Below are positions 1 through 64,000 of a DNA stretch of 64,000 nucleotides, in pieces (positions within the stretch are counted from its first letter, which is position 1; each line of letters opens with the position of its first letter). The stretch covers positions 1,984,001 to 2,048,000 of the forward strand of contig NZ_CP037899.1 in the NCBI RefSeq assembly GCF_007475525.1, read 5' to 3'. Below the pieces are notes generated by a model. The model was not told where the DNA came from, did no database searches, and was given only the letters and a program-made list of their open reading frames with translations. This DNA is from Methylacidiphilum kamchatkense Kam1 (lineage in GTDB: Bacteria > Verrucomicrobiota > Verrucomicrobiia > Methylacidiphilales > Methylacidiphilaceae). A program made the position numbers and the translations under genes.

Positions 1-219
1 TCATTGGACTTAGAGAATGCTTTAAAGGAACATGTTGTAAAAGAGATAGGCTCTATAGCAAGACCAAAGGAAATTCGATTCATTGATGCATTACCTAAGA
101 CTCGAAGTGGCAAAATTGTTCGCAGACTTCTAAAAGAAATCAGTCGTGAGGGGCATATTTCAGGAGATATAACCACGCTAGAAGATAGCCAGTGTTTAGA
201 TAAGCTAATAAAAGGCTAA
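1..219 (+). CDS. acs: Acetyl-CoA synthetase (AMP-forming), C-terminal fragment; gene starts left of window
   Basis: This is the last 72 residues of an acyl-adenylate-forming enzyme that activates acetate to acetyl-CoA through acetyl-AMP. The fragment carries the C-terminal A10 motif [17 protein letters not shown], whose lysine (SGK, fragment residue 38) is the catalytic lysine of the adenylation half-reaction and the usual site of regulatory acetylation in Acs. The reading frame is open to the window edge, so the start is not visible. The fit to acetyl-CoA synthetase rather than another acyl-CoA ligase rests on this short stretch and is therefore probable, not certain. Confidence 0.8.
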
Positions 220-372
220 AAAATATTCTTGATCGCCAACGAGAAATAGTCTATGGCAAGTTTGTTTTCTATTTTCCTTCCTTGCCTGTAGACAAAAACG
301 GCTGAGATTAGTTTTTTTAAGAACTTTCTTTTTTGAGTCTTCCTTGGAAAGAAGAGAGTCAGAGAACACGAT

Positions 373-735
373 ATGCAGCCTAAAAAAAACCAATATACAG
401 CTAGACCCATGAAAACGATCTTGCTTTTAATTATTTCCAACATATTCATGACTTTGGCATGGTATCTGCACTTGAAATTCAGACACAAACCTTTACCTAC
501 AGCTATTATGATGAGTTGGGGACTAGCCTTCTTTGAATATATTTTTCAGGTGCCAGCCAATAGAATTGGATCGTATTCTTTTAGCGTGACTCAACTGAAA
601 GTGCTTCAAGAATGTATTACTCTGGCAGTCTTTACCCTGCTTGCTTGGATCATTTTCAAAGAGTCCCCTAGCTGGAATCTCTTGATTGCCTATCTATTCA
701 TCATAGGAGCGGTATTCTTCGCTTTTAAAGGATAA
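373..735 (+). CDS. DUF486 family small integral membrane protein
   Basis: A 120-residue protein with four hydrophobic segments that fits the DUF486 family of the drug/metabolite-transporter-like superfamily; the stretch FFEYIFQVPANRIGSYSFS followed by QLKVLQE is the family hallmark as I know it. The transported substrate, if any, is unknown. The first ATG is at 373; a second ATG at 409 (MKTILLLIISN) matches where family members usually begin, so the true protein may be 108 residues. It reads in the same direction as the acs fragment, about 150 bases downstream, and convergently towards pmoA. Confidence 0.75.
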   Translation: MQPKKNQYTARPMKTILLLIISNIFMTLAWYLHLKFRHKPLPTAIMMSWGLAFFEYIFQVPANRIGSYSFSVTQLKVLQECITLAVFTLLAWIIFKESPSWNLLIAYLFIIGAVFFAFKG

Positions 736-816
736 AAATAGAAAAAAAACTTTGATCTACAATTTAAGATCTCAAGAATGTGAAAACATAGAAGGCCACC
801 GAAAGTCTTATACTTA

Positions 817-830
817 AAACCGAAAGGTTT
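817..830 (+). other. Small hairpin with GAAA tetraloop
   Basis: AAACC (817-821), loop GAAA, GGTTT (826-830), between the convergent DUF486 gene and pmoA. It has no clear T-tract, so a terminator role is only possible. Confidence 0.3.
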
Positions 831-858
831 ACCCTTTTGAATTCTATGTCTGATAGAG

Positions 859-1605
859 TTATATCCTCTTACCTTTGAGATAGATCGGCTTTGCGAAAAA
901 ATAGCCCATATACCACCAGATAAAATACATAATGATAGATATAAACCCAGAAAAGAAAGCGGAGACTCCAAGCACGCCGCCAGCAAAGCTCCTCATTGTT
1001 CCAGTTTCTACCATTCTTAAATATTCAGGTGTTGAGGTTCGAATATACTGGTATTGAATAAGATCAGCCACACTGAGGAGTTGCCCTTCCCACAGGACAG
1101 GCACATGGTATGGCGCAATCATAGGCCAATTTGACGGATAAAAAAGCAGCCCCCATAACTCTCCACCCACTAAGGCAGTCACAACAAAGTTATTTGTAGT
1201 CATTAAGATCCCATCTAAAACAATCGCTTGCGGCAGCAATGTCTCAGGAAAGACCAAATTAATAGGAAACTTAGCCCATGCCCAAAAATTAATAATCCGA
1301 TTCAACCATTGTCCAAGCAAAAGGCCAAAGCATACCATAGTCGCCCCTGCAGGGAATTTCCAATGAGTCCATAAAGCTGCTTGGACGGCAGCAGGAAAAC
1401 AGATAGTCGCAATTGGAACTATGACTGGCCACCACATCCTATCTTTTAAATCGATCCAAAAAGACCAGTCTCCAGCAAAGAGTTGTTGATGAATCCAAGC
1501 AGCTGCTACAGTTGCAAGAAAAATGATCAAAAGGACAGCCAAATCAAAGCGTTTCCTGACAAAATCTGCTTCGATTTCCCTCTGAGTCAAGAGTTGCTCA
1601 TTCAT
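859..1605 (-). CDS. pmoA: Particulate methane/ammonia monooxygenase subunit A (PmoA family)
   Basis: A 248-residue, strongly hydrophobic protein with the PmoA/AmoA pattern. It begins NEQLLTQREIEADFVRKRFD before the first membrane segment, then has WWPVIVPIATICFPAAVQA, FPAGATMVCFGLLLGQWLNR, FVVTALVGGELWGLLFYPSN and a conserved WEGQLLSVADLIQYQYIRT loop near residue 185. PmoA is a membrane-anchored subunit of the trimeric copper monooxygenase that oxidises methane to methanol. It lies 53 bases downstream of pmoC on the same strand with AGAGGGA upstream of the ATG. The usual third gene, pmoB, does not follow: after the stop there are only about 120 bases before the end of the convergent DUF486 gene. 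Substrate preference (methane, short alkanes or ammonia) cannot be decided from one subunit. Confidence 0.9.
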   Translation of the reverse strand: MNEQLLTQREIEADFVRKRFDLAVLLIIFLATVAAAWIHQQLFAGDWSFWIDLKDRMWWPVIVPIATICFPAAVQAALWTHWKFPAGATMVCFGLLLGQWLNRIINFWAWAKFPINLVFPETLLPQAIVLDGILMTTNNFVVTALVGGELWGLLFYPSNWPMIAPYHVPVLWEGQLLSVADLIQYQYIRTSTPEYLRMVETGTMRSFAGGVLGVSAFFSGFISIIMYFIWWYMGYFFAKPIYLKGKRI

Positions 1606-1658
1606 ATTGGAGATTCCCTCTTCCTTCCTTCCTTCTTAATTGCTATTTTTCACCCTTT

Positions 1659-2519
1659 TTATTTATTCGGAAGAATGTTCTTCTCACAAGAACAGAATAA
1701 GGGATTAATACAAGCCTCAGGATTTTCTATAACAGTCGAGGCGCTAGGTACCTCTGCCCCTAAATAAACTTGATCGATTAGACTATAGACTCTTGGACAT
1801 ACCGTTACTAAGACTCCATATAGAGACAACGCCCCCCAAGCAAAAATTGCAAAACCCCAATGGAGTGGTGCAGAAAAGACCTCTTCCATGAACCAACGCG
1901 TATGACCAAATTCATTAAGACCAACGTTGGGGAATATCATTAAAGGAGAAGCCACTAAAATAACTAATGGAAGGGAGGTAGCTTTTGCAAATTGAGGTAA
2001 CCTAGTTAAAGCATACATCAACAACGTTAATCCTAAAATGATATAAACGGGATAACTTTGATAAAATTCAATAATATGACTAGGAGTAAAGCTTGTGTCT
2101 CTGATTACAGTTTGATGCCAAGTCGCATCTTGCTCTGCATAATAAGCTGCAATAAAGACAGCAAAAGCATACATTAGAACAAACGATCCCCAAATCCAGT
2201 ATCTTTTTAGTTCTTCTGCAGGGGAAAGATTTTCAAGGTTTCTGTCTCTTGTCTGCCACAAATACACGACAACAAAAAGAGCTACCAAAGCCTCAATAAT
2301 GAGTTCAGCCCATAAGACACTCATCCAATATTGTTGGTATTGTGGAGTTGAGTAATCAAGGCCTTTCGTAAAGGCAAAGAGCCTTTGATAGACATAGTCG
2401 ATGGTATTTAACAGGAAAATCAGTCCAATACCGAATAATGGAAGTTTAAGAGAAAAAGCAGATTTTCTTGGAACTTCATAAATAGTAAAAATTGCGTTTT
2501 TTTCTACAACACTTGGAAT
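1659..2519 (-). CDS. pmoC: Particulate methane/ammonia monooxygenase subunit C (PmoC family), probable ATT start
   Basis: The frame is open from 2555 to 1659 but holds no ATG, GTG or TTG before the ATG at 2324, which would remove the first membrane helix. The best start is ATT at 2519-2517, five bases after AGAGGAG, giving 286 residues, a normal PmoC length. Numbered from that start, the copper ligands known from M. capsulatus PmoC are all present with exact spacing: Asp131, His135, His148 (EQDATWH and FTPSH; D156/H160/H173 in M. capsulatus) and Asn202, His206, His220 (GLNEFGH and SAPLH; N227/H231/H245). At least six hydrophobic segments are visible. It is followed directly by pmoA. The C-terminal tail with two cysteines (PLFCSCEKN) is odd. 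Family certain, start uncertain. Confidence 0.88.
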   Translation of the reverse strand: MPSVVEKNAIFTIYEVPRKSAFSLKLPLFGIGLIFLLNTIDYVYQRLFAFTKGLDYSTPQYQQYWMSVLWAELIIEALVALFVVVYLWQTRDRNLENLSPAEELKRYWIWGSFVLMYAFAVFIAAYYAEQDATWHQTVIRDTSFTPSHIIEFYQSYPVYIILGLTLLMYALTRLPQFAKATSLPLVILVASPLMIFPNVGLNEFGHTRWFMEEVFSAPLHWGFAIFAWGALSLYGVLVTVCPRVYSLIDQVYLGAEVPSASTVIENPEACINPLFCSCEKNILPNK

Positions 2520-2524
2520 ATATG

Positions 2525-2531
2525 CTCCTCT
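2525..2531 (-). promoter_or_regulatory. Ribosome-binding site supporting the ATT start of pmoC
   Basis: AGAGGAG on the minus strand ends five bases before the in-frame ATT at 2519. No other in-frame candidate start (a CTG further upstream, an ATT at the later AIFTIYE position) has a comparable purine box. Confidence 0.5.
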
Positions 2532-2695
2532 TTTTGATGGATACAGAAGGGTTTTTTATGTTTAAAAAGAAAAAATCGCGATAAAAAAATTCACTTTTCT
2601 AAAAAAAAAAATTTTGACAATAACTGAAAAATAAAGATTCACTTATCCAGCAATTGAGCTGATTAGATCATTCTCTTCAAAAATTAAAAAAAGTT

Positions 2696-3349
2696 TTATT
2701 GGACATCATGGGGAGAAGGAGGAATAGGAGGCTTTTGTTTTTCAGAAGGGGCTGTCTGATTTTTTTCTTCTGAATCTATTGTATAGTTTTCTATTTGCTG
2801 ATAATTTGATGGGACAACAAAAAGCTCCTCTGGCTGTGGCCCCACTTTATAATCCTTCCACTCAACCAATACATTTCCTTTTTCTGGCATTATTTGAACC
2901 GGTGCTCCAGTCTCCTTGCCAATCCAAAAGGTGGCTTTTCCCGCTTTGGATTCCATCAAATATTTATCGCAAAGCACTCCTTGAAGCGTATCGGTACCAA
3001 CAGGAGTCCATTTAGCAGCAGGATCTCCTGGGGTTATATCGAAAAGGGGAGTTTCCTCTTTGACAGGATGTTCAAAATAAATTCTTTCATCTGGAAAAAG
3101 AGTATAAATCGTCTTTTTGTCTTTACGGATTATATTGATCTGCTGCTGCACTCCCGTCGGCCCTTCAACTCTAATTTTATCTCCATCAACAAAGATCTTT
3201 TGAACAATTTCTCCTCCTCCGACTTTAATAATTTGCATTACGGAAAATTGTTTAGGTAAGCTAAACGGCCTTTGAGCAAAGGCCACAAAAGAGCTACAAA
3301 CTAGAAAAGAAAAAGCCGTTAATAAAAATAAACCCACCTGTTTCATCAT
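2696..3349 (-). CDS. Secreted DUF4412-like protein of unknown function
   Basis: About 217 residues from the chosen start (MMKQVGLFLLTAFSFLV), which gives a clean signal peptide ending near VAFAQ. The longer open frame to 3433 would overlap the upstream gene and put an unlikely extra hydrophobic stretch in front, so I rejected it. The mature part is a beta-rich domain of the type seen in DUF4412 and outer-membrane-lipoprotein-sorting-like proteins (VDGDKIRVEG, YTLFPDERIYFE, GVLCDKYLMESKAGKATFWI, GAPVQIM) and ends in a proline-rich tail (KQKPPIPPSPHD). A periplasmic or surface location is inferred. No enzymatic residues are recognised. Confidence 0.6.
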   Translation of the reverse strand: MMKQVGLFLLTAFSFLVCSSFVAFAQRPFSLPKQFSVMQIIKVGGGEIVQKIFVDGDKIRVEGPTGVQQQINIIRKDKKTIYTLFPDERIYFEHPVKEETPLFDITPGDPAAKWTPVGTDTLQGVLCDKYLMESKAGKATFWIGKETGAPVQIMPEKGNVLVEWKDYKVGPQPEELFVVPSNYQQIENYTIDSEEKNQTAPSEKQKPPIPPSPHDVQ

Positions 3350-3401
3350 TTCTTTTTTATATAGTAACAGAAACACAACTTCTAGAAGATAATAAAACAA
3401 C

Positions 3402-3857
3402 TTAAGGATCAGCGATGTTATAATGACAAGCACAACCTTCGGGAAAAACTCTCCAACATTCCAAATGCCACTTCATTTTTTTATTCCTCCAATCAACTTC
3501 CCCAATGAGACATTGCTTCCTTTCAACATAAAAGGAAGGAATCCATAACAACGAAATCCTTTGGACAACTCCTGCTAGCAAAGCCATTTTATTGGCCTCA
3601 GGAGAACCTAAAAGAAAAAAGGGATGACTCCTGGCTATGATCTCTTTAAAAGTTTTAAGACTAATAGGTTGTAATCGAACAAATTGGTCTTGATCTTCTT
3701 GATCTAAATGAACCGGAAGATCTGTAAAGAGATTAACTGGGAAAGCCTCCAAAGGTAATAATCTATGACAAAGCAAAGAAGGAGAAAAATCAGTGCTGAG
3801 AAATTTGCCATCCAGGCTGATAGCTGCAAGCAAGGTGCAAGCTGCTTTAATCCTCAT
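3402..3857 (-). CDS. Small RibD C-terminal/dihydrofolate-reductase-like protein
   Basis: About 151 residues from the ATG at 3857, which overlaps the end of fmt by 11 bases and suggests translational coupling; an upstream TTG at 3881 is less likely. The N-terminus RIKAACTLLAAISLDGKFLS resembles the first strand and helix of RibD C-terminal reductases (xxxxxSLDGKI). The following region (ARSHPFFLLGSPEANKMALLAG) is at best distantly like the family, and the usual NADPH-binding GGGxL motif is not visible. At 151 residues it is shorter than a full RibD reductase domain of around 200. It may be a degenerate paralogue; the function is not assigned. Confidence 0.5.
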   Translation of the reverse strand: MRIKAACTLLAAISLDGKFLSTDFSPSLLCHRLLPLEAFPVNLFTDLPVHLDQEDQDQFVRLQPISLKTFKEIIARSHPFFLLGSPEANKMALLAGVVQRISLLWIPSFYVERKQCLIGEVDWRNKKMKWHLECWRVFPEGCACHYNIADP

Positions 3858-4806
3858 CTTTTTGTCCCAAAATCGTGCCAATAGCTAGTCTTGCCCCACG
3901 AGCAAAATCAGCCGCATGCATTTTCTTTCTTCCCTCGAGTTGAACCTCTCTTAACAACAGACCGCCAGCACGCCCTGCAGCAACTAAAACTCCATGCTTA
4001 TCTATACGCACAACTTCTCCTGGATTCCCTCTAGCCCGATGAGAAATAATTACTTTGTAAATTTTTAGGATCTTTTTCTCTTCCCCTATTTTCAACGTAG
4101 TATAAGCCACAGGCCATGGATTAAAAGCCCTGACCATTGCATCTATTTCCTGTTTATCTTTTGTCCAATCTATAAGCGCCTCCTCTTTCTTTATTTTCCT
4201 TGCATAAGAAGCCAGTGCATGATCCTGAGGAATCCGCGGCGCTTTCCCAGCCTTTATTGCTTCTAGAGACTGAATAATCAATCGTGCTCCTAATTCGGCA
4301 AGACGATTATGCAAGGATTCAGCCGTGTCATTCGAGCGAATTAATAGTTTTTCACTTGTTAAAATATCACCTGTATCTATCCCCTCATCCATCCAAATGA
4401 CGGTTACCCCCGTCTCTTTGTCCATGTTCTTTATGGCGGCTTGGATTGGTGATGCCCCTCTATATTTAGGAAGAAGCGATCCATGGATGTTCAAAATCCC
4501 AATAGAAGGAATCCCAAGCACCTCTTTAGACAATATCTGTCCATAGTCACAAACAACAATGATATCGGGTTTTAGGAACTGAATTTGTTGGATAGAACCT
4601 GCTGAATTAATATTTTCAGGTTGAAAAACCCATAAATGCAATTTCAAGGCAGCTCTTTTGATAGGTGAAGGTAAAAGCTCTTTTTGTCTACCAAAAGGTC
4701 GATCCGCCTGAGTAATAACTCCAGGAATGGTATATCTTCCATCCAGGGCTATAGCTTCAAGACTTGGAACACCAAAATCTCCTGTACCTATAAACACTAC
4801 TCTCAT
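3847..4806 (-). CDS. fmt: Methionyl-tRNA formyltransferase
   Basis: A 319-residue enzyme that transfers a formyl group from 10-formyl-THF to Met-tRNA-fMet for translation initiation. The N-terminal formyltransferase Rossmann domain starts MRVVFIGTGDFGVPSLEAI and contains the catalytic signature HGSLLPKYRGASPIQAAI near residue 108, with the Asn-His-Asp set (ILNIHGS, DEGIDTGDIL). The C-terminal OB-like tRNA-binding domain follows from about residue 205 (ALIDWTKDKQEIDAMVRAFNP). Length is normal. It is followed by the overlapping RibD-like gene and then the secreted DUF4412-like gene; def, the common partner, is not here. Confidence 0.97.
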   Translation of the reverse strand: MRVVFIGTGDFGVPSLEAIALDGRYTIPGVITQADRPFGRQKELLPSPIKRAALKLHLWVFQPENINSAGSIQQIQFLKPDIIVVCDYGQILSKEVLGIPSIGILNIHGSLLPKYRGASPIQAAIKNMDKETGVTVIWMDEGIDTGDILTSEKLLIRSNDTAESLHNRLAELGARLIIQSLEAIKAGKAPRIPQDHALASYARKIKKEEALIDWTKDKQEIDAMVRAFNPWPVAYTTLKIGEEKKILKIYKVIISHRARGNPGEVVRIDKHGVLVAAGRAGGLLLREVQLEGRKKMHAADFARGARLAIGTILGQKDED

Positions 4807-4973
4807 TCTCTAATATTATTCCATGCTATTCTTGGTTTTTCTTAAAAAGACTTTCTTTTTAAATATGACCAAAGGTAGAATCAAATCTATACTTTTTAGT
4901 TCTTTTTTAACCAATACACCCTGTTGTTCCTTTAGATGAAGAAGGGAAGGCATTCACATTATTTATTTATCCA

Positions 4974-5954
4974 ATGAAAAATCAAGGATCTGCTTTACCA
5001 ATAGAAAATGCAATCGAAAAGGCGATAGAACTTTTGCAGAAAGGAGAAGTTGTTGCTATCCCTACGGAAACTGTCTATGGCCTGGCTGCTGATGCTCTCA
5101 ATTCCGAAGCTGTAGCCCGACTGTTTGAACTTAAAAAAAGGCCGAAAATAGATCCGGTAATTGTCCACTGCTATTGTGCAAGCCAAGTTTTTTCCTTTGT
5201 TCAGAACCTTCCAGAACCAGCTAGATTTCTTGCTACGATGTATTGGCCAGGTCCCCTCACTCTGGTCTTAGAAAAAAAAGATTCGATTCCTGATATTGTT
5301 TCGGCAGGGCTTCCTTTTGCCGGATTTAGGGTACCCAAACATCCTCTAACCCTAAAACTGATCGAAAAACTTGGCAGACCACTGGCAGCGCCTAGTGCAA
5401 ATAGATTTGGGAAAATTAGTCCTACGACCGCACAAGCCGTCTTCGAAGAATTCAATCATCTGATTCCTTTAATTCTTGATGGAGGGCCATGTCCAGTGGG
5501 TATTGAATCGACAGTCATTTCGTTTACCCATGACCCTCCCTTGCTGCTCCGATATGGTGCCATCCCTAGAGAGGAAATAGAAAAGAGAATAGGGCCATTG
5601 GCCGTCCCTGCTCCCAATACAGAATGGAACCTAGCACCTGGCCGATTCCCTAAACACTATGCTCCTTCAGTCCCGGTGGAAATTATCTCCTCCCTCTCAG
5701 AGATTCCCTACTGGAAAAGAAAAAATGCTGGCTTGATTTTCTGGGGAAAAGAAGACACGACAGGATTCAAAGTTGTCAAAAATCTTTCCAAAGAAAGATC
5801 ACTGATCGAAGCAGCCGCAAATTTTTTTCAAATGCTTCGAGAATTGGACAAAAGCAACATAGAAAAAATCTATGCGTTACTCCTGCCAGAGGAAGGTTTA
5901 GGAAAAGCTATCAATGAAAGAATCAAAAAAGCAGCTGGCTCCCCCTCGCTATAG
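4974..5954 (+). CDS. tsaC/sua5: L-threonylcarbamoyladenylate synthase (YrdC plus Sua5 domains)
   Basis: A 326-residue two-domain enzyme making threonylcarbamoyl-AMP for the t6A37 modification of ANN-decoding tRNAs. The YrdC domain (about residues 10-205) shows PTETVYGLAADAL, the KxR-type ELKKRPKIDP segment, and APSANRFGKISPTTA. The Sua5 C-terminal domain follows a PGRFPKHYAP linker (about residue 224), typical of the long Sua5 form rather than the short TsaC form. It starts at the first ATG and is divergent from fmt. Confidence 0.95.
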   Translation: MKNQGSALPIENAIEKAIELLQKGEVVAIPTETVYGLAADALNSEAVARLFELKKRPKIDPVIVHCYCASQVFSFVQNLPEPARFLATMYWPGPLTLVLEKKDSIPDIVSAGLPFAGFRVPKHPLTLKLIEKLGRPLAAPSANRFGKISPTTAQAVFEEFNHLIPLILDGGPCPVGIESTVISFTHDPPLLLRYGAIPREEIEKRIGPLAVPAPNTEWNLAPGRFPKHYAPSVPVEIISSLSEIPYWKRKNAGLIFWGKEDTTGFKVVKNLSKERSLIEAAANFFQMLRELDKSNIEKIYALLLPEEGLGKAINERIKKAAGSPSL

Positions 5955-5996
5955 AAAACAGCACCTTAGACCAATCTTGCAGCTTGTTGCCTCCTA

Positions 5997-6236
5997 TCAT
6001 CTAAGATGCAGGTATATATTTGCATCTTTCTTCTCTGGCAGAATGTCAACACTAAGCAGTGGCCAAGTCCCTGGTGGTATGGCCATAGGGACATAAAGGA
6101 ATGCCATTTGGAAGCCTGAAGGATTTGGTTCTATGAAGTTCTACGGTCTTGAGCCTGTGGAGAGGGAAAGACACGGCGCTTGGGAGAACGTTGACCCTAA
6201 AACTATTCTCGATCCCTGTGTGGGAAGGAGAAAGTC
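5997..6236 (-). pseudogene. Possible remnant of an unknown gene
   Basis: Between tsaC/sua5 and gyrA the minus strand reads protein-like text in two overlapping frames. One, ending at the TGA at 5999-5997, reads QMAFLYVPMAIPPGTWPLL and then SVDILPEKKDANIYLHLR; the frame upstream of it reads GIENSFRVNVLPSAVSFPLH. There is no start codon, no full-length frame and no family I recognise. A decayed gene 3' end is the simplest reading; chance is not excluded. Confidence 0.25.
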
Positions 6237-8864
6237 TTAAGGAACAGTATCAAAGCAATTAAGGAAGCAAAGGCTCTTCACCTTCCTCTTTTCAGGAACT
6301 ACTCGAGCGATCGAGGTGACTTTATCATCGCTATCCAACTGAACAAGTCGTACCCCTTGGGTATTTCTGCCTGTCTTTCGAAGATCTTTTACTTTAATTC
6401 TGATAACATTGCCTTTGAGCGTCAATAGCATCAGTTCATCTTCTTCGAAAACGGTTCTGGCCGATACCACTTTGCCTGTCTTCTCTGTGGTTTTCATTGT
6501 CTTTATTCCATAGCCTCCCCTCTTCTGTCGACGGTATTCTTCAAAAGAAGTTCTTTTCCCTATCCCCTTTTCTCCCACAACAAGCAACGTTGCTCTCTCA
6601 TCTACCACAGCAGCTCCCACCACTTCGTCCCCTTCTCGAAGATTAATTCCTATAACTCCAGCAGCATTTCTACCCATGGAACGAACCTGGGTTTCTGAAA
6701 ATCTTATGCTTTGCCCCTCTTTGGTAATTAAAACAATATCCTTTTGCCCATCGGTAAACATACAATCGATCAGTTTATCATTCTCCTCAATACTAATTGC
6801 CGTTATGCCACCTTTTCGGATATTTTGAAAATCGGCAACGGGCGTCTTTTTTACGCGTCCTTTTTTGGTACAGAAAAAAATATAATCGTTTTTGTCCCAG
6901 GAAGTCTCTCTTGAGTCTGAAACTTCGGAATTGGCAACGATTCGCAACATCGAAGCGATCTCTTCGGTAGGTTTTAATTCAAGGAAATTGACTATGTTTT
7001 TGCCTTTGCTCGCTCTTTCTTTTTCTGGAATCTCATATACTCTCTGAATGTAAACCCTTCCATCGGTAGTGAAAAAGAGCAAATAATCATGAGTGGAAGC
7101 ATTGATCAGATTTTCGACAAAATCTTGTTCCTCTTCTTTGCCAACTTCCTGGGTCGCCATGCCCACAACCCCTCTTCCCCCTCTTCTTTGGGACCTATAA
7201 TTATCAAGATTGGTTCTTTTAATAAAACCATTATGCGTCAGAGTGATGACCACACGCTGGTTTGCCACTAAGTCTTCGAAACTAACTTCCCCTGCCTCTT
7301 GGAGAATCTTCGTCTTTCTAGGATTACCATACTTCTCTTTGACTGCCAGAAGCTCTTGCTTTATAAGAGCCCAAATTTTCTCTTCGCTTCCCAAAATCTC
7401 TTTAAACTGCTCAATTTTTTCAAGCAACTCTGCATATTCAGAGGCTATTTTCCCCCTTTCGAGCCCAGTGAGTTGATAAAGACGCAAATCCAGAATAGCT
7501 TCTACCTGTCTTAGGCTCAGGCTATAGACTCCCTCCTCTGTTATTCTATCCTGGGCAATGAATATGCCAAGGGTTTCAAGTAAACGGGTTGAAAATTTTA
7601 GTTCTAAAAGCTTTTTCCGAGCTTCTTCTCGATTCGTTGATTCTCTTATCAATCGAATAAAATCTTCAAGCTGGCTTAAGGCGATCAAGAATCCTTCAAG
7701 GATTTCAGCTCTCTCCAAGGCCTTGTTTAAATCAAAGCGGGTTCTTCTGACTATGACATCATGCCTATGATCTAAGTAACAAAAAAGGAGTTCTTTTAAA
7801 TTGAGGGATTTGGGGCGTAATCGATCAATTGCCACCATATTGACCGCAAAAGTGGTCTGTAGGGGCGTGTGCTTGTAGAGATTATTAATGACAACCTTTG
7901 GTATGGCATCTCTTTTGAGTTCTATCACTACCCGAGTATTCTCGTCGGATTCATCCCTTATATCCGCAATTTCTGGAATAATCTTTTGGTTAACGAGTTC
8001 CCCAATCTTTTCAACTAAAGAAGCCCTGTTGACATTATAAGGAATTTCGTCGATAACAATTGCCGACTTGCCCCCTCTTAACTCTTCAAAATGCACTTCC
8101 CCTCTCACTTTCAGGCTACCTCTCCCAGTGGTAAAATAACTGACAATGCCTTCCTTACCCAAGATAACTCCCCCCGTAGGAAAATCCGGGCCTTGGATGT
8201 ATTTGAGAAGATCTTCAGCAGAAAGACCTGGTTGATCAATCAACGCAACCAACGCATCAATAGTCTCAGAAAGGTTATGGGGAGGAATATTGGTAGCCAT
8301 TCCTACAGCAATTCCCGTTCCTCCATTAACGATTAAATTAGGGAAGGCAGCCGGAAAAACTGCTGGCTCCATTTGCGTTTCATCATAATTGGGAACAAAA
8401 TCAACCGTGTCCTTCTCCATATCCGCCATGAGCAAAGCTCCAGCAGGAGAAAGTCGGGCTTCAGTATACCTCATGGCTGCTGGTGGATCGCCTTCAATGG
8501 AACCAAAATTTCCTTGCCCATCGATCAGCACTTCCCGCATTGCCCATGGTTGAGCCATATGAACAAGCGTTGGATAGATAGCTTGATCCCCATGCGGATG
8601 AAAATTCCCCATTGTTTCTCCCACAATTTTTGCACATTTTAAATGCTTGCGGTTAGGCGCTAGCCCTAGCTCGTGCATAGCAAAAAGAATTCTTCTCTGG
8701 GAAGGTTTTAATCCATCTCTTACATCCGGTAAGGCCCTTGAAATAATCACCGACATCGCATAGTCTAGAAAACAACTCTTCATCTCCTCGGATACATCTA
8801 CCATCCGAACAGATGAGTTATCTCTGATTGATAGTTGCTCGTTGTTTTCAGAATTCTGCGCCAT
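6237..8864 (-). CDS. gyrA: DNA gyrase subunit A
   Basis: An 875-residue type IIA topoisomerase breakage-reunion subunit that introduces negative supercoils together with GyrB. It shows the winged-helix start (MVDVSEEMKSCFLDYAMSVI), the catalytic tyrosine in AAMRYTEARL, and the GyrA-box QRRGGRG at about residue 560 heading the six-bladed C-terminal beta-pinwheel; the box separates gyrase from topoisomerase IV. The quinolone-determining stretch reads HPHGDQAIYPTLVHMAQPW, with Gln and Pro at the positions equal to E. coli Ser83 and Asp87. It lies 31 bases downstream of gyrB, so the two are probably cotranscribed. Confidence 0.98.
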   Translation of the reverse strand: MAQNSENNEQLSIRDNSSVRMVDVSEEMKSCFLDYAMSVIISRALPDVRDGLKPSQRRILFAMHELGLAPNRKHLKCAKIVGETMGNFHPHGDQAIYPTLVHMAQPWAMREVLIDGQGNFGSIEGDPPAAMRYTEARLSPAGALLMADMEKDTVDFVPNYDETQMEPAVFPAAFPNLIVNGGTGIAVGMATNIPPHNLSETIDALVALIDQPGLSAEDLLKYIQGPDFPTGGVILGKEGIVSYFTTGRGSLKVRGEVHFEELRGGKSAIVIDEIPYNVNRASLVEKIGELVNQKIIPEIADIRDESDENTRVVIELKRDAIPKVVINNLYKHTPLQTTFAVNMVAIDRLRPKSLNLKELLFCYLDHRHDVIVRRTRFDLNKALERAEILEGFLIALSQLEDFIRLIRESTNREEARKKLLELKFSTRLLETLGIFIAQDRITEEGVYSLSLRQVEAILDLRLYQLTGLERGKIASEYAELLEKIEQFKEILGSEEKIWALIKQELLAVKEKYGNPRKTKILQEAGEVSFEDLVANQRVVITLTHNGFIKRTNLDNYRSQRRGGRGVVGMATQEVGKEEEQDFVENLINASTHDYLLFFTTDGRVYIQRVYEIPEKERASKGKNIVNFLELKPTEEIASMLRIVANSEVSDSRETSWDKNDYIFFCTKKGRVKKTPVADFQNIRKGGITAISIEENDKLIDCMFTDGQKDIVLITKEGQSIRFSETQVRSMGRNAAGVIGINLREGDEVVGAAVVDERATLLVVGEKGIGKRTSFEEYRRQKRGGYGIKTMKTTEKTGKVVSARTVFEEDELMLLTLKGNVIRIKVKDLRKTGRNTQGVRLVQLDSDDKVTSIARVVPEKRKVKSLCFLNCFDTVP

Positions 8865-8895
8865 AAGTTTCCATCAGTCTAAGAATTGTTTTCTT

Positions 8896-11726
<2,831 letters not shown>

Positions 11727-12431
11727 ATGGGTACGGATAAAAAAAAGAAAAAAATACTAGTAGTCGAAGACGAAGAAGATGTGTCGGAATTGATCTGTAT
11801 GCATCTTAAAGCTCAGGGCTTTGAAACGGTTGTGGCAAAAGAAGGAATGGAAGCCCTTCGAGTTACTAGAAAACAATTGCCAGATCTGATCGTTCTCGAT
11901 CTTATGATTCCTGAATTTTCTGGGATTGATGTTTGTAAGTACTTGAAAAAAGATCCCGATACGTCAGCTATCCCGATTGTGATATTAACAGCAAAGTCTG
12001 ATCCATCAGATAGAATCTTAGGCTTGGAGTTGGGAGCAGATGATTACATTGCCAAGCCATTCAGCCCTAGGGAACTTATCTTAAGAATCCAGTCCGTCCT
12101 CCGTAGACGATTTGAAATCCAAAGCCCCGTTGGGCAAGCCGAACATGACGATCAAATCAGACTCGATCCGATTGATAAAGTTGCTTACTATAAAAAGAGA
12201 AGAATTGAGCTGACTCCTATTGAATTCCGGCTGCTTTCTACTCTGATGGAAAAAGAAGGGACAGTCCAAACCCGAGAACAATTGCTTAAGGAAGTCTGGG
12301 GATACGAAAAGACTATTGATACGCGTACGATCGACACCCATATCCGAAGGCTCAGAGACAAGCTTGGGAGAGCGTCGCAATTTCTTAGAACAGTTAGAGG
12401 CATTGGTTATAGGTATAAAAAAACAACTTAA
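11727..12431 (+). CDS. phoB: PhoB-type response regulator (OmpR family)
   Basis: 234 residues. The receiver domain (about 8-125) has the acidic pair EDEED, the phospho-acceptor aspartate in DLIVLDLMIPE, and the conserved lysine in AKPFSPREL. The C-terminal winged-helix DNA-binding domain (about 140-232) shows LTPIEFRLLSTLM, TIDTRTIDTHIRRLRDKLG and RTVRGIGYRY. Paired with the downstream PAS-containing kinase it resembles PhoB/PhoR of phosphate control, but no pho transporter genes are nearby to confirm the stimulus. Confidence 0.88.
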   Translation: MGTDKKKKKILVVEDEEDVSELICMHLKAQGFETVVAKEGMEALRVTRKQLPDLIVLDLMIPEFSGIDVCKYLKKDPDTSAIPIVILTAKSDPSDRILGLELGADDYIAKPFSPRELILRIQSVLRRRFEIQSPVGQAEHDDQIRLDPIDKVAYYKKRRIELTPIEFRLLSTLMEKEGTVQTREQLLKEVWGYEKTIDTRTIDTHIRRLRDKLGRASQFLRTVRGIGYRYKKTT

Positions 12432-12483
12432 GGCTGTTGTGCTCTTTGCTTGTTTGATCAGTTTTTAGCACTTCATTAGGATT

Positions 12484-13788
12484 ATGCTTTGGCTTACTCT
12501 CAGTTTTGTTTTTGTTTTAACCGGAGTCTTCCTTACTCTCTTTATTCTTCGACAGAACTTTTGGCTCTCTAAAATTCGGAAAATAGAAAAAATTACCCAA
12601 TCTATAAGGAATAAACAGATCCCCTCTTCTTTTTTGCTTTCTGGAGATCCATCCCTCTCAGCGATATCGAGGAATCTTGAAGCTATCTCAAATGAATTTC
12701 ACTCTCTTATACGCACATCCAAAGAAGAAGAAATTAATTTAAATACTATTTTAAAATCGATGACCGAAGGCATCGCTATAATTGACCGCAATCATTTCAT
12801 AAAATTAGCCAATGACTCTTTCAAAAACATCTTAGGCTTAACGACCAATCCTCAAGGCAAAAAACTTCTTGAATTGATCCAATTACCCGAAGTTGAACGG
12901 ATCATCGAAAAGGCATTTGAAAATCAAAAACCCCTATCGCAGGAAGTTCTTGGAATAGACAATAGCAGCAATTTAACTGGATATTTTGTTGTGGATGCTG
13001 TTCCTGTGGTGAATGAAAATACAGAAATAGCGAGTAATATAATGGTTCTCGTCTTCCGTGATATTACGGAAAGAAGAAAATTCGAAGAGGCAAGAAAAGA
13101 ATTTATAATTAATGTGAGCCATGAGCTGCGGACTTCATTGTCCATTTTTAAAGGATATGTCGAAACTTTAATAGAAAATCCGAAACTATCAAAAGCGGAA
13201 ACTAAAAGGATTTACGAAATTCTAAAAAAACATTGCGTTAGACTTTCTGCTTTAATCGAAGATCTTTTGCTTTTGGCCAGGCTTGAATCACGCAAACTGA
13301 TCATTGAGCCCTCCGCTTTCGTAATAAAAGATCTCCTGGAAGAAACCCTTCAAGAGCTCCATCCCCTTTTCCAGCAAAAAGAATGTCAGGTCAATCTGGT
13401 TATTGAAAAAGACTTGCCACCCATAGAGGTTGATCCTTTTTGGTTCCAACAAGCTGTTTATAATTTGATTGATAATGCCGTCAAATTCTCCTCTCCCCCT
13501 AGAAAAGTGTTCATTGAAGCGCAGAGAAATGATCCATACTTTGTTCTTAAAATTACAGATAATGGTATTGGCATTTCTCCAAAAGACCTGCCTTTTATCT
13601 TCGATAGATTTTATCGTGGTGACAAGTCTAGGAATACAGAAGGGGGTACGGGATTAGGCCTTTCGATCACCAAGCAAATTGTTGAACTTCATGGAGGGAA
13701 AATCAGGGCAAAGAGTAACCTTGGCCAAGGAACAACAATGGAAATAGAAATTCCCATGCGTCAAGAAAAGCCACCTTCGGCTAGCTAG
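12484..13788 (+). CDS. phoR: PhoR-type sensor histidine kinase
   Basis: 434 residues: an N-terminal membrane segment (LWLTLSFVFVLTGVFLTLFI), a PAS domain (about 85-200: NTILKSMTEGIAIIDRN), the dimerisation/H-box NVSHELRTSLSIFKGYVETL, and a HATPase domain with DNAVKFS (N box), DNGIGIS (G1), FDRFYRGD (F box) and GGTGLGLSI (G2). The single N-terminal anchor without a periplasmic loop is PhoR-like. The residue after HELRT is Ser, where proline is usual. It starts 52 bases after the response regulator; the two form one unit. Confidence 0.88.
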   Translation: MLWLTLSFVFVLTGVFLTLFILRQNFWLSKIRKIEKITQSIRNKQIPSSFLLSGDPSLSAISRNLEAISNEFHSLIRTSKEEEINLNTILKSMTEGIAIIDRNHFIKLANDSFKNILGLTTNPQGKKLLELIQLPEVERIIEKAFENQKPLSQEVLGIDNSSNLTGYFVVDAVPVVNENTEIASNIMVLVFRDITERRKFEEARKEFIINVSHELRTSLSIFKGYVETLIENPKLSKAETKRIYEILKKHCVRLSALIEDLLLLARLESRKLIIEPSAFVIKDLLEETLQELHPLFQQKECQVNLVIEKDLPPIEVDPFWFQQAVYNLIDNAVKFSSPPRKVFIEAQRNDPYFVLKITDNGIGISPKDLPFIFDRFYRGDKSRNTEGGTGLGLSITKQIVELHGGKIRAKSNLGQGTTMEIEIPMRQEKPPSAS

Positions 13789-13807
13789 AAGAAAAAATCA
13801 AAGCAGC

Positions 13808-14554
13808 TTAGGGCGGAGAAGCTACAACCCTTTCTGCTGGTTTTACTGGCAAACTTCGATAGGGCTCTAAGAGCGCCTGGATTAATCGCTGACCACTTTC
13901 AGGAACGGCAATTCTTCCGGAAAGGATTTGATAAGGTATGCATTTGGTTTGATAATATTTCCAGTTTGTTTCGGGGTCAGCTACCAGATCAATATTGCCT
14001 ATGGCAATCCCTTTCAACTTTTTCTTAGAAATTAGATAGACATAAACGGCAGCAGTCGGAGAAATGGCTTGGTCTTCTGTTAATTCGACTAATCCCGGTT
14101 GAGCACTCTGCCCAACTCCAATATTGCATTTGGTCCCCTTGATTAGCAAATCAATTGTTTCCTGGGTATTGATCACCAACAATAGATCCGCAGATAGGAA
14201 ACCGACGCTGAGTCCCAAGTCCCATCCAGATACCTTTACTGCCAATGGGCCTGACCAACGTCCTTCAGGAAGCCGAACTATAATTAATCCGACTCCTTGC
14301 CTTTCTTTCATGAATAAGCTAGCCTGGTAGAGACTGATAAACCCTATGCCTTTTGCCTCTTGAAAGATCGGTTCTGGAACATTATCCTTATAGCGATTTT
14401 TCATCATTTGAATAAGAGGCACCACTTGATCAATTTTTTTTTCAAGGTTCCATGCACAAAGCTTTTGAATAGAAAAGGCTAATAACAAAAGACTCCAAAA
14501 GATCGACCAAAAAAAGGTCTTTGTCTTTTGTCTTCCCTTGTTTAACACTATCAT
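13808..14554 (-). CDS. SYLF (Ysc84-like) domain secreted/anchored protein
   Basis: About 248 residues from the ATG at 14554 (MIVLNKGRQKTKTFFWSIFW), which gives a signal-anchor and avoids overlap with the gene upstream; the longer open frame to 14641 would run into that gene. The mature part is a SYLF/DUF500 domain of the Ysc84 lipid-binding type: EAKGIGFISLYQAS, GVGLIIVRLPEGRWSGPLAVKVSGWDLG split over two strands, and the typical ADLLLVINTQETIDLL. Bacterial SYLF proteins are periplasmic and of uncertain role. It lies 14 bases downstream of the secreted unknown protein and is probably cotranscribed. Confidence 0.75.
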   Translation of the reverse strand: MIVLNKGRQKTKTFFWSIFWSLLLLAFSIQKLCAWNLEKKIDQVVPLIQMMKNRYKDNVPEPIFQEAKGIGFISLYQASLFMKERQGVGLIIVRLPEGRWSGPLAVKVSGWDLGLSVGFLSADLLLVINTQETIDLLIKGTKCNIGVGQSAQPGLVELTEDQAISPTAAVYVYLISKKKLKGIAIGNIDLVADPETNWKYYQTKCIPYQILSGRIAVPESGQRLIQALLEPYRSLPVKPAERVVASPP

Positions 14555-14567
14555 GACCTTGATGGAA

Positions 14568-15398
14568 TTAATGACGGTAAGTTTCAATGCGGTTGATCCA
14601 GCCTGCGAGCCATCTTTCCTCATGACGGCTAGGAGGTGCATTTTTTACTCTTCTCTTTAGCACATTTTCAGCAGCCTGACAAAATGCATCGACCGGATCG
14701 CCCCCATCCATTTCTTCTAGAACTTGTAAAAGACCCCATCCTTTCCCTTTATACCTCTCGGTAGGCCAAGTTCCATCCCCTTTAAAATTCACATAATCTA
14801 TCAAAGCGTATACCCCCCTTGGAGATTGAGAAAGCAAAATAAAATTCTCTTCCACTTTTTTCTTTTCGTTTGCAGGACTCAGCGCCAACATTTTGGGCAA
14901 AGCATTTTTTAGCTTCAGAATCGCAAACTGAATCTGAAGAGGAATAGTATCTAATAAAAAAAGCTTTAATTCCTCCATCTGCCTTCCTCCTTCCGCAGCA
15001 TAAAAAATCGCGCGCGTAGACCAAGGGCAATTGGACTGAGGAGTCAACCACCTAGGCAGCTTAGCTCCATTCTCAAGGGCAAACTCTAAGAAGCGAGGGA
15101 AGCTTTCTTCAAAAGGACCTTTCTTTCCGGCTGGGTACCATATAAAATGACATATACCCAAAGAAGCGAAATCCTCGCCCACATTCCATGCCAGTAACCC
15201 GGATACTTTTCCACCAGACTCATTTTCCCAGATTTTTTTTCCTATGAGCTCCGCTTGGCTTGCTGTCAAAAAAAGTTCCCCTCTCTTTTTTTCTTTTCCA
15301 TTGGTCAAGGCAAGAAGAGGTATCCATAGGAACAGAAAGGAAAATAAAGAGAGGCGATCGATCCGCCAAGCCATTCTTATCCTCCCTCTCTTTTTCAA
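14568..15398 (-). CDS. Secreted protein of unknown function with lysozyme-like N-terminal pattern
   Basis: 276 residues with an N-terminal hydrophobic segment (LSLFSFLFLWIPLLALTNG) consistent with a signal peptide; the internal Met9 is an alternative start. Motifs visible: IGKKIWENESGGKVSGLLAW, NVGEDFASLGICHFIWYPAG, WSTRAIFYAA, and a C-terminal KGWGLLQVLEEM region. The order Glu, then Gly/Asp-containing loop, then GI-x-H recalls the active-site region of T4-type lysozymes (E...D...TIGIGH), but this is analogy only. I do not recognise a named family. It is followed closely by the SYLF protein, which supports an envelope role. Confidence 0.6.
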   Translation of the reverse strand: MKKRGRIRMAWRIDRLSLFSFLFLWIPLLALTNGKEKKRGELFLTASQAELIGKKIWENESGGKVSGLLAWNVGEDFASLGICHFIWYPAGKKGPFEESFPRFLEFALENGAKLPRWLTPQSNCPWSTRAIFYAAEGGRQMEELKLFLLDTIPLQIQFAILKLKNALPKMLALSPANEKKKVEENFILLSQSPRGVYALIDYVNFKGDGTWPTERYKGKGWGLLQVLEEMDGGDPVDAFCQAAENVLKRRVKNAPPSRHEERWLAGWINRIETYRH

Positions 15399-15533
15399 AT
15401 CTAAAATGTAGCTCCTCTTTGAACAGATAGTTTGGGAAAATTGACTTTCTAATAGAATTATCCGAAGATATTAAAAAATAAAGAACTGATTTTTGGTTTC
15501 TAAGAACTGTTCTTTTTCAACTGACACTCATTC

Positions 15534-17717
15534 ATGAATACTCTAAGCAAAGAAAAAAGTCCTTACTTACTCCAACATGCCCACAACCCTGTCCAATGGC
15601 AGCCATGGACGGAAGCAACTATCCAAAAAGCAAAGGAACTCAACAGGCCAATTTTTCTATCTGTTGGCTATTCAACCTGTCATTGGTGTCATGTGATGGC
15701 TAAAGAATCTTTTGAAAATCCAATAGTTGCTGAACTGCTCAATGCTTTTTTTATACCAGTAAAAGTAGATCGAGAAGAAAGGCCTGATATTGATCAGTTC
15801 TACATGGAATTTGTCCAGGCTTTTTGTGGACAGGGAGGATGGCCTATGAGTGTCTGGTTGACACCAGACTTAGAGCCATTTTTTGGCGGCACCTATTTCC
15901 CTCTAGAAAGTAAATGGGGACGACCTGGCTTTATTGATTTGCTTAAAAAAATTGCCAATCTTTGGCAATCTCACCGATCGGCTCTTCAACAACAGGGTCA
16001 GGAAATACTTAATAAAATGCGGGAAAGTATCCTTTGTTCTATAGAAACTGAAAGCCAGCCAAATTTAACACAAATAGCAAGAAAAACAGTAGAACAACTT
16101 TGGGCGAATTTTGATAGCGTACATGGCGGCTTTTCTCCTCCTCCGAAATTTCCACGTCCTAGCCTTTTCTATTTTTTATTTAGGGCTGGTTCCTTCAAAG
16201 AACTCCCAGAACCCCTCCAAAATAAGGCTATGAGGATGGCCCTTTTTACTCTTCAAAAAATGGCTTGCGGAGGTATCCATGATATTCTGGAAGGAGGATT
16301 TCACAGGTATTCAGTAGATGCACAGTGGCGACTACCACATTTTGAAAAAATGCTCTATGATCAAGCCCATCTAGCTATAGCCTATTTGGAAGCTTTCCAA
16401 ATAACTAATGACTCTCTTTTCAAAGAAACGGCCACTGCTATTTTCGAATATCTTTTTAGCCATCTCTATAATCCTGCTGGTGGTTTTTATTCTGCCGAAG
16501 ATGCTGACAGCCTAACTTCTTCGGGAGAAAAAGCTGAAGGAGCTTATTATTTGTGGACTATGGAAGAACTTGAACAAATTCTCGAGGGGGTGACAGGTAA
16601 AGAACGAAGTAACGTATTAGCTTCATTCTTTGGGGCCACCGATCAAGGCAATCTTTCAGAAGGATTAGGATCTGAGCCATCAATGCGGTCAAAGAACATG
16701 CTCTTTTTTTCTAAACCACTTTCTGCGTTAGCCGAAGAGCTCAAAATGCCAATAGAAGAAACTAAAGCTCTTGTTTTAAAAGCAAAAACTGCCCTAAAAG
16801 AAGCCAGGTTGAAACGACCTAAGCCTTTTTTAGACGATAAAATCATTACTGCTTGGAATGGTTATGCGATTTCTGCTCTGGCAAAGGCTTACATGGTATT
16901 AGCTGACAGTCGATATTTAAACGAAGCTAAAAAAACAGCAAATTTTATTCTCGAGCATCTTTGGGATCCTGATAATAAAATCCTTTACCGTATATATCGC
17001 CAAGGCAGAGGATCTATCCCTGGCTTTGCTTCCGACTATGCTTCTCTTGCCGCCTCCCTACTTGACCTTTTCGAAGCCGATCAAGATGAAAAATGGCTGC
17101 TGCAAGCAAAAGTGTTTCAAGAGCTGCTCGAAGAAAAATTTGCTGATCCCTACAGACATCAATATCTTTCTAGAGCCATAGAAACGGCGGCAACGATCAT
17201 TCAAACAAGAGAAGAATATGATGGAGCAGAACCTGCGACTCTTTCTTTATCGGCATACGCTCTCTTGAAGCTCTTCAGTATAACCGGAGAAGAAAAATGG
17301 AAAAAAAGGCTAGAAGAATTGTTTAACAGCGCATGGCCTATCTTAGAAAGATTTCCAACCGCATTGCCTTATTTCCTAGGAGTTTATTTGGAATACTCAG
17401 TTTCACCCGTCGAAATTATTCTTGTGGGAGAAAAAGATGACTTAAAAACAAGAGCCTTCTACAATGCCTTATCCAGTGTGCTCATTCCGAATCGGATCTT
17501 TTTAGTTCTTGATCCTCGCCAAGGAGTGCCCAGAACTTTCAAATCTATAGATTTTTATTCTAATCTTCTTTCAGTTTATCCAGGATATCCTGTTGCCTAT
17601 ATCTGTGCAAGAGGCCAGTGTAGCTTGCCACAGACCGAGCCTGAAAAGGCAATAGAGCTCCTTAAATCTCATGCCACTTTATTTTTAGAAAAGGATTATC
17701 TTCCCTCTTTAGATTGA
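15534..17717 (+). CDS. DUF255 thioredoxin-fold / (alpha/alpha)6-barrel protein (YyaL / SPATA20 family)
   Basis: 727 residues. The N-terminal thioredoxin-like domain carries the family signature [20 protein letters not shown] and the CxxC motif in [18 protein letters not shown]. Next comes [20 protein letters not shown], then a long helical toroid related to N-acylglucosamine epimerases and glycosidases ([50 protein letters not shown]). Full family length. The biochemical role is not established for the family. Both cysteines of the redox motif are present. It is divergent from the secreted protein at 14568-15398. Confidence 0.92.
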
Positions 17718-17764
17718 TTATCTACGAGTCCCTTTTCTATGATAAGGCCGTTAGCTACTGCCTT

Positions 17765-17950
17765 TTAGCGCTTTTTCCCATGATCGCATTTTGTCTTAAA
17801 ACCAAAACAGTTTTTAGCATGGGCGCACTTAGCAGCGCAGTTACAATTTATTTTTGAAACAGTGGATGATCGAGCATGGGAGTTCATTAAAAAACCGCCA
17901 ACAAATAAAAAAAGGGACAGCCATAAAGAAACCATAGTTTGTCTTTTCAT
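17765..17950 (-). CDS. Small secreted cysteine-rich protein
   Basis: 61 residues: a lysine/arginine start, a hydrophobic signal segment (VSLWLSLFLFVGGFLM), a probable cleavage after SHA, and a short mature part of about 35 residues holding five cysteines and two histidines in CNCAAKCAHAKNC and KTKCDHGKKR. The spacing CxC-x3-C-x5-C is metal-ligand-like, so a small periplasmic metal-binding or stress peptide is possible. No named family is recognised. It stands alone, convergent with the DUF255 gene. Confidence 0.55.
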   Translation of the reverse strand: MKRQTMVSLWLSLFLFVGGFLMNSHARSSTVSKINCNCAAKCAHAKNCFGFKTKCDHGKKR

Positions 17951-18229
17951 AGTGTTTTACTATACCAGTATCCTCATCTGAAATAAACGATGAGAATCTG
18001 GATTATTTTCCTAGTCTTTATTTTCCTAGTCTATTAAAAAAGGGGAAGCAGTGGAACAGTAGAAGCTCCTGCATAAGACAATGTGAATTGGATTAAATCT
18101 CTAGGGACAATTCTTGAAGCGGTAGGCAAAAATCCCATCATCCACTAGCTAATGTACAAGTTTGCAGAGTTTTAAGAGTTTTTTCTCAGATTAATGCCAT
18201 TAGCTAGCAACTCTGATTTCCTTTGATCT
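17951..18229. other. Intergenic region without a recognised gene
   Basis: About 280 bases. TTTTCCTAGTCT occurs twice in tandem near 18007 and 18021. A plus-strand stretch around 18035-18150 reads protein-like on both sides of one in-frame stop (GSSGTVEAPA, then IKSLGTILEAVGKNPIIH), possibly the decayed end of a gene. Confidence 0.35.
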
Positions 18230-19081
18230 TTAGGGCCAAAAATTGTATTGAATGGCACCCCATCCTTCAAAATCCTGGTACCAGCCAGAGTGAGAAACTA
18301 ATGTATGAAATCCAGCCTGCGGAGAACCTTGAAAGGTAAAATCCATTGGAGCAATGTACCTAGTGGTATAGGCTAGGATCAAATCCCAATGTGGAAAAAG
18401 TCTTATAGCCAATCCTCCAATCAATTTGGAGGTAAAAGCCAGAGCAAACGAACTTTGTCCAGGAACTAGAAGTTCCTCCGCATGTGGTCCAAGAATACTT
18501 TCATCGATAAGCCAATTAAACGCCACCCCAAGAGTTAGCCCTATGAAAGGAACAAATCGAGTGGCATTAGAAAAATTGACGACGCCAGCAATTTCTGGAA
18601 TAAAAGACTGATTGGTACCGTTGTTATACGATGGAGTCGCTGAAAAGGAATTATAAGAGAAACCAGAAGAACTTATCTGTCCATAGTTTAAGACCAAGGC
18701 TATGGCTGGAATTGCTTTCCACCCTTTGTCAGAAAAAAGGCCGATAGCAGCTTCTTTAAAATCGTATCCTAAATATAGCCCCCCAAAATATCCTGCATGG
18801 GGCTGAGTATATCCCTCTGCGTGTTCCATTCTACCTGTTGAAAAGTAAGCCGAAGTAGATGTTCTAGATGGCCAAAAGCCTCCTGAAAAGAACCCTACAA
18901 ACAAATCTCTTCCCCAGATTTTTCTAGCCTTTCCTTGTAGAGTTTGCTCTTTATCTACAAGAATTTCCTCAATATCTTTCATGTCGACTTGAGCATGGAC
19001 CCAACAGAGAAACCAAAAAAAGTAAAAACCAAAAAGGAACCTTGTTCTAAGAATCATATACTCCAACGAAAATTGACCCAT
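18230..19081 (-). CDS. Outer-membrane beta-barrel protein
   Basis: 283 residues from the ATG at 19081, chosen because GGAGG lies four bases before it; the upstream ATG at 19102 lacks such a site. A hydrophobic leader (FLFGFYFFWFLCWVHAQ) ends in an Ala-x-Gln-type cleavage site. A short helical segment (VDMKDIEEILVDKEQ) precedes alternating aromatic/glycine strands (YFGGLYLGYDF, FVPFIGLTLGVAFNWL, AFTSKLIGGLAIRLFPHWDLILAY), ending AIQYNFWP with a near-terminal aromatic as usual for barrels. This looks like an OmpW/OmpA-like small porin or adhesin of unknown role. Confidence 0.65.
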   Translation of the reverse strand: MGQFSLEYMILRTRFLFGFYFFWFLCWVHAQVDMKDIEEILVDKEQTLQGKARKIWGRDLFVGFFSGGFWPSRTSTSAYFSTGRMEHAEGYTQPHAGYFGGLYLGYDFKEAAIGLFSDKGWKAIPAIALVLNYGQISSSGFSYNSFSATPSYNNGTNQSFIPEIAGVVNFSNATRFVPFIGLTLGVAFNWLIDESILGPHAEELLVPGQSSFALAFTSKLIGGLAIRLFPHWDLILAYTTRYIAPMDFTFQGSPQAGFHTLVSHSGWYQDFEGWGAIQYNFWP

Positions 19082-19102
19082 TTTTCCTCCACATAAATCC
19101 AC

Positions 19103-19642
19103 CGGTTGAATGGAAAGAGTAAAGACATTTTCTTATTTCTAGTTATATGGTAATAAAAAAAATAAAAGCATTATTCTTCAAACTTGTTCTTTATAACTTT
19201 ACCAGATGAACGAAATTCCCCCATTCCCTGAAGGAGATGTGTTACTAGCCCATAGAGCCAGCCGTATGATCTTTTCAGGAAGAATCCTCTGCCGTTTCGG
19301 AACGGCCCTTAATGCTTATAAGAGTAACTAGACAATGTTGGCCCATGTCCATGAACAATATTACCTCAAAGGATTCACGAAAAAGTCATTTGCGATACGT
19401 TTTGGAAACGATACCCCTTGATCCTAGGCAATAGAGGAAGGACATCTATGCACCACGCTTACAACCTCACGCTAATCGATCTTCCAATTCTCAACCTTTG
19501 TGCATTACCAGCTTCGATGTGGTTATGTTTCTGGATTTTTATCAAAAAAGAATTTTTAGAGACTAGTTTTCCAAGAAATTATTTTTCATTTGAACAAAAA
19601 AATTCCCATTTTTACCCTAAAAAAACAGAATTATGATAACAA
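19103..19642. other. Long intergenic region, no convincing gene
   Basis: About 540 bases between the OMP gene and the groEL terminator. Short plus-strand frames exist (ATG at 19206, 39 codons; another at 19418-19636), but neither shows a family pattern nor a ribosome-binding site. It could be decayed coding DNA. Confidence 0.4.
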
Positions 19643-19647
19643 AAAAA

Positions 19648-19682
19648 AACAAGCCAGGATTTTCGTCCTGGCTTGTTTTTAG
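19648..19682 (-). terminator. Intrinsic terminator of the groES-groEL unit
   Basis: A perfect stem (ACAAGCCAGGA at 19649-19659 with TCCTGGCTTGT at 19666-19676), loop TTTTCG, flanked by A-runs and T-runs on both sides so that it can work in either direction. It lies just after the groEL stop. Confidence 0.93.
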
Positions 19683-19693
19683 AATCTATTAAC

Positions 19694-21331
<1,638 letters not shown>

Positions 21332-21360
21332 TTACCTCCTTTTAATAGTTTATCGTTTGT

Positions 21361-21660
21361 TTATTCTTCAATGATGGCCAAAACATCGTCTTCGCGAAGA
21401 ATCTGAAAGGATTCTCCATCGATTTTTACTTCAGTTCCACCATATTTGCTAATGAGAACCTTATCTCCTTTTTTTAGCTCTATAGGAATCCTTTTCCCGT
21501 TTTCATCCAACTTTCCAGGACCAACAGCAATAACCGTTGCTTCCTGGGGTTTTTCTTTGGCTGTATCCGGGATAATGATTCCTCCTTTTCTTACTTCCTT
21601 TTCTTCGTTGAGCTTGACTAATACCCGCTCACCTAAAGGGCGAATTTTAGGTTCAACCAT
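21361..21660 (-). CDS. groES: 10 kDa co-chaperonin GroES
   Basis: 99 residues with the GroES core [23 protein letters not shown] split at the mobile loop ([24 protein letters not shown]) and the C-terminal [20 protein letters not shown]. It caps GroEL rings. GGAGG stands five bases before the ATG, and groEL follows after 32 bases. No CIRCE-type inverted repeat is visible upstream. Confidence 0.99.
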
Positions 21661-21756
21661 CTTTACCTCCTTTTTTCAAGTTAGTTCCAAAACCATTGTT
21701 TTGATCTCATCTAAAGATTTATTTTATCTCCCAGTATAGAGATCAAGCCTTCCGCA

Positions 21757-23679
21757 CTAGGACCCTTGAGGCTTATCCTTGTCAACTTTTTCAAACTCTG
21801 CATCGATTACATCGGATTTTTCACCACCTGAGCTTGGTGGCGGAGGAGCACTCGAAGAAGACTTGGATGCAGCCGCTCTATACATTTCTACTGAAATGGC
21901 TTGGACTTTTTCATTGAGCTCCTCCATAGCTTTCTTGATAGCATCCGTGTCATCCCCCTTAATAACTTCTCTAACTTTCTCAATGCATTTCTCAATCTCC
22001 AGCTTCTTAGCTGAATCGACTTTATCACCGTATTCTCTTAAGAGCTTTTCTGCTTGATAAGCGGCATTATCCGCATTGTTCTTCGCCTCAGCTCTCTCCT
22101 TATTCTTCAAATCCTGTTCTCGATAAGCTTCGGCCTCCTTTGTCATCCTTTCGATCTCTTCCTTGGAAAGTCCGCTAGAGCCTGTAATCGTTATTTTTTG
22201 CTCTCTGCCCGTTCCTAAATCTTTAGCAGAAACATGAAGAATTCCATTGGCATCAATATCAAAGGTAACCTCAATCTGCGGCACTCCTCGAGGAGCCGGA
22301 GGAATACCGTCCAAATGGAAAACTCCCAACAGCTTGTTGTCTCTAGCCATTGGCCTTTCTCCCTGAAGCACTCTTATTTCTACACTTGGCTGGTTGTCTG
22401 AAAAGGTGCTGAATATTTGGGATTTGCGAGTAGGAATCGTCGTATTCCTGGGAATCATAGGAGTCGCAATGCCTCCAGCTGTTTCAATAGAAAGAGTCAA
22501 GGGAGTAACATCTAAGAGCAGCACATCCTTCACTTGTCCCTTTAGCACTGCTCCTTGTATGGCTGCTCCAACAGCCACTACCTCATCAGGATTTACTCCC
22601 TTATGAGGCTCTCTGCCTATAAGCCGTCTAGCCGTTTCGATAATTTTCGGCATTCTGGTCATCCCCCCAACTAGCACAAGCTCATCAATGTCGGCAGCCG
22701 TTAATTTTGCATCCTTCAAACAGTTGAGAACAGGCTGAACCGTTCTTTCAGCAAGATGTTCAGTCAGTTGCTCTAGCTTGGCTCTCGTCAATTTCTTTTG
22801 AATATGCTTGGGACCTGTTTGATCAGCTGTGATAAAGGGCAAATTGATCTCATATTCAAGGGCTGAGGATAAGGCTATTTTGGCTTTCTCAGCCTCTTCT
22901 TTGATCCTTTGAACTGCGTCAGGTTGACCATGCAAATCGATACCTGTTTCTTTTTTGAAATCTTGAATAATCCATTCCATTATGGCCGCATCCCAATCGT
23001 CGCCTCCAAGATGCGTATCCCCATTGGTCGCCTTAACTTCGAAAACTCCCTCCCCAATCTCCAAAATAGAGATATCAAATGTCCCTCCACCTAAATCGTA
23101 AACGGCGATCCGCTCGTCCTTCTTTTTATCTAGACCGTAGGCAAGAGAAGCTGCCGTCGGCTCATTGATAATTCTCAATACTTCAAATCCAGCAATTTCA
23201 CCGGCAGCCTTGGTAGCTTGACGCTGACTATCGTTAAAATAAGCAGGAACTGTGATAACCGCCTGGGTAATTTTTTCTCCAAGTTTGGATTCAGCGTCCG
23301 CTTTCAGTTTCATCAATATGAAAGCAGAAATTTCCTGAGGCGTATAGATTCTTCGTTCCCCTCCCACTTCTACTTCTACCGCACAATCACCGTTCTTGCC
23401 TTCTATGACCTTATAAGGAACCCTTTTTATTTCTTCTTGAACTTCGCTAAACTTTCTTCCGATAAACCGCTTTATGGAATATATGGTATTTTTAGAATTG
23501 GTGATCGCCTGTCGCTTGGCCGCCTGACCTACTAATCTCTCTCCACTTTTTGTAAACGCCACCACTGATGGTGTTGTCCTAGCCCCTTCGGAATTCTCCA
23601 AAACCACCGGTTGGCCGCCCTCCACTATCGCCATACAGGAATTCGTCGTACCTAAATCGATGCCTAATACGTGTGCCAT
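21757..23679 (-). CDS. dnaK: Chaperone protein DnaK (Hsp70)
   Basis: 640 residues, normal length. The ATPase domain opens with [22 protein letters not shown] and contains [37 protein letters not shown] and [13 protein letters not shown]. The substrate-binding domain follows a typical [19 protein letters not shown] linker, and the tail ends in an acidic [11 protein letters not shown] motif. It is placed upstream of groES-groEL on the same strand with a 96-base gap. The usual partners grpE and dnaJ are not in this window. Confidence 0.99.
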
Positions 23680-23818
23680 GCTTTTTTTGGAGCAAAAAGT
23701 ATGCCATAAAAAAAATAAATTTAGATCTTATTCGAATACAAGGAGATATTTGAATAGTAGATTTTTATATTTTTTTTTTAGGAGGGCATAATTGCGTCAT
23801 TTTGTCCCACTATAGTGG
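23680..23818 (-). promoter_or_regulatory. Upstream region of dnaK with a 12-base palindrome
   Basis: CCACTATAGTGG (23807-23818) is a perfect palindrome directly after the mpl stop. The rest is A/T runs. There is no CIRCE repeat (TTAGCACTC...GAGTGCTAA) here, so HrcA control of dnaK is not supported. The palindrome may be an operator or a weak mpl terminator stem. Confidence 0.3.
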
Positions 23819-25252
23819 TCAAATGGATCCACCACTCAATTTTTTTAGCATTTCAAATAATCTAAAAGGAAGACCATAAAAAGAGCCATTACTGAAAAAC
23901 ACTACAACGTCTCCTGGAATCAATACTTTCCGAAGCCTTTCCAGGATATCCTCAGGCGAAGAACAGAAATACGAGGGGATGCCTTTGCGATTAATATCCT
24001 GAACAATTTTTTCTGGATTCAGTCTTTCGGTAGGAGGAATCCCTTCTTTGTTAGCTACCTCACTAACGATGACTCCATCAGCAAAAGACAGAGAATGGGG
24101 CAGCTCTTCTTGAAAAACAGCTCTTCGAGTTGTATTACTCCGAGGCTCAAATACTGACCAAATCCTTCTTCCAGGATAACGTTGCCGAATCGCTTGAATT
24201 GTTTTACAAATGGCCGTTGGATGATGACCAAAATCATCCAAGACTTTGATGCCACAAACATCCCCCAATACTTCTAGCCGACGTTTGACTCCAAGAAATC
24301 CCCTCAATGCTTTGGCGATTACTTCCGGTCTTATGCCATAAAGGGTGGCTGCTGCAATGGCCATCGCTGCATTCCTAACGTTATATTCCCCAGGCATGGG
24401 TAAAAAAAATGATTCCCCAAGCATCTTGAAGTTACTACCTGCCTCTTCGTAGGCAATCTCACTGATCCGAAAGTCTGCCTTTTCCCCCAATCCTACGGTA
24501 TAGACCGGCGCAAAGGAGCCTTTGGCGACTTCCGCAATGGCTGGATCGTCCTCTGGAATGATTAAATGGCCTGTTTTTGGAATCAAATGAACAAGTCTTT
24601 TAAAGGAAAGCAAAATATCTTCTAGGCTCGGAAAAATGTCTGCATGATCATATTCAATATTATTTATAATAACTGTTTGAGGAAGGTAATGGAGAAACTT
24701 ACTCCTTTTATCAAAATAGGCTGTATCATATTCATCCCCCTCCAAAATCCAGTAGTCACTTTGGGTATATCTGCATCCGGAAGCAAAATTTTTAGGAAGA
24801 CCTCCAATAAAAAAGGAGGGATTAAGGGAAGCAGATTCAAATAGCCATACTAGTAGGGAAGTGGTAGTGGTTTTCCCATGGGTTCCAGTGACAATGATAT
24901 TCTGTTTGCCATGAAGAAAGAAAAATCTCAATATTTCAGGCAAAGACACAAAAAGGTATTTTTTTTCTAAAACCGCTTCCAGTTCTGGATTACCTCTTTT
25001 GATCGAATTTCCAACAACAACTAGGGTTCCATCCACTTCCTTTGGAAGATTTTCTGCTTTGTATCCTTCCGCTACCACTATTCCTTTCTGGCTCAAAAAG
25101 GTCGATAGGGGCGGATAAACATTTTCATCTGATCCTCCTACGACATAACCCATATCTTTGAGCATCGAAGCCACAGCTCCCATAGCCGTTCCACATATTC
25201 CTAAAAAATGGAACCGAAGCTCTTTAGTAAAAAATGGGGTTATCGCAGCCAT
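23819..25252 (-). CDS. mpl: UDP-N-acetylmuramate:L-Ala-gamma-D-Glu-meso-DAP ligase
   Basis: 477 residues of the Mur ligase family. The N-terminal domain reads FHFLGICGTAMGAVASMLKD followed by GSDENVYPPLSTFL, the form that separates Mpl from MurC. The central ATP-binding loop is GTHGKTTTTSLLVWLFES, and the C-terminal domain contains DDFGHHPTAI and FEPRSNTTRRAVFQEELP. Mpl reattaches recycled murein tripeptide to UDP-MurNAc in the cytoplasm. This implies meso-DAP peptidoglycan and cell-wall recycling in this organism. Confidence 0.95.
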   Translation of the reverse strand: MAAITPFFTKELRFHFLGICGTAMGAVASMLKDMGYVVGGSDENVYPPLSTFLSQKGIVVAEGYKAENLPKEVDGTLVVVGNSIKRGNPELEAVLEKKYLFVSLPEILRFFFLHGKQNIIVTGTHGKTTTTSLLVWLFESASLNPSFFIGGLPKNFASGCRYTQSDYWILEGDEYDTAYFDKRSKFLHYLPQTVIINNIEYDHADIFPSLEDILLSFKRLVHLIPKTGHLIIPEDDPAIAEVAKGSFAPVYTVGLGEKADFRISEIAYEEAGSNFKMLGESFFLPMPGEYNVRNAAMAIAAATLYGIRPEVIAKALRGFLGVKRRLEVLGDVCGIKVLDDFGHHPTAICKTIQAIRQRYPGRRIWSVFEPRSNTTRRAVFQEELPHSLSFADGVIVSEVANKEGIPPTERLNPEKIVQDINRKGIPSYFCSSPEDILERLRKVLIPGDVVVFFSNGSFYGLPFRLFEMLKKLSGGSI

Positions 25253-25291
25253 GAAGACCGATTCCTACACTAAATGAGAAAAAAAGCAAGA

Positions 25292-26008
25292 CTATTCAGT
25301 AAAATAGGAATTTAATTTAGTATTGATAAAATTTTCGATTTCCTGAATCCGAAAAGAGGGCCAGAGAAAAAGTTTTTCCCAATGGCTGACGATTTTATCG
25401 ATTCCCGAACTTAGAAGATAAAATTTCCAGCGTAATGAATGAACAATAAAAGGATCAAAACTGCAAAAACCAATGAACTTTTGAGAACCAATGTCAGTGG
25501 CCCTGTTCAGCTGCTTGCAGACAAATACCACCTCAATTTTCAAATTCCTAAACAAATAAAACCGATACTTTGCTAACCGTGGATGTACTGGATGAATCAA
25601 ATCGATATTAGAAGGCAAGCCTTCTAACGGATGGATACTCCATATCCTTATACGATCCAGTTTTTTAGATAACTGTTCATATCTTTTTTTATGACTCGCA
25701 AAATTTTTTGTTCCATCTAAAAGAAGAGTTAGTTCCCCACCCTCCTCCCCATTTTCCAAGGCCAGATCTTCAATGGTATAACCAATAGCCTTCTGGACAT
25801 AGCCATTAAAGAAATGAAGGTGGTCAGTATTTGGAATCTCTACGAGCTCCTTAGGCAAGATACCATTGGTTGGACAATATCTTAATTTAACAGAGTAAGT
25901 CGGCAAGCAGCTTCGCTTGAGATTCTCATGGAACTTTTTTTGAAACAGCAAATTGATATCCTTTAGTAGATTTTTTTCACCCGTGTCATGAACTGTTTTT
26001 TCTTCCAT
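25292..26008 (-). CDS. Uncharacterised protein, possibly DICT-like sensory domain
   Basis: About 238 residues from the ATG at 26008 (MEEKTVHDTGEKN); the frame is open to an ATG at 26032 that would overlap the deaminase gene by 14 bases. I do not recognise the protein. Visible features: a helical N-terminus, LTLLLDGTKNFASHKKRYEQ, DRIRIWSIHPLEGLPSNIDL, FVCKQLNRAT and a KFIGFCSFDPFIVHSLRWKF stretch. The order of an exposed/bound substrate-like FASHKKRYEQL helix, W-S-I-H strand and GFCSFDP recalls DICT domains of bacterial signalling proteins, but this is weak. It is probably cotranscribed with the deaminase. Confidence 0.45.
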   Translation of the reverse strand: MEEKTVHDTGEKNLLKDINLLFQKKFHENLKRSCLPTYSVKLRYCPTNGILPKELVEIPNTDHLHFFNGYVQKAIGYTIEDLALENGEEGGELTLLLDGTKNFASHKKRYEQLSKKLDRIRIWSIHPLEGLPSNIDLIHPVHPRLAKYRFYLFRNLKIEVVFVCKQLNRATDIGSQKFIGFCSFDPFIVHSLRWKFYLLSSGIDKIVSHWEKLFLWPSFRIQEIENFINTKLNSYFTE

Positions 26009-26018
26009 GCTATTGACA

Positions 26019-26516
26019 TTAACTAATCTCAATATCGCAAAGTGGCAACTCCCTTTTTTTATTTCTTAGAGCAAAAAAAAACCTTTTCATTAACTCCAAA
26101 GACTCTTCAGATCTAATTCCAGAAGTAATTTCCAATTTTTTTCCCCCATTGAAAAAAAATGTGCGAGGTTGAAATATTCCTTTTTTAGGGTCTTCAATAC
26201 CAAATACCACTCTTGCAATGCGACTCAATAGGATAGCGCCATAACACATTAAGCAAGGCTCTTTGGTGACATACATAGTCGTTGCTGTGAGCCTCCAATC
26301 TCCAAGAAGAAGCTGCGCATTACGGATGGCTTCAATTTCGGCATGAGCTGTTACATCACAGCATTCCTCTACCCGATTTCGTCCCATGCCTAGAATCTTT
26401 TGATCCCGCACAATTACTGCTCCAATTGGAACTTCCCCCTTTTCAAAAGCTTCTATAGCCTGCTCTAAGGCTTTTCCCATGAAATAATTATCAACTTCTA
26501 ACTGATCAGTTTTCAT
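26019..26516 (-). CDS. tadA: Nucleoside deaminase, TadA/guanine deaminase-like
   Basis: 165 residues of the zinc-dependent cytidine-deaminase fold. The zinc and proton-shuttle residues are present: HAEIEAIRNA (His, catalytic Glu) and KEPCLMCYGAI (PCxxC). The start GKALEQAIEAFEKGEVPIGAVIVRDQ matches tRNA-specific adenosine deaminase TadA, which makes inosine 34 in tRNA-Arg. ARVVFGIEDPKKG is also TadA-like. Related guanine deaminases share most of these motifs, so TadA is likely but not exclusive. It is followed by the overlapping unknown gene. Confidence 0.88.
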   Translation of the reverse strand: MKTDQLEVDNYFMGKALEQAIEAFEKGEVPIGAVIVRDQKILGMGRNRVEECCDVTAHAEIEAIRNAQLLLGDWRLTATTMYVTKEPCLMCYGAILLSRIARVVFGIEDPKKGIFQPRTFFFNGGKKLEITSGIRSEESLELMKRFFFALRNKKRELPLCDIEIS

Positions 26517-27001
26517 GGCTATAAGCTAGAGTAGAGTCGGACTTGATATATTCTTCTTAGCATAAGAATACTATGTGTTAGCTCCTGCACGCAATCTACA
26601 GGAATTAGCCGCCTTCAAATCCTTTCTATTAGTTCTTTCTGACAGAAGTATAGAACTATCTCCTTTACGAGCAAAGCAGGAGGACCCACCCTATTAATTA
26701 ATATTTTTTATTAGTATTGACAACGATATTTGGCACTTTTCTATTTATTCTTTGCCCGTAGTCCTCTACAAAACCTTGAACCTAAGGACAGCTATTACCT
26801 CGACTTTCCCCTTATCTGTCCCAAAAGCATGCGGCATGCCGCTTATTTTATTGGCTCAAAGATTGACGCATAACATTTAGTTATTTAAATTAAAAAAATT
26901 ACTCTTCTTTTGTTCAGAAAAGTTTATTGCTTGCAATAGATCAGCAGATGAAGGCAAACAAGCAGCGACTCTTTTGAACCTATTCATTGAAGTGTCTAGC
27001 C
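26517..27001. other. Intergenic region between tadA-like gene and ygfZ
   Basis: About 485 bases with no convincing gene. It contains the perfect 12-base palindrome GCGGCATGCCGC (26831-26842) and, near 26660, a CTCCT...AGGAG imperfect hairpin. A TTGACA (26717-26722) lies about 285 bases before ygfZ, too far to assign. Confidence 0.4.
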
Positions 27002-27919
27002 ATGAACGAGAAAAGTATTTATGAAAAATTAGTCCAAGGACAGCCTGGATGGTGTTCTTTAAGGGATCAGAGTCTTTGGAAGGTTTATGGCAAAGACAGG
27101 ACAAAATATTTAAATGGACAAATCCCAGCTGATCTTTCTTCTCTACCTGTAGGACAATCTTTACACACGGCAGCACTTAATAGAAAAGGAAGGATCGATT
27201 GCGAACTATGGATAGCCAATCAGCAAGAGGCATTTTATATCGATGCGCCAAAAGAGATCAAAGAGAGTACGGAGAAGCGATTAACAAGTTTTCTTGTCGC
27301 AGACAAAGTTTCGATCGAACAGCTAGATAACTCCTATAGACTCTATCATTATTTTGGTCTAGAGTCACCAAAAGGCTTCGAATTGTGTTTTTTTAACAAA
27401 AGATTTGGTATTCCTGGATGGGACATATGGACGCAAACTGGAATTGAAAATTTCAGTTGTATGGAAATACCTCCCAAGATATTGGAAAGTTTACGACTCG
27501 AAGCGATGATTCCTAGATGGGGCTCTGAGCTAACGGCGAATATTATAGCTTTGGAAGCTTTTCTTAACAAAGAAGCAATCAGCTTTACAAAAGGTTGTTA
27601 TGTTGGCCAAGAAATTATTTCTAGGATCCATCACTTAGGACAAGTGAACCATCTTTTAACTCTTTTCCTTTGCCTTGATGACAATGTTCCCCAATGCGCG
27701 CCGTTATTCGACCAAAATCAAGCCGTTGGCCGGCTAACTTCTAGTTGTTATTCCTTTGGCTATGAGAAACCGGTTGCTTTGGGATTCCTTAGAAAAGAAT
27801 TCAGAAAAGAAGGAAATGTATTGCGCACTTCTAATGATTGTTATTTAAAGATCTTAAAAGCCCCACCCCCATTGGATAGGGGCTTGTTTTTCTTAAAAAG
27901 CTTCTTCAACCCTTTTTAG
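27002..27919 (+). CDS. ygfZ: Folate-binding protein YgfZ/GcvT-like
   Basis: 305 residues from the ATG at 27002 (an earlier in-frame TTG at 26987 is less likely). It has the GcvT-type tetrahydrofolate-binding fold with VYGKDRTKYLNGQIPADL and LHTAALNRKGRIDCELWI, and the YgfZ/Iba57 signature TKGCYVGQEIISRIHH with its conserved cysteine. Family members support Fe-S cluster assembly or repair. The last 20 codons run through a GC-rich hairpin with a T-tract; one extra C in the C5 run at 27866-27870 would stop the protein inside that hairpin as ...KAPPPIG, so the annotated end may be wrong. Confidence 0.88.
   Translation: MNEKSIYEKLVQGQPGWCSLRDQSLWKVYGKDRTKYLNGQIPADLSSLPVGQSLHTAALNRKGRIDCELWIANQQEAFYIDAPKEIKESTEKRLTSFLVADKVSIEQLDNSYRLYHYFGLESPKGFELCFFNKRFGIPGWDIWTQTGIENFSCMEIPPKILESLRLEAMIPRWGSELTANIIALEAFLNKEAISFTKGCYVGQEIISRIHHLGQVNHLLTLFLCLDDNVPQCAPLFDQNQAVGRLTSSCYSFGYEKPVALGFLRKEFRKEGNVLRTSNDCYLKILKAPPPLDRGLFFLKSFFNPF
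27858..27891 (+). terminator. Intrinsic terminator overlapping the ygfZ 3' end
   Basis: AAGCCCC (27858-27864) pairs with GGGGCTT (27879-27885) over a 14-base loop, followed by GTTTTTCTT. It sits inside the open reading frame, which is unusual for an intrinsic terminator. Confidence 0.7.
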
Positions 27920-28122
27920 CCCATCTTAATATAAAGCAACGCCTATTTCCTCAGAAAGAAAGAACACCTTTCCTTCCATTGCTTCTTCTGTACATAGTTT
28001 TTTGGAAATGCATATAGTGCCTTATCCCTTTCCAAGTTTGCTGTGAACCTAGGTCAAGACCAAACAAAAAAAAAAATAAAACAGAGAGAGAGGGAATCAA
28101 AAAACTAAAATGGGAAATATTT

Positions 28123-28575
28123 TTACTTTTGGTTTTTAATTTTTTCGTCTTTTTCAGATTTTTCCATTGCCTCAGGCTCGACAGTAGATTCTTCTATTCT
28201 ATATTTGCTTTTACCTATTTTTATAAGTCCGGGCGTTTTCTTCCCGGTTGTATAAAACCAACTGTAAAGATTATTTATCTTTACTCCAAGCTTTTCAGAA
28301 AGTTCTTTTACAGTCAATCCCTCGTTCCCAGCTTTTCTTAAAGCCTCCAGTATCGAGTTTTTAAGATGTCCTGGAATACTCCCTTTTTCTGGTCCCCTTC
28401 TTTTTACTGATACTCGTGTTTTCTCGATTCTTTTCTTGGGAACTTTTATCCCTACTTTCCAAAGAGTTTGTATCTTGCGTTCAATTTCAGAAACCTTTTC
28501 CTGAAGTTCTTCTTTTTCCTGTACGAGCTTGGCTAGTTCTTTTACTTCAGCACTCGTAAGATGTTTGAGTTTCAT
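28123..28575 (-). CDS. Small coiled-coil plus winged-helix DNA-binding-like protein
   Basis: 150 residues. The N-terminus (about 1-42) is a charged coiled coil (VKELAKLVQEKEELQEKVSE), followed by a basic linker (KKRIEKTRVSVKRRGPEKG). A helix-turn-helix domain (about 70-125) reads LKNSILEALRKAGNEGLTV, KELSEKLGVKINNLYSWFYT and IKIGKSKYRIEE, and a Lys/Glu-rich tail follows. A nucleoid-associated or regulatory role, like other coiled-coil-plus-HTH proteins, is inferred; no target is visible. It is monocistronic, between AT-rich flanks. Confidence 0.7.
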   Translation of the reverse strand: MKLKHLTSAEVKELAKLVQEKEELQEKVSEIERKIQTLWKVGIKVPKKRIEKTRVSVKRRGPEKGSIPGHLKNSILEALRKAGNEGLTVKELSEKLGVKINNLYSWFYTTGKKTPGLIKIGKSKYRIEESTVEPEAMEKSEKDEKIKNQK

Positions 28576-28673
28576 ATAATTGTTATTTACTTTAAATTTC
28601 TTTATTTAATTAAGTATAACAACATTATTTTATGATGTTTCTCATTTTTATCAAATACTTTTATATAAAATCC

Positions 28674-28997
28674 TTAGGAAGATTTTTTCCATGAAAAAAT
28701 TCTCGCTTTAAAAGAAGCTTTTTCTGCTTCTATCTTATTCCCTAACCTCATATAGGCTAAGGAAAGACTCGTCCAAACCATAGAATCCTCCGGCCGTATT
28801 TCAAGAGCCTTTTTATTAGCTTCAATTGATTTTTCGTATTCCCCTAATTTATAATAGGCCATTGCCAAAGCTTGCCATCCTTCGAAATATGAAGGATCAG
28901 TCTCTACACTTTTTGTATAATAAAATTTAGCCTTTTCTAAGTCTCCCACAGCGAGAGCTTCATTACCAAGTTCATAAAATTCTATTTTTGGTTCCAT
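28674..28997 (-). CDS. TPR-repeat protein
   Basis: 107 residues made of three tetratricopeptide repeats: EFYELGNEALAVGDLEKAKF, FEGWQALAMAYYKLGEYEKS and SMVWTSLSLAYMRLGNKIEA each show the TPR W-LG-Y-A-F spacing. No signal peptide, so a cytoplasmic scaffold is likely. It lies 19 bases downstream of cobA-hemD on the same strand and may be the last gene of the tetrapyrrole operon. Partner unknown. Confidence 0.75.
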   Translation of the reverse strand: MEPKIEFYELGNEALAVGDLEKAKFYYTKSVETDPSYFEGWQALAMAYYKLGEYEKSIEANKKALEIRPEDSMVWTSLSLAYMRLGNKIEAEKASFKARIFSWKKSS

Positions 28998-29016
28998 AAG
29001 CTATAGGTATAAACTG

Positions 29017-30554
29017 TTAGTCATCAACTCTATTTTGTTTGACAACTTGAAGAAGAGTCTCAATTAGCCCATCAATACTATGTTCTTTTGATTCGACATA
29101 CACTTCTTGTTGAAAATCTTTTAAGGCCTTTGTTGTGAGAGGTCCTATGCTTACAACTTTAGGTATTAGAGAGGTATCATGGCATTGGAGGTTCAGTTGA
29201 TGCCAATATCTAACTGAACTGGCGCTAGCAAATAGAATCCAATGGGCCCCAATATGTTTAAATCTCTCTCTGTGCCCACGGACGTCCTCGGTTTCGGGTT
29301 CAATAGCATATAAAGACCATTGATCGACACTGGCTCCCTGTGTTTGTAACATATTGGCTAGGCTATCATCGGCTAAAGAGCTTCGCGGCAGTAAAAACCG
29401 TAACCCCTCTATGCGCCTTTGATAAAAACATTCCCCCAAGCTCATGGAAGTAAATTTTTCTGGGATCACATCCACATGAAGATGGAAAGAGGCGATGGCT
29501 CGCGCGGTTGCCTTTCCAATCGCTCCCAGTTTTACTTTTCCGAGTTGTCGAATATCATTAGTAAGCCGAAGGAATTGATCAAAAAATATGTCTACTGCTG
29601 TTGGACTCGTAAAGAGAAGCCAATCATAAAAGGCATCAATATTTTCTAATATTTTTTTCTGCTTAGCATCCAATGGCTGAGGGACAATTCTAATTGTCGG
29701 AATTTCCAAGACTTCAGCTCCAAGTTCAATCAATCGCTTTGCTAGTCTTGAGCAAGCTTCTTTGGTTCTTGTCACTACCACTCTTTGCCCATAAAGGGGC
29801 TTATTTTCAAACCACTGCAACTCTTTTCTAAGCCGAACCACCTCTCCAATGACAATGATAGCAGGCGGAGCAAATGAAGCATGTGTTCCTGTCAATATGT
29901 CCCCTAGGGTAGATTCTACCACCTTTTGATAAGGAAAAGTTCCCCACGAAATAACAGCTAGCGGCGTCTTAGGATCCATGCCAGCCTCTATCAGGCTACT
30001 GACTATTGCCCCGATTCGCTCCACCCCCATTAATATGACCTTTGTTCCCTTTAATTTGGCTACCGTCTCCCATCCTATAGCCGAAGATTTCTTAGCTGGA
30101 TCTTCGTGACCCGTGACAATAGTCAGTACCGAAGCATAATTCCTATGGGTTAAAGGGATTCCAGCATACGCAGGGACAGCTAAAGCGGAACTTACCCCTG
30201 GGACTATTTCAAAAGGAATTCCAGCTTGCTTCAAAGCTTCCGCTTCTTCTCCTCCACGACCAAACAAAAGAGGATCCCCCCTTTTAATCGGACGACATTC
30301 TTTCCCTCAGCCGCTTTAGAGATAAGCAACTGTTCTATTTCCCTTTGTGAATAAGCCGCTTTGCCGGCAATTTTCCCGACATAAACTTTTCTACAATGAT
30401 TGGAAGCCCAATCTAAAATTTCTGGATTACAGAGATAGTCATAGAATATAAAATCCGCTTTCTCTATGAGCTCTTTGGCCTTGAGTGTTAAAAGCAATGG
30501 GTCACCAGGGCCGGCGCCAACAAGAAAAACCGTTCCAATCTTTTTATCCTTCAT
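29017..30554 (-). pseudogene. cobA-hemD: Uroporphyrinogen-III C-methyltransferase / uroporphyrinogen-III synthase fusion, frameshifted in this sequence
   Basis: Two consecutive frames make one bifunctional protein. The first (30554 down) reads GTVFLVGAGPGDPLLLTLKA to NVVRLKGG and then goes out of frame; the second resumes LLFGRGGEEAEALKQAG and runs through EIVPGVSSALAVPAYAGIPL and the HemD domain (RVVVTRTKEACSRLAKRLIE, FTSPTAVDIFF, FASASSVRYW). The break is in the G6 run (plus-strand C6, about 30276-30281): seven Gs restore RLKGGDPLLFGRGG, the SUMT consensus. Repaired length is 512 residues. CobA methylates uroporphyrinogen III to precorrin-2 (sirohaem/B12); HemD cyclises hydroxymethylbilane. 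It sits 22 bases after hemC. A homopolymer read error is more likely than decay. Confidence 0.9.
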
Positions 30555-30576
30555 TTTGTGCTTTTCCCAATCCGAA

Positions 30577-31475
30577 CTACAGTTTTTTCAACAAATAGGC
30601 TAACTCTTGTCCTATCTTTTTAGCTTCCCGAATTTGGCCAACAACTTTCCCCTCTTTTGGTCGCAGGCTGCCTTGAGGCCACCATATCCCATAGAGGACT
30701 AACTTAGATCCTTCTACCTTTGCCATGGCCCCCACAGCCGTTCTACACCCCCCTCCAAGTTCATAAAGAAAGGATCTTTCAGCACACACTTCACAAGCCG
30801 AAGGAAAATCATTGAGGCATTGGACAAGATCCCACGCCCTCTTATCTCCCTGTCGTATTTCCAAAGCTAAGGCTCCCTGACCTGGAGCAGCCAGCATCCA
30901 ATCCAGTCCGAGGGGAGTGCAAAAAAAAGAAGATAAATCTATCCCAAGCCTTTTTATTCCTGCCATCGCTAAAATGGTTCCCATCCATTCTTTATTTTCT
31001 CTAAGCTTTTTTAACCGTGTTTCGACATTGCCTCGAATGGGAACCACTCGTAGATCTGGCCTCTTTCTTAAGAGTTGATTCGCCCTCCTGGGACTACCTA
31101 CAGCCACGATGGCCCCAGGTTCAAGACCATCAGGATGCGGATAATGAAGGCTTACCCAGCAATCTCTTGGATCTTCCCTTGGTGGTATGGCCGCAATCTC
31201 CAACCCTTGGGGCATTTCCACAGGCAAATCTTTGAGGCTATGAACAGCCAGATCAATTTCAGCTTCGAGTAATTTTTTTCTATTTCCTTTGTAAAAATTC
31301 CTCTTTGCTGGATTGCTTCTAAATGCTCATAGTCACACAATTGATCACCTGTCGTCTTTATTATTTTTGTCTTTATCTCTAGATCGGGGTATTCCTTCTT
31401 CAGACGGTCAATAATACTCTGAGTTTGAATTAAAGCTAGGGGGCTTCCCCGTGTTCCAATAACAAGTAAGTTCAC
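30577..31475 (-). pseudogene. hemC: Porphobilinogen deaminase (hydroxymethylbilane synthase), frameshifted in this sequence
   Basis: The first frame starts MNLLVIGTRGSPLALIQTQ, overlapping the hemA stop by four bases, and is good to GIFTKEIEK. The frame then shifts at a run of seven As (plus-strand T 31273-31279). With eight As it reads KKLLEAEIDLAVHSLKDLPV, the invariant HemC segment, and continues to the end at 30577 as a 299-residue protein. The cofactor-binding cysteine is in ELGGGCRTAVGAMA. HemC assembles four porphobilinogens into hydroxymethylbilane. It should be essential for haem in an aerobe, so the lesion is probably in the sequence data. Confidence 0.92.
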
Positions 31476-32536
31476 GCGATCCTGAAATTTCTAATAAAAC
31501 CTGATTCTGTAGCATTTAATGATCCTATCATCCATTGATAATACCTTTCGATATGCGGCGCTATAAGATTTTTGCATTTATCTACCTCGGCCAGACGATC
31601 TTTTAGATTCTGGTCAGCAATCGACTGCAAATCATCAATGTTATAACAATAGACTCCATCCAAATCTTGAACTGCCGGATCAATATCCCTAGGAACAGCA
31701 AGATCTATGAGGAAAAGTGGCCTGCCCCCACGCATCCCCATCAGGGGGGCCAGTTTCTCTCTAGTAATTACATAATGGGGAGCGGCCGTAGAGCTAATCA
31801 GTATATCCACTCTGGATATTCGATTTGGAAACTCAGACCAAGGAATGGCTTCGGCTTTTATCTCTTGGCTTATAGAGAGCGCCTTCTCAAAAGTGCGATT
31901 GGCTACTAGAATAATATTACCCCCTTTTTTTTGAAGAGCCTTGGCAGTAGCCTCACTGACGGCTCCGGCACCAACAATCATTATAGAACAACCAGAGAGC
32001 CTCCCAAAAAGTTTTTCAGCTAAATCAACAGCCACAGCACTCACCGAAATGCTCCCCCGTGTGATCCATGTCGCAGATCGTACGGCTTTAGCTGCGGCAA
32101 AGCCAGACTGGAATAGCTTGTTTAAATACTTACCAGCCATACCCTGCTCCTTTGCAATCAGATACGCTTCCTTTAGTTGGCCTAAAATTTCGGTCTCCCC
32201 CACAACCATTGATTTTAAACCACTGGCAAGTTCAAAAAGATGCTCAATGCAATTTTTGCCCTTGTAAAAATGAGAATATAATTCAAATGGTAGTTGCTTT
32301 TTATGGTATACTTTTAGAAATTCACTCCAACTTTTTGAAGCCTGATCAGGATCTTTACTGACCGCAAAAAATTCCACTCGATTGCAGGTAGAAAGCAAAA
32401 CCGCTTCTTCTAGTTGCATCATTGCTTTCATCATGGAGAGCGCCTGAGGATATTCCTCGCTGCGGAATGCTACCTGTTCACGTAATTCAATGGAGGAAGT
32501 ATCAAAAGAAAGCCCGCCCCCGAAGAGAATTTTCAT
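31472..32536 (-). CDS. hemA: Glutamyl-tRNA reductase
   Basis: 354 residues, shorter than the usual 410-450 because the C-terminal dimerisation helix region is short. The catalytic domain has the nucleophilic cysteine in VLLSTCNRVEFFAV and the EILGQLKEAYLIAKEQG helix; the NADPH domain has SIMIVGAGAVSEATAKALQK. It catalyses the first committed step of C5 tetrapyrrole synthesis, giving glutamate-1-semialdehyde. The start at 32536 (MKILFGGGLSFDTSSIELRE) corresponds to the family N-terminus. It lies between the hemX-like gene (5-base gap) and hemC (4-base overlap). Confidence 0.95.
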   Translation of the reverse strand: MKILFGGGLSFDTSSIELREQVAFRSEEYPQALSMMKAMMQLEEAVLLSTCNRVEFFAVSKDPDQASKSWSEFLKVYHKKQLPFELYSHFYKGKNCIEHLFELASGLKSMVVGETEILGQLKEAYLIAKEQGMAGKYLNKLFQSGFAAAKAVRSATWITRGSISVSAVAVDLAEKLFGRLSGCSIMIVGAGAVSEATAKALQKKGGNIILVANRTFEKALSISQEIKAEAIPWSEFPNRISRVDILISSTAAPHYVITREKLAPLMGMRGGRPLFLIDLAVPRDIDPAVQDLDGVYCYNIDDLQSIADQNLKDRLAEVDKCKNLIAPHIERYYQWMIGSLNATESGFIRNFRIA

Positions 32537-32541
32537 GGTGT

Positions 32542-33351
32542 TTAAAATCTGTGAAATTGACTAAAATAATTTATTCCCCAAAATGTTAAAAAAATAAATA
32601 AAAAGCCGCCAATCGATAGGATAGATAGTCGCTTCATCCCAGGATGAAAAAGAAAAGAGCAGCAAACCAGATAAAGGTAAAATAACCAGATTCCAATCGA
32701 CCAGCTAATTTTTACCCAATCCCAAGAACTTTTCGGGGATATTAAAATGCCTCCTACAAGTCCAGCTGTCAGCAAAACAAGCCCCATCAACAAAATTCTT
32801 TTTTGAATAAAAAAAAGATCCCCTATAGGCGGAAACCAAAAAAATAAGGAAGAAAGTTTATGGGTTTTGAGTTCTTTATCTTCCATCAGATAAATGACTG
32901 CGGCAAGGGCTGCGATTCCAAAAATCGCATAAGCTAATATCGAAAAAGCCGCGTGCATTTCAAGCATCCACCCTAATTTAGGCATCAGCTTGGGAGTATC
33001 AGGCCGACCACTCAAACCAATCAGATTGATCAAGAAGGTAGTCGGAGCTGTAAAAAAACCTAGAATGGAGATTCTATAAGTTGAGCCGATGATAAAATAA
33101 ATAAGCAGAAAAGCCCATGAAAGGAATGCTAGAGTTTCCAGAAAATTGGTGATAGGACAATGATTGATAGAAATGCCTCTCAAATATAAAAAAAGGGTTT
33201 CTAAAAAGAAAGCGACAAAAAGAAGAATAAAACTTAACTTATCTCCCCCTGTCCGCTTTTTAGCACCTAATATAAAAAAACCATAAAGAGAAACAAAAAA
33301 TTCAAGAACAGTAGCAAGAATCAACCAGATTCTTTCCTGGCTCATATTCAT
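32542..33351 (-). CDS. hemX: HemX/CcsA-like cytochrome c assembly membrane protein
   Basis: About 269 residues from the ATG at 33351; the open frame extends to a TTG at 33408. Eight hydrophobic segments. The haem-handling type pattern of CcsA/CcmC/HemX proteins is present: NHCPITNFLETLAFLSWAF, then LGWMLEMHAAFSILAYAIFG with the conserved histidine, and a second conserved WF-region (SSLFFWFPPIGDLF). HemX is thought to modulate GluTR amount in Bacillus, and this gene sits 5 bases upstream of hemA, the hemX-hemA-hemC-hemD order being similar to the Bacillus hem operon. A role in cytochrome c maturation is the alternative. Confidence 0.8.
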   Translation of the reverse strand: MNMSQERIWLILATVLEFFVSLYGFFILGAKKRTGGDKLSFILLFVAFFLETLFLYLRGISINHCPITNFLETLAFLSWAFLLIYFIIGSTYRISILGFFTAPTTFLINLIGLSGRPDTPKLMPKLGWMLEMHAAFSILAYAIFGIAALAAVIYLMEDKELKTHKLSSLFFWFPPIGDLFFIQKRILLMGLVLLTAGLVGGILISPKSSWDWVKISWSIGIWLFYLYLVCCSFLFHPGMKRLSILSIGGFLFIFLTFWGINYFSQFHRF

Positions 33352-33414
33352 GGCGATCCACAGATCCGTTTTTTCGAGATAGGTTCCACCATTCTTTTCC
33401 CTCTGCAAAGCGTC

Positions 33415-33861
33415 TTAACCCAGATATTTTTTTACCAGTTCTTGAAGCTTCTTTCCATCCGCTCTACCGCCAGCTCTAGCTATCACCGTTTTCATAACCA
33501 TGCCCATCTCTTTTCTATCTTTGGCCTGCGTTTCTTCAATGACTTTCTTCACGAGGGCTTCCATTTCTTCTTCGGACATCGCTTCAGGCAAAAACTCTTT
33601 TAAAATCGCTACTTCCATCTTTTCTTTTTCCGCTAGATCAGTTCTATTGGCTTTTGTGTATTCGAGAATCGACTCTTCCCTTTTTTTTATCTCTTTTGAG
33701 ATGACTCCAATGATTTCTTGATCTGTCAGTTCTTTTTGGGACTTTTGGATAGCAGCATAATTAATCGCCGACTTGAGTAGCCTTAAGGTGGAGATTTTCT
33801 CCAATTCCTTTTTCTTCATTGCTTCTTTTAGTTGCTGATCAATTTGTAATTGCAATGACAT
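33415..33861 (-). CDS. yqeY: GatB/YqeY domain-containing protein
   Basis: 148 residues of the YqeY family, homologous to the tRNA-binding tail of GatB: MSLQLQIDQQLKEAMKKKEL, STLRLLKSAINYAAIQ, EKMEVAILKEFLPEAMSEEE and GMVMKTVIARAGGRADGKKL, ending LVKKYLG. All-helical, cytoplasmic. Function not established; an aid to tRNA-dependent amidation is often suggested. It is the first gene of the leftward tetrapyrrole cluster and divergent from the LptF-type gene. Confidence 0.93.
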   Translation of the reverse strand: MSLQLQIDQQLKEAMKKKELEKISTLRLLKSAINYAAIQKSQKELTDQEIIGVISKEIKKREESILEYTKANRTDLAEKEKMEVAILKEFLPEAMSEEEMEALVKKVIEETQAKDRKEMGMVMKTVIARAGGRADGKKLQELVKKYLG

Positions 33862-33960
33862 ACTCTTCCCTCACTTTTTTCTTTTAGGTTGCATTTTGTC
33901 TGTTACTACCGATAATTTGTATCAATCCTTTTCTATTGTTTTATTTTATTCTCATCTTTC

Positions 33961-35079
33961 ATGAGAACAATTTATAAATTTCTTTTTCTAGAACTTTTTA
34001 AAAATTCTCTTATAACTACCACCATTTTGACCTTTTTTCTGGTCATTGCCAATGCTTTCCGAGATTTATCAGATCTTCTTGTAAATAACGAAGTGCCTTT
34101 GTGGATTTCCCTGAAACTCCTTTTATCACTGATCCCCTTTGTCCTGACATTTACTTTACCATGGGGACTTCTCATTGCCGTCATTCTGCTATTCGGCAAA
34201 ATGTCTCAAGACAGAGAACTGATTGCCTTAAAAAGTGCTGGGATTAGCATTGGCGCGGTCATGGCTCCCATTATTTGGTTTGCGCTCCTTTATAGCATTT
34301 TTAGTTTTGCCATCAATGCCTACATTGGACCTAAAAGCCGGCATGCCTTTAAAGAAATCTTCTCTGATGTCATGCTTCACAACCCTCTATCTTTTTTCAA
34401 AAGCAGCAAAACAATAGACCAGTTTGATGGTTTTCGTTTATACGCCAATAACCGCATAGGAGCTAGACTCCAAGATGTTTACATATGGGAAACTGATGCT
34501 GAGCTTCGCCCCTTACGCTCTATTCGAGCCTCAGAAGCTGATATCGAACCGGATCTAGCTCACCAAAGAATTCTACTGACTCTCTGGAATGCGCGACAAG
34601 AAGAAAGGAACATTGCAGACCCTCAAAATGTAAAATTGGTCATGCCCGGTTCGCGAGCCACCCAATTGCCTTATGAAATATCACTAGCCACCCTATTCGA
34701 TCGGTTAGCAGTCAGAAAAAGCATTGGTCTTTCCACTCTGGATGAGATAGGTCGACAAATTGTAGCAGCTGATTTATTCGGTTTTACTTCTAATCCAACC
34801 CCTGTATTGACCGAATTTCAGAAAAGATTGGCCTTTTCTCTTTCTTGTTTTACCTTTGTTCTTGTAGGCGCCCCGCTAGCTATTCAAGTCCAGAGAAAAG
34901 AAACTTCCATTGGGGTGGCTTTAAGTTTATTCATTGTACTTTCTTACTATGTCATCGTTCTTCTGGCTGATGCTTTAAAAGCAAAAACAAATTTTTTCCC
35001 AGAGCTTATTATTTGGCTACCCAATATTATTTTCCAAACCCTAGGATTCTGGTTGATATGGAGAGTCAATCGGAAATGA
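33961..35079 (+). CDS. LptF/LptG-family lipopolysaccharide export permease
   Basis: 372 residues with the YjgP/YjgQ layout: three N-terminal membrane helices (KNSLITTTILTFFLVIANAF; SLKLLLSLIPFVLTFTLPWG; GAVMAPIIWFALLYSIFSFA), a periplasmic beta-jellyroll (about 130-280), and three C-terminal helices (SLSCFTFVLVGAPLAIQVQR; VALSLFIVLSYYVIVLLADA; LIIWLPNIIFQTLGFWLIWR). GKMSQDRELIALKSAGISIG is the conserved coupling-helix region. It extracts LPS from the inner membrane with LptB. Only one LptF/G-like gene is here; the partner must lie elsewhere. Confidence 0.93.
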   Translation: MRTIYKFLFLELFKNSLITTTILTFFLVIANAFRDLSDLLVNNEVPLWISLKLLLSLIPFVLTFTLPWGLLIAVILLFGKMSQDRELIALKSAGISIGAVMAPIIWFALLYSIFSFAINAYIGPKSRHAFKEIFSDVMLHNPLSFFKSSKTIDQFDGFRLYANNRIGARLQDVYIWETDAELRPLRSIRASEADIEPDLAHQRILLTLWNARQEERNIADPQNVKLVMPGSRATQLPYEISLATLFDRLAVRKSIGLSTLDEIGRQIVAADLFGFTSNPTPVLTEFQKRLAFSLSCFTFVLVGAPLAIQVQRKETSIGVALSLFIVLSYYVIVLLADALKAKTNFFPELIIWLPNIIFQTLGFWLIWRVNRK

Positions 35080-35107
35080 TGATTTTACTTGCCTATTCCT
35101 AGGGAAT

Positions 35108-35251
35108 CTAAGGAAGCTCGCCAGGAGGCATTGTTGGGCCAGGGAAACCAGGAAGTGCTGGCGGAGAAGGGGCGCTTGGCTCGGGAGCTTCATCAGGAGC
35201 TTTTGGCTCATTTTCTTGGAGCGGAGGCAACCAAAATAAAAACATATTCAT
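35108..35251 (-). CDS. Possible 47-residue proline-rich peptide
   Basis: Small open frame starting MNMFLFWLPPLQENEPKAPD, followed by PEPSAPSPPALPGFPGPTMP and a GELP end. It lies 38 bases downstream of pepP on the same strand; TATAAT stands about 10 bases before the ATG. The low-complexity Pro/Ala composition and lack of a strong ribosome-binding site make it doubtful. Confidence 0.3.
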   Translation of the reverse strand: MNMFLFWLPPLQENEPKAPDEAPEPSAPSPPALPGFPGPTMPPGELP

Positions 35252-35288
35252 CTTGTATTATAAAGCTTTATGTACAATCGAACGCTTT

Positions 35289-36392
35289 TCAATCAATTTC
35301 TAATTTTTCTTCGATTTTAGTCAAATTTTCTACTCCCTCTTTCTTGATAACGACCATATCCTCTAATCTCACTCCTCCGATTTCTGGATAATATAACCCT
35401 GGTTCGACCGTGAGCACCTGGTTGGTTTTAAAAACCGCTTTTCTAAACCTAGGTGGCTCATGGATCTCAAGCCCTACCCCATGGCCTAATCCATGAAAAA
35501 AACCGACCCATCGGCCATTTCGGATTTCTGTAGGGTAGCCTTTTTTAGCAAACCTCTGTCGGATTTCTTGCTCGATTTTTTTTCCATTGGCTCCTTCCCG
35601 TAAAACGCTTATAACCCACTGTTTAGCTTCCTGAACTGTTAAGTAAAGATCACGAAGGGCTTTAGAAGGAGTGCCTTTGACCACCGTTCGACTCAGATCG
35701 CCAAAATAACCTGTAGTTTTATCTCTTGGGAAAATATCAATGACAATCGACTGATGAGCCAGGAGTTTACCTTTCCCAATCTCATGAGGATCGCAAGCTT
35801 CCTTTCCGCAGGCCACAATAGTGTTGTTGGCCAAAGCCCCCTCTCTCATCATTGCAATTTCTATTTCGTCTCTCAGTGTCTTGGAGTCTAAAACTTTCTT
35901 TTGCCACCAAAGCGATCCATCCTTGCTAATTTCGCTTTCCTTAAGGATTTCAACGGCTTTTTTCATCCCTTTCTCTGCAACACGAAGAATTCTGATAATC
36001 GCTTCTATTTCTTGTTGGGTCTTCACGGAGCGTTCGGGAAAAAATTCGCCTTGTTTAGGGATAACTTTTAACCCCTTTTTTCTAAGCGCTTCCGCTAAAC
36101 CTAGAGGAAAGTTAGAAGGAACGGTGAGCTGTCGAAGCCGAAGTTTTCGACAAATTTCTTGGATTAGAAGTGAAGCAGAGAGTTTTTCCTCCTTAATGCC
36201 GCTAGCCTCTTCATAGGAAAGCACAACATCGGCCCTAGCCTCTCGCTTGGCTCGATCAATCTCAAGCTTACTAAAGAAAGCATAACTTTTTGTTTCCGTT
36301 GCAATCCAAAGAAAAGGATCAGGAACCCGGATCTGAGTGGCATAAAGCATATTCGGATCGTTTTCGCTAGCCGCATACATCATTCTAGCCAT
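35289..36392 (-). CDS. pepP: Xaa-Pro aminopeptidase (M24 family)
   Basis: 367 residues with the pita-bread metallopeptidase fold. The five metal ligands are visible: Asp in VIDIFPRDK, Asp in GYFGDLSRTVV, His in FFHGLGHGVGLEIHEPP, Glu in LTVEPGLYYPE and Glu in GGVRLEDMVVIKKEG. The N-terminal creatinase-like domain (about 1-130) is short and poorly conserved, as in shorter bacterial PepP/PepQ proteins. It removes N-terminal residues next to proline. It lies 19 bases downstream of the efflux lipoprotein gene. Confidence 0.92.
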   Translation of the reverse strand: MARMMYAASENDPNMLYATQIRVPDPFLWIATETKSYAFFSKLEIDRAKREARADVVLSYEEASGIKEEKLSASLLIQEICRKLRLRQLTVPSNFPLGLAEALRKKGLKVIPKQGEFFPERSVKTQQEIEAIIRILRVAEKGMKKAVEILKESEISKDGSLWWQKKVLDSKTLRDEIEIAMMREGALANNTIVACGKEACDPHEIGKGKLLAHQSIVIDIFPRDKTTGYFGDLSRTVVKGTPSKALRDLYLTVQEAKQWVISVLREGANGKKIEQEIRQRFAKKGYPTEIRNGRWVGFFHGLGHGVGLEIHEPPRFRKAVFKTNQVLTVEPGLYYPEIGGVRLEDMVVIKKEGVENLTKIEEKLEID

Positions 36393-36411
36393 AGAAAACT
36401 CCTATCCACTT

Positions 36412-38070
36412 TCAGGATTTCGAGGCAGGCTTCTTTTTGGGATTTGCCCCAACTGGCCGCATGCTATAATCCTCCCATCCGCCTCCCAAGGCTCTAATCA
36501 ATGCCACTGTTGCAATAAATCTTTCTCCCAGGATTTGGAGATTAAGCAGTTGCGCATTTAGCCATACCTGTTCGGTTGTATCCACTTCAATATAATTCAC
36601 CAATCCTTCTTTAAATCGAACTAAGGATACGTCAAACTGATCTTTAGCAAAAGCGACTGTTCGCTGTTGTGCCTCTTGCTGCGCTTCTAGAATCTTTAAA
36701 GCGGCCAGAGCATTTTCGACGTCCTGAAAGGCTACCAGTACCCCCTGTCTGTAATTGGCGACAGCCGCTTGATATGCCGCTTTGGCTTGTTGGAGGCCAG
36801 CCACCAATTGACCTCCTTCAAAAATAGGAAGACTGACAAACGGACCAAGAGTCCAAAACCTGCTTGAGCCATTAAAAAGCATTTCTACAGTAGAACTTAG
36901 TAAGCCTACCGAAGCTAAAAGATTTACAGAAGGAAAGAAAGCACCAAGAGCCACACCAATGTCAGCGTTAGCCGCAGCCATCTGTCTTTCGGCCTGAGCG
37001 ACATCGGGTCTTCTCTGTAAAAGATCCGAAGGAAGATATTCGGGCAATACGGGAGGGGATCCAGAAATTGGATGGGATGCAATCTTTACAGAAGAAGCAG
37101 GTTTGCCCAAAAGCACTGCAATGGCGTTTTCAATTTGGGCTCTGGTGTTTTCCAATCCAATGTACTGAGACTGAAGGTTAGCCAAATCAGTTTTAGCCCT
37201 AGCCAGATCAAGCTCATTGGCTAGCCCTCCATCATAGCGGCTTTGCACTAAATAAAGATTATCCCTAAAAACGTCTATCATATAGCGGTAAACAGCCAAT
37301 TGGGCATCTATATAACGAATGGAAAAATAGTCAGTGGCAAGTTCTGCATGCAATGTAAGAAGCAGGGACTCATAAGCGGCTTGTGTGGCTTGAGCAGAGG
37401 CTTTTGCTGCTTCCAATTCGCGCCGATACCTTCCCCAAATATCAGCCTCGTACGATGCAGCTAGAGGCAAAGCCCATTCGTTCCAATAAATGGGTAATCC
37501 AACCTGAAATTGAGTAAAACCGATCTGCTGAGTACCAGCCGGATTAAAAACAGGTGAAACCACTGGATGCTGTAGAAAGAAAAAGGGTTGGTTTTGAGAA
37601 AATCGTAAGCGCGAATAAAAAGGATAAAAGCCGATATGAGGGAAAAAATTGGAAAGTGACTGAGTTACAAGAGATCTTGCCTCCACCACTTGAGCATAGA
37701 TACCCTTGAGCTGTTGGTTGCCAACCAACAGTTGCGCTTCCAATTGATCCAAAAGAGGGTCTTTGAAAATTTTCCACCACTCTCCTTTAGCAATCGCATC
37801 TTGTGGAAGCGCTTTTTTCCAACGGATCCCTTCCAGCCTTTTACCAGAAGCAGTCTGCTGTTCTATTACCGAGACATTGTCTTGGCCTGTTGAAGGTTTT
37901 TCAGCATTAGGGCTGTTCCCCCACTTAAAAGCCAAAGGTGTTTCAACTGCTGGTCTATGGTAGTCTGGACCAACTGCACAGCTAGAAAGAGCTAGAGCTA
38001 GGGGGACAAATAATAGCCTTCTAAGAAAGGGTTCTTCCCACAAGTTCTTTGGAAAAGAAGCTTCTTTCAT
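36412..38070 (-). CDS. RND-type efflux outer-membrane lipoprotein (NodT/TolC family)
   Basis: 552 residues. A signal peptide ends in the lipobox LALSSC, followed by AVGPDYHRPAVETPLAFKW, the standard NodT start. Two TolC repeats follow: YEADIWGRYRRELEAAKAS, SRYDGGLANELDLARAKTDL and AVLLGKPASSVKI in the first half, RRPDVAQAERQMAAANADIG, GAFFPSVNLLAS and YRQGVLVAFQDVENALAAL in the second. It forms a trimeric channel-tunnel across the outer membrane. The insertion between the lipobox region and the first repeat (about 45-75, Gln/Ser/Lys-rich) is longer than usual. The inner-membrane pump and adaptor genes are not adjacent. Confidence 0.93.
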   Translation of the reverse strand: MKEASFPKNLWEEPFLRRLLFVPLALALSSCAVGPDYHRPAVETPLAFKWGNSPNAEKPSTGQDNVSVIEQQTASGKRLEGIRWKKALPQDAIAKGEWWKIFKDPLLDQLEAQLLVGNQQLKGIYAQVVEARSLVTQSLSNFFPHIGFYPFYSRLRFSQNQPFFFLQHPVVSPVFNPAGTQQIGFTQFQVGLPIYWNEWALPLAASYEADIWGRYRRELEAAKASAQATQAAYESLLLTLHAELATDYFSIRYIDAQLAVYRYMIDVFRDNLYLVQSRYDGGLANELDLARAKTDLANLQSQYIGLENTRAQIENAIAVLLGKPASSVKIASHPISGSPPVLPEYLPSDLLQRRPDVAQAERQMAAANADIGVALGAFFPSVNLLASVGLLSSTVEMLFNGSSRFWTLGPFVSLPIFEGGQLVAGLQQAKAAYQAAVANYRQGVLVAFQDVENALAALKILEAQQEAQQRTVAFAKDQFDVSLVRFKEGLVNYIEVDTTEQVWLNAQLLNLQILGERFIATVALIRALGGGWEDYSMRPVGANPKKKPASKS

Positions 38071-38226
38071 TATATGCTTTTAGTGGGTTAATAGTATGAA
38101 TGAAAGTTTTAAGTTTATTTTCTTTTTTGATTCCTTTCCACTCGTAGCGTAGCCTTTTATCATTTGTAAGGACTTCGTTGGAATAGCAAGTAAAAAGCAT
38201 AAGAAAAATAGTACATAACGGATGAT

Positions 38227-41200
38227 ATGAATGAGACCGAATCGATAAGGTTGCGAAAAATCCGTACTCATAATTTAAAAGCCATCGATCTAGATATCCC
38301 GCATAAAGCTCTGACTGTCATTACTGGTCTTAGTGGCTCAGGCAAATCTTCGCTGGCATTCGATACACTATATGCCGAAGGCCAGAGCCGTTACATCGAA
38401 ACCTTTCCTCCATACATAAGACAATTTCTGTTAAGAACTGAAAAACCAAAAGCCGAAGCCATTGAAGGCATTTTGCCTGCTATTGCCATTGAACAAGATA
38501 AAACGAGTGCCAATACCAGGAGTACGGTCGCTACCATGACTGGCATTGCTGATTATTTAAAACTTTTTTACACCAGGCTTGCCTATCCTCTCTGTCCTCA
38601 ATGCCATCAAAAAATAAGAAAATCCTCCCCTAAGACACTGACAGAGTTTCTTTATAACGCTTATCCCCAAAAAGATTTCCTTATCTGTTTTCCCGTCCGC
38701 TTTTCTGCACATACTCCTTTCAAAGAAGCCTGCCTATTGCTTGTATCCCAGGGATACTCAAAAATTTGGTTAGAAAACAAAATAAATCGGATCGATGAAG
38801 AAATTCTAGAGAAGACGGAGTTCAATTGCCAAGAACTTTTCGTGGTTCATAGTCTCCAACGAACCGAGCCTCATAAGAGAACAGAACTTTTAGAAATCTT
38901 CGATGAGAGTTTTAAATCTGGAAAAGGTCGACTAATGATCGTCCTCCTTCCTGAGAAGGAAAGTCTTGTTTTTAGCGATCAGTTGATCTGTCCTATTGAT
39001 AATATAGAATTTGAGGAACCTTTCCCTGCTCTCTTTTCTTTCAACAATCCTAAAGGGGCATGTCCTACTTGTCACGGTTTCGGAAGAATCATTACAATCG
39101 ACTATGATAAAGTAATCCCAGATAAAACCCTTTCCATTGCTCAGGGAGCAATTCGACCGTTTCAATCCCCAAATTTTGCGCATTGGCAGGTTTTCTTAGA
39201 GAGAATGCTTAAAAAAAGAAAAATTTCTCTTTCAAAAAAAATCTCGGCCTACACAGCAGCCGAATGGGACTATCTTATCCATGGAGAGGCATCTGAGGAG
39301 TCCGCTGAAATTCTAGTGGAAGAAGATTGCTGGTGTGGTATAAAAGGGTTTTTTTCTATTCTTGAGAAAAAGACCTATCAGACTCATATTCGGGTTTTTC
39401 TTTCTCACTATCGTCTCTATTCCCAATGTCCAGAATGCAATGGAAGCCGTTTTAACAAAAAGACCCTCTGCTACAAAATTGATTCTGGCAAAACAGCATT
39501 TTCCATCGGAGAATTGCTCCAGTTACCCATAAACGAACTGATCCATACTGTTGAGGCGGTGGAAATTCCAGCCTTTGATCAAGCAGCAATGAGGATCAAA
39601 GAAGAAATCCTCAGTCGGCTTAGCTATCTAAACGACATTGGACTGGGTTATCTTACTCTGGATAGGGCGAGTCGGACACTTTCCGGAGGAGAAACACGAC
39701 GAGCCAATTTGACTATCTGTTTAGGCAACAAACTAACCAATACGCTCTTTGTTCTTGATGAACCAACTATAGGGCTGCATCCTAAAGATTGTTCAAGGCT
39801 TATCCAACTGATCCAAAAGCTTAGAGATCAAGGCAACACCGTTGTGGTGGTGGAACATGAAGAGACGGTTATTAAGCATGCCGATTATATTGTAGAACTT
39901 GGGCCAGGAAGTGGAGCTGAAGGAGGCCAAGTCATCTATGCTGGAGACCTGCAAGGACTCTGTTCAAGCTCTTCTTCTTTAACTGGAGCCTATCTCAGTG
40001 GAAAAAAATCAATCTCTATTCCCCAAAAAAGGAGAGAGCCCCAATCCGGATTTTTAGAAATTCGCAAAGCTACCATCCATAATTTGCAAGAGCTTGATGT
40101 GGATATTCCCATCGGCTTATTTGTCACCATCACAGGCGTCAGTGGCTGTGGTAAAAGCAGTCTTGTCCAGGAGATAATCGCTTATAGTCTCCACAGAATA
40201 CAAGAGATCAATCCTCCTCCAGGACCATTCTTCACAGACAGAGCCATAATCACAGGTTGGGAAAATATAGAAGAAGTTATTGAAATAGATCAATCACCTA
40301 TTTTCAAAACTCCAAGATCAAATATAGCTCTTTATTTAGGCATCTGGCCTTATGTCAAACAACTTTTTGCTTCAACTGAAGCGGCTCAAATTCAAGGCCT
40401 AGAAGAAAGCCATTTTTCTATCAATTCAGGTGAAGGACGCTGTCCAAGATGCCTTGGGCTTGGCTACGAAAAAATAGAGATGCAATTTCTTTCTGACGTT
40501 TTTGTTCCTTGTTCTGTCTGCGAAGGCAAAAGATTTCAACCCTATATCCTTGCCATTCACTACCATGGGAAATCCCTCGATCAAATCTTGAGAATGACAG
40601 CAAAAGAAGCTTTAATGTTTTTTGAACCGCAGGTTGCCGATAGTTCTCGACAAGCTATTCTTCATAAAAAAATAAGCTCTTTACTTGCTCTTTTAGAAGA
40701 AGTCGGGCTTGATTACCTGCAACTTGGTCATCCACTCAATCAGCTTTCTGGAGGAGAATCTCAAAGACTAAAGATTCTAGGAATCCTTTCCGAAAAATTG
40801 TTCAACAAGAAAACAAGAAGCCATACAAAGCAGAGACTTATTATTCTAGATGAACCAACAACAGGGCTACATATTGATGATGTCAAACGGCTGATTAGCC
40901 TTTTACAAAAACTTGTTGATGCAGCGAATACGTTGGTTGTTGTTGAACATAACTTGGACCTCATTCTCTCAAGCGACTGGGTGATCGACCTTGGACCTTT
41001 AGGAGGAAAGCATGGAGGGAAGATTATTGCCCAAGGCCCTCCGGAAACTATTGCTGCAGCAAAAGAAAGTTTTACAGGGATCTTTTTGAAAGAAAAGCTT
41101 AGGGCAACCCCTTCTTTTCTTCCTACCCCCTCTTCCTTTCTCTCATCAAGAGGCCAATCTCTATTCATTCGCGGAGCCCGTCATCACAATCTAAAGTCCA

Positions 41201-43731
41201 TTTCTCTGGAAATCGAATTAGCCAAAACAACTGTTCTTACTGGAATTAGCGGATCAGGAAAATCGACCTTGGCCTTTGACGTTCTTTTTGCTGAGAGCAG
41301 AAGAAGATTTCTAGATTCTCTTTCAGGGTATGCTAGACAATTTATCCAATCTCTTGAAAAGCCACAGGTGGACGATATAGAATGTCTGCCTCCATCGATA
41401 GCAATTGAACAAAGATCCAACAGACCTGGATCTAAGAGTACCGTCGGCACCCTTTCTGAAATCTATCCCTACCTTAGATTACTTTTTGCCAAAACAGGCA
41501 TTCCCTTTGATCCAGAAACAAAAGAAGAAGCCATACGACAAAGTCAGGAAGATATTTTAAAAGCGATTCGTTTCAGACTCTGCTCAAAAGAAGAATACCG
41601 AATTTTAGCTCCTCTGATTAGAGAAAGAAAAGGTATTTATGTTGCGCTTGGGAAATGGGCTCAAAAAAAGGGCTATGCAGGCTTTCGCATAGATGGACAG
41701 TGGTATGATTGCTGGCAATTTCCCAGCCTTTCTCGATTTAAGAGTCATACCATTGATCTTTGGATCGGTAATGTCAACGAAACTACTTCATTTGAAGAGT
41801 TAAAGAAAAATGTTGCCTTGGCTTTGAGTTTAGGAAAAGAAACGCTCATTTTATGCGATACAAAAAATCAGAAAGACTATCTTTTTAGTACTAAATTTCA
41901 CTGCCCCCAAAGTGGGAAAAGCTTCGATGAGCTTGATCCAAGACTATTTTCTTTCCATTCTCCCTTAGGATGGTGTCCAACCTGTCTGGGCAAGGGAACA
42001 ATGGAAGAGGAAGAGGACCAGGCCGAGCAACAGCCGCTGCTTTGCCCTGACTGTCAAGGGAAAAGACTCAACGCTCTGGCTAGATCAGTTTTTCTTCCTT
42101 GGCCATTACAAAATACAAAACCGACCATTGACTTCCTCTGCTCGCTTCCTATTGGGGAGCTAGTCGGCTATATGCGCTCAATCGTGGCATCAGCAAAACA
42201 AAAAGAGATTGTAGAAAAAATCGTTCCAGAAATTGTCAAACGACTCGAATTTATTTGCAACATAGGCCTTTATTATTTAAGCTTGGAGCGATCCTCTCAA
42301 TCTTTATCGGCAGGAGAACTGCAGAGAATTTATTTATGTTCCCAACTCGGTTCTAATCTCAAAGGCATCCTTTATATCCTCGATGAACCAACCATCGGAC
42401 TTCATCCAACCGAGAACCAAAAACTGCTCAATAGTCTTGAAGCGCTGAAAACTAAAGGCAATACCCTTGTCATCGTCGAACATGATACAGAGACGATGAA
42501 AAGGGCGGATAAAATCGTAGATCTAGGTCCTGGAGCTGGATCAGAAGGGGGACAAGTTGTCTTTCAAGGAAATTATCAGGCTCTCCTTCGTTCTCAAAAC
42601 TCTTTGACATCCCAGTATCTCTCCAAACCAATGAAGCATCCTTTGATGGGCAGAGAACGAAGAAGCTGCAAGAAGAACACAGCTTGGCTTAAGATTGAAG
42701 GGATCTGTTCGAATAATCTTCATGATTTAACTGTGGAAATACCACTTGGACGACTCGTTGTCATTTGTGGCGTTAGTGGTTCAGGCAAAAGCACATTGCT
42801 TAGAGATGGTATTTTTATGGCTGTGAAAGAGGCTCTCAGCAAATCACATAGGAGCACTACAAAAGGCTGCTGGAAGCGTCTGAGTGGTATCGAAGCCATA
42901 AGTTCAGTTTGTTTTGTTGATCAGATGCCCATAGGCAAGAACTCTAGATCAACCCCTTTAACCTATTTAGGTTTGTTTGATAGCATTAGGGATCTTTTTT
43001 CACAAACCCCACTGGCCCGACAACGCGGATATACTAAAAGCCGGTTTAGCTACAACTCTAAAGAAGGCCGATGTCCTGATTGTTTAGGCAATGGAACAAT
43101 TCAGATCAGTATGCCTCTGCTTCCTCTTTTCTACCTTCCTTGCGAGTCTTGTGAAGGTAAAAGGTATAATCCACAAACCCTTGAAGTTCTGTATAAGGGA
43201 AAATCAATAGCTGAAGTGCTCCATATGACCGTTGCCGAAGCTTGCCATTTTTTTTCTTCTATCGAGAAACTAAGAAAACCCTTCTCAATCCTCTGTGAAA
43301 TAGGTCTTTCGTATTTATGTCTTGGTCAGCCTACTCCCACTCTTTCAGGAGGAGAGGCTCAGAGGGTTAAACTAGCCAAAGAGCTCATCGCCATGGAGCA
43401 AAAGCGCATTCAAAAAATGTTTGAATGGGGCGCACAGAAAGAACCCAAAATCTTATATCTTTTGGAAGAACCGACTATTGGGCTTCATTTAGCCGATATT
43501 GAAAAATTCCTGCATTTATGCCAGAGCTTAGTGGAATATGGACACACCGTTGTGATCATTGAACATCATCCTGATGTTATCGCCGAAGCCGATTATGTCA
43601 TCGAGCTTGGTCCAGGAGCAGGGAAAGAGGGTGGTAAAATCATAGGAACAGGAACGCCTGAAGCCTTAGCTGAAATCCAGAATAGCCCTACCGCTCCTTT
43701 TCTTAAAGGAATAGTGATTCCCTCCAAATAG
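38227..43731 (+). CDS. uvrA: Double-length UvrA: two UvrA units fused in one polypeptide
   Basis: 1834 residues, twice normal UvrA (~940), with four ABC modules. P-loops: TGLSGSGKSSLAFD (~33), TGVSGCGKSSLV (~636), TGISGSGKSTLAFD (~1005), CGVSGSGKSTLL (~1515). Signatures: LSGGETRRA, LSGGESQRL, LSAGELQRI, LSGGEAQRV. Every module has its zinc finger with two CxxC pairs. Walker B is LDEP in modules 1-3 but LEEP in module 4. The early zinc module in the UvrB-binding region (LCPQCHQKIR) is present in copy 1 and missing in copy 2 (AKTGIPFDPETKEE). UvrA scans DNA for bulky lesions as a dimer; here one chain would supply both halves. Chlamydial UvrA is similarly double-length. Confidence 0.95.
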   Translation: MNETESIRLRKIRTHNLKAIDLDIPHKALTVITGLSGSGKSSLAFDTLYAEGQSRYIETFPPYIRQFLLRTEKPKAEAIEGILPAIAIEQDKTSANTRSTVATMTGIADYLKLFYTRLAYPLCPQCHQKIRKSSPKTLTEFLYNAYPQKDFLICFPVRFSAHTPFKEACLLLVSQGYSKIWLENKINRIDEEILEKTEFNCQELFVVHSLQRTEPHKRTELLEIFDESFKSGKGRLMIVLLPEKESLVFSDQLICPIDNIEFEEPFPALFSFNNPKGACPTCHGFGRIITIDYDKVIPDKTLSIAQGAIRPFQSPNFAHWQVFLERMLKKRKISLSKKISAYTAAEWDYLIHGEASEESAEILVEEDCWCGIKGFFSILEKKTYQTHIRVFLSHYRLYSQCPECNGSRFNKKTLCYKIDSGKTAFSIGELLQLPINELIHTVEAVEIPAFDQAAMRIKEEILSRLSYLNDIGLGYLTLDRASRTLSGGETRRANLTICLGNKLTNTLFVLDEPTIGLHPKDCSRLIQLIQKLRDQGNTVVVVEHEETVIKHADYIVELGPGSGAEGGQVIYAGDLQGLCSSSSSLTGAYLSGKKSISIPQKRREPQSGFLEIRKATIHNLQELDVDIPIGLFVTITGVSGCGKSSLVQEIIAYSLHRIQEINPPPGPFFTDRAIITGWENIEEVIEIDQSPIFKTPRSNIALYLGIWPYVKQLFASTEAAQIQGLEESHFSINSGEGRCPRCLGLGYEKIEMQFLSDVFVPCSVCEGKRFQPYILAIHYHGKSLDQILRMTAKEALMFFEPQVADSSRQAILHKKISSLLALLEEVGLDYLQLGHPLNQLSGGESQRLKILGILSEKLFNKKTRSHTKQRLIILDEPTTGLHIDDVKRLISLLQKLVDAANTLVVVEHNLDLILSSDWVIDLGPLGGKHGGKIIAQGPPETIAAAKESFTGIFLKEKLRATPSFLPTPSSFLSSRGQSLFIRGARHHNLKSISLEIELAKTTVLTGISGSGKSTLAFDVLFAESRRRFLDSLSGYARQFIQSLEKPQVDDIECLPPSIAIEQRSNRPGSKSTVGTLSEIYPYLRLLFAKTGIPFDPETKEEAIRQSQEDILKAIRFRLCSKEEYRILAPLIRERKGIYVALGKWAQKKGYAGFRIDGQWYDCWQFPSLSRFKSHTIDLWIGNVNETTSFEELKKNVALALSLGKETLILCDTKNQKDYLFSTKFHCPQSGKSFDELDPRLFSFHSPLGWCPTCLGKGTMEEEEDQAEQQPLLCPDCQGKRLNALARSVFLPWPLQNTKPTIDFLCSLPIGELVGYMRSIVASAKQKEIVEKIVPEIVKRLEFICNIGLYYLSLERSSQSLSAGELQRIYLCSQLGSNLKGILYILDEPTIGLHPTENQKLLNSLEALKTKGNTLVIVEHDTETMKRADKIVDLGPGAGSEGGQVVFQGNYQALLRSQNSLTSQYLSKPMKHPLMGRERRSCKKNTAWLKIEGICSNNLHDLTVEIPLGRLVVICGVSGSGKSTLLRDGIFMAVKEALSKSHRSTTKGCWKRLSGIEAISSVCFVDQMPIGKNSRSTPLTYLGLFDSIRDLFSQTPLARQRGYTKSRFSYNSKEGRCPDCLGNGTIQISMPLLPLFYLPCESCEGKRYNPQTLEVLYKGKSIAEVLHMTVAEACHFFSSIEKLRKPFSILCEIGLSYLCLGQPTPTLSGGEAQRVKLAKELIAMEQKRIQKMFEWGAQKEPKILYLLEEPTIGLHLADIEKFLHLCQSLVEYGHTVVIIEHHPDVIAEADYVIELGPGAGKEGGKIIGTGTPEALAEIQNSPTAPFLKGIVIPSK

Positions 43732-43799
43732 ACTTGAAAAAGTGTGAAAAACCAAAAAGAAGATTCCTAAAAAATCGATTTTTAAGATAAAACATAAGC

Positions 43800-45419
43800 A
43801 TGACAACTACCCAATATCTCGCTCGACAACTGCTGGCCCACAAGGTTCTACATGTATTTGGAGTGCCTGGAGACTATTCGCTAAAAATTCTTGATACATT
43901 TATCAAAGAAGGTCTACAGATCATCAATACCTGTGATGAACAAGGAGCTGGTTTTGCTGCGGACGCTTATGCTAGACTCAATGGGCTAAGCGCTGTTTGC
44001 ATCACTTACTGTGTAGGAGGACTCAAAGTCACCAATCCAATAGCCGAAGCATATGCGGAAAAATCGCCCGTGCTTGTCATCAGCGGAGCACCAGGCATAA
44101 GTGAAAGAAAAAAAGATCCTCTCCTCCATCATAAGGTAAAAGATTTTAACACCCAGTTGAAGGTTTTTGAAGCTTTAACTGTGTATGCAGCCATTTTAGA
44201 AAATCCTCGAGACATTGGAGAGCAGATCCTAAAAGCCATTTGGCTGGCACTTCAATACAAAAGACCCGCCTACTTAGAAATTCCTAGAGATATGGCAACT
44301 GCTGAAATAGCTATGCCTGATGAAGTATCTATTTCGGGAGATTTTCATTCCGATCCAAAAGCTTTGGAGGAAGCTCTAACGGAAGCAAAGCAAATGATAG
44401 AAGCTGCCACCCAGCCGCTAATTCTGGCAGATGTGGAAATTCAGAGATTTGGCCTGCAAAAGGAGCTCGAGCAGCTAACCGAGGCAACCGGCATTCCCGT
44501 AAGCGCCACTCTGTTGGGTAAATCGGTTATAGCTGAAACCCATCCTCATTATATCGGCGTTTATGAAGGAGCAACAGGAAGCGAAGAGGTATGCGCCTTT
44601 TTTGAAAAAAGCGACTGTCTGATCCTCCTGGGAGTGTTTATGACCGACATTACTTTAGGCTCAACACGATCGGTATTAGATATGGGCAAATGTATCTATG
44701 CGACAAGCGAAAAGCTGATGATCCGTCACCATACCTTTGAAGATGTTCGCTTTGAAGACTTCGTCCGAGGCCTTTTGTCTTTAAACATTCGAAAGACACT
44801 TCCTCAGAATCTTCCCCATCCTTCCATCCCTTCCATCGATCGGATCGATGAAAATCAAAGCGTATCAGTTAATTCTTTTTTTACAATCGTCAACACCTTT
44901 TTATCTTCGCAAACTGTTGTCATTGCTGATGTTGGCGAGTCGCTTTTTGGTTCCATAGATCTGGTTATCCATGAAAGCACTGAATTCATCAGTCCCGCCT
45001 ACTATGCTTCTGTTGGATTTTCTATTCCTGCTGCTATAGGAGCAGCATTAGCAAAACCTCATCTTATTCCTTTTGTCATCTGTGGAGATGGTGCTTTTCA
45101 AATGACTGGTATTGAGCTTTCTACTACCTGCCGATATAAGCTCCATCCCATTATCCTGTTGTTGAATAACAGTGGATATTCTACTGAACGGATTTTTCTA
45201 GATGGACCATTCAACGATCTCATGAATTGGAATTATAGCAAAATTACTGAGTTGTTAGGCTGTGGAAAATCTTGCGTGGTAAAAACAAATAGAGAACTGA
45301 AAAAGGCGATTGAAAGAGCCATTGAAACCAGAGATTCCTTCTGGCTTATAGAAGTTGTTATCGATGCCGCTGATCGCTCTAAGGCTTTACGAAGAATGGC
45401 GCAGCGTATTATGCCCTAA
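43800..45419 (+). CDS. ThDP-dependent 2-oxo-acid decarboxylase (pyruvate/indolepyruvate decarboxylase type)
   Basis: 539 residues. The catalytic residues of pyruvate decarboxylase are present: Asp in VFGVPGDYSL (D27-like), Glu in CDEQGAGFAADAYARL (E50-like), the His-His pair in LLHHKVKDF (H113/H114-like), the ThDP/Mg motif from GDGAFQMTGIE to LNNSGYST, and the downstream Glu in STERIF. It converts a 2-oxo acid to an aldehyde plus CO2. Whether pyruvate, indolepyruvate or phenylpyruvate is preferred cannot be told. An alcohol or aldehyde dehydrogenase is not adjacent. It reads in the same direction as uvrA and the following two-component pair. Confidence 0.9.
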   Translation: MTTTQYLARQLLAHKVLHVFGVPGDYSLKILDTFIKEGLQIINTCDEQGAGFAADAYARLNGLSAVCITYCVGGLKVTNPIAEAYAEKSPVLVISGAPGISERKKDPLLHHKVKDFNTQLKVFEALTVYAAILENPRDIGEQILKAIWLALQYKRPAYLEIPRDMATAEIAMPDEVSISGDFHSDPKALEEALTEAKQMIEAATQPLILADVEIQRFGLQKELEQLTEATGIPVSATLLGKSVIAETHPHYIGVYEGATGSEEVCAFFEKSDCLILLGVFMTDITLGSTRSVLDMGKCIYATSEKLMIRHHTFEDVRFEDFVRGLLSLNIRKTLPQNLPHPSIPSIDRIDENQSVSVNSFFTIVNTFLSSQTVVIADVGESLFGSIDLVIHESTEFISPAYYASVGFSIPAAIGAALAKPHLIPFVICGDGAFQMTGIELSTTCRYKLHPIILLLNNSGYSTERIFLDGPFNDLMNWNYSKITELLGCGKSCVVKTNRELKKAIERAIETRDSFWLIEVVIDAADRSKALRRMAQRIMP

Positions 45420-45474
45420 GCAAGAAAAAGGTTGGCTGAAATTTCGACTTTTTTGAAGCATATTTCTATCTAGA

Positions 45475-46155
45475 ATGAAGATATTGATTGTAGAAGACGA
45501 TCAAAAAGTCCGTAAGCATGTCAAAGGAGCTCTGCAAGCTGAAGGTTATAGTGTTGAGGAATGTGAAGATGGGGAAGAGGCTCAATGGCTTTTAGAAAAT
45601 TACTCTTATGATTTAGCAATCCTTGATTTGATGTTGCCGGCAAAGGATGGTATTGGCATTGTGAAGCAGATTCGTCGAAAGGGGATCTCTATTCCCATTC
45701 TTTTTTTATCTGGCAGATCCGAAGTAAGCGACCGCGTCCATGGTTTAGATGCGGGTGCTGATGATTATCTAACCAAACCTTTTTCAACGATAGAACTGCT
45801 TGCCAGGGTTCGGGCTCTTTTGCGCAGACGTTCTCCTATTACTCCTTCGGTACTCAAATTCGAAGATCTGGAAATGGATCTTACCCGTAGAACGGTTACT
45901 CGTGCTGGCCAGAGCATCGAACTGACTAATAGAGAGTTTGAGCTCTTGCGACTTTTACTCGAATCAGCTCCCAACCCTGTTAATAAAGCCGTCATCACAG
46001 AAAAAATTTGGGATAGATGTTTTGATTCAGAAACTGCTTTAGTGAATGTCCATATCAATCATTTAAGACAAAAAATTCATTTGCCAGGCTTGCCTCCCCT
46101 GCTCCATACGATTAGAGGAGTTGGTTTTATTTTAAAGCATCCAACCGATAAATGA
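45475..46155 (+). CDS. OmpR-family response regulator
   Basis: 226 residues: receiver domain with KILIVEDDQKVRKHVKGALQ, the acceptor aspartate in LAILDLMLPAKDG, the switch Ser/Thr in LFLSGRSEVSD and lysine in LTKPFSTIELL, then a winged-helix domain with LTNREFELLRLLLESAPNPV, LVNVHINHLRQKI and HTIRGVGFIL. The layout and partner resemble CusR/CopR-type metal regulators, but the target is unknown. It is immediately followed by the kinase (stop and start separated by one base), so they are translationally linked. Confidence 0.9.
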   Translation: MKILIVEDDQKVRKHVKGALQAEGYSVEECEDGEEAQWLLENYSYDLAILDLMLPAKDGIGIVKQIRRKGISIPILFLSGRSEVSDRVHGLDAGADDYLTKPFSTIELLARVRALLRRRSPITPSVLKFEDLEMDLTRRTVTRAGQSIELTNREFELLRLLLESAPNPVNKAVITEKIWDRCFDSETALVNVHINHLRQKIHLPGLPPLLHTIRGVGFILKHPTDK

Positions 46156-46156
46156 A

Positions 46157-47128
46157 ATGTTAAGACGCTGGCATCTTTTTACTGTTGTTTTTTCTTTCAT
46201 TTTTCTTTTCTTATCCGCTATTTTCCATTGGATCGCTGCCGCAAAAGAAGCCCGGTTCCTTCAATCCAAAGAGCATCGAAGAGAATTAGTCCGCTGGGAA
46301 GCCTCTTATGCTTTAGCAATGGTTGTCAGTTTTGGGGTCGCAGGCTATGCTCTTGCAAAATTGTTAAGTAAACCAATTGGACAACTGCGTTCTGATCTTG
46401 AGCTTATTGACCCACATAACCCATGGCAAAGAATTAAAGCCGATCGTTATCCCGAAGAATTTTTACCTCTCGTCAATGAAATCAACAAGCTGCTTTCTAA
46501 AATTCAAAAGGTCGTTGAAGAGTCTGGGAAAGAAGCTGCTGAATTAGTTCATGAACTGCGAGTGCCGTTAACCCTTGCAAAAATTAGATTAGAAAAATCA
46601 CTGGAAAAAATGGACCCTGAAATCGCTGAAGCGATTGAGTCTGAACTGGAGCGGCTGCAACAGCATATGGAAAGAGCTATTCTTTTAACTAAAGCTGAAA
46701 AAGGTAACCTGACCATCCGTTGGGAAAAAATGGAACTTGAGAAAACTACAGAAATCATTATCGAAGGCTTTAGACTTCTTTGTGAAAACGAAGGCCGTCA
46801 CATCCATGTGGAAAAAGAAGCTGGAATCTCTATTGAAGCCGATCGAGCCTATCTCAAACAGATTCTTTATAACTTAATGGCCAATGCCATGAAGCATGGC
46901 TTTGGAGATATTACGATACGAATGAAAAAAATAGGCGCGAACAGCGCCCAACTCTATGTTTTCAACAGAATCAAACCAACAAAGACAAGACCTGGCAATT
47001 TAGGGCTTGGGAAAAGAATTATTCAAGCACTCGTATCAGTTCATGGTAACATGACGATCCGCTACAAACAGCTACATTCCCTATATTGTGCTAAGCTTTC
47101 CATTTTTCCGAGGATAACTAAAACCTAA
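46157..47128 (+). CDS. Sensor histidine kinase
   Basis: 323 residues with two membrane segments (about 8-24 and 48-68), the periplasmic part between them very short (KEARFLQSKEHRRELVRWEA), so a membrane-embedded or intracellular signal is likely. A HAMP-like linker (SKPIGQLRSDLELIDP), H-box ELVHELRVPLTLAKIRLEKS and a HATPase with NLMANAMKHGF (N box) follow. The G1 region is weak (NRIKPTKTRPGNLGLGK), keeping only the last glycines, which is unusual for an active kinase. Confidence 0.85.
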   Translation: MLRRWHLFTVVFSFIFLFLSAIFHWIAAAKEARFLQSKEHRRELVRWEASYALAMVVSFGVAGYALAKLLSKPIGQLRSDLELIDPHNPWQRIKADRYPEEFLPLVNEINKLLSKIQKVVEESGKEAAELVHELRVPLTLAKIRLEKSLEKMDPEIAEAIESELERLQQHMERAILLTKAEKGNLTIRWEKMELEKTTEIIIEGFRLLCENEGRHIHVEKEAGISIEADRAYLKQILYNLMANAMKHGFGDITIRMKKIGANSAQLYVFNRIKPTKTRPGNLGLGKRIIQALVSVHGNMTIRYKQLHSLYCAKLSIFPRITKT

Positions 47129-47432
47129 TCTATCTGTTGGCAATTATTCTCAACCCTATCAAGTCCATAGTTCGTACTGACAAGACGGCTCGAAATAGCA
47201 GTGCCATAACAATGCCATGCCCAAAAACAATTTACCCTGATACCCTTTATTCCCATTGCTATTGTTTTTAGACTGGTCTAATATTTTTTTTGCTCCCTAT
47301 CCTACAACTTTAAGAAAAATTAAACTACGGTTTTCGCTAAATTAAACTTCTATAGATTAATTTGTTCATACAGATATCCTTCCTAAGGTCGAAGGAAGGA
47401 AAAAGAAATTAATAGGAGAAAGGGGGTGTCAA
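47129..47432. promoter_or_regulatory. Upstream region of tonB with a 5' leader hairpin
   Basis: About 300 bases. CCTTCC and GGAAGG flank a 10-base loop around 47380-47401, about 30 bases before the start. GGGGGTG four bases before the ATG is the ribosome-binding site. No clear Fur box was found by eye. Confidence 0.35.
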
Positions 47433-48134
47433 ATGATAAAAGTGCTTTGGAAAAATCAAACAAAAACTTACTTTACTGCTGAGCCGCCTTTAGCCCACGA
47501 GGAGCATGGCTTGTTTTCACATGCGATTGCAAAATACCAAAATTTCACTAATAAAATTCAGATAGATTCTGAAGTTTGGGGATGGATATTATCGGTTATT
47601 TTTCACGCCATTCTGCTTTTTGGGCTTGGATTATCTCTTTTTCCTAAATCAAATTCGAATCCACCTGCGCTGCCTCCATCCATGATAGAACTTGTCCCTT
47701 CGCCAGAACCACAACAACCTCAACCAAAAACCGAATCCCCACAGCAACCCGTCATTCATCCTGATGACATGGTAAAGGCAGTCGTACAAAAACCGAAGAC
47801 TCAGCCAATTAAAAAACCAGCACCCAAACCTCAACAGCCTGTTTCTCAGCGTGTTACTGCTATGGCCATGCCGGATTATCTCAAAAATCCTCCGCCCATC
47901 TATCCTGAAGAAGCCCGGAAAAAGGGAGAACAAGGAGTCGTTTATATTTGGGTGAAGATATCTCCTGCAGGTACCGTTTCTTCTCTGAGCATCTATAGGA
48001 GTTCAGGATTCCATGATCTTGATTCCGCAGCTATGGATGCTGTCAAAAGATGGAGATTTCATCCGGCAATGTCTGGGAATGTCCCAGTGGAATCTCAGGC
48101 AGTTGTCCCTGTCCAGTTCCGCTTGACTAAGTAA
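47433..48134 (+). CDS. tonB: TonB energy-transducing protein
   Basis: 233 residues. A single membrane anchor (about residues 49-68: WGWILSVIFHAILLFGLGLS) includes the conserved histidine in SVIFHAI. A Pro/Gln/Lys-rich periplasm-spanning region follows (PSPEPQQPQPKTESPQQPVI, KPKTQPIKKPAPKPQQPV), then the TonB C-terminal domain (YPEEARKKGEQGVVYIWVKI, LDSAAMDAVKRWRFHPAM, VVPVQFRL). About 48 residues precede the anchor, longer than the usual short cytoplasmic tail. It drives uptake by outer-membrane receptors, two of which follow. exbB and exbD are not in the window. Confidence 0.95.
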   Translation: MIKVLWKNQTKTYFTAEPPLAHEEHGLFSHAIAKYQNFTNKIQIDSEVWGWILSVIFHAILLFGLGLSLFPKSNSNPPALPPSMIELVPSPEPQQPQPKTESPQQPVIHPDDMVKAVVQKPKTQPIKKPAPKPQQPVSQRVTAMAMPDYLKNPPPIYPEEARKKGEQGVVYIWVKISPAGTVSSLSIYRSSGFHDLDSAAMDAVKRWRFHPAMSGNVPVESQAVVPVQFRLTK

Positions 48135-48311
48135 CCGGTTTTAGGCTAGTTCCCGAGCAGGAGGATTAGAATTTTAGTTCAGCAGGTTGTTTTGCATAAA
48201 AAAACTTTGAAGGGAATAACAAAGCGTAGGCAGCGGGTAAAAAAGGTTATTCTTGAAATTTTTCTGTCATCTCAATGAAATGCCTTAGGCGATTTTACTT
48301 CGATCCATGTT

Positions 48312-51059
48312 ATGGTTTATCTAAAAGAAATAAACCCTTTTGCCCTTGGTGTTTTTTTGTTCGTCACTTTCTTTTTTTCACTCAGTCTTTTTTCTCAGCC
48401 TTCAAAAGAATTACCGCCTCCTAACACTCAAGGAAAACCCTCTGCTGAAGAATCCCAACTTCCTTCGACTGAGCAACCTTCTCAACAAGAATCCACCGAG
48501 CCTCCCCCAGAAAATCATCCACCTACAGAAGGCGCTCATCCAGAGGAAATTTCTCCTACTCCCCCCTCTGAAACAGCTCCCACAGTTCCGCCTTCTGGGC
48601 CAGAAGCAAAGCTTCCACCTAATCTACCTATCCTTTTGCCAATAAGCGTCACAGCACAAGAAGAATTACCTGAAGAAGAAAATGTGGTTTCTACTAATGA
48701 GGAAACAGGTGTTCTTGGACCTGCCATGAAAATCATCGAAACACCAAGAACGGTGCAAGTGGTTACAAGGCAAGAAATGAATACCATTAATGCACAATCA
48801 GTAAATGATTTAGCTGCTTTTACACCTGGAGTTAACCCTACGCAAATGACTGGAAGCCCTGTGGCTGAACCTGTCATCCGAGGATTACCCGCCACAACGT
48901 ATAGAAATGGCATGCTTGTTGGCTTTAGCCAATCCGCACAATGGGGACCGCTTATGAACATGAATGCCTATGATAATTTGGATGTGGTCACTGGACCCGT
49001 CAGCATTGTGTATGGCCCTCAGGAGCTTGCGGGAGGATTTGCCAATGAGGTGACCAAACAACCCTATTTCGACAAATTCAGAGGCAACGCCAGTTACACC
49101 GTTGGCATGTACTCAACCAATATGTGGAATATCGATCTAGGAGGTCCTGTGATAAAGGATAAGCTTGCTTATCGGTTCGATTATTTCGGTCAAGATGGCT
49201 ATGCCCCTTACAATTACTATGATGGAGCTTATCTTCAAAGACAATGTTTCTATCTGAATATTGGAGCCAAACCTTATGAAAATTTATCCATTGATTTTAA
49301 TACCGAACTGGACCTGAATCACTTAAATACCGTTGCTGGCCTGAATAGGCCCACCCAATCATTGATCGATAATGACCTCTATCAAACTGGGACGTGGGCT
49401 GGTTGGTACGGACCTCCAGGGGTTTTCCATCCTGGTATCGGCACTGCGCCTCCTGGGGCTGGCTATGCGGTCAACTGGGGACCTTTAGTTCCAATAAGCA
49501 GAAGGACCAATCTATTTGCAAACCCAGAAAATGCAACAAATCAAACCTATTATGTGGCTCAAGCGATTGAAAATCTTAAGATTAACGACAATCTTTCTCT
49601 TGTAAATAACTCCCTTTTCGAATATTTCAGCACGCTGATCGATCAAGCTATTCCATCAACATTTTGGGCGATACTCCCCTCCGGTTATGATTTTGATGAT
49701 AGACTAGAACTAAGAGCCCAGTTTGATACCCTTCCAGGGAAAAAAGAAACGGATAGCTTAAAAGAAACTGCAGAAGAATCTACTAAAGCCCACTCGCTTC
49801 TTTTGCATCATATGATAGACGCAGGCATTGAGTTTAGATATTTTTCAGATACCGAATACTCTGGAGTATGGCATTCACCTATTAATATCTGGAATTTGAC
49901 TCAACCTCTTACATACAGTAATTTCAGTCCCATTGTTTCTTTTGCAGCAGCTACTAGCCCTCTTTTCCAAAACCCCTATCTGACCGATATTCCTGTTCCT
50001 GGACACCCAGGGATGTACTATAATGTTTTTAACTATCTCTCCACAGCTGACACCTTTTCTACCCTTTCCCCATTCTATCAGCACCAGATTAATTTTACCG
50101 ACCAATGGAGCCTTATGCTTGCTGGAAGAATGAATGCTTTTTTTGTGCAAGCCTCCCCTCCTCCTGGCACCCCCGCTGAAATTTCTCAAGCTGCCCCCTC
50201 TTTTGGCCTCCCTCCTTATACCTCTACCTCCATGAACATCGTTCAACCTGAGCTTACTATTAGCCCCAGTTACAAGCCCTTCCCTTGGATGACCAGCTAC
50301 TTCACCTTTTTCTACGGCCAAACCACACTCCTCTCCCAGTTCGGTAGCTTCGCCCCAGAATTCCCCTCCGCGTATTACCATCAAAACAATTTCCTCTATG
50401 AAGTTGGCACCAAATTTAGCCTGCTCCATGATAAACTTTTCTTAGGCATCTCTGGCTACTATCAAACAGGCTATATCCCCGCTCAAGTCATCCCCGGAGG
50501 CCCTATAGCTACCACTCAAATTGCCATCAAAGGCGCACAGCTAAACGCCAACTATCAGCCTAACAAAAACTTCTGGCTGAACTTCGGTTACGCCTTCATC
50601 GCAGGTCAAGAGCTCTGGCAGGGACTCCCGCTAGGACCTTTAGCTTCACAACCTTATTCTAGTTCTGTTGCTAAGCTCTATGGCCTACCCGTAGACCCAT
50701 TGGTCAATGAATCTCCTCTCAACTACCCTTTCATTGGCTTCCCTCATAACTACGGGAACATAATGGCCACTTATAAGTTCGATAACGGCCTAGGCATCTC
50801 CCTCTGGGCTTTGGCCGAAAGTGGGAATTTCATCTTTTATACCTATTCCACTCGGATCCCCTCCTGGTATACCCTCAATGCTAGAATCTTCTACAGCTCA
50901 AAAAGATGGGAAGCTAGCCTCTACCTCTATAACATCACCAACGAACATTATTGGTTACCAGGTGCCCCAGGCTTTAGTGCAGCTCGTTTTATGAATTATG
51001 ATTACATCGTGCCACAACTTCCATTTTGGATCCAAGGAAGCCTTACTATTTTTTTCTAA
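48312..51059 (+). CDS. TonB-dependent outer-membrane receptor, first of a tandem pair
   Basis: 915 residues: a signal peptide (FALGVFLFVTFFFSLSLFSQ), a Pro/Glu-rich segment (about 30-105), a candidate TonB box ISVTAQEELPEEENVV, the plug (IETPRTVQVVTRQEMNTINA, PVIRGLPATTYRNGMLVGFS, DVVTGPVSIVYGPQELAGGF) and a 22-strand-type barrel ending SLTIFF with a terminal Phe. The plug style is that of siderophore receptors; the ligand is unknown. No STN domain. From about residue 556 to 891 the DNA is almost identical to the downstream receptor, while the rest differs clearly. 178 bases after tonB. Confidence 0.93.
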   Translation: MVYLKEINPFALGVFLFVTFFFSLSLFSQPSKELPPPNTQGKPSAEESQLPSTEQPSQQESTEPPPENHPPTEGAHPEEISPTPPSETAPTVPPSGPEAKLPPNLPILLPISVTAQEELPEEENVVSTNEETGVLGPAMKIIETPRTVQVVTRQEMNTINAQSVNDLAAFTPGVNPTQMTGSPVAEPVIRGLPATTYRNGMLVGFSQSAQWGPLMNMNAYDNLDVVTGPVSIVYGPQELAGGFANEVTKQPYFDKFRGNASYTVGMYSTNMWNIDLGGPVIKDKLAYRFDYFGQDGYAPYNYYDGAYLQRQCFYLNIGAKPYENLSIDFNTELDLNHLNTVAGLNRPTQSLIDNDLYQTGTWAGWYGPPGVFHPGIGTAPPGAGYAVNWGPLVPISRRTNLFANPENATNQTYYVAQAIENLKINDNLSLVNNSLFEYFSTLIDQAIPSTFWAILPSGYDFDDRLELRAQFDTLPGKKETDSLKETAEESTKAHSLLLHHMIDAGIEFRYFSDTEYSGVWHSPINIWNLTQPLTYSNFSPIVSFAAATSPLFQNPYLTDIPVPGHPGMYYNVFNYLSTADTFSTLSPFYQHQINFTDQWSLMLAGRMNAFFVQASPPPGTPAEISQAAPSFGLPPYTSTSMNIVQPELTISPSYKPFPWMTSYFTFFYGQTTLLSQFGSFAPEFPSAYYHQNNFLYEVGTKFSLLHDKLFLGISGYYQTGYIPAQVIPGGPIATTQIAIKGAQLNANYQPNKNFWLNFGYAFIAGQELWQGLPLGPLASQPYSSSVAKLYGLPVDPLVNESPLNYPFIGFPHNYGNIMATYKFDNGLGISLWALAESGNFIFYTYSTRIPSWYTLNARIFYSSKRWEASLYLYNITNEHYWLPGAPGFSAARFMNYDYIVPQLPFWIQGSLTIFF
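48949..49009 (+). repeat. Short identical tract in the plug region of both receptors (copy 1)
   Basis: 61 bases identical to 51721-51781, offset 2772, inside otherwise clearly diverged plug DNA. It encodes the stretch around NMNAYDNLDVVTGPVSI. Confidence 0.85.
49977..50984 (+). repeat. About 1 kb near-identical direct repeat in tandem receptors (copy 1)
   Basis: Matches 52749-53756 at constant offset 2772. By eye I find only two mismatches, at 50039 (C versus T at 52811) and 50591 (C versus T at 53363), both silent third positions. Outside it the two genes are clearly diverged at the DNA level. The tract looks richer in C than the flanking parts. Confidence 0.93.
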
Positions 51060-51140
51060 GCCGTCAATCTCAATCTTTTATCTGTCTAACATTAGAAAAA
51101 AACAGGAGTCGTCTGAAAATATATTGATTGGATATAATAA

Positions 51141-53831
51141 ATGGAAATAATGACTGATTGTTGCCAAAGAAAATATATTTTTTTGCTTCCTCTTTTGTTT
51201 TTCTCTTTTTTCTTCTTTGAGAACTCAAAATCCCAATCAGACCCTGTCTCAAACCATTCTAATCCCGATATTGATCAGTCTAAAAAAGTCAAAGACCAAC
51301 AAACCATTCCATCTTCTCCATCCACCTCGACCGCTCAAACGATTCCCCAAGAACAATCCTCTATCTTTCCTTCTGTTATGCTTTCCTCTCCCCCCGCAAT
51401 GGTGCTTGCTCCAGTTACCGTGACAGCGCAAGAAGAACTTCCTGAAGAAGAAAATGTAGTCTTATCAAACAAACAATCAGAAGTTCTTGGCCCAGCAATG
51501 AAAATTATCGATATCCCCAGAACAATACAGTCCATTAGCCGACAGGAATTAAACACAATAAACGCGCAATCAACAAATGATCTCGCTGCCTTTATCCCAG
51601 GAGTTAATCCTTCTCAAATTACAGGGAGTCCAGCTGGGGAACCCATTGTTAGGGGATTGCCCGCAACTGTCTATAGAAATGGGATGCTCGTTGGTTTTAG
51701 TCAGTCTGCCCAATATGGGCCGCTTATGAACATGAATGCCTATGATAATTTGGATGTGGTCACTGGACCCGTCAGCATTGTCTTTGGCCCCCAAGAATTA
51801 GCAGGCGGATTTGCCAACGAAGTAACCAAACAACCCTATTTTGATAAATTTAGGGGCAGTGCCGATTATACCGTAGGGATGTATCAGACTAATTTTTGGA
51901 ACATCGATTTAGGAGGCCTCATCCTTAGTGACAAACTTGCTTACCGGTTCGATTATTTTGGGCAGGATGGCTATGCCCCCTACAACTATTATGATGGAGC
52001 TTATCTTAATAGAGAATGCTGGTATTTAGCTTTAAGTGCAAAGCCTTATGAAAATTTATCCATCGATTTCAATACCGAACTAGATGACAACCATCTAAAT
52101 ACGGTTGCTGGAATCAACCGTCCAGATCAAGCACTTATTAATAATAGACTCTATCAAACAGGCAGTCTTTTAGGTTGGTATGGACCTACTGGAATACTTC
52201 ATCAAGGTCTGGGAACAGCTCCCCCTGGAGCTGGTTATGCTGTATCTTGGGGACCTCAGGTAGAGATTAGTCCTCGAAGCAATATTTTTGAGAACCCAGA
52301 AGATGGAGATAGACAACTCTATTATGTAGCGCAATGCATAGAAACTTTAAAAATAAATGATGACCTTTCTGTTATTAACAATTCTCTTTTTGAATTTTAT
52401 AATTCTTTTATTGATCAAGCGATCCCATCGGACTTTTGGGGAGTCCTCCCTTCTGGATACGATTTTGATAATCGATTAGAATGGCGGTATTCTTTTGATC
52501 TCTTGCCTAAAGGCCAAACGTCACAATCCTATCCTCAAGAAGGGCAAGAAGATCTTTTTTCTTCTTCTCTTTCTTTCCACAACCAGATTGACGGGGGTAT
52601 CGAATTTCGCTTTTTTTCTGACAAAGAATACGCTGGGGTATGGCATCAACCTGTCAATATCTGGAATTTGACTCAACCGCTAACTTACAACAATTTCACC
52701 CCCATTGTCCCTTTTGCGGCGGCCATCAGCCCTATCTACCAAAATCCTTATCTGACCGATATTCCTGTTCCTGGACACCCAGGGATGTACTATAATGTTT
52801 TTAACTATCTTTCCACAGCTGACACCTTTTCTACCCTTTCCCCATTCTATCAGCACCAGATTAATTTTACCGACCAATGGAGCCTTATGCTTGCTGGAAG
52901 AATGAATGCTTTTTTTGTGCAAGCCTCCCCTCCTCCTGGCACCCCCGCTGAAATTTCTCAAGCTGCCCCCTCTTTTGGCCTCCCTCCTTATACCTCTACC
53001 TCCATGAACATCGTTCAACCTGAGCTTACTATTAGCCCCAGTTACAAGCCCTTCCCTTGGATGACCAGCTACTTCACCTTTTTCTACGGCCAAACCACAC
53101 TCCTCTCCCAGTTCGGTAGCTTCGCCCCAGAATTCCCCTCCGCGTATTACCATCAAAACAATTTCCTCTATGAAGTTGGCACCAAATTTAGCCTGCTCCA
53201 TGATAAACTTTTCTTAGGCATCTCTGGCTACTATCAAACAGGCTATATCCCCGCTCAAGTCATCCCCGGAGGCCCTATAGCTACCACTCAAATTGCCATC
53301 AAAGGCGCACAGCTAAACGCCAACTATCAGCCTAACAAAAACTTCTGGCTGAACTTCGGTTATGCCTTCATCGCAGGTCAAGAGCTCTGGCAGGGACTCC
53401 CGCTAGGACCTTTAGCTTCACAACCTTATTCTAGTTCTGTTGCTAAGCTCTATGGCCTACCCGTAGACCCATTGGTCAATGAATCTCCTCTCAACTACCC
53501 TTTCATTGGCTTCCCTCATAACTACGGGAACATAATGGCCACTTATAAGTTCGATAACGGCCTAGGCATCTCCCTCTGGGCTTTGGCCGAAAGTGGGAAT
53601 TTCATCTTTTATACCTATTCCACTCGGATCCCCTCCTGGTATACCCTCAATGCTAGAATCTTCTACAGCTCAAAAAGATGGGAAGCTAGCCTCTACCTCT
53701 ATAACATCACCAACGAACATTATTGGTTACCAGGTGCCCCAGGCTTTAGTGCAGCTAGAAATTTTAACTATGATTATATTGTTCCTCAACTTCCTTTCTG
53801 GATCCAAGGGACTGTAAGAGTATATTTTTAA
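51141..53831 (+). CDS. TonB-dependent outer-membrane receptor, second of a tandem pair
   Basis: 896 residues (an internal ATG at 51150 is an equally good start). A signal peptide (YIFLLPLLFFSFFFFENSKS), a shorter low-complexity segment than its neighbour, TonB-box-like VTVTAQEELPEEENVV, a plug with DIPRTIQSISRQELNTINA, PIVRGLPATVYRNGMLVGFS and DVVTGPVSIVFGPQELAGGF, and a barrel ending GTVRVYF. It lies 81 bases after the first receptor and is cotranscribed or separately controlled. Residues about 537-872 are identical in sequence to the neighbour. It ends convergently with the hpn gene, overlapping it by 4 bases. Confidence 0.93.
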   Translation: MEIMTDCCQRKYIFLLPLLFFSFFFFENSKSQSDPVSNHSNPDIDQSKKVKDQQTIPSSPSTSTAQTIPQEQSSIFPSVMLSSPPAMVLAPVTVTAQEELPEEENVVLSNKQSEVLGPAMKIIDIPRTIQSISRQELNTINAQSTNDLAAFIPGVNPSQITGSPAGEPIVRGLPATVYRNGMLVGFSQSAQYGPLMNMNAYDNLDVVTGPVSIVFGPQELAGGFANEVTKQPYFDKFRGSADYTVGMYQTNFWNIDLGGLILSDKLAYRFDYFGQDGYAPYNYYDGAYLNRECWYLALSAKPYENLSIDFNTELDDNHLNTVAGINRPDQALINNRLYQTGSLLGWYGPTGILHQGLGTAPPGAGYAVSWGPQVEISPRSNIFENPEDGDRQLYYVAQCIETLKINDDLSVINNSLFEFYNSFIDQAIPSDFWGVLPSGYDFDNRLEWRYSFDLLPKGQTSQSYPQEGQEDLFSSSLSFHNQIDGGIEFRFFSDKEYAGVWHQPVNIWNLTQPLTYNNFTPIVPFAAAISPIYQNPYLTDIPVPGHPGMYYNVFNYLSTADTFSTLSPFYQHQINFTDQWSLMLAGRMNAFFVQASPPPGTPAEISQAAPSFGLPPYTSTSMNIVQPELTISPSYKPFPWMTSYFTFFYGQTTLLSQFGSFAPEFPSAYYHQNNFLYEVGTKFSLLHDKLFLGISGYYQTGYIPAQVIPGGPIATTQIAIKGAQLNANYQPNKNFWLNFGYAFIAGQELWQGLPLGPLASQPYSSSVAKLYGLPVDPLVNESPLNYPFIGFPHNYGNIMATYKFDNGLGISLWALAESGNFIFYTYSTRIPSWYTLNARIFYSSKRWEASLYLYNITNEHYWLPGAPGFSAARNFNYDYIVPQLPFWIQGTVRVYF
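51721..51781 (+). repeat. Short identical tract in the plug region of both receptors (copy 2)
   Basis: Partner of 48949-49009. Confidence 0.85.
52749..53756 (+). repeat. About 1 kb near-identical direct repeat in tandem receptors (copy 2)
   Basis: Partner of 49977-50984. Divergence resumes abruptly after GCAGCT (53756), where copy 1 continues CGTTTTATG and copy 2 continues AGAAATTTT. Confidence 0.93.
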
Positions 53832-56080
53832 ACTTTTTTTTCCTTACTAATACCAGCTAAAGTCAATTTTGAAAGAGGAGTTAAAGAATCGATTAATCGT
53901 GCTGCTTTTTTGCCGCTGAGAATAGCTCCTTCTATTGTAGCAGGCAGTCCCGTGTCTGTCCAATCCCCTGCAATAACAAAATTTTTCCATTCTGTCTGAG
54001 GGTGTGGCCTATATTTTAAAGAAGTGGGATCAAATTTAGGGGTAGCACCTAGAGATTTAAAAAGAAAGCTACCACAAAGCTTTGATTCGATTGAGCGGGG
54101 TATTAGCCGGTTAACTTCTTTCCAAATGATTTTTTCAACCTCTTTAGAACTCAAACTGAGGATATTTTTTGGAGGAGCACTAATTACTGCTACATAAGAA
54201 TAAAAAGGAAAAGACAATAGTTCTTTATCCATTATTAGATTTCTTGAAAAAAGCCATTGTACTGGAGAATCTAAAAACCCTATAACAGGTTGATCCGTAA
54301 AAGGTCGATCAACCCAAAAATACAAACTTAGAATTGGAGACTGTTCGATAAACTCACAGTTCTTTCTCAAGGACGATTCTTTCGGCAACAAACTGCCCAA
54401 TATATGCCACGGAAGGGCGCTTAAAAAATAGTCAACGGAATCGGATGCAAACTCTTTACCATCGACAGTTTTGATGGACTTCAAATAGTTCTCTTCAAAT
54501 TCAAGAGACCAAACAGAAGTTCTAAAAAATAATTTTCCTCCACAAGCATTTATAAGCCGTTCGAACTCATTAGAAAATAGCTCACTTAATCCTACGCGAC
54601 TAAAAATAAGACTAAGATCTTTTCTTTTGCCTAAAATGGTTTTTTTCAGTACAGAATAAAAGAGCTCTGCTGAAGCTTGCTCTATTGACAAATTTAATGC
54701 AGCCACACAGAGGGGCTCCCAAAGGGAGCGAATTAATGAAACACTCTGCTTCTTTCTTCTTAGCCAATCGGAGACTGATTCTCTTTCAGAGGGCTTTTCA
54801 TGAAGCATAACAGAAAGGAGGAAAAAAAAGGCTTTAAACCAATCGCTAACCGAAAGCTCCGAATAACGGAGGAGTGCTACAAGCAGATGGAAAGGGGCTG
54901 GAAGATTTCCAGCCTCGAGCACTGAACTACCTTTTTCACTAACAAAACTAAGTTTTAAAGGATCGATCCATAATAGCTTTGAGCTGATGCCTATTTTCTC
55001 AACAAATTCTAAAGTATGGTGATAGCAGCCCATCATTATATGTTGACCAGTATCTATTATTTGTTTGGTTTGAGGCTCTAGGAAGCTTCCTGCCCTTCCC
55101 CCTAATTTTGATTTTGATTCCAACAGGATTACCTCATGACCAAGGGAGATCAACTCTAAGGCAGCAGATACTCCAGAAAAACCACCTCCAAGAATCACAA
55201 TCTTTTTTGGAGGTCCCGAAGGAAGAGTTGAGTCAGGAACAAAAGCATGCTTGAATAAAACCTTGAGTATAGAAGCAAGCTTTTGAGCCTTGTTTAAGCG
55301 AATCGAATGATGAAACACATCAAACCGTTTTGTTTTTATTTTTTCTAAGATGGCTTTATAGACAGAACTCATGATCTCTGCTGCCAGCAGTTTTGGCTTA
55401 TCCAATGGATGGATGAGTTTGGAAGATTTAGCAAAGTAATGCTTTGCTCGAAAATATTGGAGTCTAAAAAAATCGCGGATTTTTGGGCTCCATCTCAAAG
55501 TAAGGATGTCTTCTTCGCTAATCCCATGGATTTCCAGCTCATCTAAAGGAAAGTAGATTCTACCAAAAGAGGCATCCTTGGGAACATCTCGCAGAATATT
55601 TGTAAGTTGGAAAGCTGTCCCCAGAGCCAGCGCATAGTCTTTACTAAGAGCATGGCGACAACCAAAAATCTCAATGCTCACCAATCCTACCGCTCCTGCA
55701 ACTCGATAACAATATAGCGAAAGCTCGTCGAAATTTTTATATCTTCTTTTTTCTATATCCATTTCTACGCCAAGAATAATCTCCTGAAGAATTTCCTGGG
55801 GAAGATTCCATTTGTGAACGACTTGACTAAGTTCTTTGCCCAATGGGGAAGAAGGAACTGAAGAATAAATTTTTTCTAGTTCTTTTTTCCAAAAAAGGAT
55901 CCCTTCCTTTTTTTCATGGGTAGAAAGAACTGTTGAATCGGCAATATCATCAATTACCCGACAAAAGGCATAAAAGACGGTCATGGCCCATCTTTGTTCT
56001 TTCGGCAAACAAAAAAAGGAAAGAGCCAAATTTGACTTGCTCTTGGAAGTTACCGTTTGTCCGATCAATGGAGAGTTCAT
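53828..56080 (-). CDS. Fused squalene/phytoene synthase (HpnD-like) and FAD-dependent hydroxysqualene dehydroxylase (HpnE-like)
   Basis: 750 residues. The N-terminal part (about 1-280) is a trans-isoprenyl diphosphate synthase: FCRVIDDIADS (first Asp-rich motif) and QLTNILRDVPKDASFGRIYF (second). The C-terminal part (about 292-740) is an FAD amine-oxidase-like enzyme: IVILGGGFSGVSAALELISL, LESKSKLGGRAGSF, the HpnE hallmark DTGQHIMMGCYHHTLEF, and AGDWTDTGLPATIEGAILSG. In the three-gene route HpnC, HpnD and HpnE turn two farnesyl diphosphates into squalene via presqualene diphosphate and hydroxysqualene; here two activities are joined. No hpnC or shc is nearby. A carotenoid (CrtB-CrtI-like) role is the alternative. 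Confidence 0.88.
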   Translation of the reverse strand: MNSPLIGQTVTSKSKSNLALSFFCLPKEQRWAMTVFYAFCRVIDDIADSTVLSTHEKKEGILFWKKELEKIYSSVPSSPLGKELSQVVHKWNLPQEILQEIILGVEMDIEKRRYKNFDELSLYCYRVAGAVGLVSIEIFGCRHALSKDYALALGTAFQLTNILRDVPKDASFGRIYFPLDELEIHGISEEDILTLRWSPKIRDFFRLQYFRAKHYFAKSSKLIHPLDKPKLLAAEIMSSVYKAILEKIKTKRFDVFHHSIRLNKAQKLASILKVLFKHAFVPDSTLPSGPPKKIVILGGGFSGVSAALELISLGHEVILLESKSKLGGRAGSFLEPQTKQIIDTGQHIMMGCYHHTLEFVEKIGISSKLLWIDPLKLSFVSEKGSSVLEAGNLPAPFHLLVALLRYSELSVSDWFKAFFFLLSVMLHEKPSERESVSDWLRRKKQSVSLIRSLWEPLCVAALNLSIEQASAELFYSVLKKTILGKRKDLSLIFSRVGLSELFSNEFERLINACGGKLFFRTSVWSLEFEENYLKSIKTVDGKEFASDSVDYFLSALPWHILGSLLPKESSLRKNCEFIEQSPILSLYFWVDRPFTDQPVIGFLDSPVQWLFSRNLIMDKELLSFPFYSYVAVISAPPKNILSLSSKEVEKIIWKEVNRLIPRSIESKLCGSFLFKSLGATPKFDPTSLKYRPHPQTEWKNFVIAGDWTDTGLPATIEGAILSGKKAARLIDSLTPLSKLTLAGISKEKKV

Positions 56081-56669
56081 GCCTGAATTAGTATTCTTAC
56101 TCTAAGTATTTCACTTAGAACCTCGTGCAAGTCATCCTTAAGGTAAATGACTTTTGTGAGCCTAGCAGAAAGTGGATGGAATACCATAATTTTTCAATTC
56201 TTGCAAGAAACAGGACAAGGGATAGAGAGAAATTGCATAAGCAAAAGCTCAAAAGGCTTCTTCTTTTTAACGCAGTAGTCCCAAAAAGCAGATCAGGCTT
56301 GTTAATGGAAACATCACAGGAAAAATACAATGGAGAAAGACCGGATGCGGTCTTTTTAAAGCTAATCTGAAAGATTCTTTCTTGCAAATTGCACTGAAAA
56401 AGATTTTCCTGCTTTCTTTGGTTGAATAACTGGCTTTGTCGGCGGATTTTCTGCTCTATCTGCATGTCTTGTTCATTCTTTTAATTTCTACTCTTTTCTT
56501 ACTTTTGAAGCAGCTTCATTGGACAGGTAGGATGGTCATTGAATGTGTTAAAAAAGTTTCTTTTCTATTTTACTTTTGGTTTTACGTTAAATTCCGATTC
56601 ATTAAAATGAAAGATCTTCCATTTGTTATATAGAATCCATTTTCTCTTTCGATACTTAGGAGTATAAAT
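56081..56669. other. Intergenic region, no convincing gene
   Basis: About 590 bases. Short frames on both strands (for example minus 56115-56465 and plus 56436-56633) lack family patterns or ribosome-binding sites. The region upstream of 56670 should hold the promoter of the following gene; GGAG lies about six bases before its ATG (CTTAGGAGTATAAATATG). Confidence 0.45.
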
Positions 56670-57646
56670 ATGAAATCTCAAACAATAAAGCAGTTTATAG
56701 ATCATCATTTCAGACATTTTAATGCCGCATCACTTAAAGAAGCAGCGAAAGGGTATGTGCGACATATCGAATCGGGGGGAAAGATGATGATTGCTCTGGG
56801 GGAGCTATGAGCACTGCTGAACTAGGAATTTCTCTTGCAGAAATGATCAGGCAGGATAAGGTGCATGCCATTTCGTGTACAGGGGCTAATTTAGAAGAGG
56901 ATATTTTCAACCTTGTGGCCCATAACTTCTACCAAATGATTCCTCATTATAGAGAACTCAGTGCGGATGAAGAGGTTGCATTATATGAAAAGCATCTCAA
57001 TCGTGTCACTGATACGTGCATTCCTGAAGAGGAAGCGATGCGACGGATTGAACGGGTAATCCTTGAGGAATGGATAGAAGCAGACAAGAAAAAACAGCGA
57101 TTTTTTCCTCATGAATTTATTTGGAAAATCTTAAAATCAGGAAAGTTAAAGCCTTTTTATCAAATTGATCCAAAAGACAGCTGGGTACTTGCAGCTATGG
57201 AAAAAAACCTTTTCATAGTTGTCCCCGGCTGGGAAGATTCTACTCTTGGCAATATGTATGCCGCACATTGTCTTCAAGGCCATATTAAAGATCCTATGAC
57301 AATAAAAAGTGGTATAGAGTATATGATGGAGCTTGCCCAATTTTATCTCCAAACAACCAAAAACCACTCTTTAGGACTATTTCAAATTGGAGGTGGCATT
57401 TCCGGTGATTTCCCGATCTGCGTCGTTCCCATGTTACATCAGGATATGCAACTTCCGAATGTCCCTTTATGGGGATATTTCTGCCAAATCAGCGATGCAA
57501 CGACTAGCTATGGTTCCTATAGTGGTGCCTCTCCAAATGAAAAAATCACCTGGGGAAAATTAGGGAAGGACACTCCGAAATTTGTCATCGAATCCGATGC
57601 GACCATTGTAGCACCATTGCTATTTTCTTACGTTTTAGAAAGTTAG
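56670..57646 (+). pseudogene. Deoxyhypusine-synthase-like protein, frameshifted in this sequence
   Basis: The true start is the ATG at 56670, preceded by GGAG: KSQTIKQFIDHHFRHFNAA, then GYVRHIESGGKMMIALG, after which the frame breaks at a G5 run (56798-56802). Six Gs give IALGGAMSTAELGISLAEMI and a continuous 325-residue protein. As given, frame 0 stops at TGA 56808-56810, overlapping the ATG at 56807 that opens the remaining 279 codons. The catalytic lysine of the family is kept in ITWGKLGKD, and FQIGGGISGDFPI and SDATIVAPLL match DHS. Bacterial relatives act in polyamine metabolism (homospermidine-type), since bacteria lack hypusinated eIF5A. Function inferred. Confidence 0.88.
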
Positions 57647-57747
57647 TTAATAATGATCAATCCGCCTCACTCAAAGAATTGGTTCAATTTAAACCTTCCA
57701 AAATCTAATACAATGAATTGGAATTTGATCCGATTTAAAATAGAGGA

Positions 57748-57770
57748 GCAGTCCTTTCCCTAAGGACTGC
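57748..57770 (+). terminator. Hairpin downstream of the DHS-like gene
   Basis: GCAGTCCTT (57748-57756) pairs perfectly with AAGGACTGC (57762-57770), loop TCCCT. There is no T-tract, so a terminator or an RNA element are both possible. Confidence 0.45.
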
Positions 57771-57819
57771 CTTAGCTCAGCTATACAATAGAGCTGCCTG
57801 TACCACTGTCCTATCTAAC

Positions 57820-57851
57820 ACCCTATTCTGCAGAAGTCTGCAGAATAGGGT
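57820..57851. terminator. 14-base-pair perfect inverted repeat
   Basis: ACCCTATTCTGCAG and CTGCAGAATAGGGT with a four-base loop AAGT. Strong stem between convergent genes, without a flanking T-run. Factor-assisted termination for either strand, or part of a structured RNA. Confidence 0.5.
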
Positions 57852-58288
57852 CAGTTACTTTCAGCTTCTAATTTTCTTGCTTTAGTTCCTAAGACAGGAT
57901 TTAATTTATCCCACTGATCCCTTATTTAGGGAAGCTAGACAATATCCCACATAGAAGCTTCAATAATTCAGATCTTTTCCTAGCTCCCGGTTAAAGGATC
58001 CACCGGCTTGAATGCTAGCAGACTTTTCATAGGATTGCTTCTTTTAGTCACTCTTCAATCCAAACACCTTTCAAACAACTAGAACTAGTCTTGTGTATTT
58101 TTAGTATCAGATGGAAAGCAGAGTGAGAAATACCCCTGCTAGCATCTCTTCCTCTTTCATAAGCCATGTTAGTAACCTGGCATAAAAATATTTTGGTGAC
58201 TTTTATCTACAAATCTACTTCACCCATCTGCATAGGTGGCAAGGGAACTTTCTGCTTATTGCATCTGCTCATAAGCGCTCAGCGGTTG

Positions 58289-60340
58289 CTAAAGATGCCA
58301 GTACTTTGCAAAAATGGGAATAATCAGAATGGCTAAAACATTCACTACTTTGATCATTGGATTAATGGCTGGACCGGCAGTATCTTTATAAGGATCGCCA
58401 ACCGTATCTCCAGTTACAGCCGCCGCATGCGCTTCTGATCCTTTCCCTCCAAAGTTCCCTTCTTCTATCCATTTTTTCGCATTATCCCAAGCTGCTCCTC
58501 CTGAAGTCATTGAAATAGCAACAAATAAACCGGTGACAATAGTACCAATAAGTGCTCCACCTAATACCACAGGACCAAGCCCAGGGATAATCGCTATTCC
58601 CAATACAGCCAATAGAGGCAAGATCGCAGGGAAAATCATTTCTTTTAATGCCGCTTTTGTCACAATATCAACACACCGCCCATATTGAGGTCTATCGACT
58701 CCTTTCAGTATACCAGGAATTTCTCTAATCTGACGTCGAACTTCTTGAACGACGCTCCCAGCCGCCCTCCCCACCGCGGACATGCTTCTAGCAGCAAAAA
58801 GATAAGGAAGGAGTCCTCCGATAAAAAGGCCTATAATCACTTTGGGATCTTGTAGCTTAAACTGAAGTTCTTGCGCAATTGTTGCAGAGCTGAAATGCTT
58901 GAGTTCTTCTACGTAAGAGCCAAAAAGGACTAAGGCAGCTAAGCCTGCTGAACCAATAGCATAGCCTTTCGTTACTGCTTTCATCGTATTTCCAACAGCA
59001 TCTAACTCATCTGTGATCTGCCTCACTGATTTCGGCAATTGGCTCATTTCTACAATGCCTCCAGCATTATCCGTAATTGGACCGAAAGCATCTAATGATA
59101 TCACAATACCAGCCATACTGAGCATGCAGCGCACGGCAATAGCAACCCCATACAAACCTCCAAGCCAATAGGTTAACATGACTGCAGCTCCAATAAAAAG
59201 CACGGGCAAAGCTGTCGCTTCCATTCCCGTAGCCAACCCTGCAATGATATTTGTGGCATGTCCTGTTTGTGAGGCATGAGCAATGATCTGTACAGGTTTG
59301 CGTGTGGTTGCCGTATAGTAATCGGTTATGAGGAATATAGCAGCAGTCATCAACACACCAACAACCGAACAAGCAAAAATATTTAGCCAATTAGAAGGGA
59401 AAAGGAAATAGGAGAGGGGTAAGAAAAGGGCTGAAGACACCACACCATTGACCATAACACCATTAAGGAGCGCTTTTGCTGGAGGAGCCTTCGATACGCT
59501 TACATAAAAAATCCCAGAAAGAGCCCCCAAAATTGTAACCATACCTACTAAAAAGGGATAGGCCGTCGCAGCAGGATCTCCGCCTAAGACAACGACGGCA
59601 ACAAGTACTGCTCCGATAAGACTCACCACATAGGTTTCAAAAACATCCGCGGCCATTCCTGCACAATCACCAACATTATCGCCGACATTATCAGCAATGG
59701 TTGCAGGATTCCGAGGGTCATCTTCATTAAGGTTTTGTTCTATTTTCCCCGTCAAATCCGCTCCTACGTCGGCAGCCTTGGTATAAATCCCTCCTCCCAA
59801 CCGAGCGAAAACACTAATTAGGCTTGCTCCAAGGGCAAGACCAACAAGGGAAGAAGAAGTTTCTGTGACTCCTTGATAATGTAAGGAGAGAGCATAGAAT
59901 AGACCAACGGAAAAAAGAGCTAGTCCAACAACAAGCAATCCGGTGACCGAGCCACCAAGGAAAGACACATGTAATGCTTTATCTTTACTCTGAGTAGCAG
60001 CTTGAGCTGTTCTAACATTAGCCTGAACCGCCACGCGCATCCCTATTAGTCCTGCAAGATATGAACAAAACGAACCCAATAAAAACCCCGAAGCCGTCCA
60101 CCAATTTTTAAAAAGCCCGATTAGCAGAAAAAGCACTGCCGCAATCCCAAGGATGGTAACAAGCTGTCTGTTAAGATAAGCCTTTGCTCCCTCTTCGATA
60201 GCTCCGGCAATCATCCTCATCCTTTCATTTCCACTGTCTAGGGATCGAATTCGAAAAGCGAGAATGATAGCCACTAATATGCCAAGCAAGCTAAAACCGA
60301 TAGAAATTCCGATGGATGAATTGATTAAGAATGTTTGCAT
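58289..60340 (-). CDS. hppA: K+-independent H+-translocating membrane pyrophosphatase
   Basis: 683 residues, about 16 membrane helices. The PPi-binding motifs are present: [20 protein letters not shown], then [20 protein letters not shown] and [10 protein letters not shown], and the C-terminal [20 protein letters not shown]. The K+-dependence determinant reads [20 protein letters not shown], with Lys and Thr at the two diagnostic positions, the K+-independent proton-pumping type. It uses pyrophosphate from biosynthesis to pump protons, useful for pH homeostasis in an acidophile. Monocistronic; tRNA-Val and nuo genes lie upstream. Confidence 0.97.
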
Positions 60341-60475
60341 AATTTGGACGGAAATTGTAGTTAATGCTGATCACGAATCAAGTTTAACAACATGTTTTAT
60401 CAACTGTAACTGAATAAGCCTATCAACATGTGCTCATTTTAGTTTCTACAATAAAAATTCAGTTCATAATCTTCA

Positions 60476-60548
60476 TGGGCAGTGAGGGAATCGAACCCCC
60501 GACCCTCTCGGTGTAAACGAGATGCTCTGCCGCCTGAGCTAACTGCCC
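60476..60548 (-). tRNA. tRNA-Val (anticodon UAC)
   Basis: 73 bases with a full cloverleaf: acceptor GGGCAGT/ACTGCCC, D-arm GCTCAG...AGAGC, anticodon arm TCTCG-TTTACAC-CGAGA (anticodon TAC), T-arm CGGGG-GTTCGAT-TCCCT. Discriminator A; the 3' CCA is not encoded. It lies 6 bases downstream of the nuoN stop and is probably processed from the nuo transcript or made from its own promoter. Confidence 0.97.
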
Positions 60549-60554
60549 CAAAAC

Positions 60555-61979
60555 TTACGACAAAACGGCTCCGACTAATTTGATAACTGGTTCGGCATAA
60601 AATCCAAGCAAAATGGATCCAATACTCAAAATCCACAGCAAAACTTTAGTGGCTGGGCTTAACACAATCCTTTGAACCGTTTCGGGTTCAGCCCAAAACA
60701 TGGCTCGCACCACCCCTATATAATAATATAAGCCAGCGGCAGCACAGAGCGCACCAATAATCACTAGCAGATGCTGCCCACTTTCCCAAGCCGCAAGAAA
60801 TACCATCAGTTTACCAAAAAAACCCATTAAAGGGGGCAGCCCAGCTAAGGAAATCATAGCAAAGGCCATTGACCAGGCTAAAAGCCCGTTTTTTTGATAA
60901 AGGCCATTGAAATCCTTGATGGAAACCCCACTGGGTTGATTCTTTTCAAGGAGAATAACAACAAGAAAAGCGGCAAAAATAGCAACCAGGTAAGCAAAAA
61001 AATAATAAATAACAGCCGCACATCCAATTGTATTATGCGCAGATAGCCCCATAAGCAAAAAACCCCCATGACTAATACTCGAATAGCCAAGCATTCTTTT
61101 TATATTTCTTTGTGGGATAGCTGCCAGATTACCTAAAATAACGGAGAGGAGGGCCATTAGAACAATTAAAGGGATCCAATGCTTCTGAAAACTTTGGTCA
61201 TAAAAAGGAAGGTTCAAAACTCTTAGTAGAACAACAAATCCAGCAGCTTTGGATCCAACCGCCAAATAAGAAGTGATCGGCGTAGATGCTCCTTGATAGA
61301 CATCAGGGGTCCAAACATGAAAAGGCACAGCTGAGGCTTTAAACCCAAGACCAACTAGAACAAATATAAGACCAAGGACTAAAGGAGCACTCACTGGGTT
61401 GTTTTGAGCAAAGCGTGCTACTTCATCAAATTGAGTCGAACCTGTGATTCCAAAAACAAAAGCTATACCCATAACAAGAAAAGAAGAAGCCAAAGCTCCT
61501 ATGACCAAATACTTAACCCCTGCCTCCAAAGCCGAAGGAAATTCTTTTTGAAAAGCTACCAATACATAGAAAGAAACGGTGACAATTTCAAGCCCAACAA
61601 ACAGAAGAATAAAATCCCTCACTGAGGCTAACAAAGCCATGCCAGCAGTAGTTAATAAGGGCAAAGTATAAAATTCTGCTCTCCCTTTGGTAATAAGACT
61701 GTTGCTTTCCAAACTTAGGTAGGTAACAAGGAATCCAGTTATCAAAAAGAACACTTTCCACAGAACTGCCATTTTGTCCCAGACATACAGTCCATTCCAA
61801 TAAATACCCTGATTATCAACAAAAGGAAGCAGCAGAACTCCTGAGATCAGATAAGAAGCCAAGACAAGAATGCCCACACTCTTATAATTAGGTTTTGCTA
61901 TGGCTTGCCACAAGAGCAGAAACAAAGCAGACAGGGTCAGGAAACATTCGGGACTACAAAGAACAAATAACGCATTCAT
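60555..61979 (-). CDS. nuoN: NADH-quinone oxidoreductase subunit N
   Basis: 474 residues of the Mrp-antiporter-like subunit NuoN, one of the proton-pumping membrane subunits of complex I. It has 14 membrane segments. The family core reads [40 protein letters not shown] (with the conserved Lys), [20 protein letters not shown] and [20 protein letters not shown]. Order nuoL-nuoM-nuoN on this strand is standard. 93 bases separate it from nuoM. Confidence 0.97.
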
Positions 61980-62072
61980 CGTAGATAATCCAGACTAATA
62001 ACTTGTTAACTTCTTTAGATAAAAGGACTCGCTTTCTGTCTTTACCAAAAATTTCATTGTGTTCTATCGAAA

Positions 62073-63538
62073 TCAATTTGCAGAGAAGTAGTGTTCTACG
62101 GTCGGTTTAATAACTGAAAGAAGAGAACTTGGCATCATTCCAATAATGAGAAGAGAAGCCATAAGCAAAAGATAAGGGAACTTCTTGGTCAGTCCCTGAA
62201 GGTCTTCCACATCGTTCAAATGCGCGGGGAGTTTACCAAAAAAAACGGATTGAACGGCCCGAAGTTGATAGACAGCCGATATGACAATTCCCCAAATTGC
62301 CAAAGCAGTAATCCACGGTTGAGCTTGCCATGACCCAAAAAGATTAGTAGCTCCCCAGTAAAATTCGCCAGCCCAGGGACCCCAATCGAAGCAAAAGAAG
62401 CTAAAACAAAGGCTACAGAAACAAATGGCATTCTTTGGCCTAGTCCGCCAAGTTCACTAAACTTTATTTCACCAGTTCTCTCCTTAATTTCTCCTGCCAG
62501 CGCAAAAAGCAAGGCGATCGAAAGCCCATGAGCTACCATAAGAACTACTACTCCACTGATTCCTATCTTATTCCAGCTTGCAAGCCCCAAAAAGATATAG
62601 CCCATATGCATAACACTAGAATAGCCCAACATCGTTGTTAGCTCTTTTTGGACAATCGTCACATACCCTATGTAGAGAATGTTACCCAGCAGAAGTATAT
62701 ACAACCAGCTTTTCCAATGTTCCAATCCTCCAGGAAGCAGTGGAATAGCCACCCTTAACAGTCCATAAAGCCCAAATTTTTTTAGCACTCCAGCATGGAG
62801 CATTGCTGCAGGAGTCGGAGCTACTGCATAACCGGTTGGCGCCCATGTATAAAAAGGAAAAAGAGAAACCAATGTGCCAAAGCCAACAAGCAAAAAAGCA
62901 AAAGGGACAGCCTCTTTGCTTATAGGCAAAGGATGGGCTTTTGCATAGTCAAGGAGCCTAGGGATATCAAAAGTCCTCGCTTCTTGTGGGAGCAATACAA
63001 GCAAAGCAAGAATGCCAACAAGGAGAACCAAGCTACCCACCATTAAATAAAGGGTAATTTGAAGACTCACAAACTGCCTGTTTTCAGATCCCCAAATTCC
63101 AATCAAAAGAAATGTTGGAATAAGGGCAAACTCATGAAAGATATAAAAAAAGAAGAGATCTAAAGAAACAAAGGCACCAATTGCCCCAAGAGAAATAGCA
63201 AGAAGATAGCTATAAAATTCCGACTCCCTTTTGATCCCTTCAGGAGCAACTATGATGGCAGCCAGTGTCACAATAGTAGTTAAAAGAATAAGAGGCAGAT
63301 TCATGCCATCTACACCCACATGGTAGTGGATTTCAGGGAGTCCTGGGAGTTGTATCCAACGGACATCTTGAACGAATTGAAAGTCTTGAATCTTGGGATC
63401 ATACTGGAAATAAATCCACAAACTGACGAGCAAATTTAGCAAACTAGCTCCTAATGCAGCTTGACGGGCTGGTACTCTAAGAATTATAGCAATAAAAGCC
63501 AATAAGGGAACAAAAAGAAGAACGCTTACAAATGACAT
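62073..63538 (-). pseudogene. nuoM: NADH-quinone oxidoreductase subunit M, frameshifted in this sequence
   Basis: Two frames make one NuoM. The first (63538 down) is normal through FYIFHEFALIPTFLLIGIWG (essential Glu), the FYTWAPTGYAVAPTPAAMLH proton-channel region and SIGVPGLANFTGELLIF, then becomes foreign (LGHGKLNRGLLLWQF). The second ends at 62073 and reads SWQAQPWITALAIWGIVISA. One extra T in the T5 run (plus-strand A5, 62337-62341) gives GELLIFFGSWQAQPWITALA, aligning without gaps to E. coli NuoM GEFMILFGSFQVVPVIT. Repaired length is 488 residues. Another single-base homopolymer loss, so the gene is probably intact in the organism. Confidence 0.93.
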
Positions 63539-63674
63539 GCTAACCTCTTTCCATGATCTCGTTTACAAAACAAAAAACTTCCCATAACTGTGGTTCCGAT
63601 TATTTCCATTTCAAAATCACCACCAACTTTCTTTTTTCTACCTTGCTCATCCCACACAATTTACCTACCAAGGC

Positions 63675-64000
63675 TTAACTTCTGACTAGAAAAAAGACTA
63701 ATATGGCTGCAGCTCCAACGCCAAAAATAAAAGCATAACTGCGGATATTGCCGGTTTGAAAAACCCTTAATAGTTCTCCTCCCACACTTACCAAAAAAGC
63801 TGAGCCTCTGACAATCCCAAAGCCAATGATCCATTCATCCAGCCAAGCAAAAACTCCCGCTACAAGTTGCTGGAGTTTCAGTAGGGTCAAATCATACAGT
63901 TCATCGAAATAAAACTTATTTTTAAACAATGGAAAGATGACGATTTCTTTTTGTTTTTTCCAATAAGCAAAAGCCCCTATCCCCACTCCAGTTAGCCCCA
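63675..64000 (-). CDS. nuoL: NADH-quinone oxidoreductase subunit L, C-terminal part; gene continues past window end
   Basis: The open frame runs to the window edge (last codons at the right are GLTGVGIGAFAYW). The C-terminal end of NuoL is recognisable by KNKFYFDELYDLTLLKLQQL, followed by two membrane helices (VAGVFAWLDEWIIGFGIVRG region and SYAFIFGVGAAAILVFFLVR). An internal GTG at 63986 is not the start. NuoL is the distal antiporter-like subunit with the lateral helix. The 136 bases to nuoM contain no gene. Confidence 0.9.
   Translation of the reverse strand, partial: GLTGVGIGAFAYWKKQKEIVIFPLFKNKFYFDELYDLTLLKLQQLVAGVFAWLDEWIIGFGIVRGSAFLVSVGGELLRVFQTGNIRSYAFIFGVGAAAILVFFLVRS

Follow-up and report, generated by a model that had tools for sequence, protein, structure and literature searches.

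A tandem pair of TonB-dependent receptor genes in Methylacidiphilum points to concerted evolution by repeated segmental gene conversion

How can two neighbouring receptor genes be almost identical over about 1 kb and clearly diverged on either side of it? This question is raised by a tandem pair of genes for TonB-dependent receptors in the acidophilic methanotroph Methylacidiphilum kamchatkense Kam1, the closed genome of which (2,202,032 bp, PacBio assembly) includes the window analyzed here, a stretch of 64,000 nucleotides in whose coordinates all Kam1 positions are given unless stated otherwise.

The receptor pair and its shared tract in Kam1

Copy 1 (48312..51059) and copy 2 (51141..53831) both lie on the forward strand, and their reading frames are open, encoding proteins of 915 and 896 amino acids. 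The Plug domain (PF07715) was found in copy 1 with 52.6 bits (E 7.4e-14) and in copy 2 with 45.5 bits (E 1.2e-11), both above the curated cut-off of 23.9 bits. The C-terminal barrel of both proteins has approximately the right length for a TonB-dependent receptor; profile searches gave no family or solved-structure match over the barrel of either one, and the search of solved structures covered essentially the plug and the first strands only. When compared with the siderophore receptor model TIGR01783, the two copies scored 78 and 59.4 bits, far below its cut-off of 223.5.

Upstream of the pair, a response regulator (45475-46155), a sensor histidine kinase (46157-47128) and a TonB gene (47433..48134; TonB_C PF03544, E 1.7e-23) follow each other in this order on the forward strand; all three were assigned by domain matches and are conserved neighbours by synteny. 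The response regulator resembles heavy-metal types with a score below the cut-off of that family, and from the gene context we would guess that the ligand of the receptors is a metal or a metallophore. Elsewhere in the window, a forward ORF of 1834 aa (38227-43731) carries UvrA interaction and UvrA DNA-binding domains with several ATPase matches along its length, and it looks like a head-to-tail fusion of two UvrA-type proteins. On the reverse strand, a squalene/phytoene synthase (HpnD-like) and an amine oxidase (HpnE-like) are fused in a single ORF (53828-56080), and an ORF similar to this fusion adjoins the receptor in Methylacidimicrobium. About 15 kb beyond the window end, at C1:2063431-2065796 of the Kam1 genome, a further receptor gene is divided between two frames, probably a pseudogene or a frameshift.

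The preliminary description had reported a near-identical tract in the two receptors at an offset of 2772 with two silent mismatches, which proved correct to the base. Positions 49977..50984 of copy 1 (residues 556-891) and 52749..53756 of copy 2, both on the forward strand, match at 1006 of 1008 bases, and the mismatches at 50039 (CTC/CTT, Leu) and 50591 (TAC/TAT, Tyr) divide the tract into exact blocks of 62, 551 and 393 bp; the longest exact run in 2000 shuffles was at most 64, compared with 551 here. As had also been claimed, the borders are sharp on both sides and the rest of the pair is diverged, with about 70% identity over the remainder of the genes and 71.6% over the plug and front barrel. 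Third positions differ between the copies at 2 of 334 sites (0.6%) in the tract and at 228 of 437 (52%) in the plug and front barrel. Past the right border, the tails are unconverted and of different type, carrying the motif ARFMNYD in copy 1 (50985..51059) and ARNFNYD in copy 2 (53757..53831), both on the forward strand. Given how such receptors usually end at the C terminus, the last extracellular loop, preceding the final strand, is the probable location of this border.

In addition, a 62-bp exact run in the plug region, at 48948..49009 of copy 1 and 51720..51781 of copy 2 (forward strand), is a possible second converted block in Kam1. It is the weaker case for conversion, because the plug region is conserved; the copies of M. 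fumariolicum SolV differ at nine sites of this block.

Comparison of the pair among Methylacidiphilum genomes

The pair was compared among five genomes: the closed genomes of Kam1, M. fumariolicum SolV (2,476,671 bp), M. infernorum V4 (2,287,145 bp) and the strain designated G001, and the draft of Methylacidiphilum sp. Yel. Orthologues of copy 1 were found in all of them, and each of the four closed genomes has exactly two receptor copies at this locus with conserved order. Since Methylacidimicrobium has one receptor at the corresponding locus, the tandem duplication is older than the species of Methylacidiphilum, provided that no copy was lost in the sister genus.

Orthologues of Kam1 and SolV are 93–94% identical in front and tract alike. 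Outside the tract orthologues pair up, while within it the two copies of one genome are closest to each other (99.8% identity in Kam1 and 98.9% in SolV). The copies are alike within a species and different between Kam1 and SolV at 63 sites of the tract and at 1 site of the front; sites of the opposite class, which follow the copy, number 0 in the tract, 296 in the front and 21 in the tail. The left border (49976/49977) is common to both species, and the right borders are a few bases apart, so the simplest reading is that an ancestral conversion set the borders and that each lineage has undergone more conversion since then. The first 494 bases of the SolV tract are exact and the remainder has ten differences, which suggests, from the sequence pattern, conversion events of different age. 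In V4, two stretches are homogenised, an interrupted one of about 48667-49486 covering most of the plug and the early barrel, and one at 49890-50947. G001 has no homogenised tract.

Strong selection holding both barrel ends alike without any exchange was considered as an explanation of the tract, and strong constraint on barrel ends is possible. Against it, silent positions are identical as well, with only the two third-position differences noted above; orthologues differ by 7% in the tract, and the copies of G001 differ at 54% of third positions in the same stretch. Pure selection is ruled out by the silent sites, and we regard this explanation as vanishingly improbable.

Assembly collapse or a copying error, by which the sequence of one copy was placed at both sites, would produce a similar picture, and assemblers do fail at near-identical repeats. 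The Yel draft breaks here: its copy-1 contig reaches only 98 bp into the tract, and a second contig starts 30 bp before the right border and enters a copy-2 type tail, as expected if the tract is an unresolved repeat there too. For Kam1, the published reads have a mean length of 14.7 kb at 489x coverage (PMC6688271) and exceed the 5.5-kb pair. The separately sequenced SolV (PMC4210602) has the same border with different tract bases, V4 has other tracts, and Kam1 keeps two real differences between its copies. The check for collapse asked for in the preliminary description is thereby answered indirectly, by published long reads and independent genomes, and we consider an assembly artefact highly improbable.

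Cycles of unequal crossing-over (triplication followed by deletion) could also homogenise a segment, in place of non-reciprocal conversion. Direct tandem repeats can recombine in this way, and at another locus of SolV (C1:1598000-1610000, 2374-10139) a whole receptor gene was recently duplicated in tandem, the two genes sharing 97.5% identity along 2.9 kb. For the pair studied here, two exchanges would be required to retain both diverged flanks; exactly two copies lie at the locus in every closed genome, and the copy order and copy-specific ends are retained in all genomes. Unequal crossing-over is thus a very unlikely source of the tract.

Paralogues are closer than orthologues within a bounded segment, silent sites are homogenised, and homogenisation recurs in independent lineages, that is, in Kam1 and SolV each after their split and in V4 with other tracts, with G001 lacking any. 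Given this pattern, we hold it highly probable that the tandem receptors undergo concerted evolution by repeated segmental gene conversion. The earlier proposal of a recent gene conversion is strongly supported and goes further than was foreseen, since the process is recurrent in related species. It had also been stated that a relative with uniform divergence of both genes would speak against conversion; such a relative exists in G001, but three other genomes have tracts, so G001 shows only that conversion is lineage-specific.

Fourteen residues distinguish the copies consistently in four species, each being invariant within copy 1 and within copy 2 but different between them. Seven of these fall at 49530-49883 and three at 48840-48944; two precede the plug, and two follow directly after the right border. 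By construction, such residues cannot occur where conversion has acted, and nothing can be concluded from their absence in those parts. Two forward-strand stretches of copy 1 were never homogenised in the four genomes, the plug stretch 48840..48944 with its three copy-specific residues and the mid-barrel stretch 49488..49889 with its seven and a variable insert. The persistence of these residues outside the tract suggests selection keeping the receptors distinct. The idea that the ligand-facing parts vary while the barrel end is shared would fit such copy-specific residues being kept outside the tract.

In V4, a second receptor cluster (C1:1240000-1256000, 2051-9724) contains blocks of about 470–520 bp that are 93–96% identical (6407-6873 with 9259-9724, and 6873-7394 with 2051-2571). 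The blocks surround a 1293-aa ORF with pieces of two receptors, and the cluster looks like an interrupted tandem duplicate.

Donor, composition and route of exchange

The donor was assessed by AU tests with 5000 replicates, a number that the program flagged as few. Copy 2 as the sole donor was rejected (AU p 0.005–0.018) and copy 1 was favoured in the Kam1/SolV line. Codon positions 1 and 2 of the tract favour copy 1 of G001 by 40:15; third positions, contrary to these, lean to copy 2, perhaps from composition or from patchwork donors. From these sequence comparisons, the net donor in the line of Kam1 and SolV was probably copy 1. For the V4 tract, the overall leaning is towards copy 2 and is clearest in the 3′ half.

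Import from a third locus or another species, followed by spread to both copies, was also considered; a third locus had been suggested in the preliminary description, which noted that the tract seemed richer in C than its flanks. This composition was confirmed (31.5% C in the tract vs 22.4% in the copy-1 front), GC3 is raised as well, and a source lying outside every Methylacidiphilum copy sampled was not rejected in the tree tests (AU p 0.15–0.53). The suggestion itself was not supported: no third copy of the tract was found in the closed Kam1 genome, a source beside V4 was rejected (AU p 0.0006–0.003), the tract falls with copy 1 of G001 in the best tree, and raised GC3 is also seen in the independent tracts of V4. 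Plasmid records gave no tract match. Import is therefore improbable, and we return to repeated conversion between the two copies as the preferred reading.

The GC rise in the tract is clear only at third positions. For copy 1 it amounts to 0.16 in Kam1 and 0.20 in SolV, and for copy 2 to 0.18 and 0.23, respectively; in V4 it is 0.14 for each copy, and the converted front is also higher in GC3 than the unconverted middle. Over the same stretch G001 shows no rise (−0.05 and +0.04), and the same comparison in 24 other receptors of the genus gave −0.022 ± 0.030. In a GC3 model with window and species effects, r was 0.38, a value equalled by 20 of 20000 circular shifts. The converted segments of Kam1, SolV and V4 are richer in silent-site GC, as GC-biased conversion would have it, and G001 does not show this.

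Simple conversion does not account for the raised GC3 of the tract; conversion between the Methylacidiphilum paralogues that is itself GC-biased would explain it. GC-biased gene conversion in bacteria is disputed, with evidence for it (PMC4450053) and against it (PMC8153448). With four outgroups, no extra AT-to-GC fixation was found in the tract relative to the copy-1 flank since the Kam1/SolV split (Fisher p 0.18–1.0; about 50 sites, giving low power), and this polarised-substitution test gave no support to an ongoing GC-biased conversion. We consider a GC bias of the conversion doubtful here; if true, the pair would be a within-gene natural experiment on it, with converted and unconverted segments adjacent in several species. 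Another receptor of V4 (C1:1246996-1249344) has a GC3 of 0.78–0.84 over its whole length vs 0.39–0.45 in three likely orthologues from the other species; it counts against GC-biased conversion as the cause, because it is GC-rich throughout.

The following route would produce the observed pattern. The pair derives from an old tandem duplication, and recombinational repair between direct repeats 2.8 kb apart would repeatedly copy the 3′ barrel segment without exchange of the flanks, possibly through RecA-dependent strand invasion. In the ancestor of Kam1 and SolV, one conversion event, in which the net donor was probably copy 1, would have fixed the borders, and after the split later events would have renewed the tract interior, leaving species-specific substitutions in both copies. 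Conversion may stop at the borders because the diverged flanks block the heteroduplex at mismatch repair, a barrier made plausible by the MutS- and MutL-type domains found in all five genomes; selection against the loss of copy-specific residues may also place the border. In Salmonella tuf genes, a conversion walk extends about 500 nt in either direction (PMC5485169), with which a tract of about 1 kb would agree.

Known systems and the meaning of the pair

The closest known case is that of homA/homB and babA/babB in Helicobacter pylori, where the 3′ segment (segment 3) is homogenised within a strain and the 5′ segment follows orthology, attributed to intragenomic conversion (PMC2795765). Like the Kam1 pair, these are paralogous outer-membrane proteins with a homogenised 3′ segment. 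Unlike it, they are adhesins of a naturally competent pathogen compared among strains, whereas the receptors are tandem and TonB-dependent, are compared among species and have an unconverted tail past the tract. In methanogens, long-lasting conversion has kept one domain of the old operon duplicate mtrA-1/mtrA-2 similar, and another part is different (PMC4632066); the division into a homogenised and a diverged part is shared with the Kam1 pair, but these are archaeal methyltransferase subunits in which a whole domain is affected and a distinct domain is fused. The release factor genes RF1/RF2 underwent independent conversions of one shared domain in opposite directions depending on the lineage (PMC4530459), resembling the receptors in the independent conversion of one segment with a direction that differs by lineage, and differing from them as unlinked housekeeping genes with two ancient single events. 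Salmonella tufA/tufB is likewise a case of conversion between bacterial duplicates (PMC5485169), but there the whole genes are near-identical, with no diverged flanks inside the gene.

In the titles and abstracts of the open-licence literature searched, no such converted pair of TonB-dependent receptors was found, and the parts searched of the genome papers of Kam1 (PMC6688271) and V4 make no mention of gene conversion or recombination. Repeated gene conversion is a known process; its instance in this receptor family is one for which our limited open-licence search found no earlier report.

The pair has practical and biological consequences. Phylogenies and orthology assignments will mislead if they are based on the 3′ end of the receptor genes. 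Several species offer stretches with and without conversion inside a single gene, which is useful for testing whether conversion in bacteria favours G and C. For the receptors themselves, the unconverted parts likely carry the difference between the two, and repeated renewal of a shared barrel end does not prevent tandem receptors from remaining distinct in plug, mid-barrel and tail.
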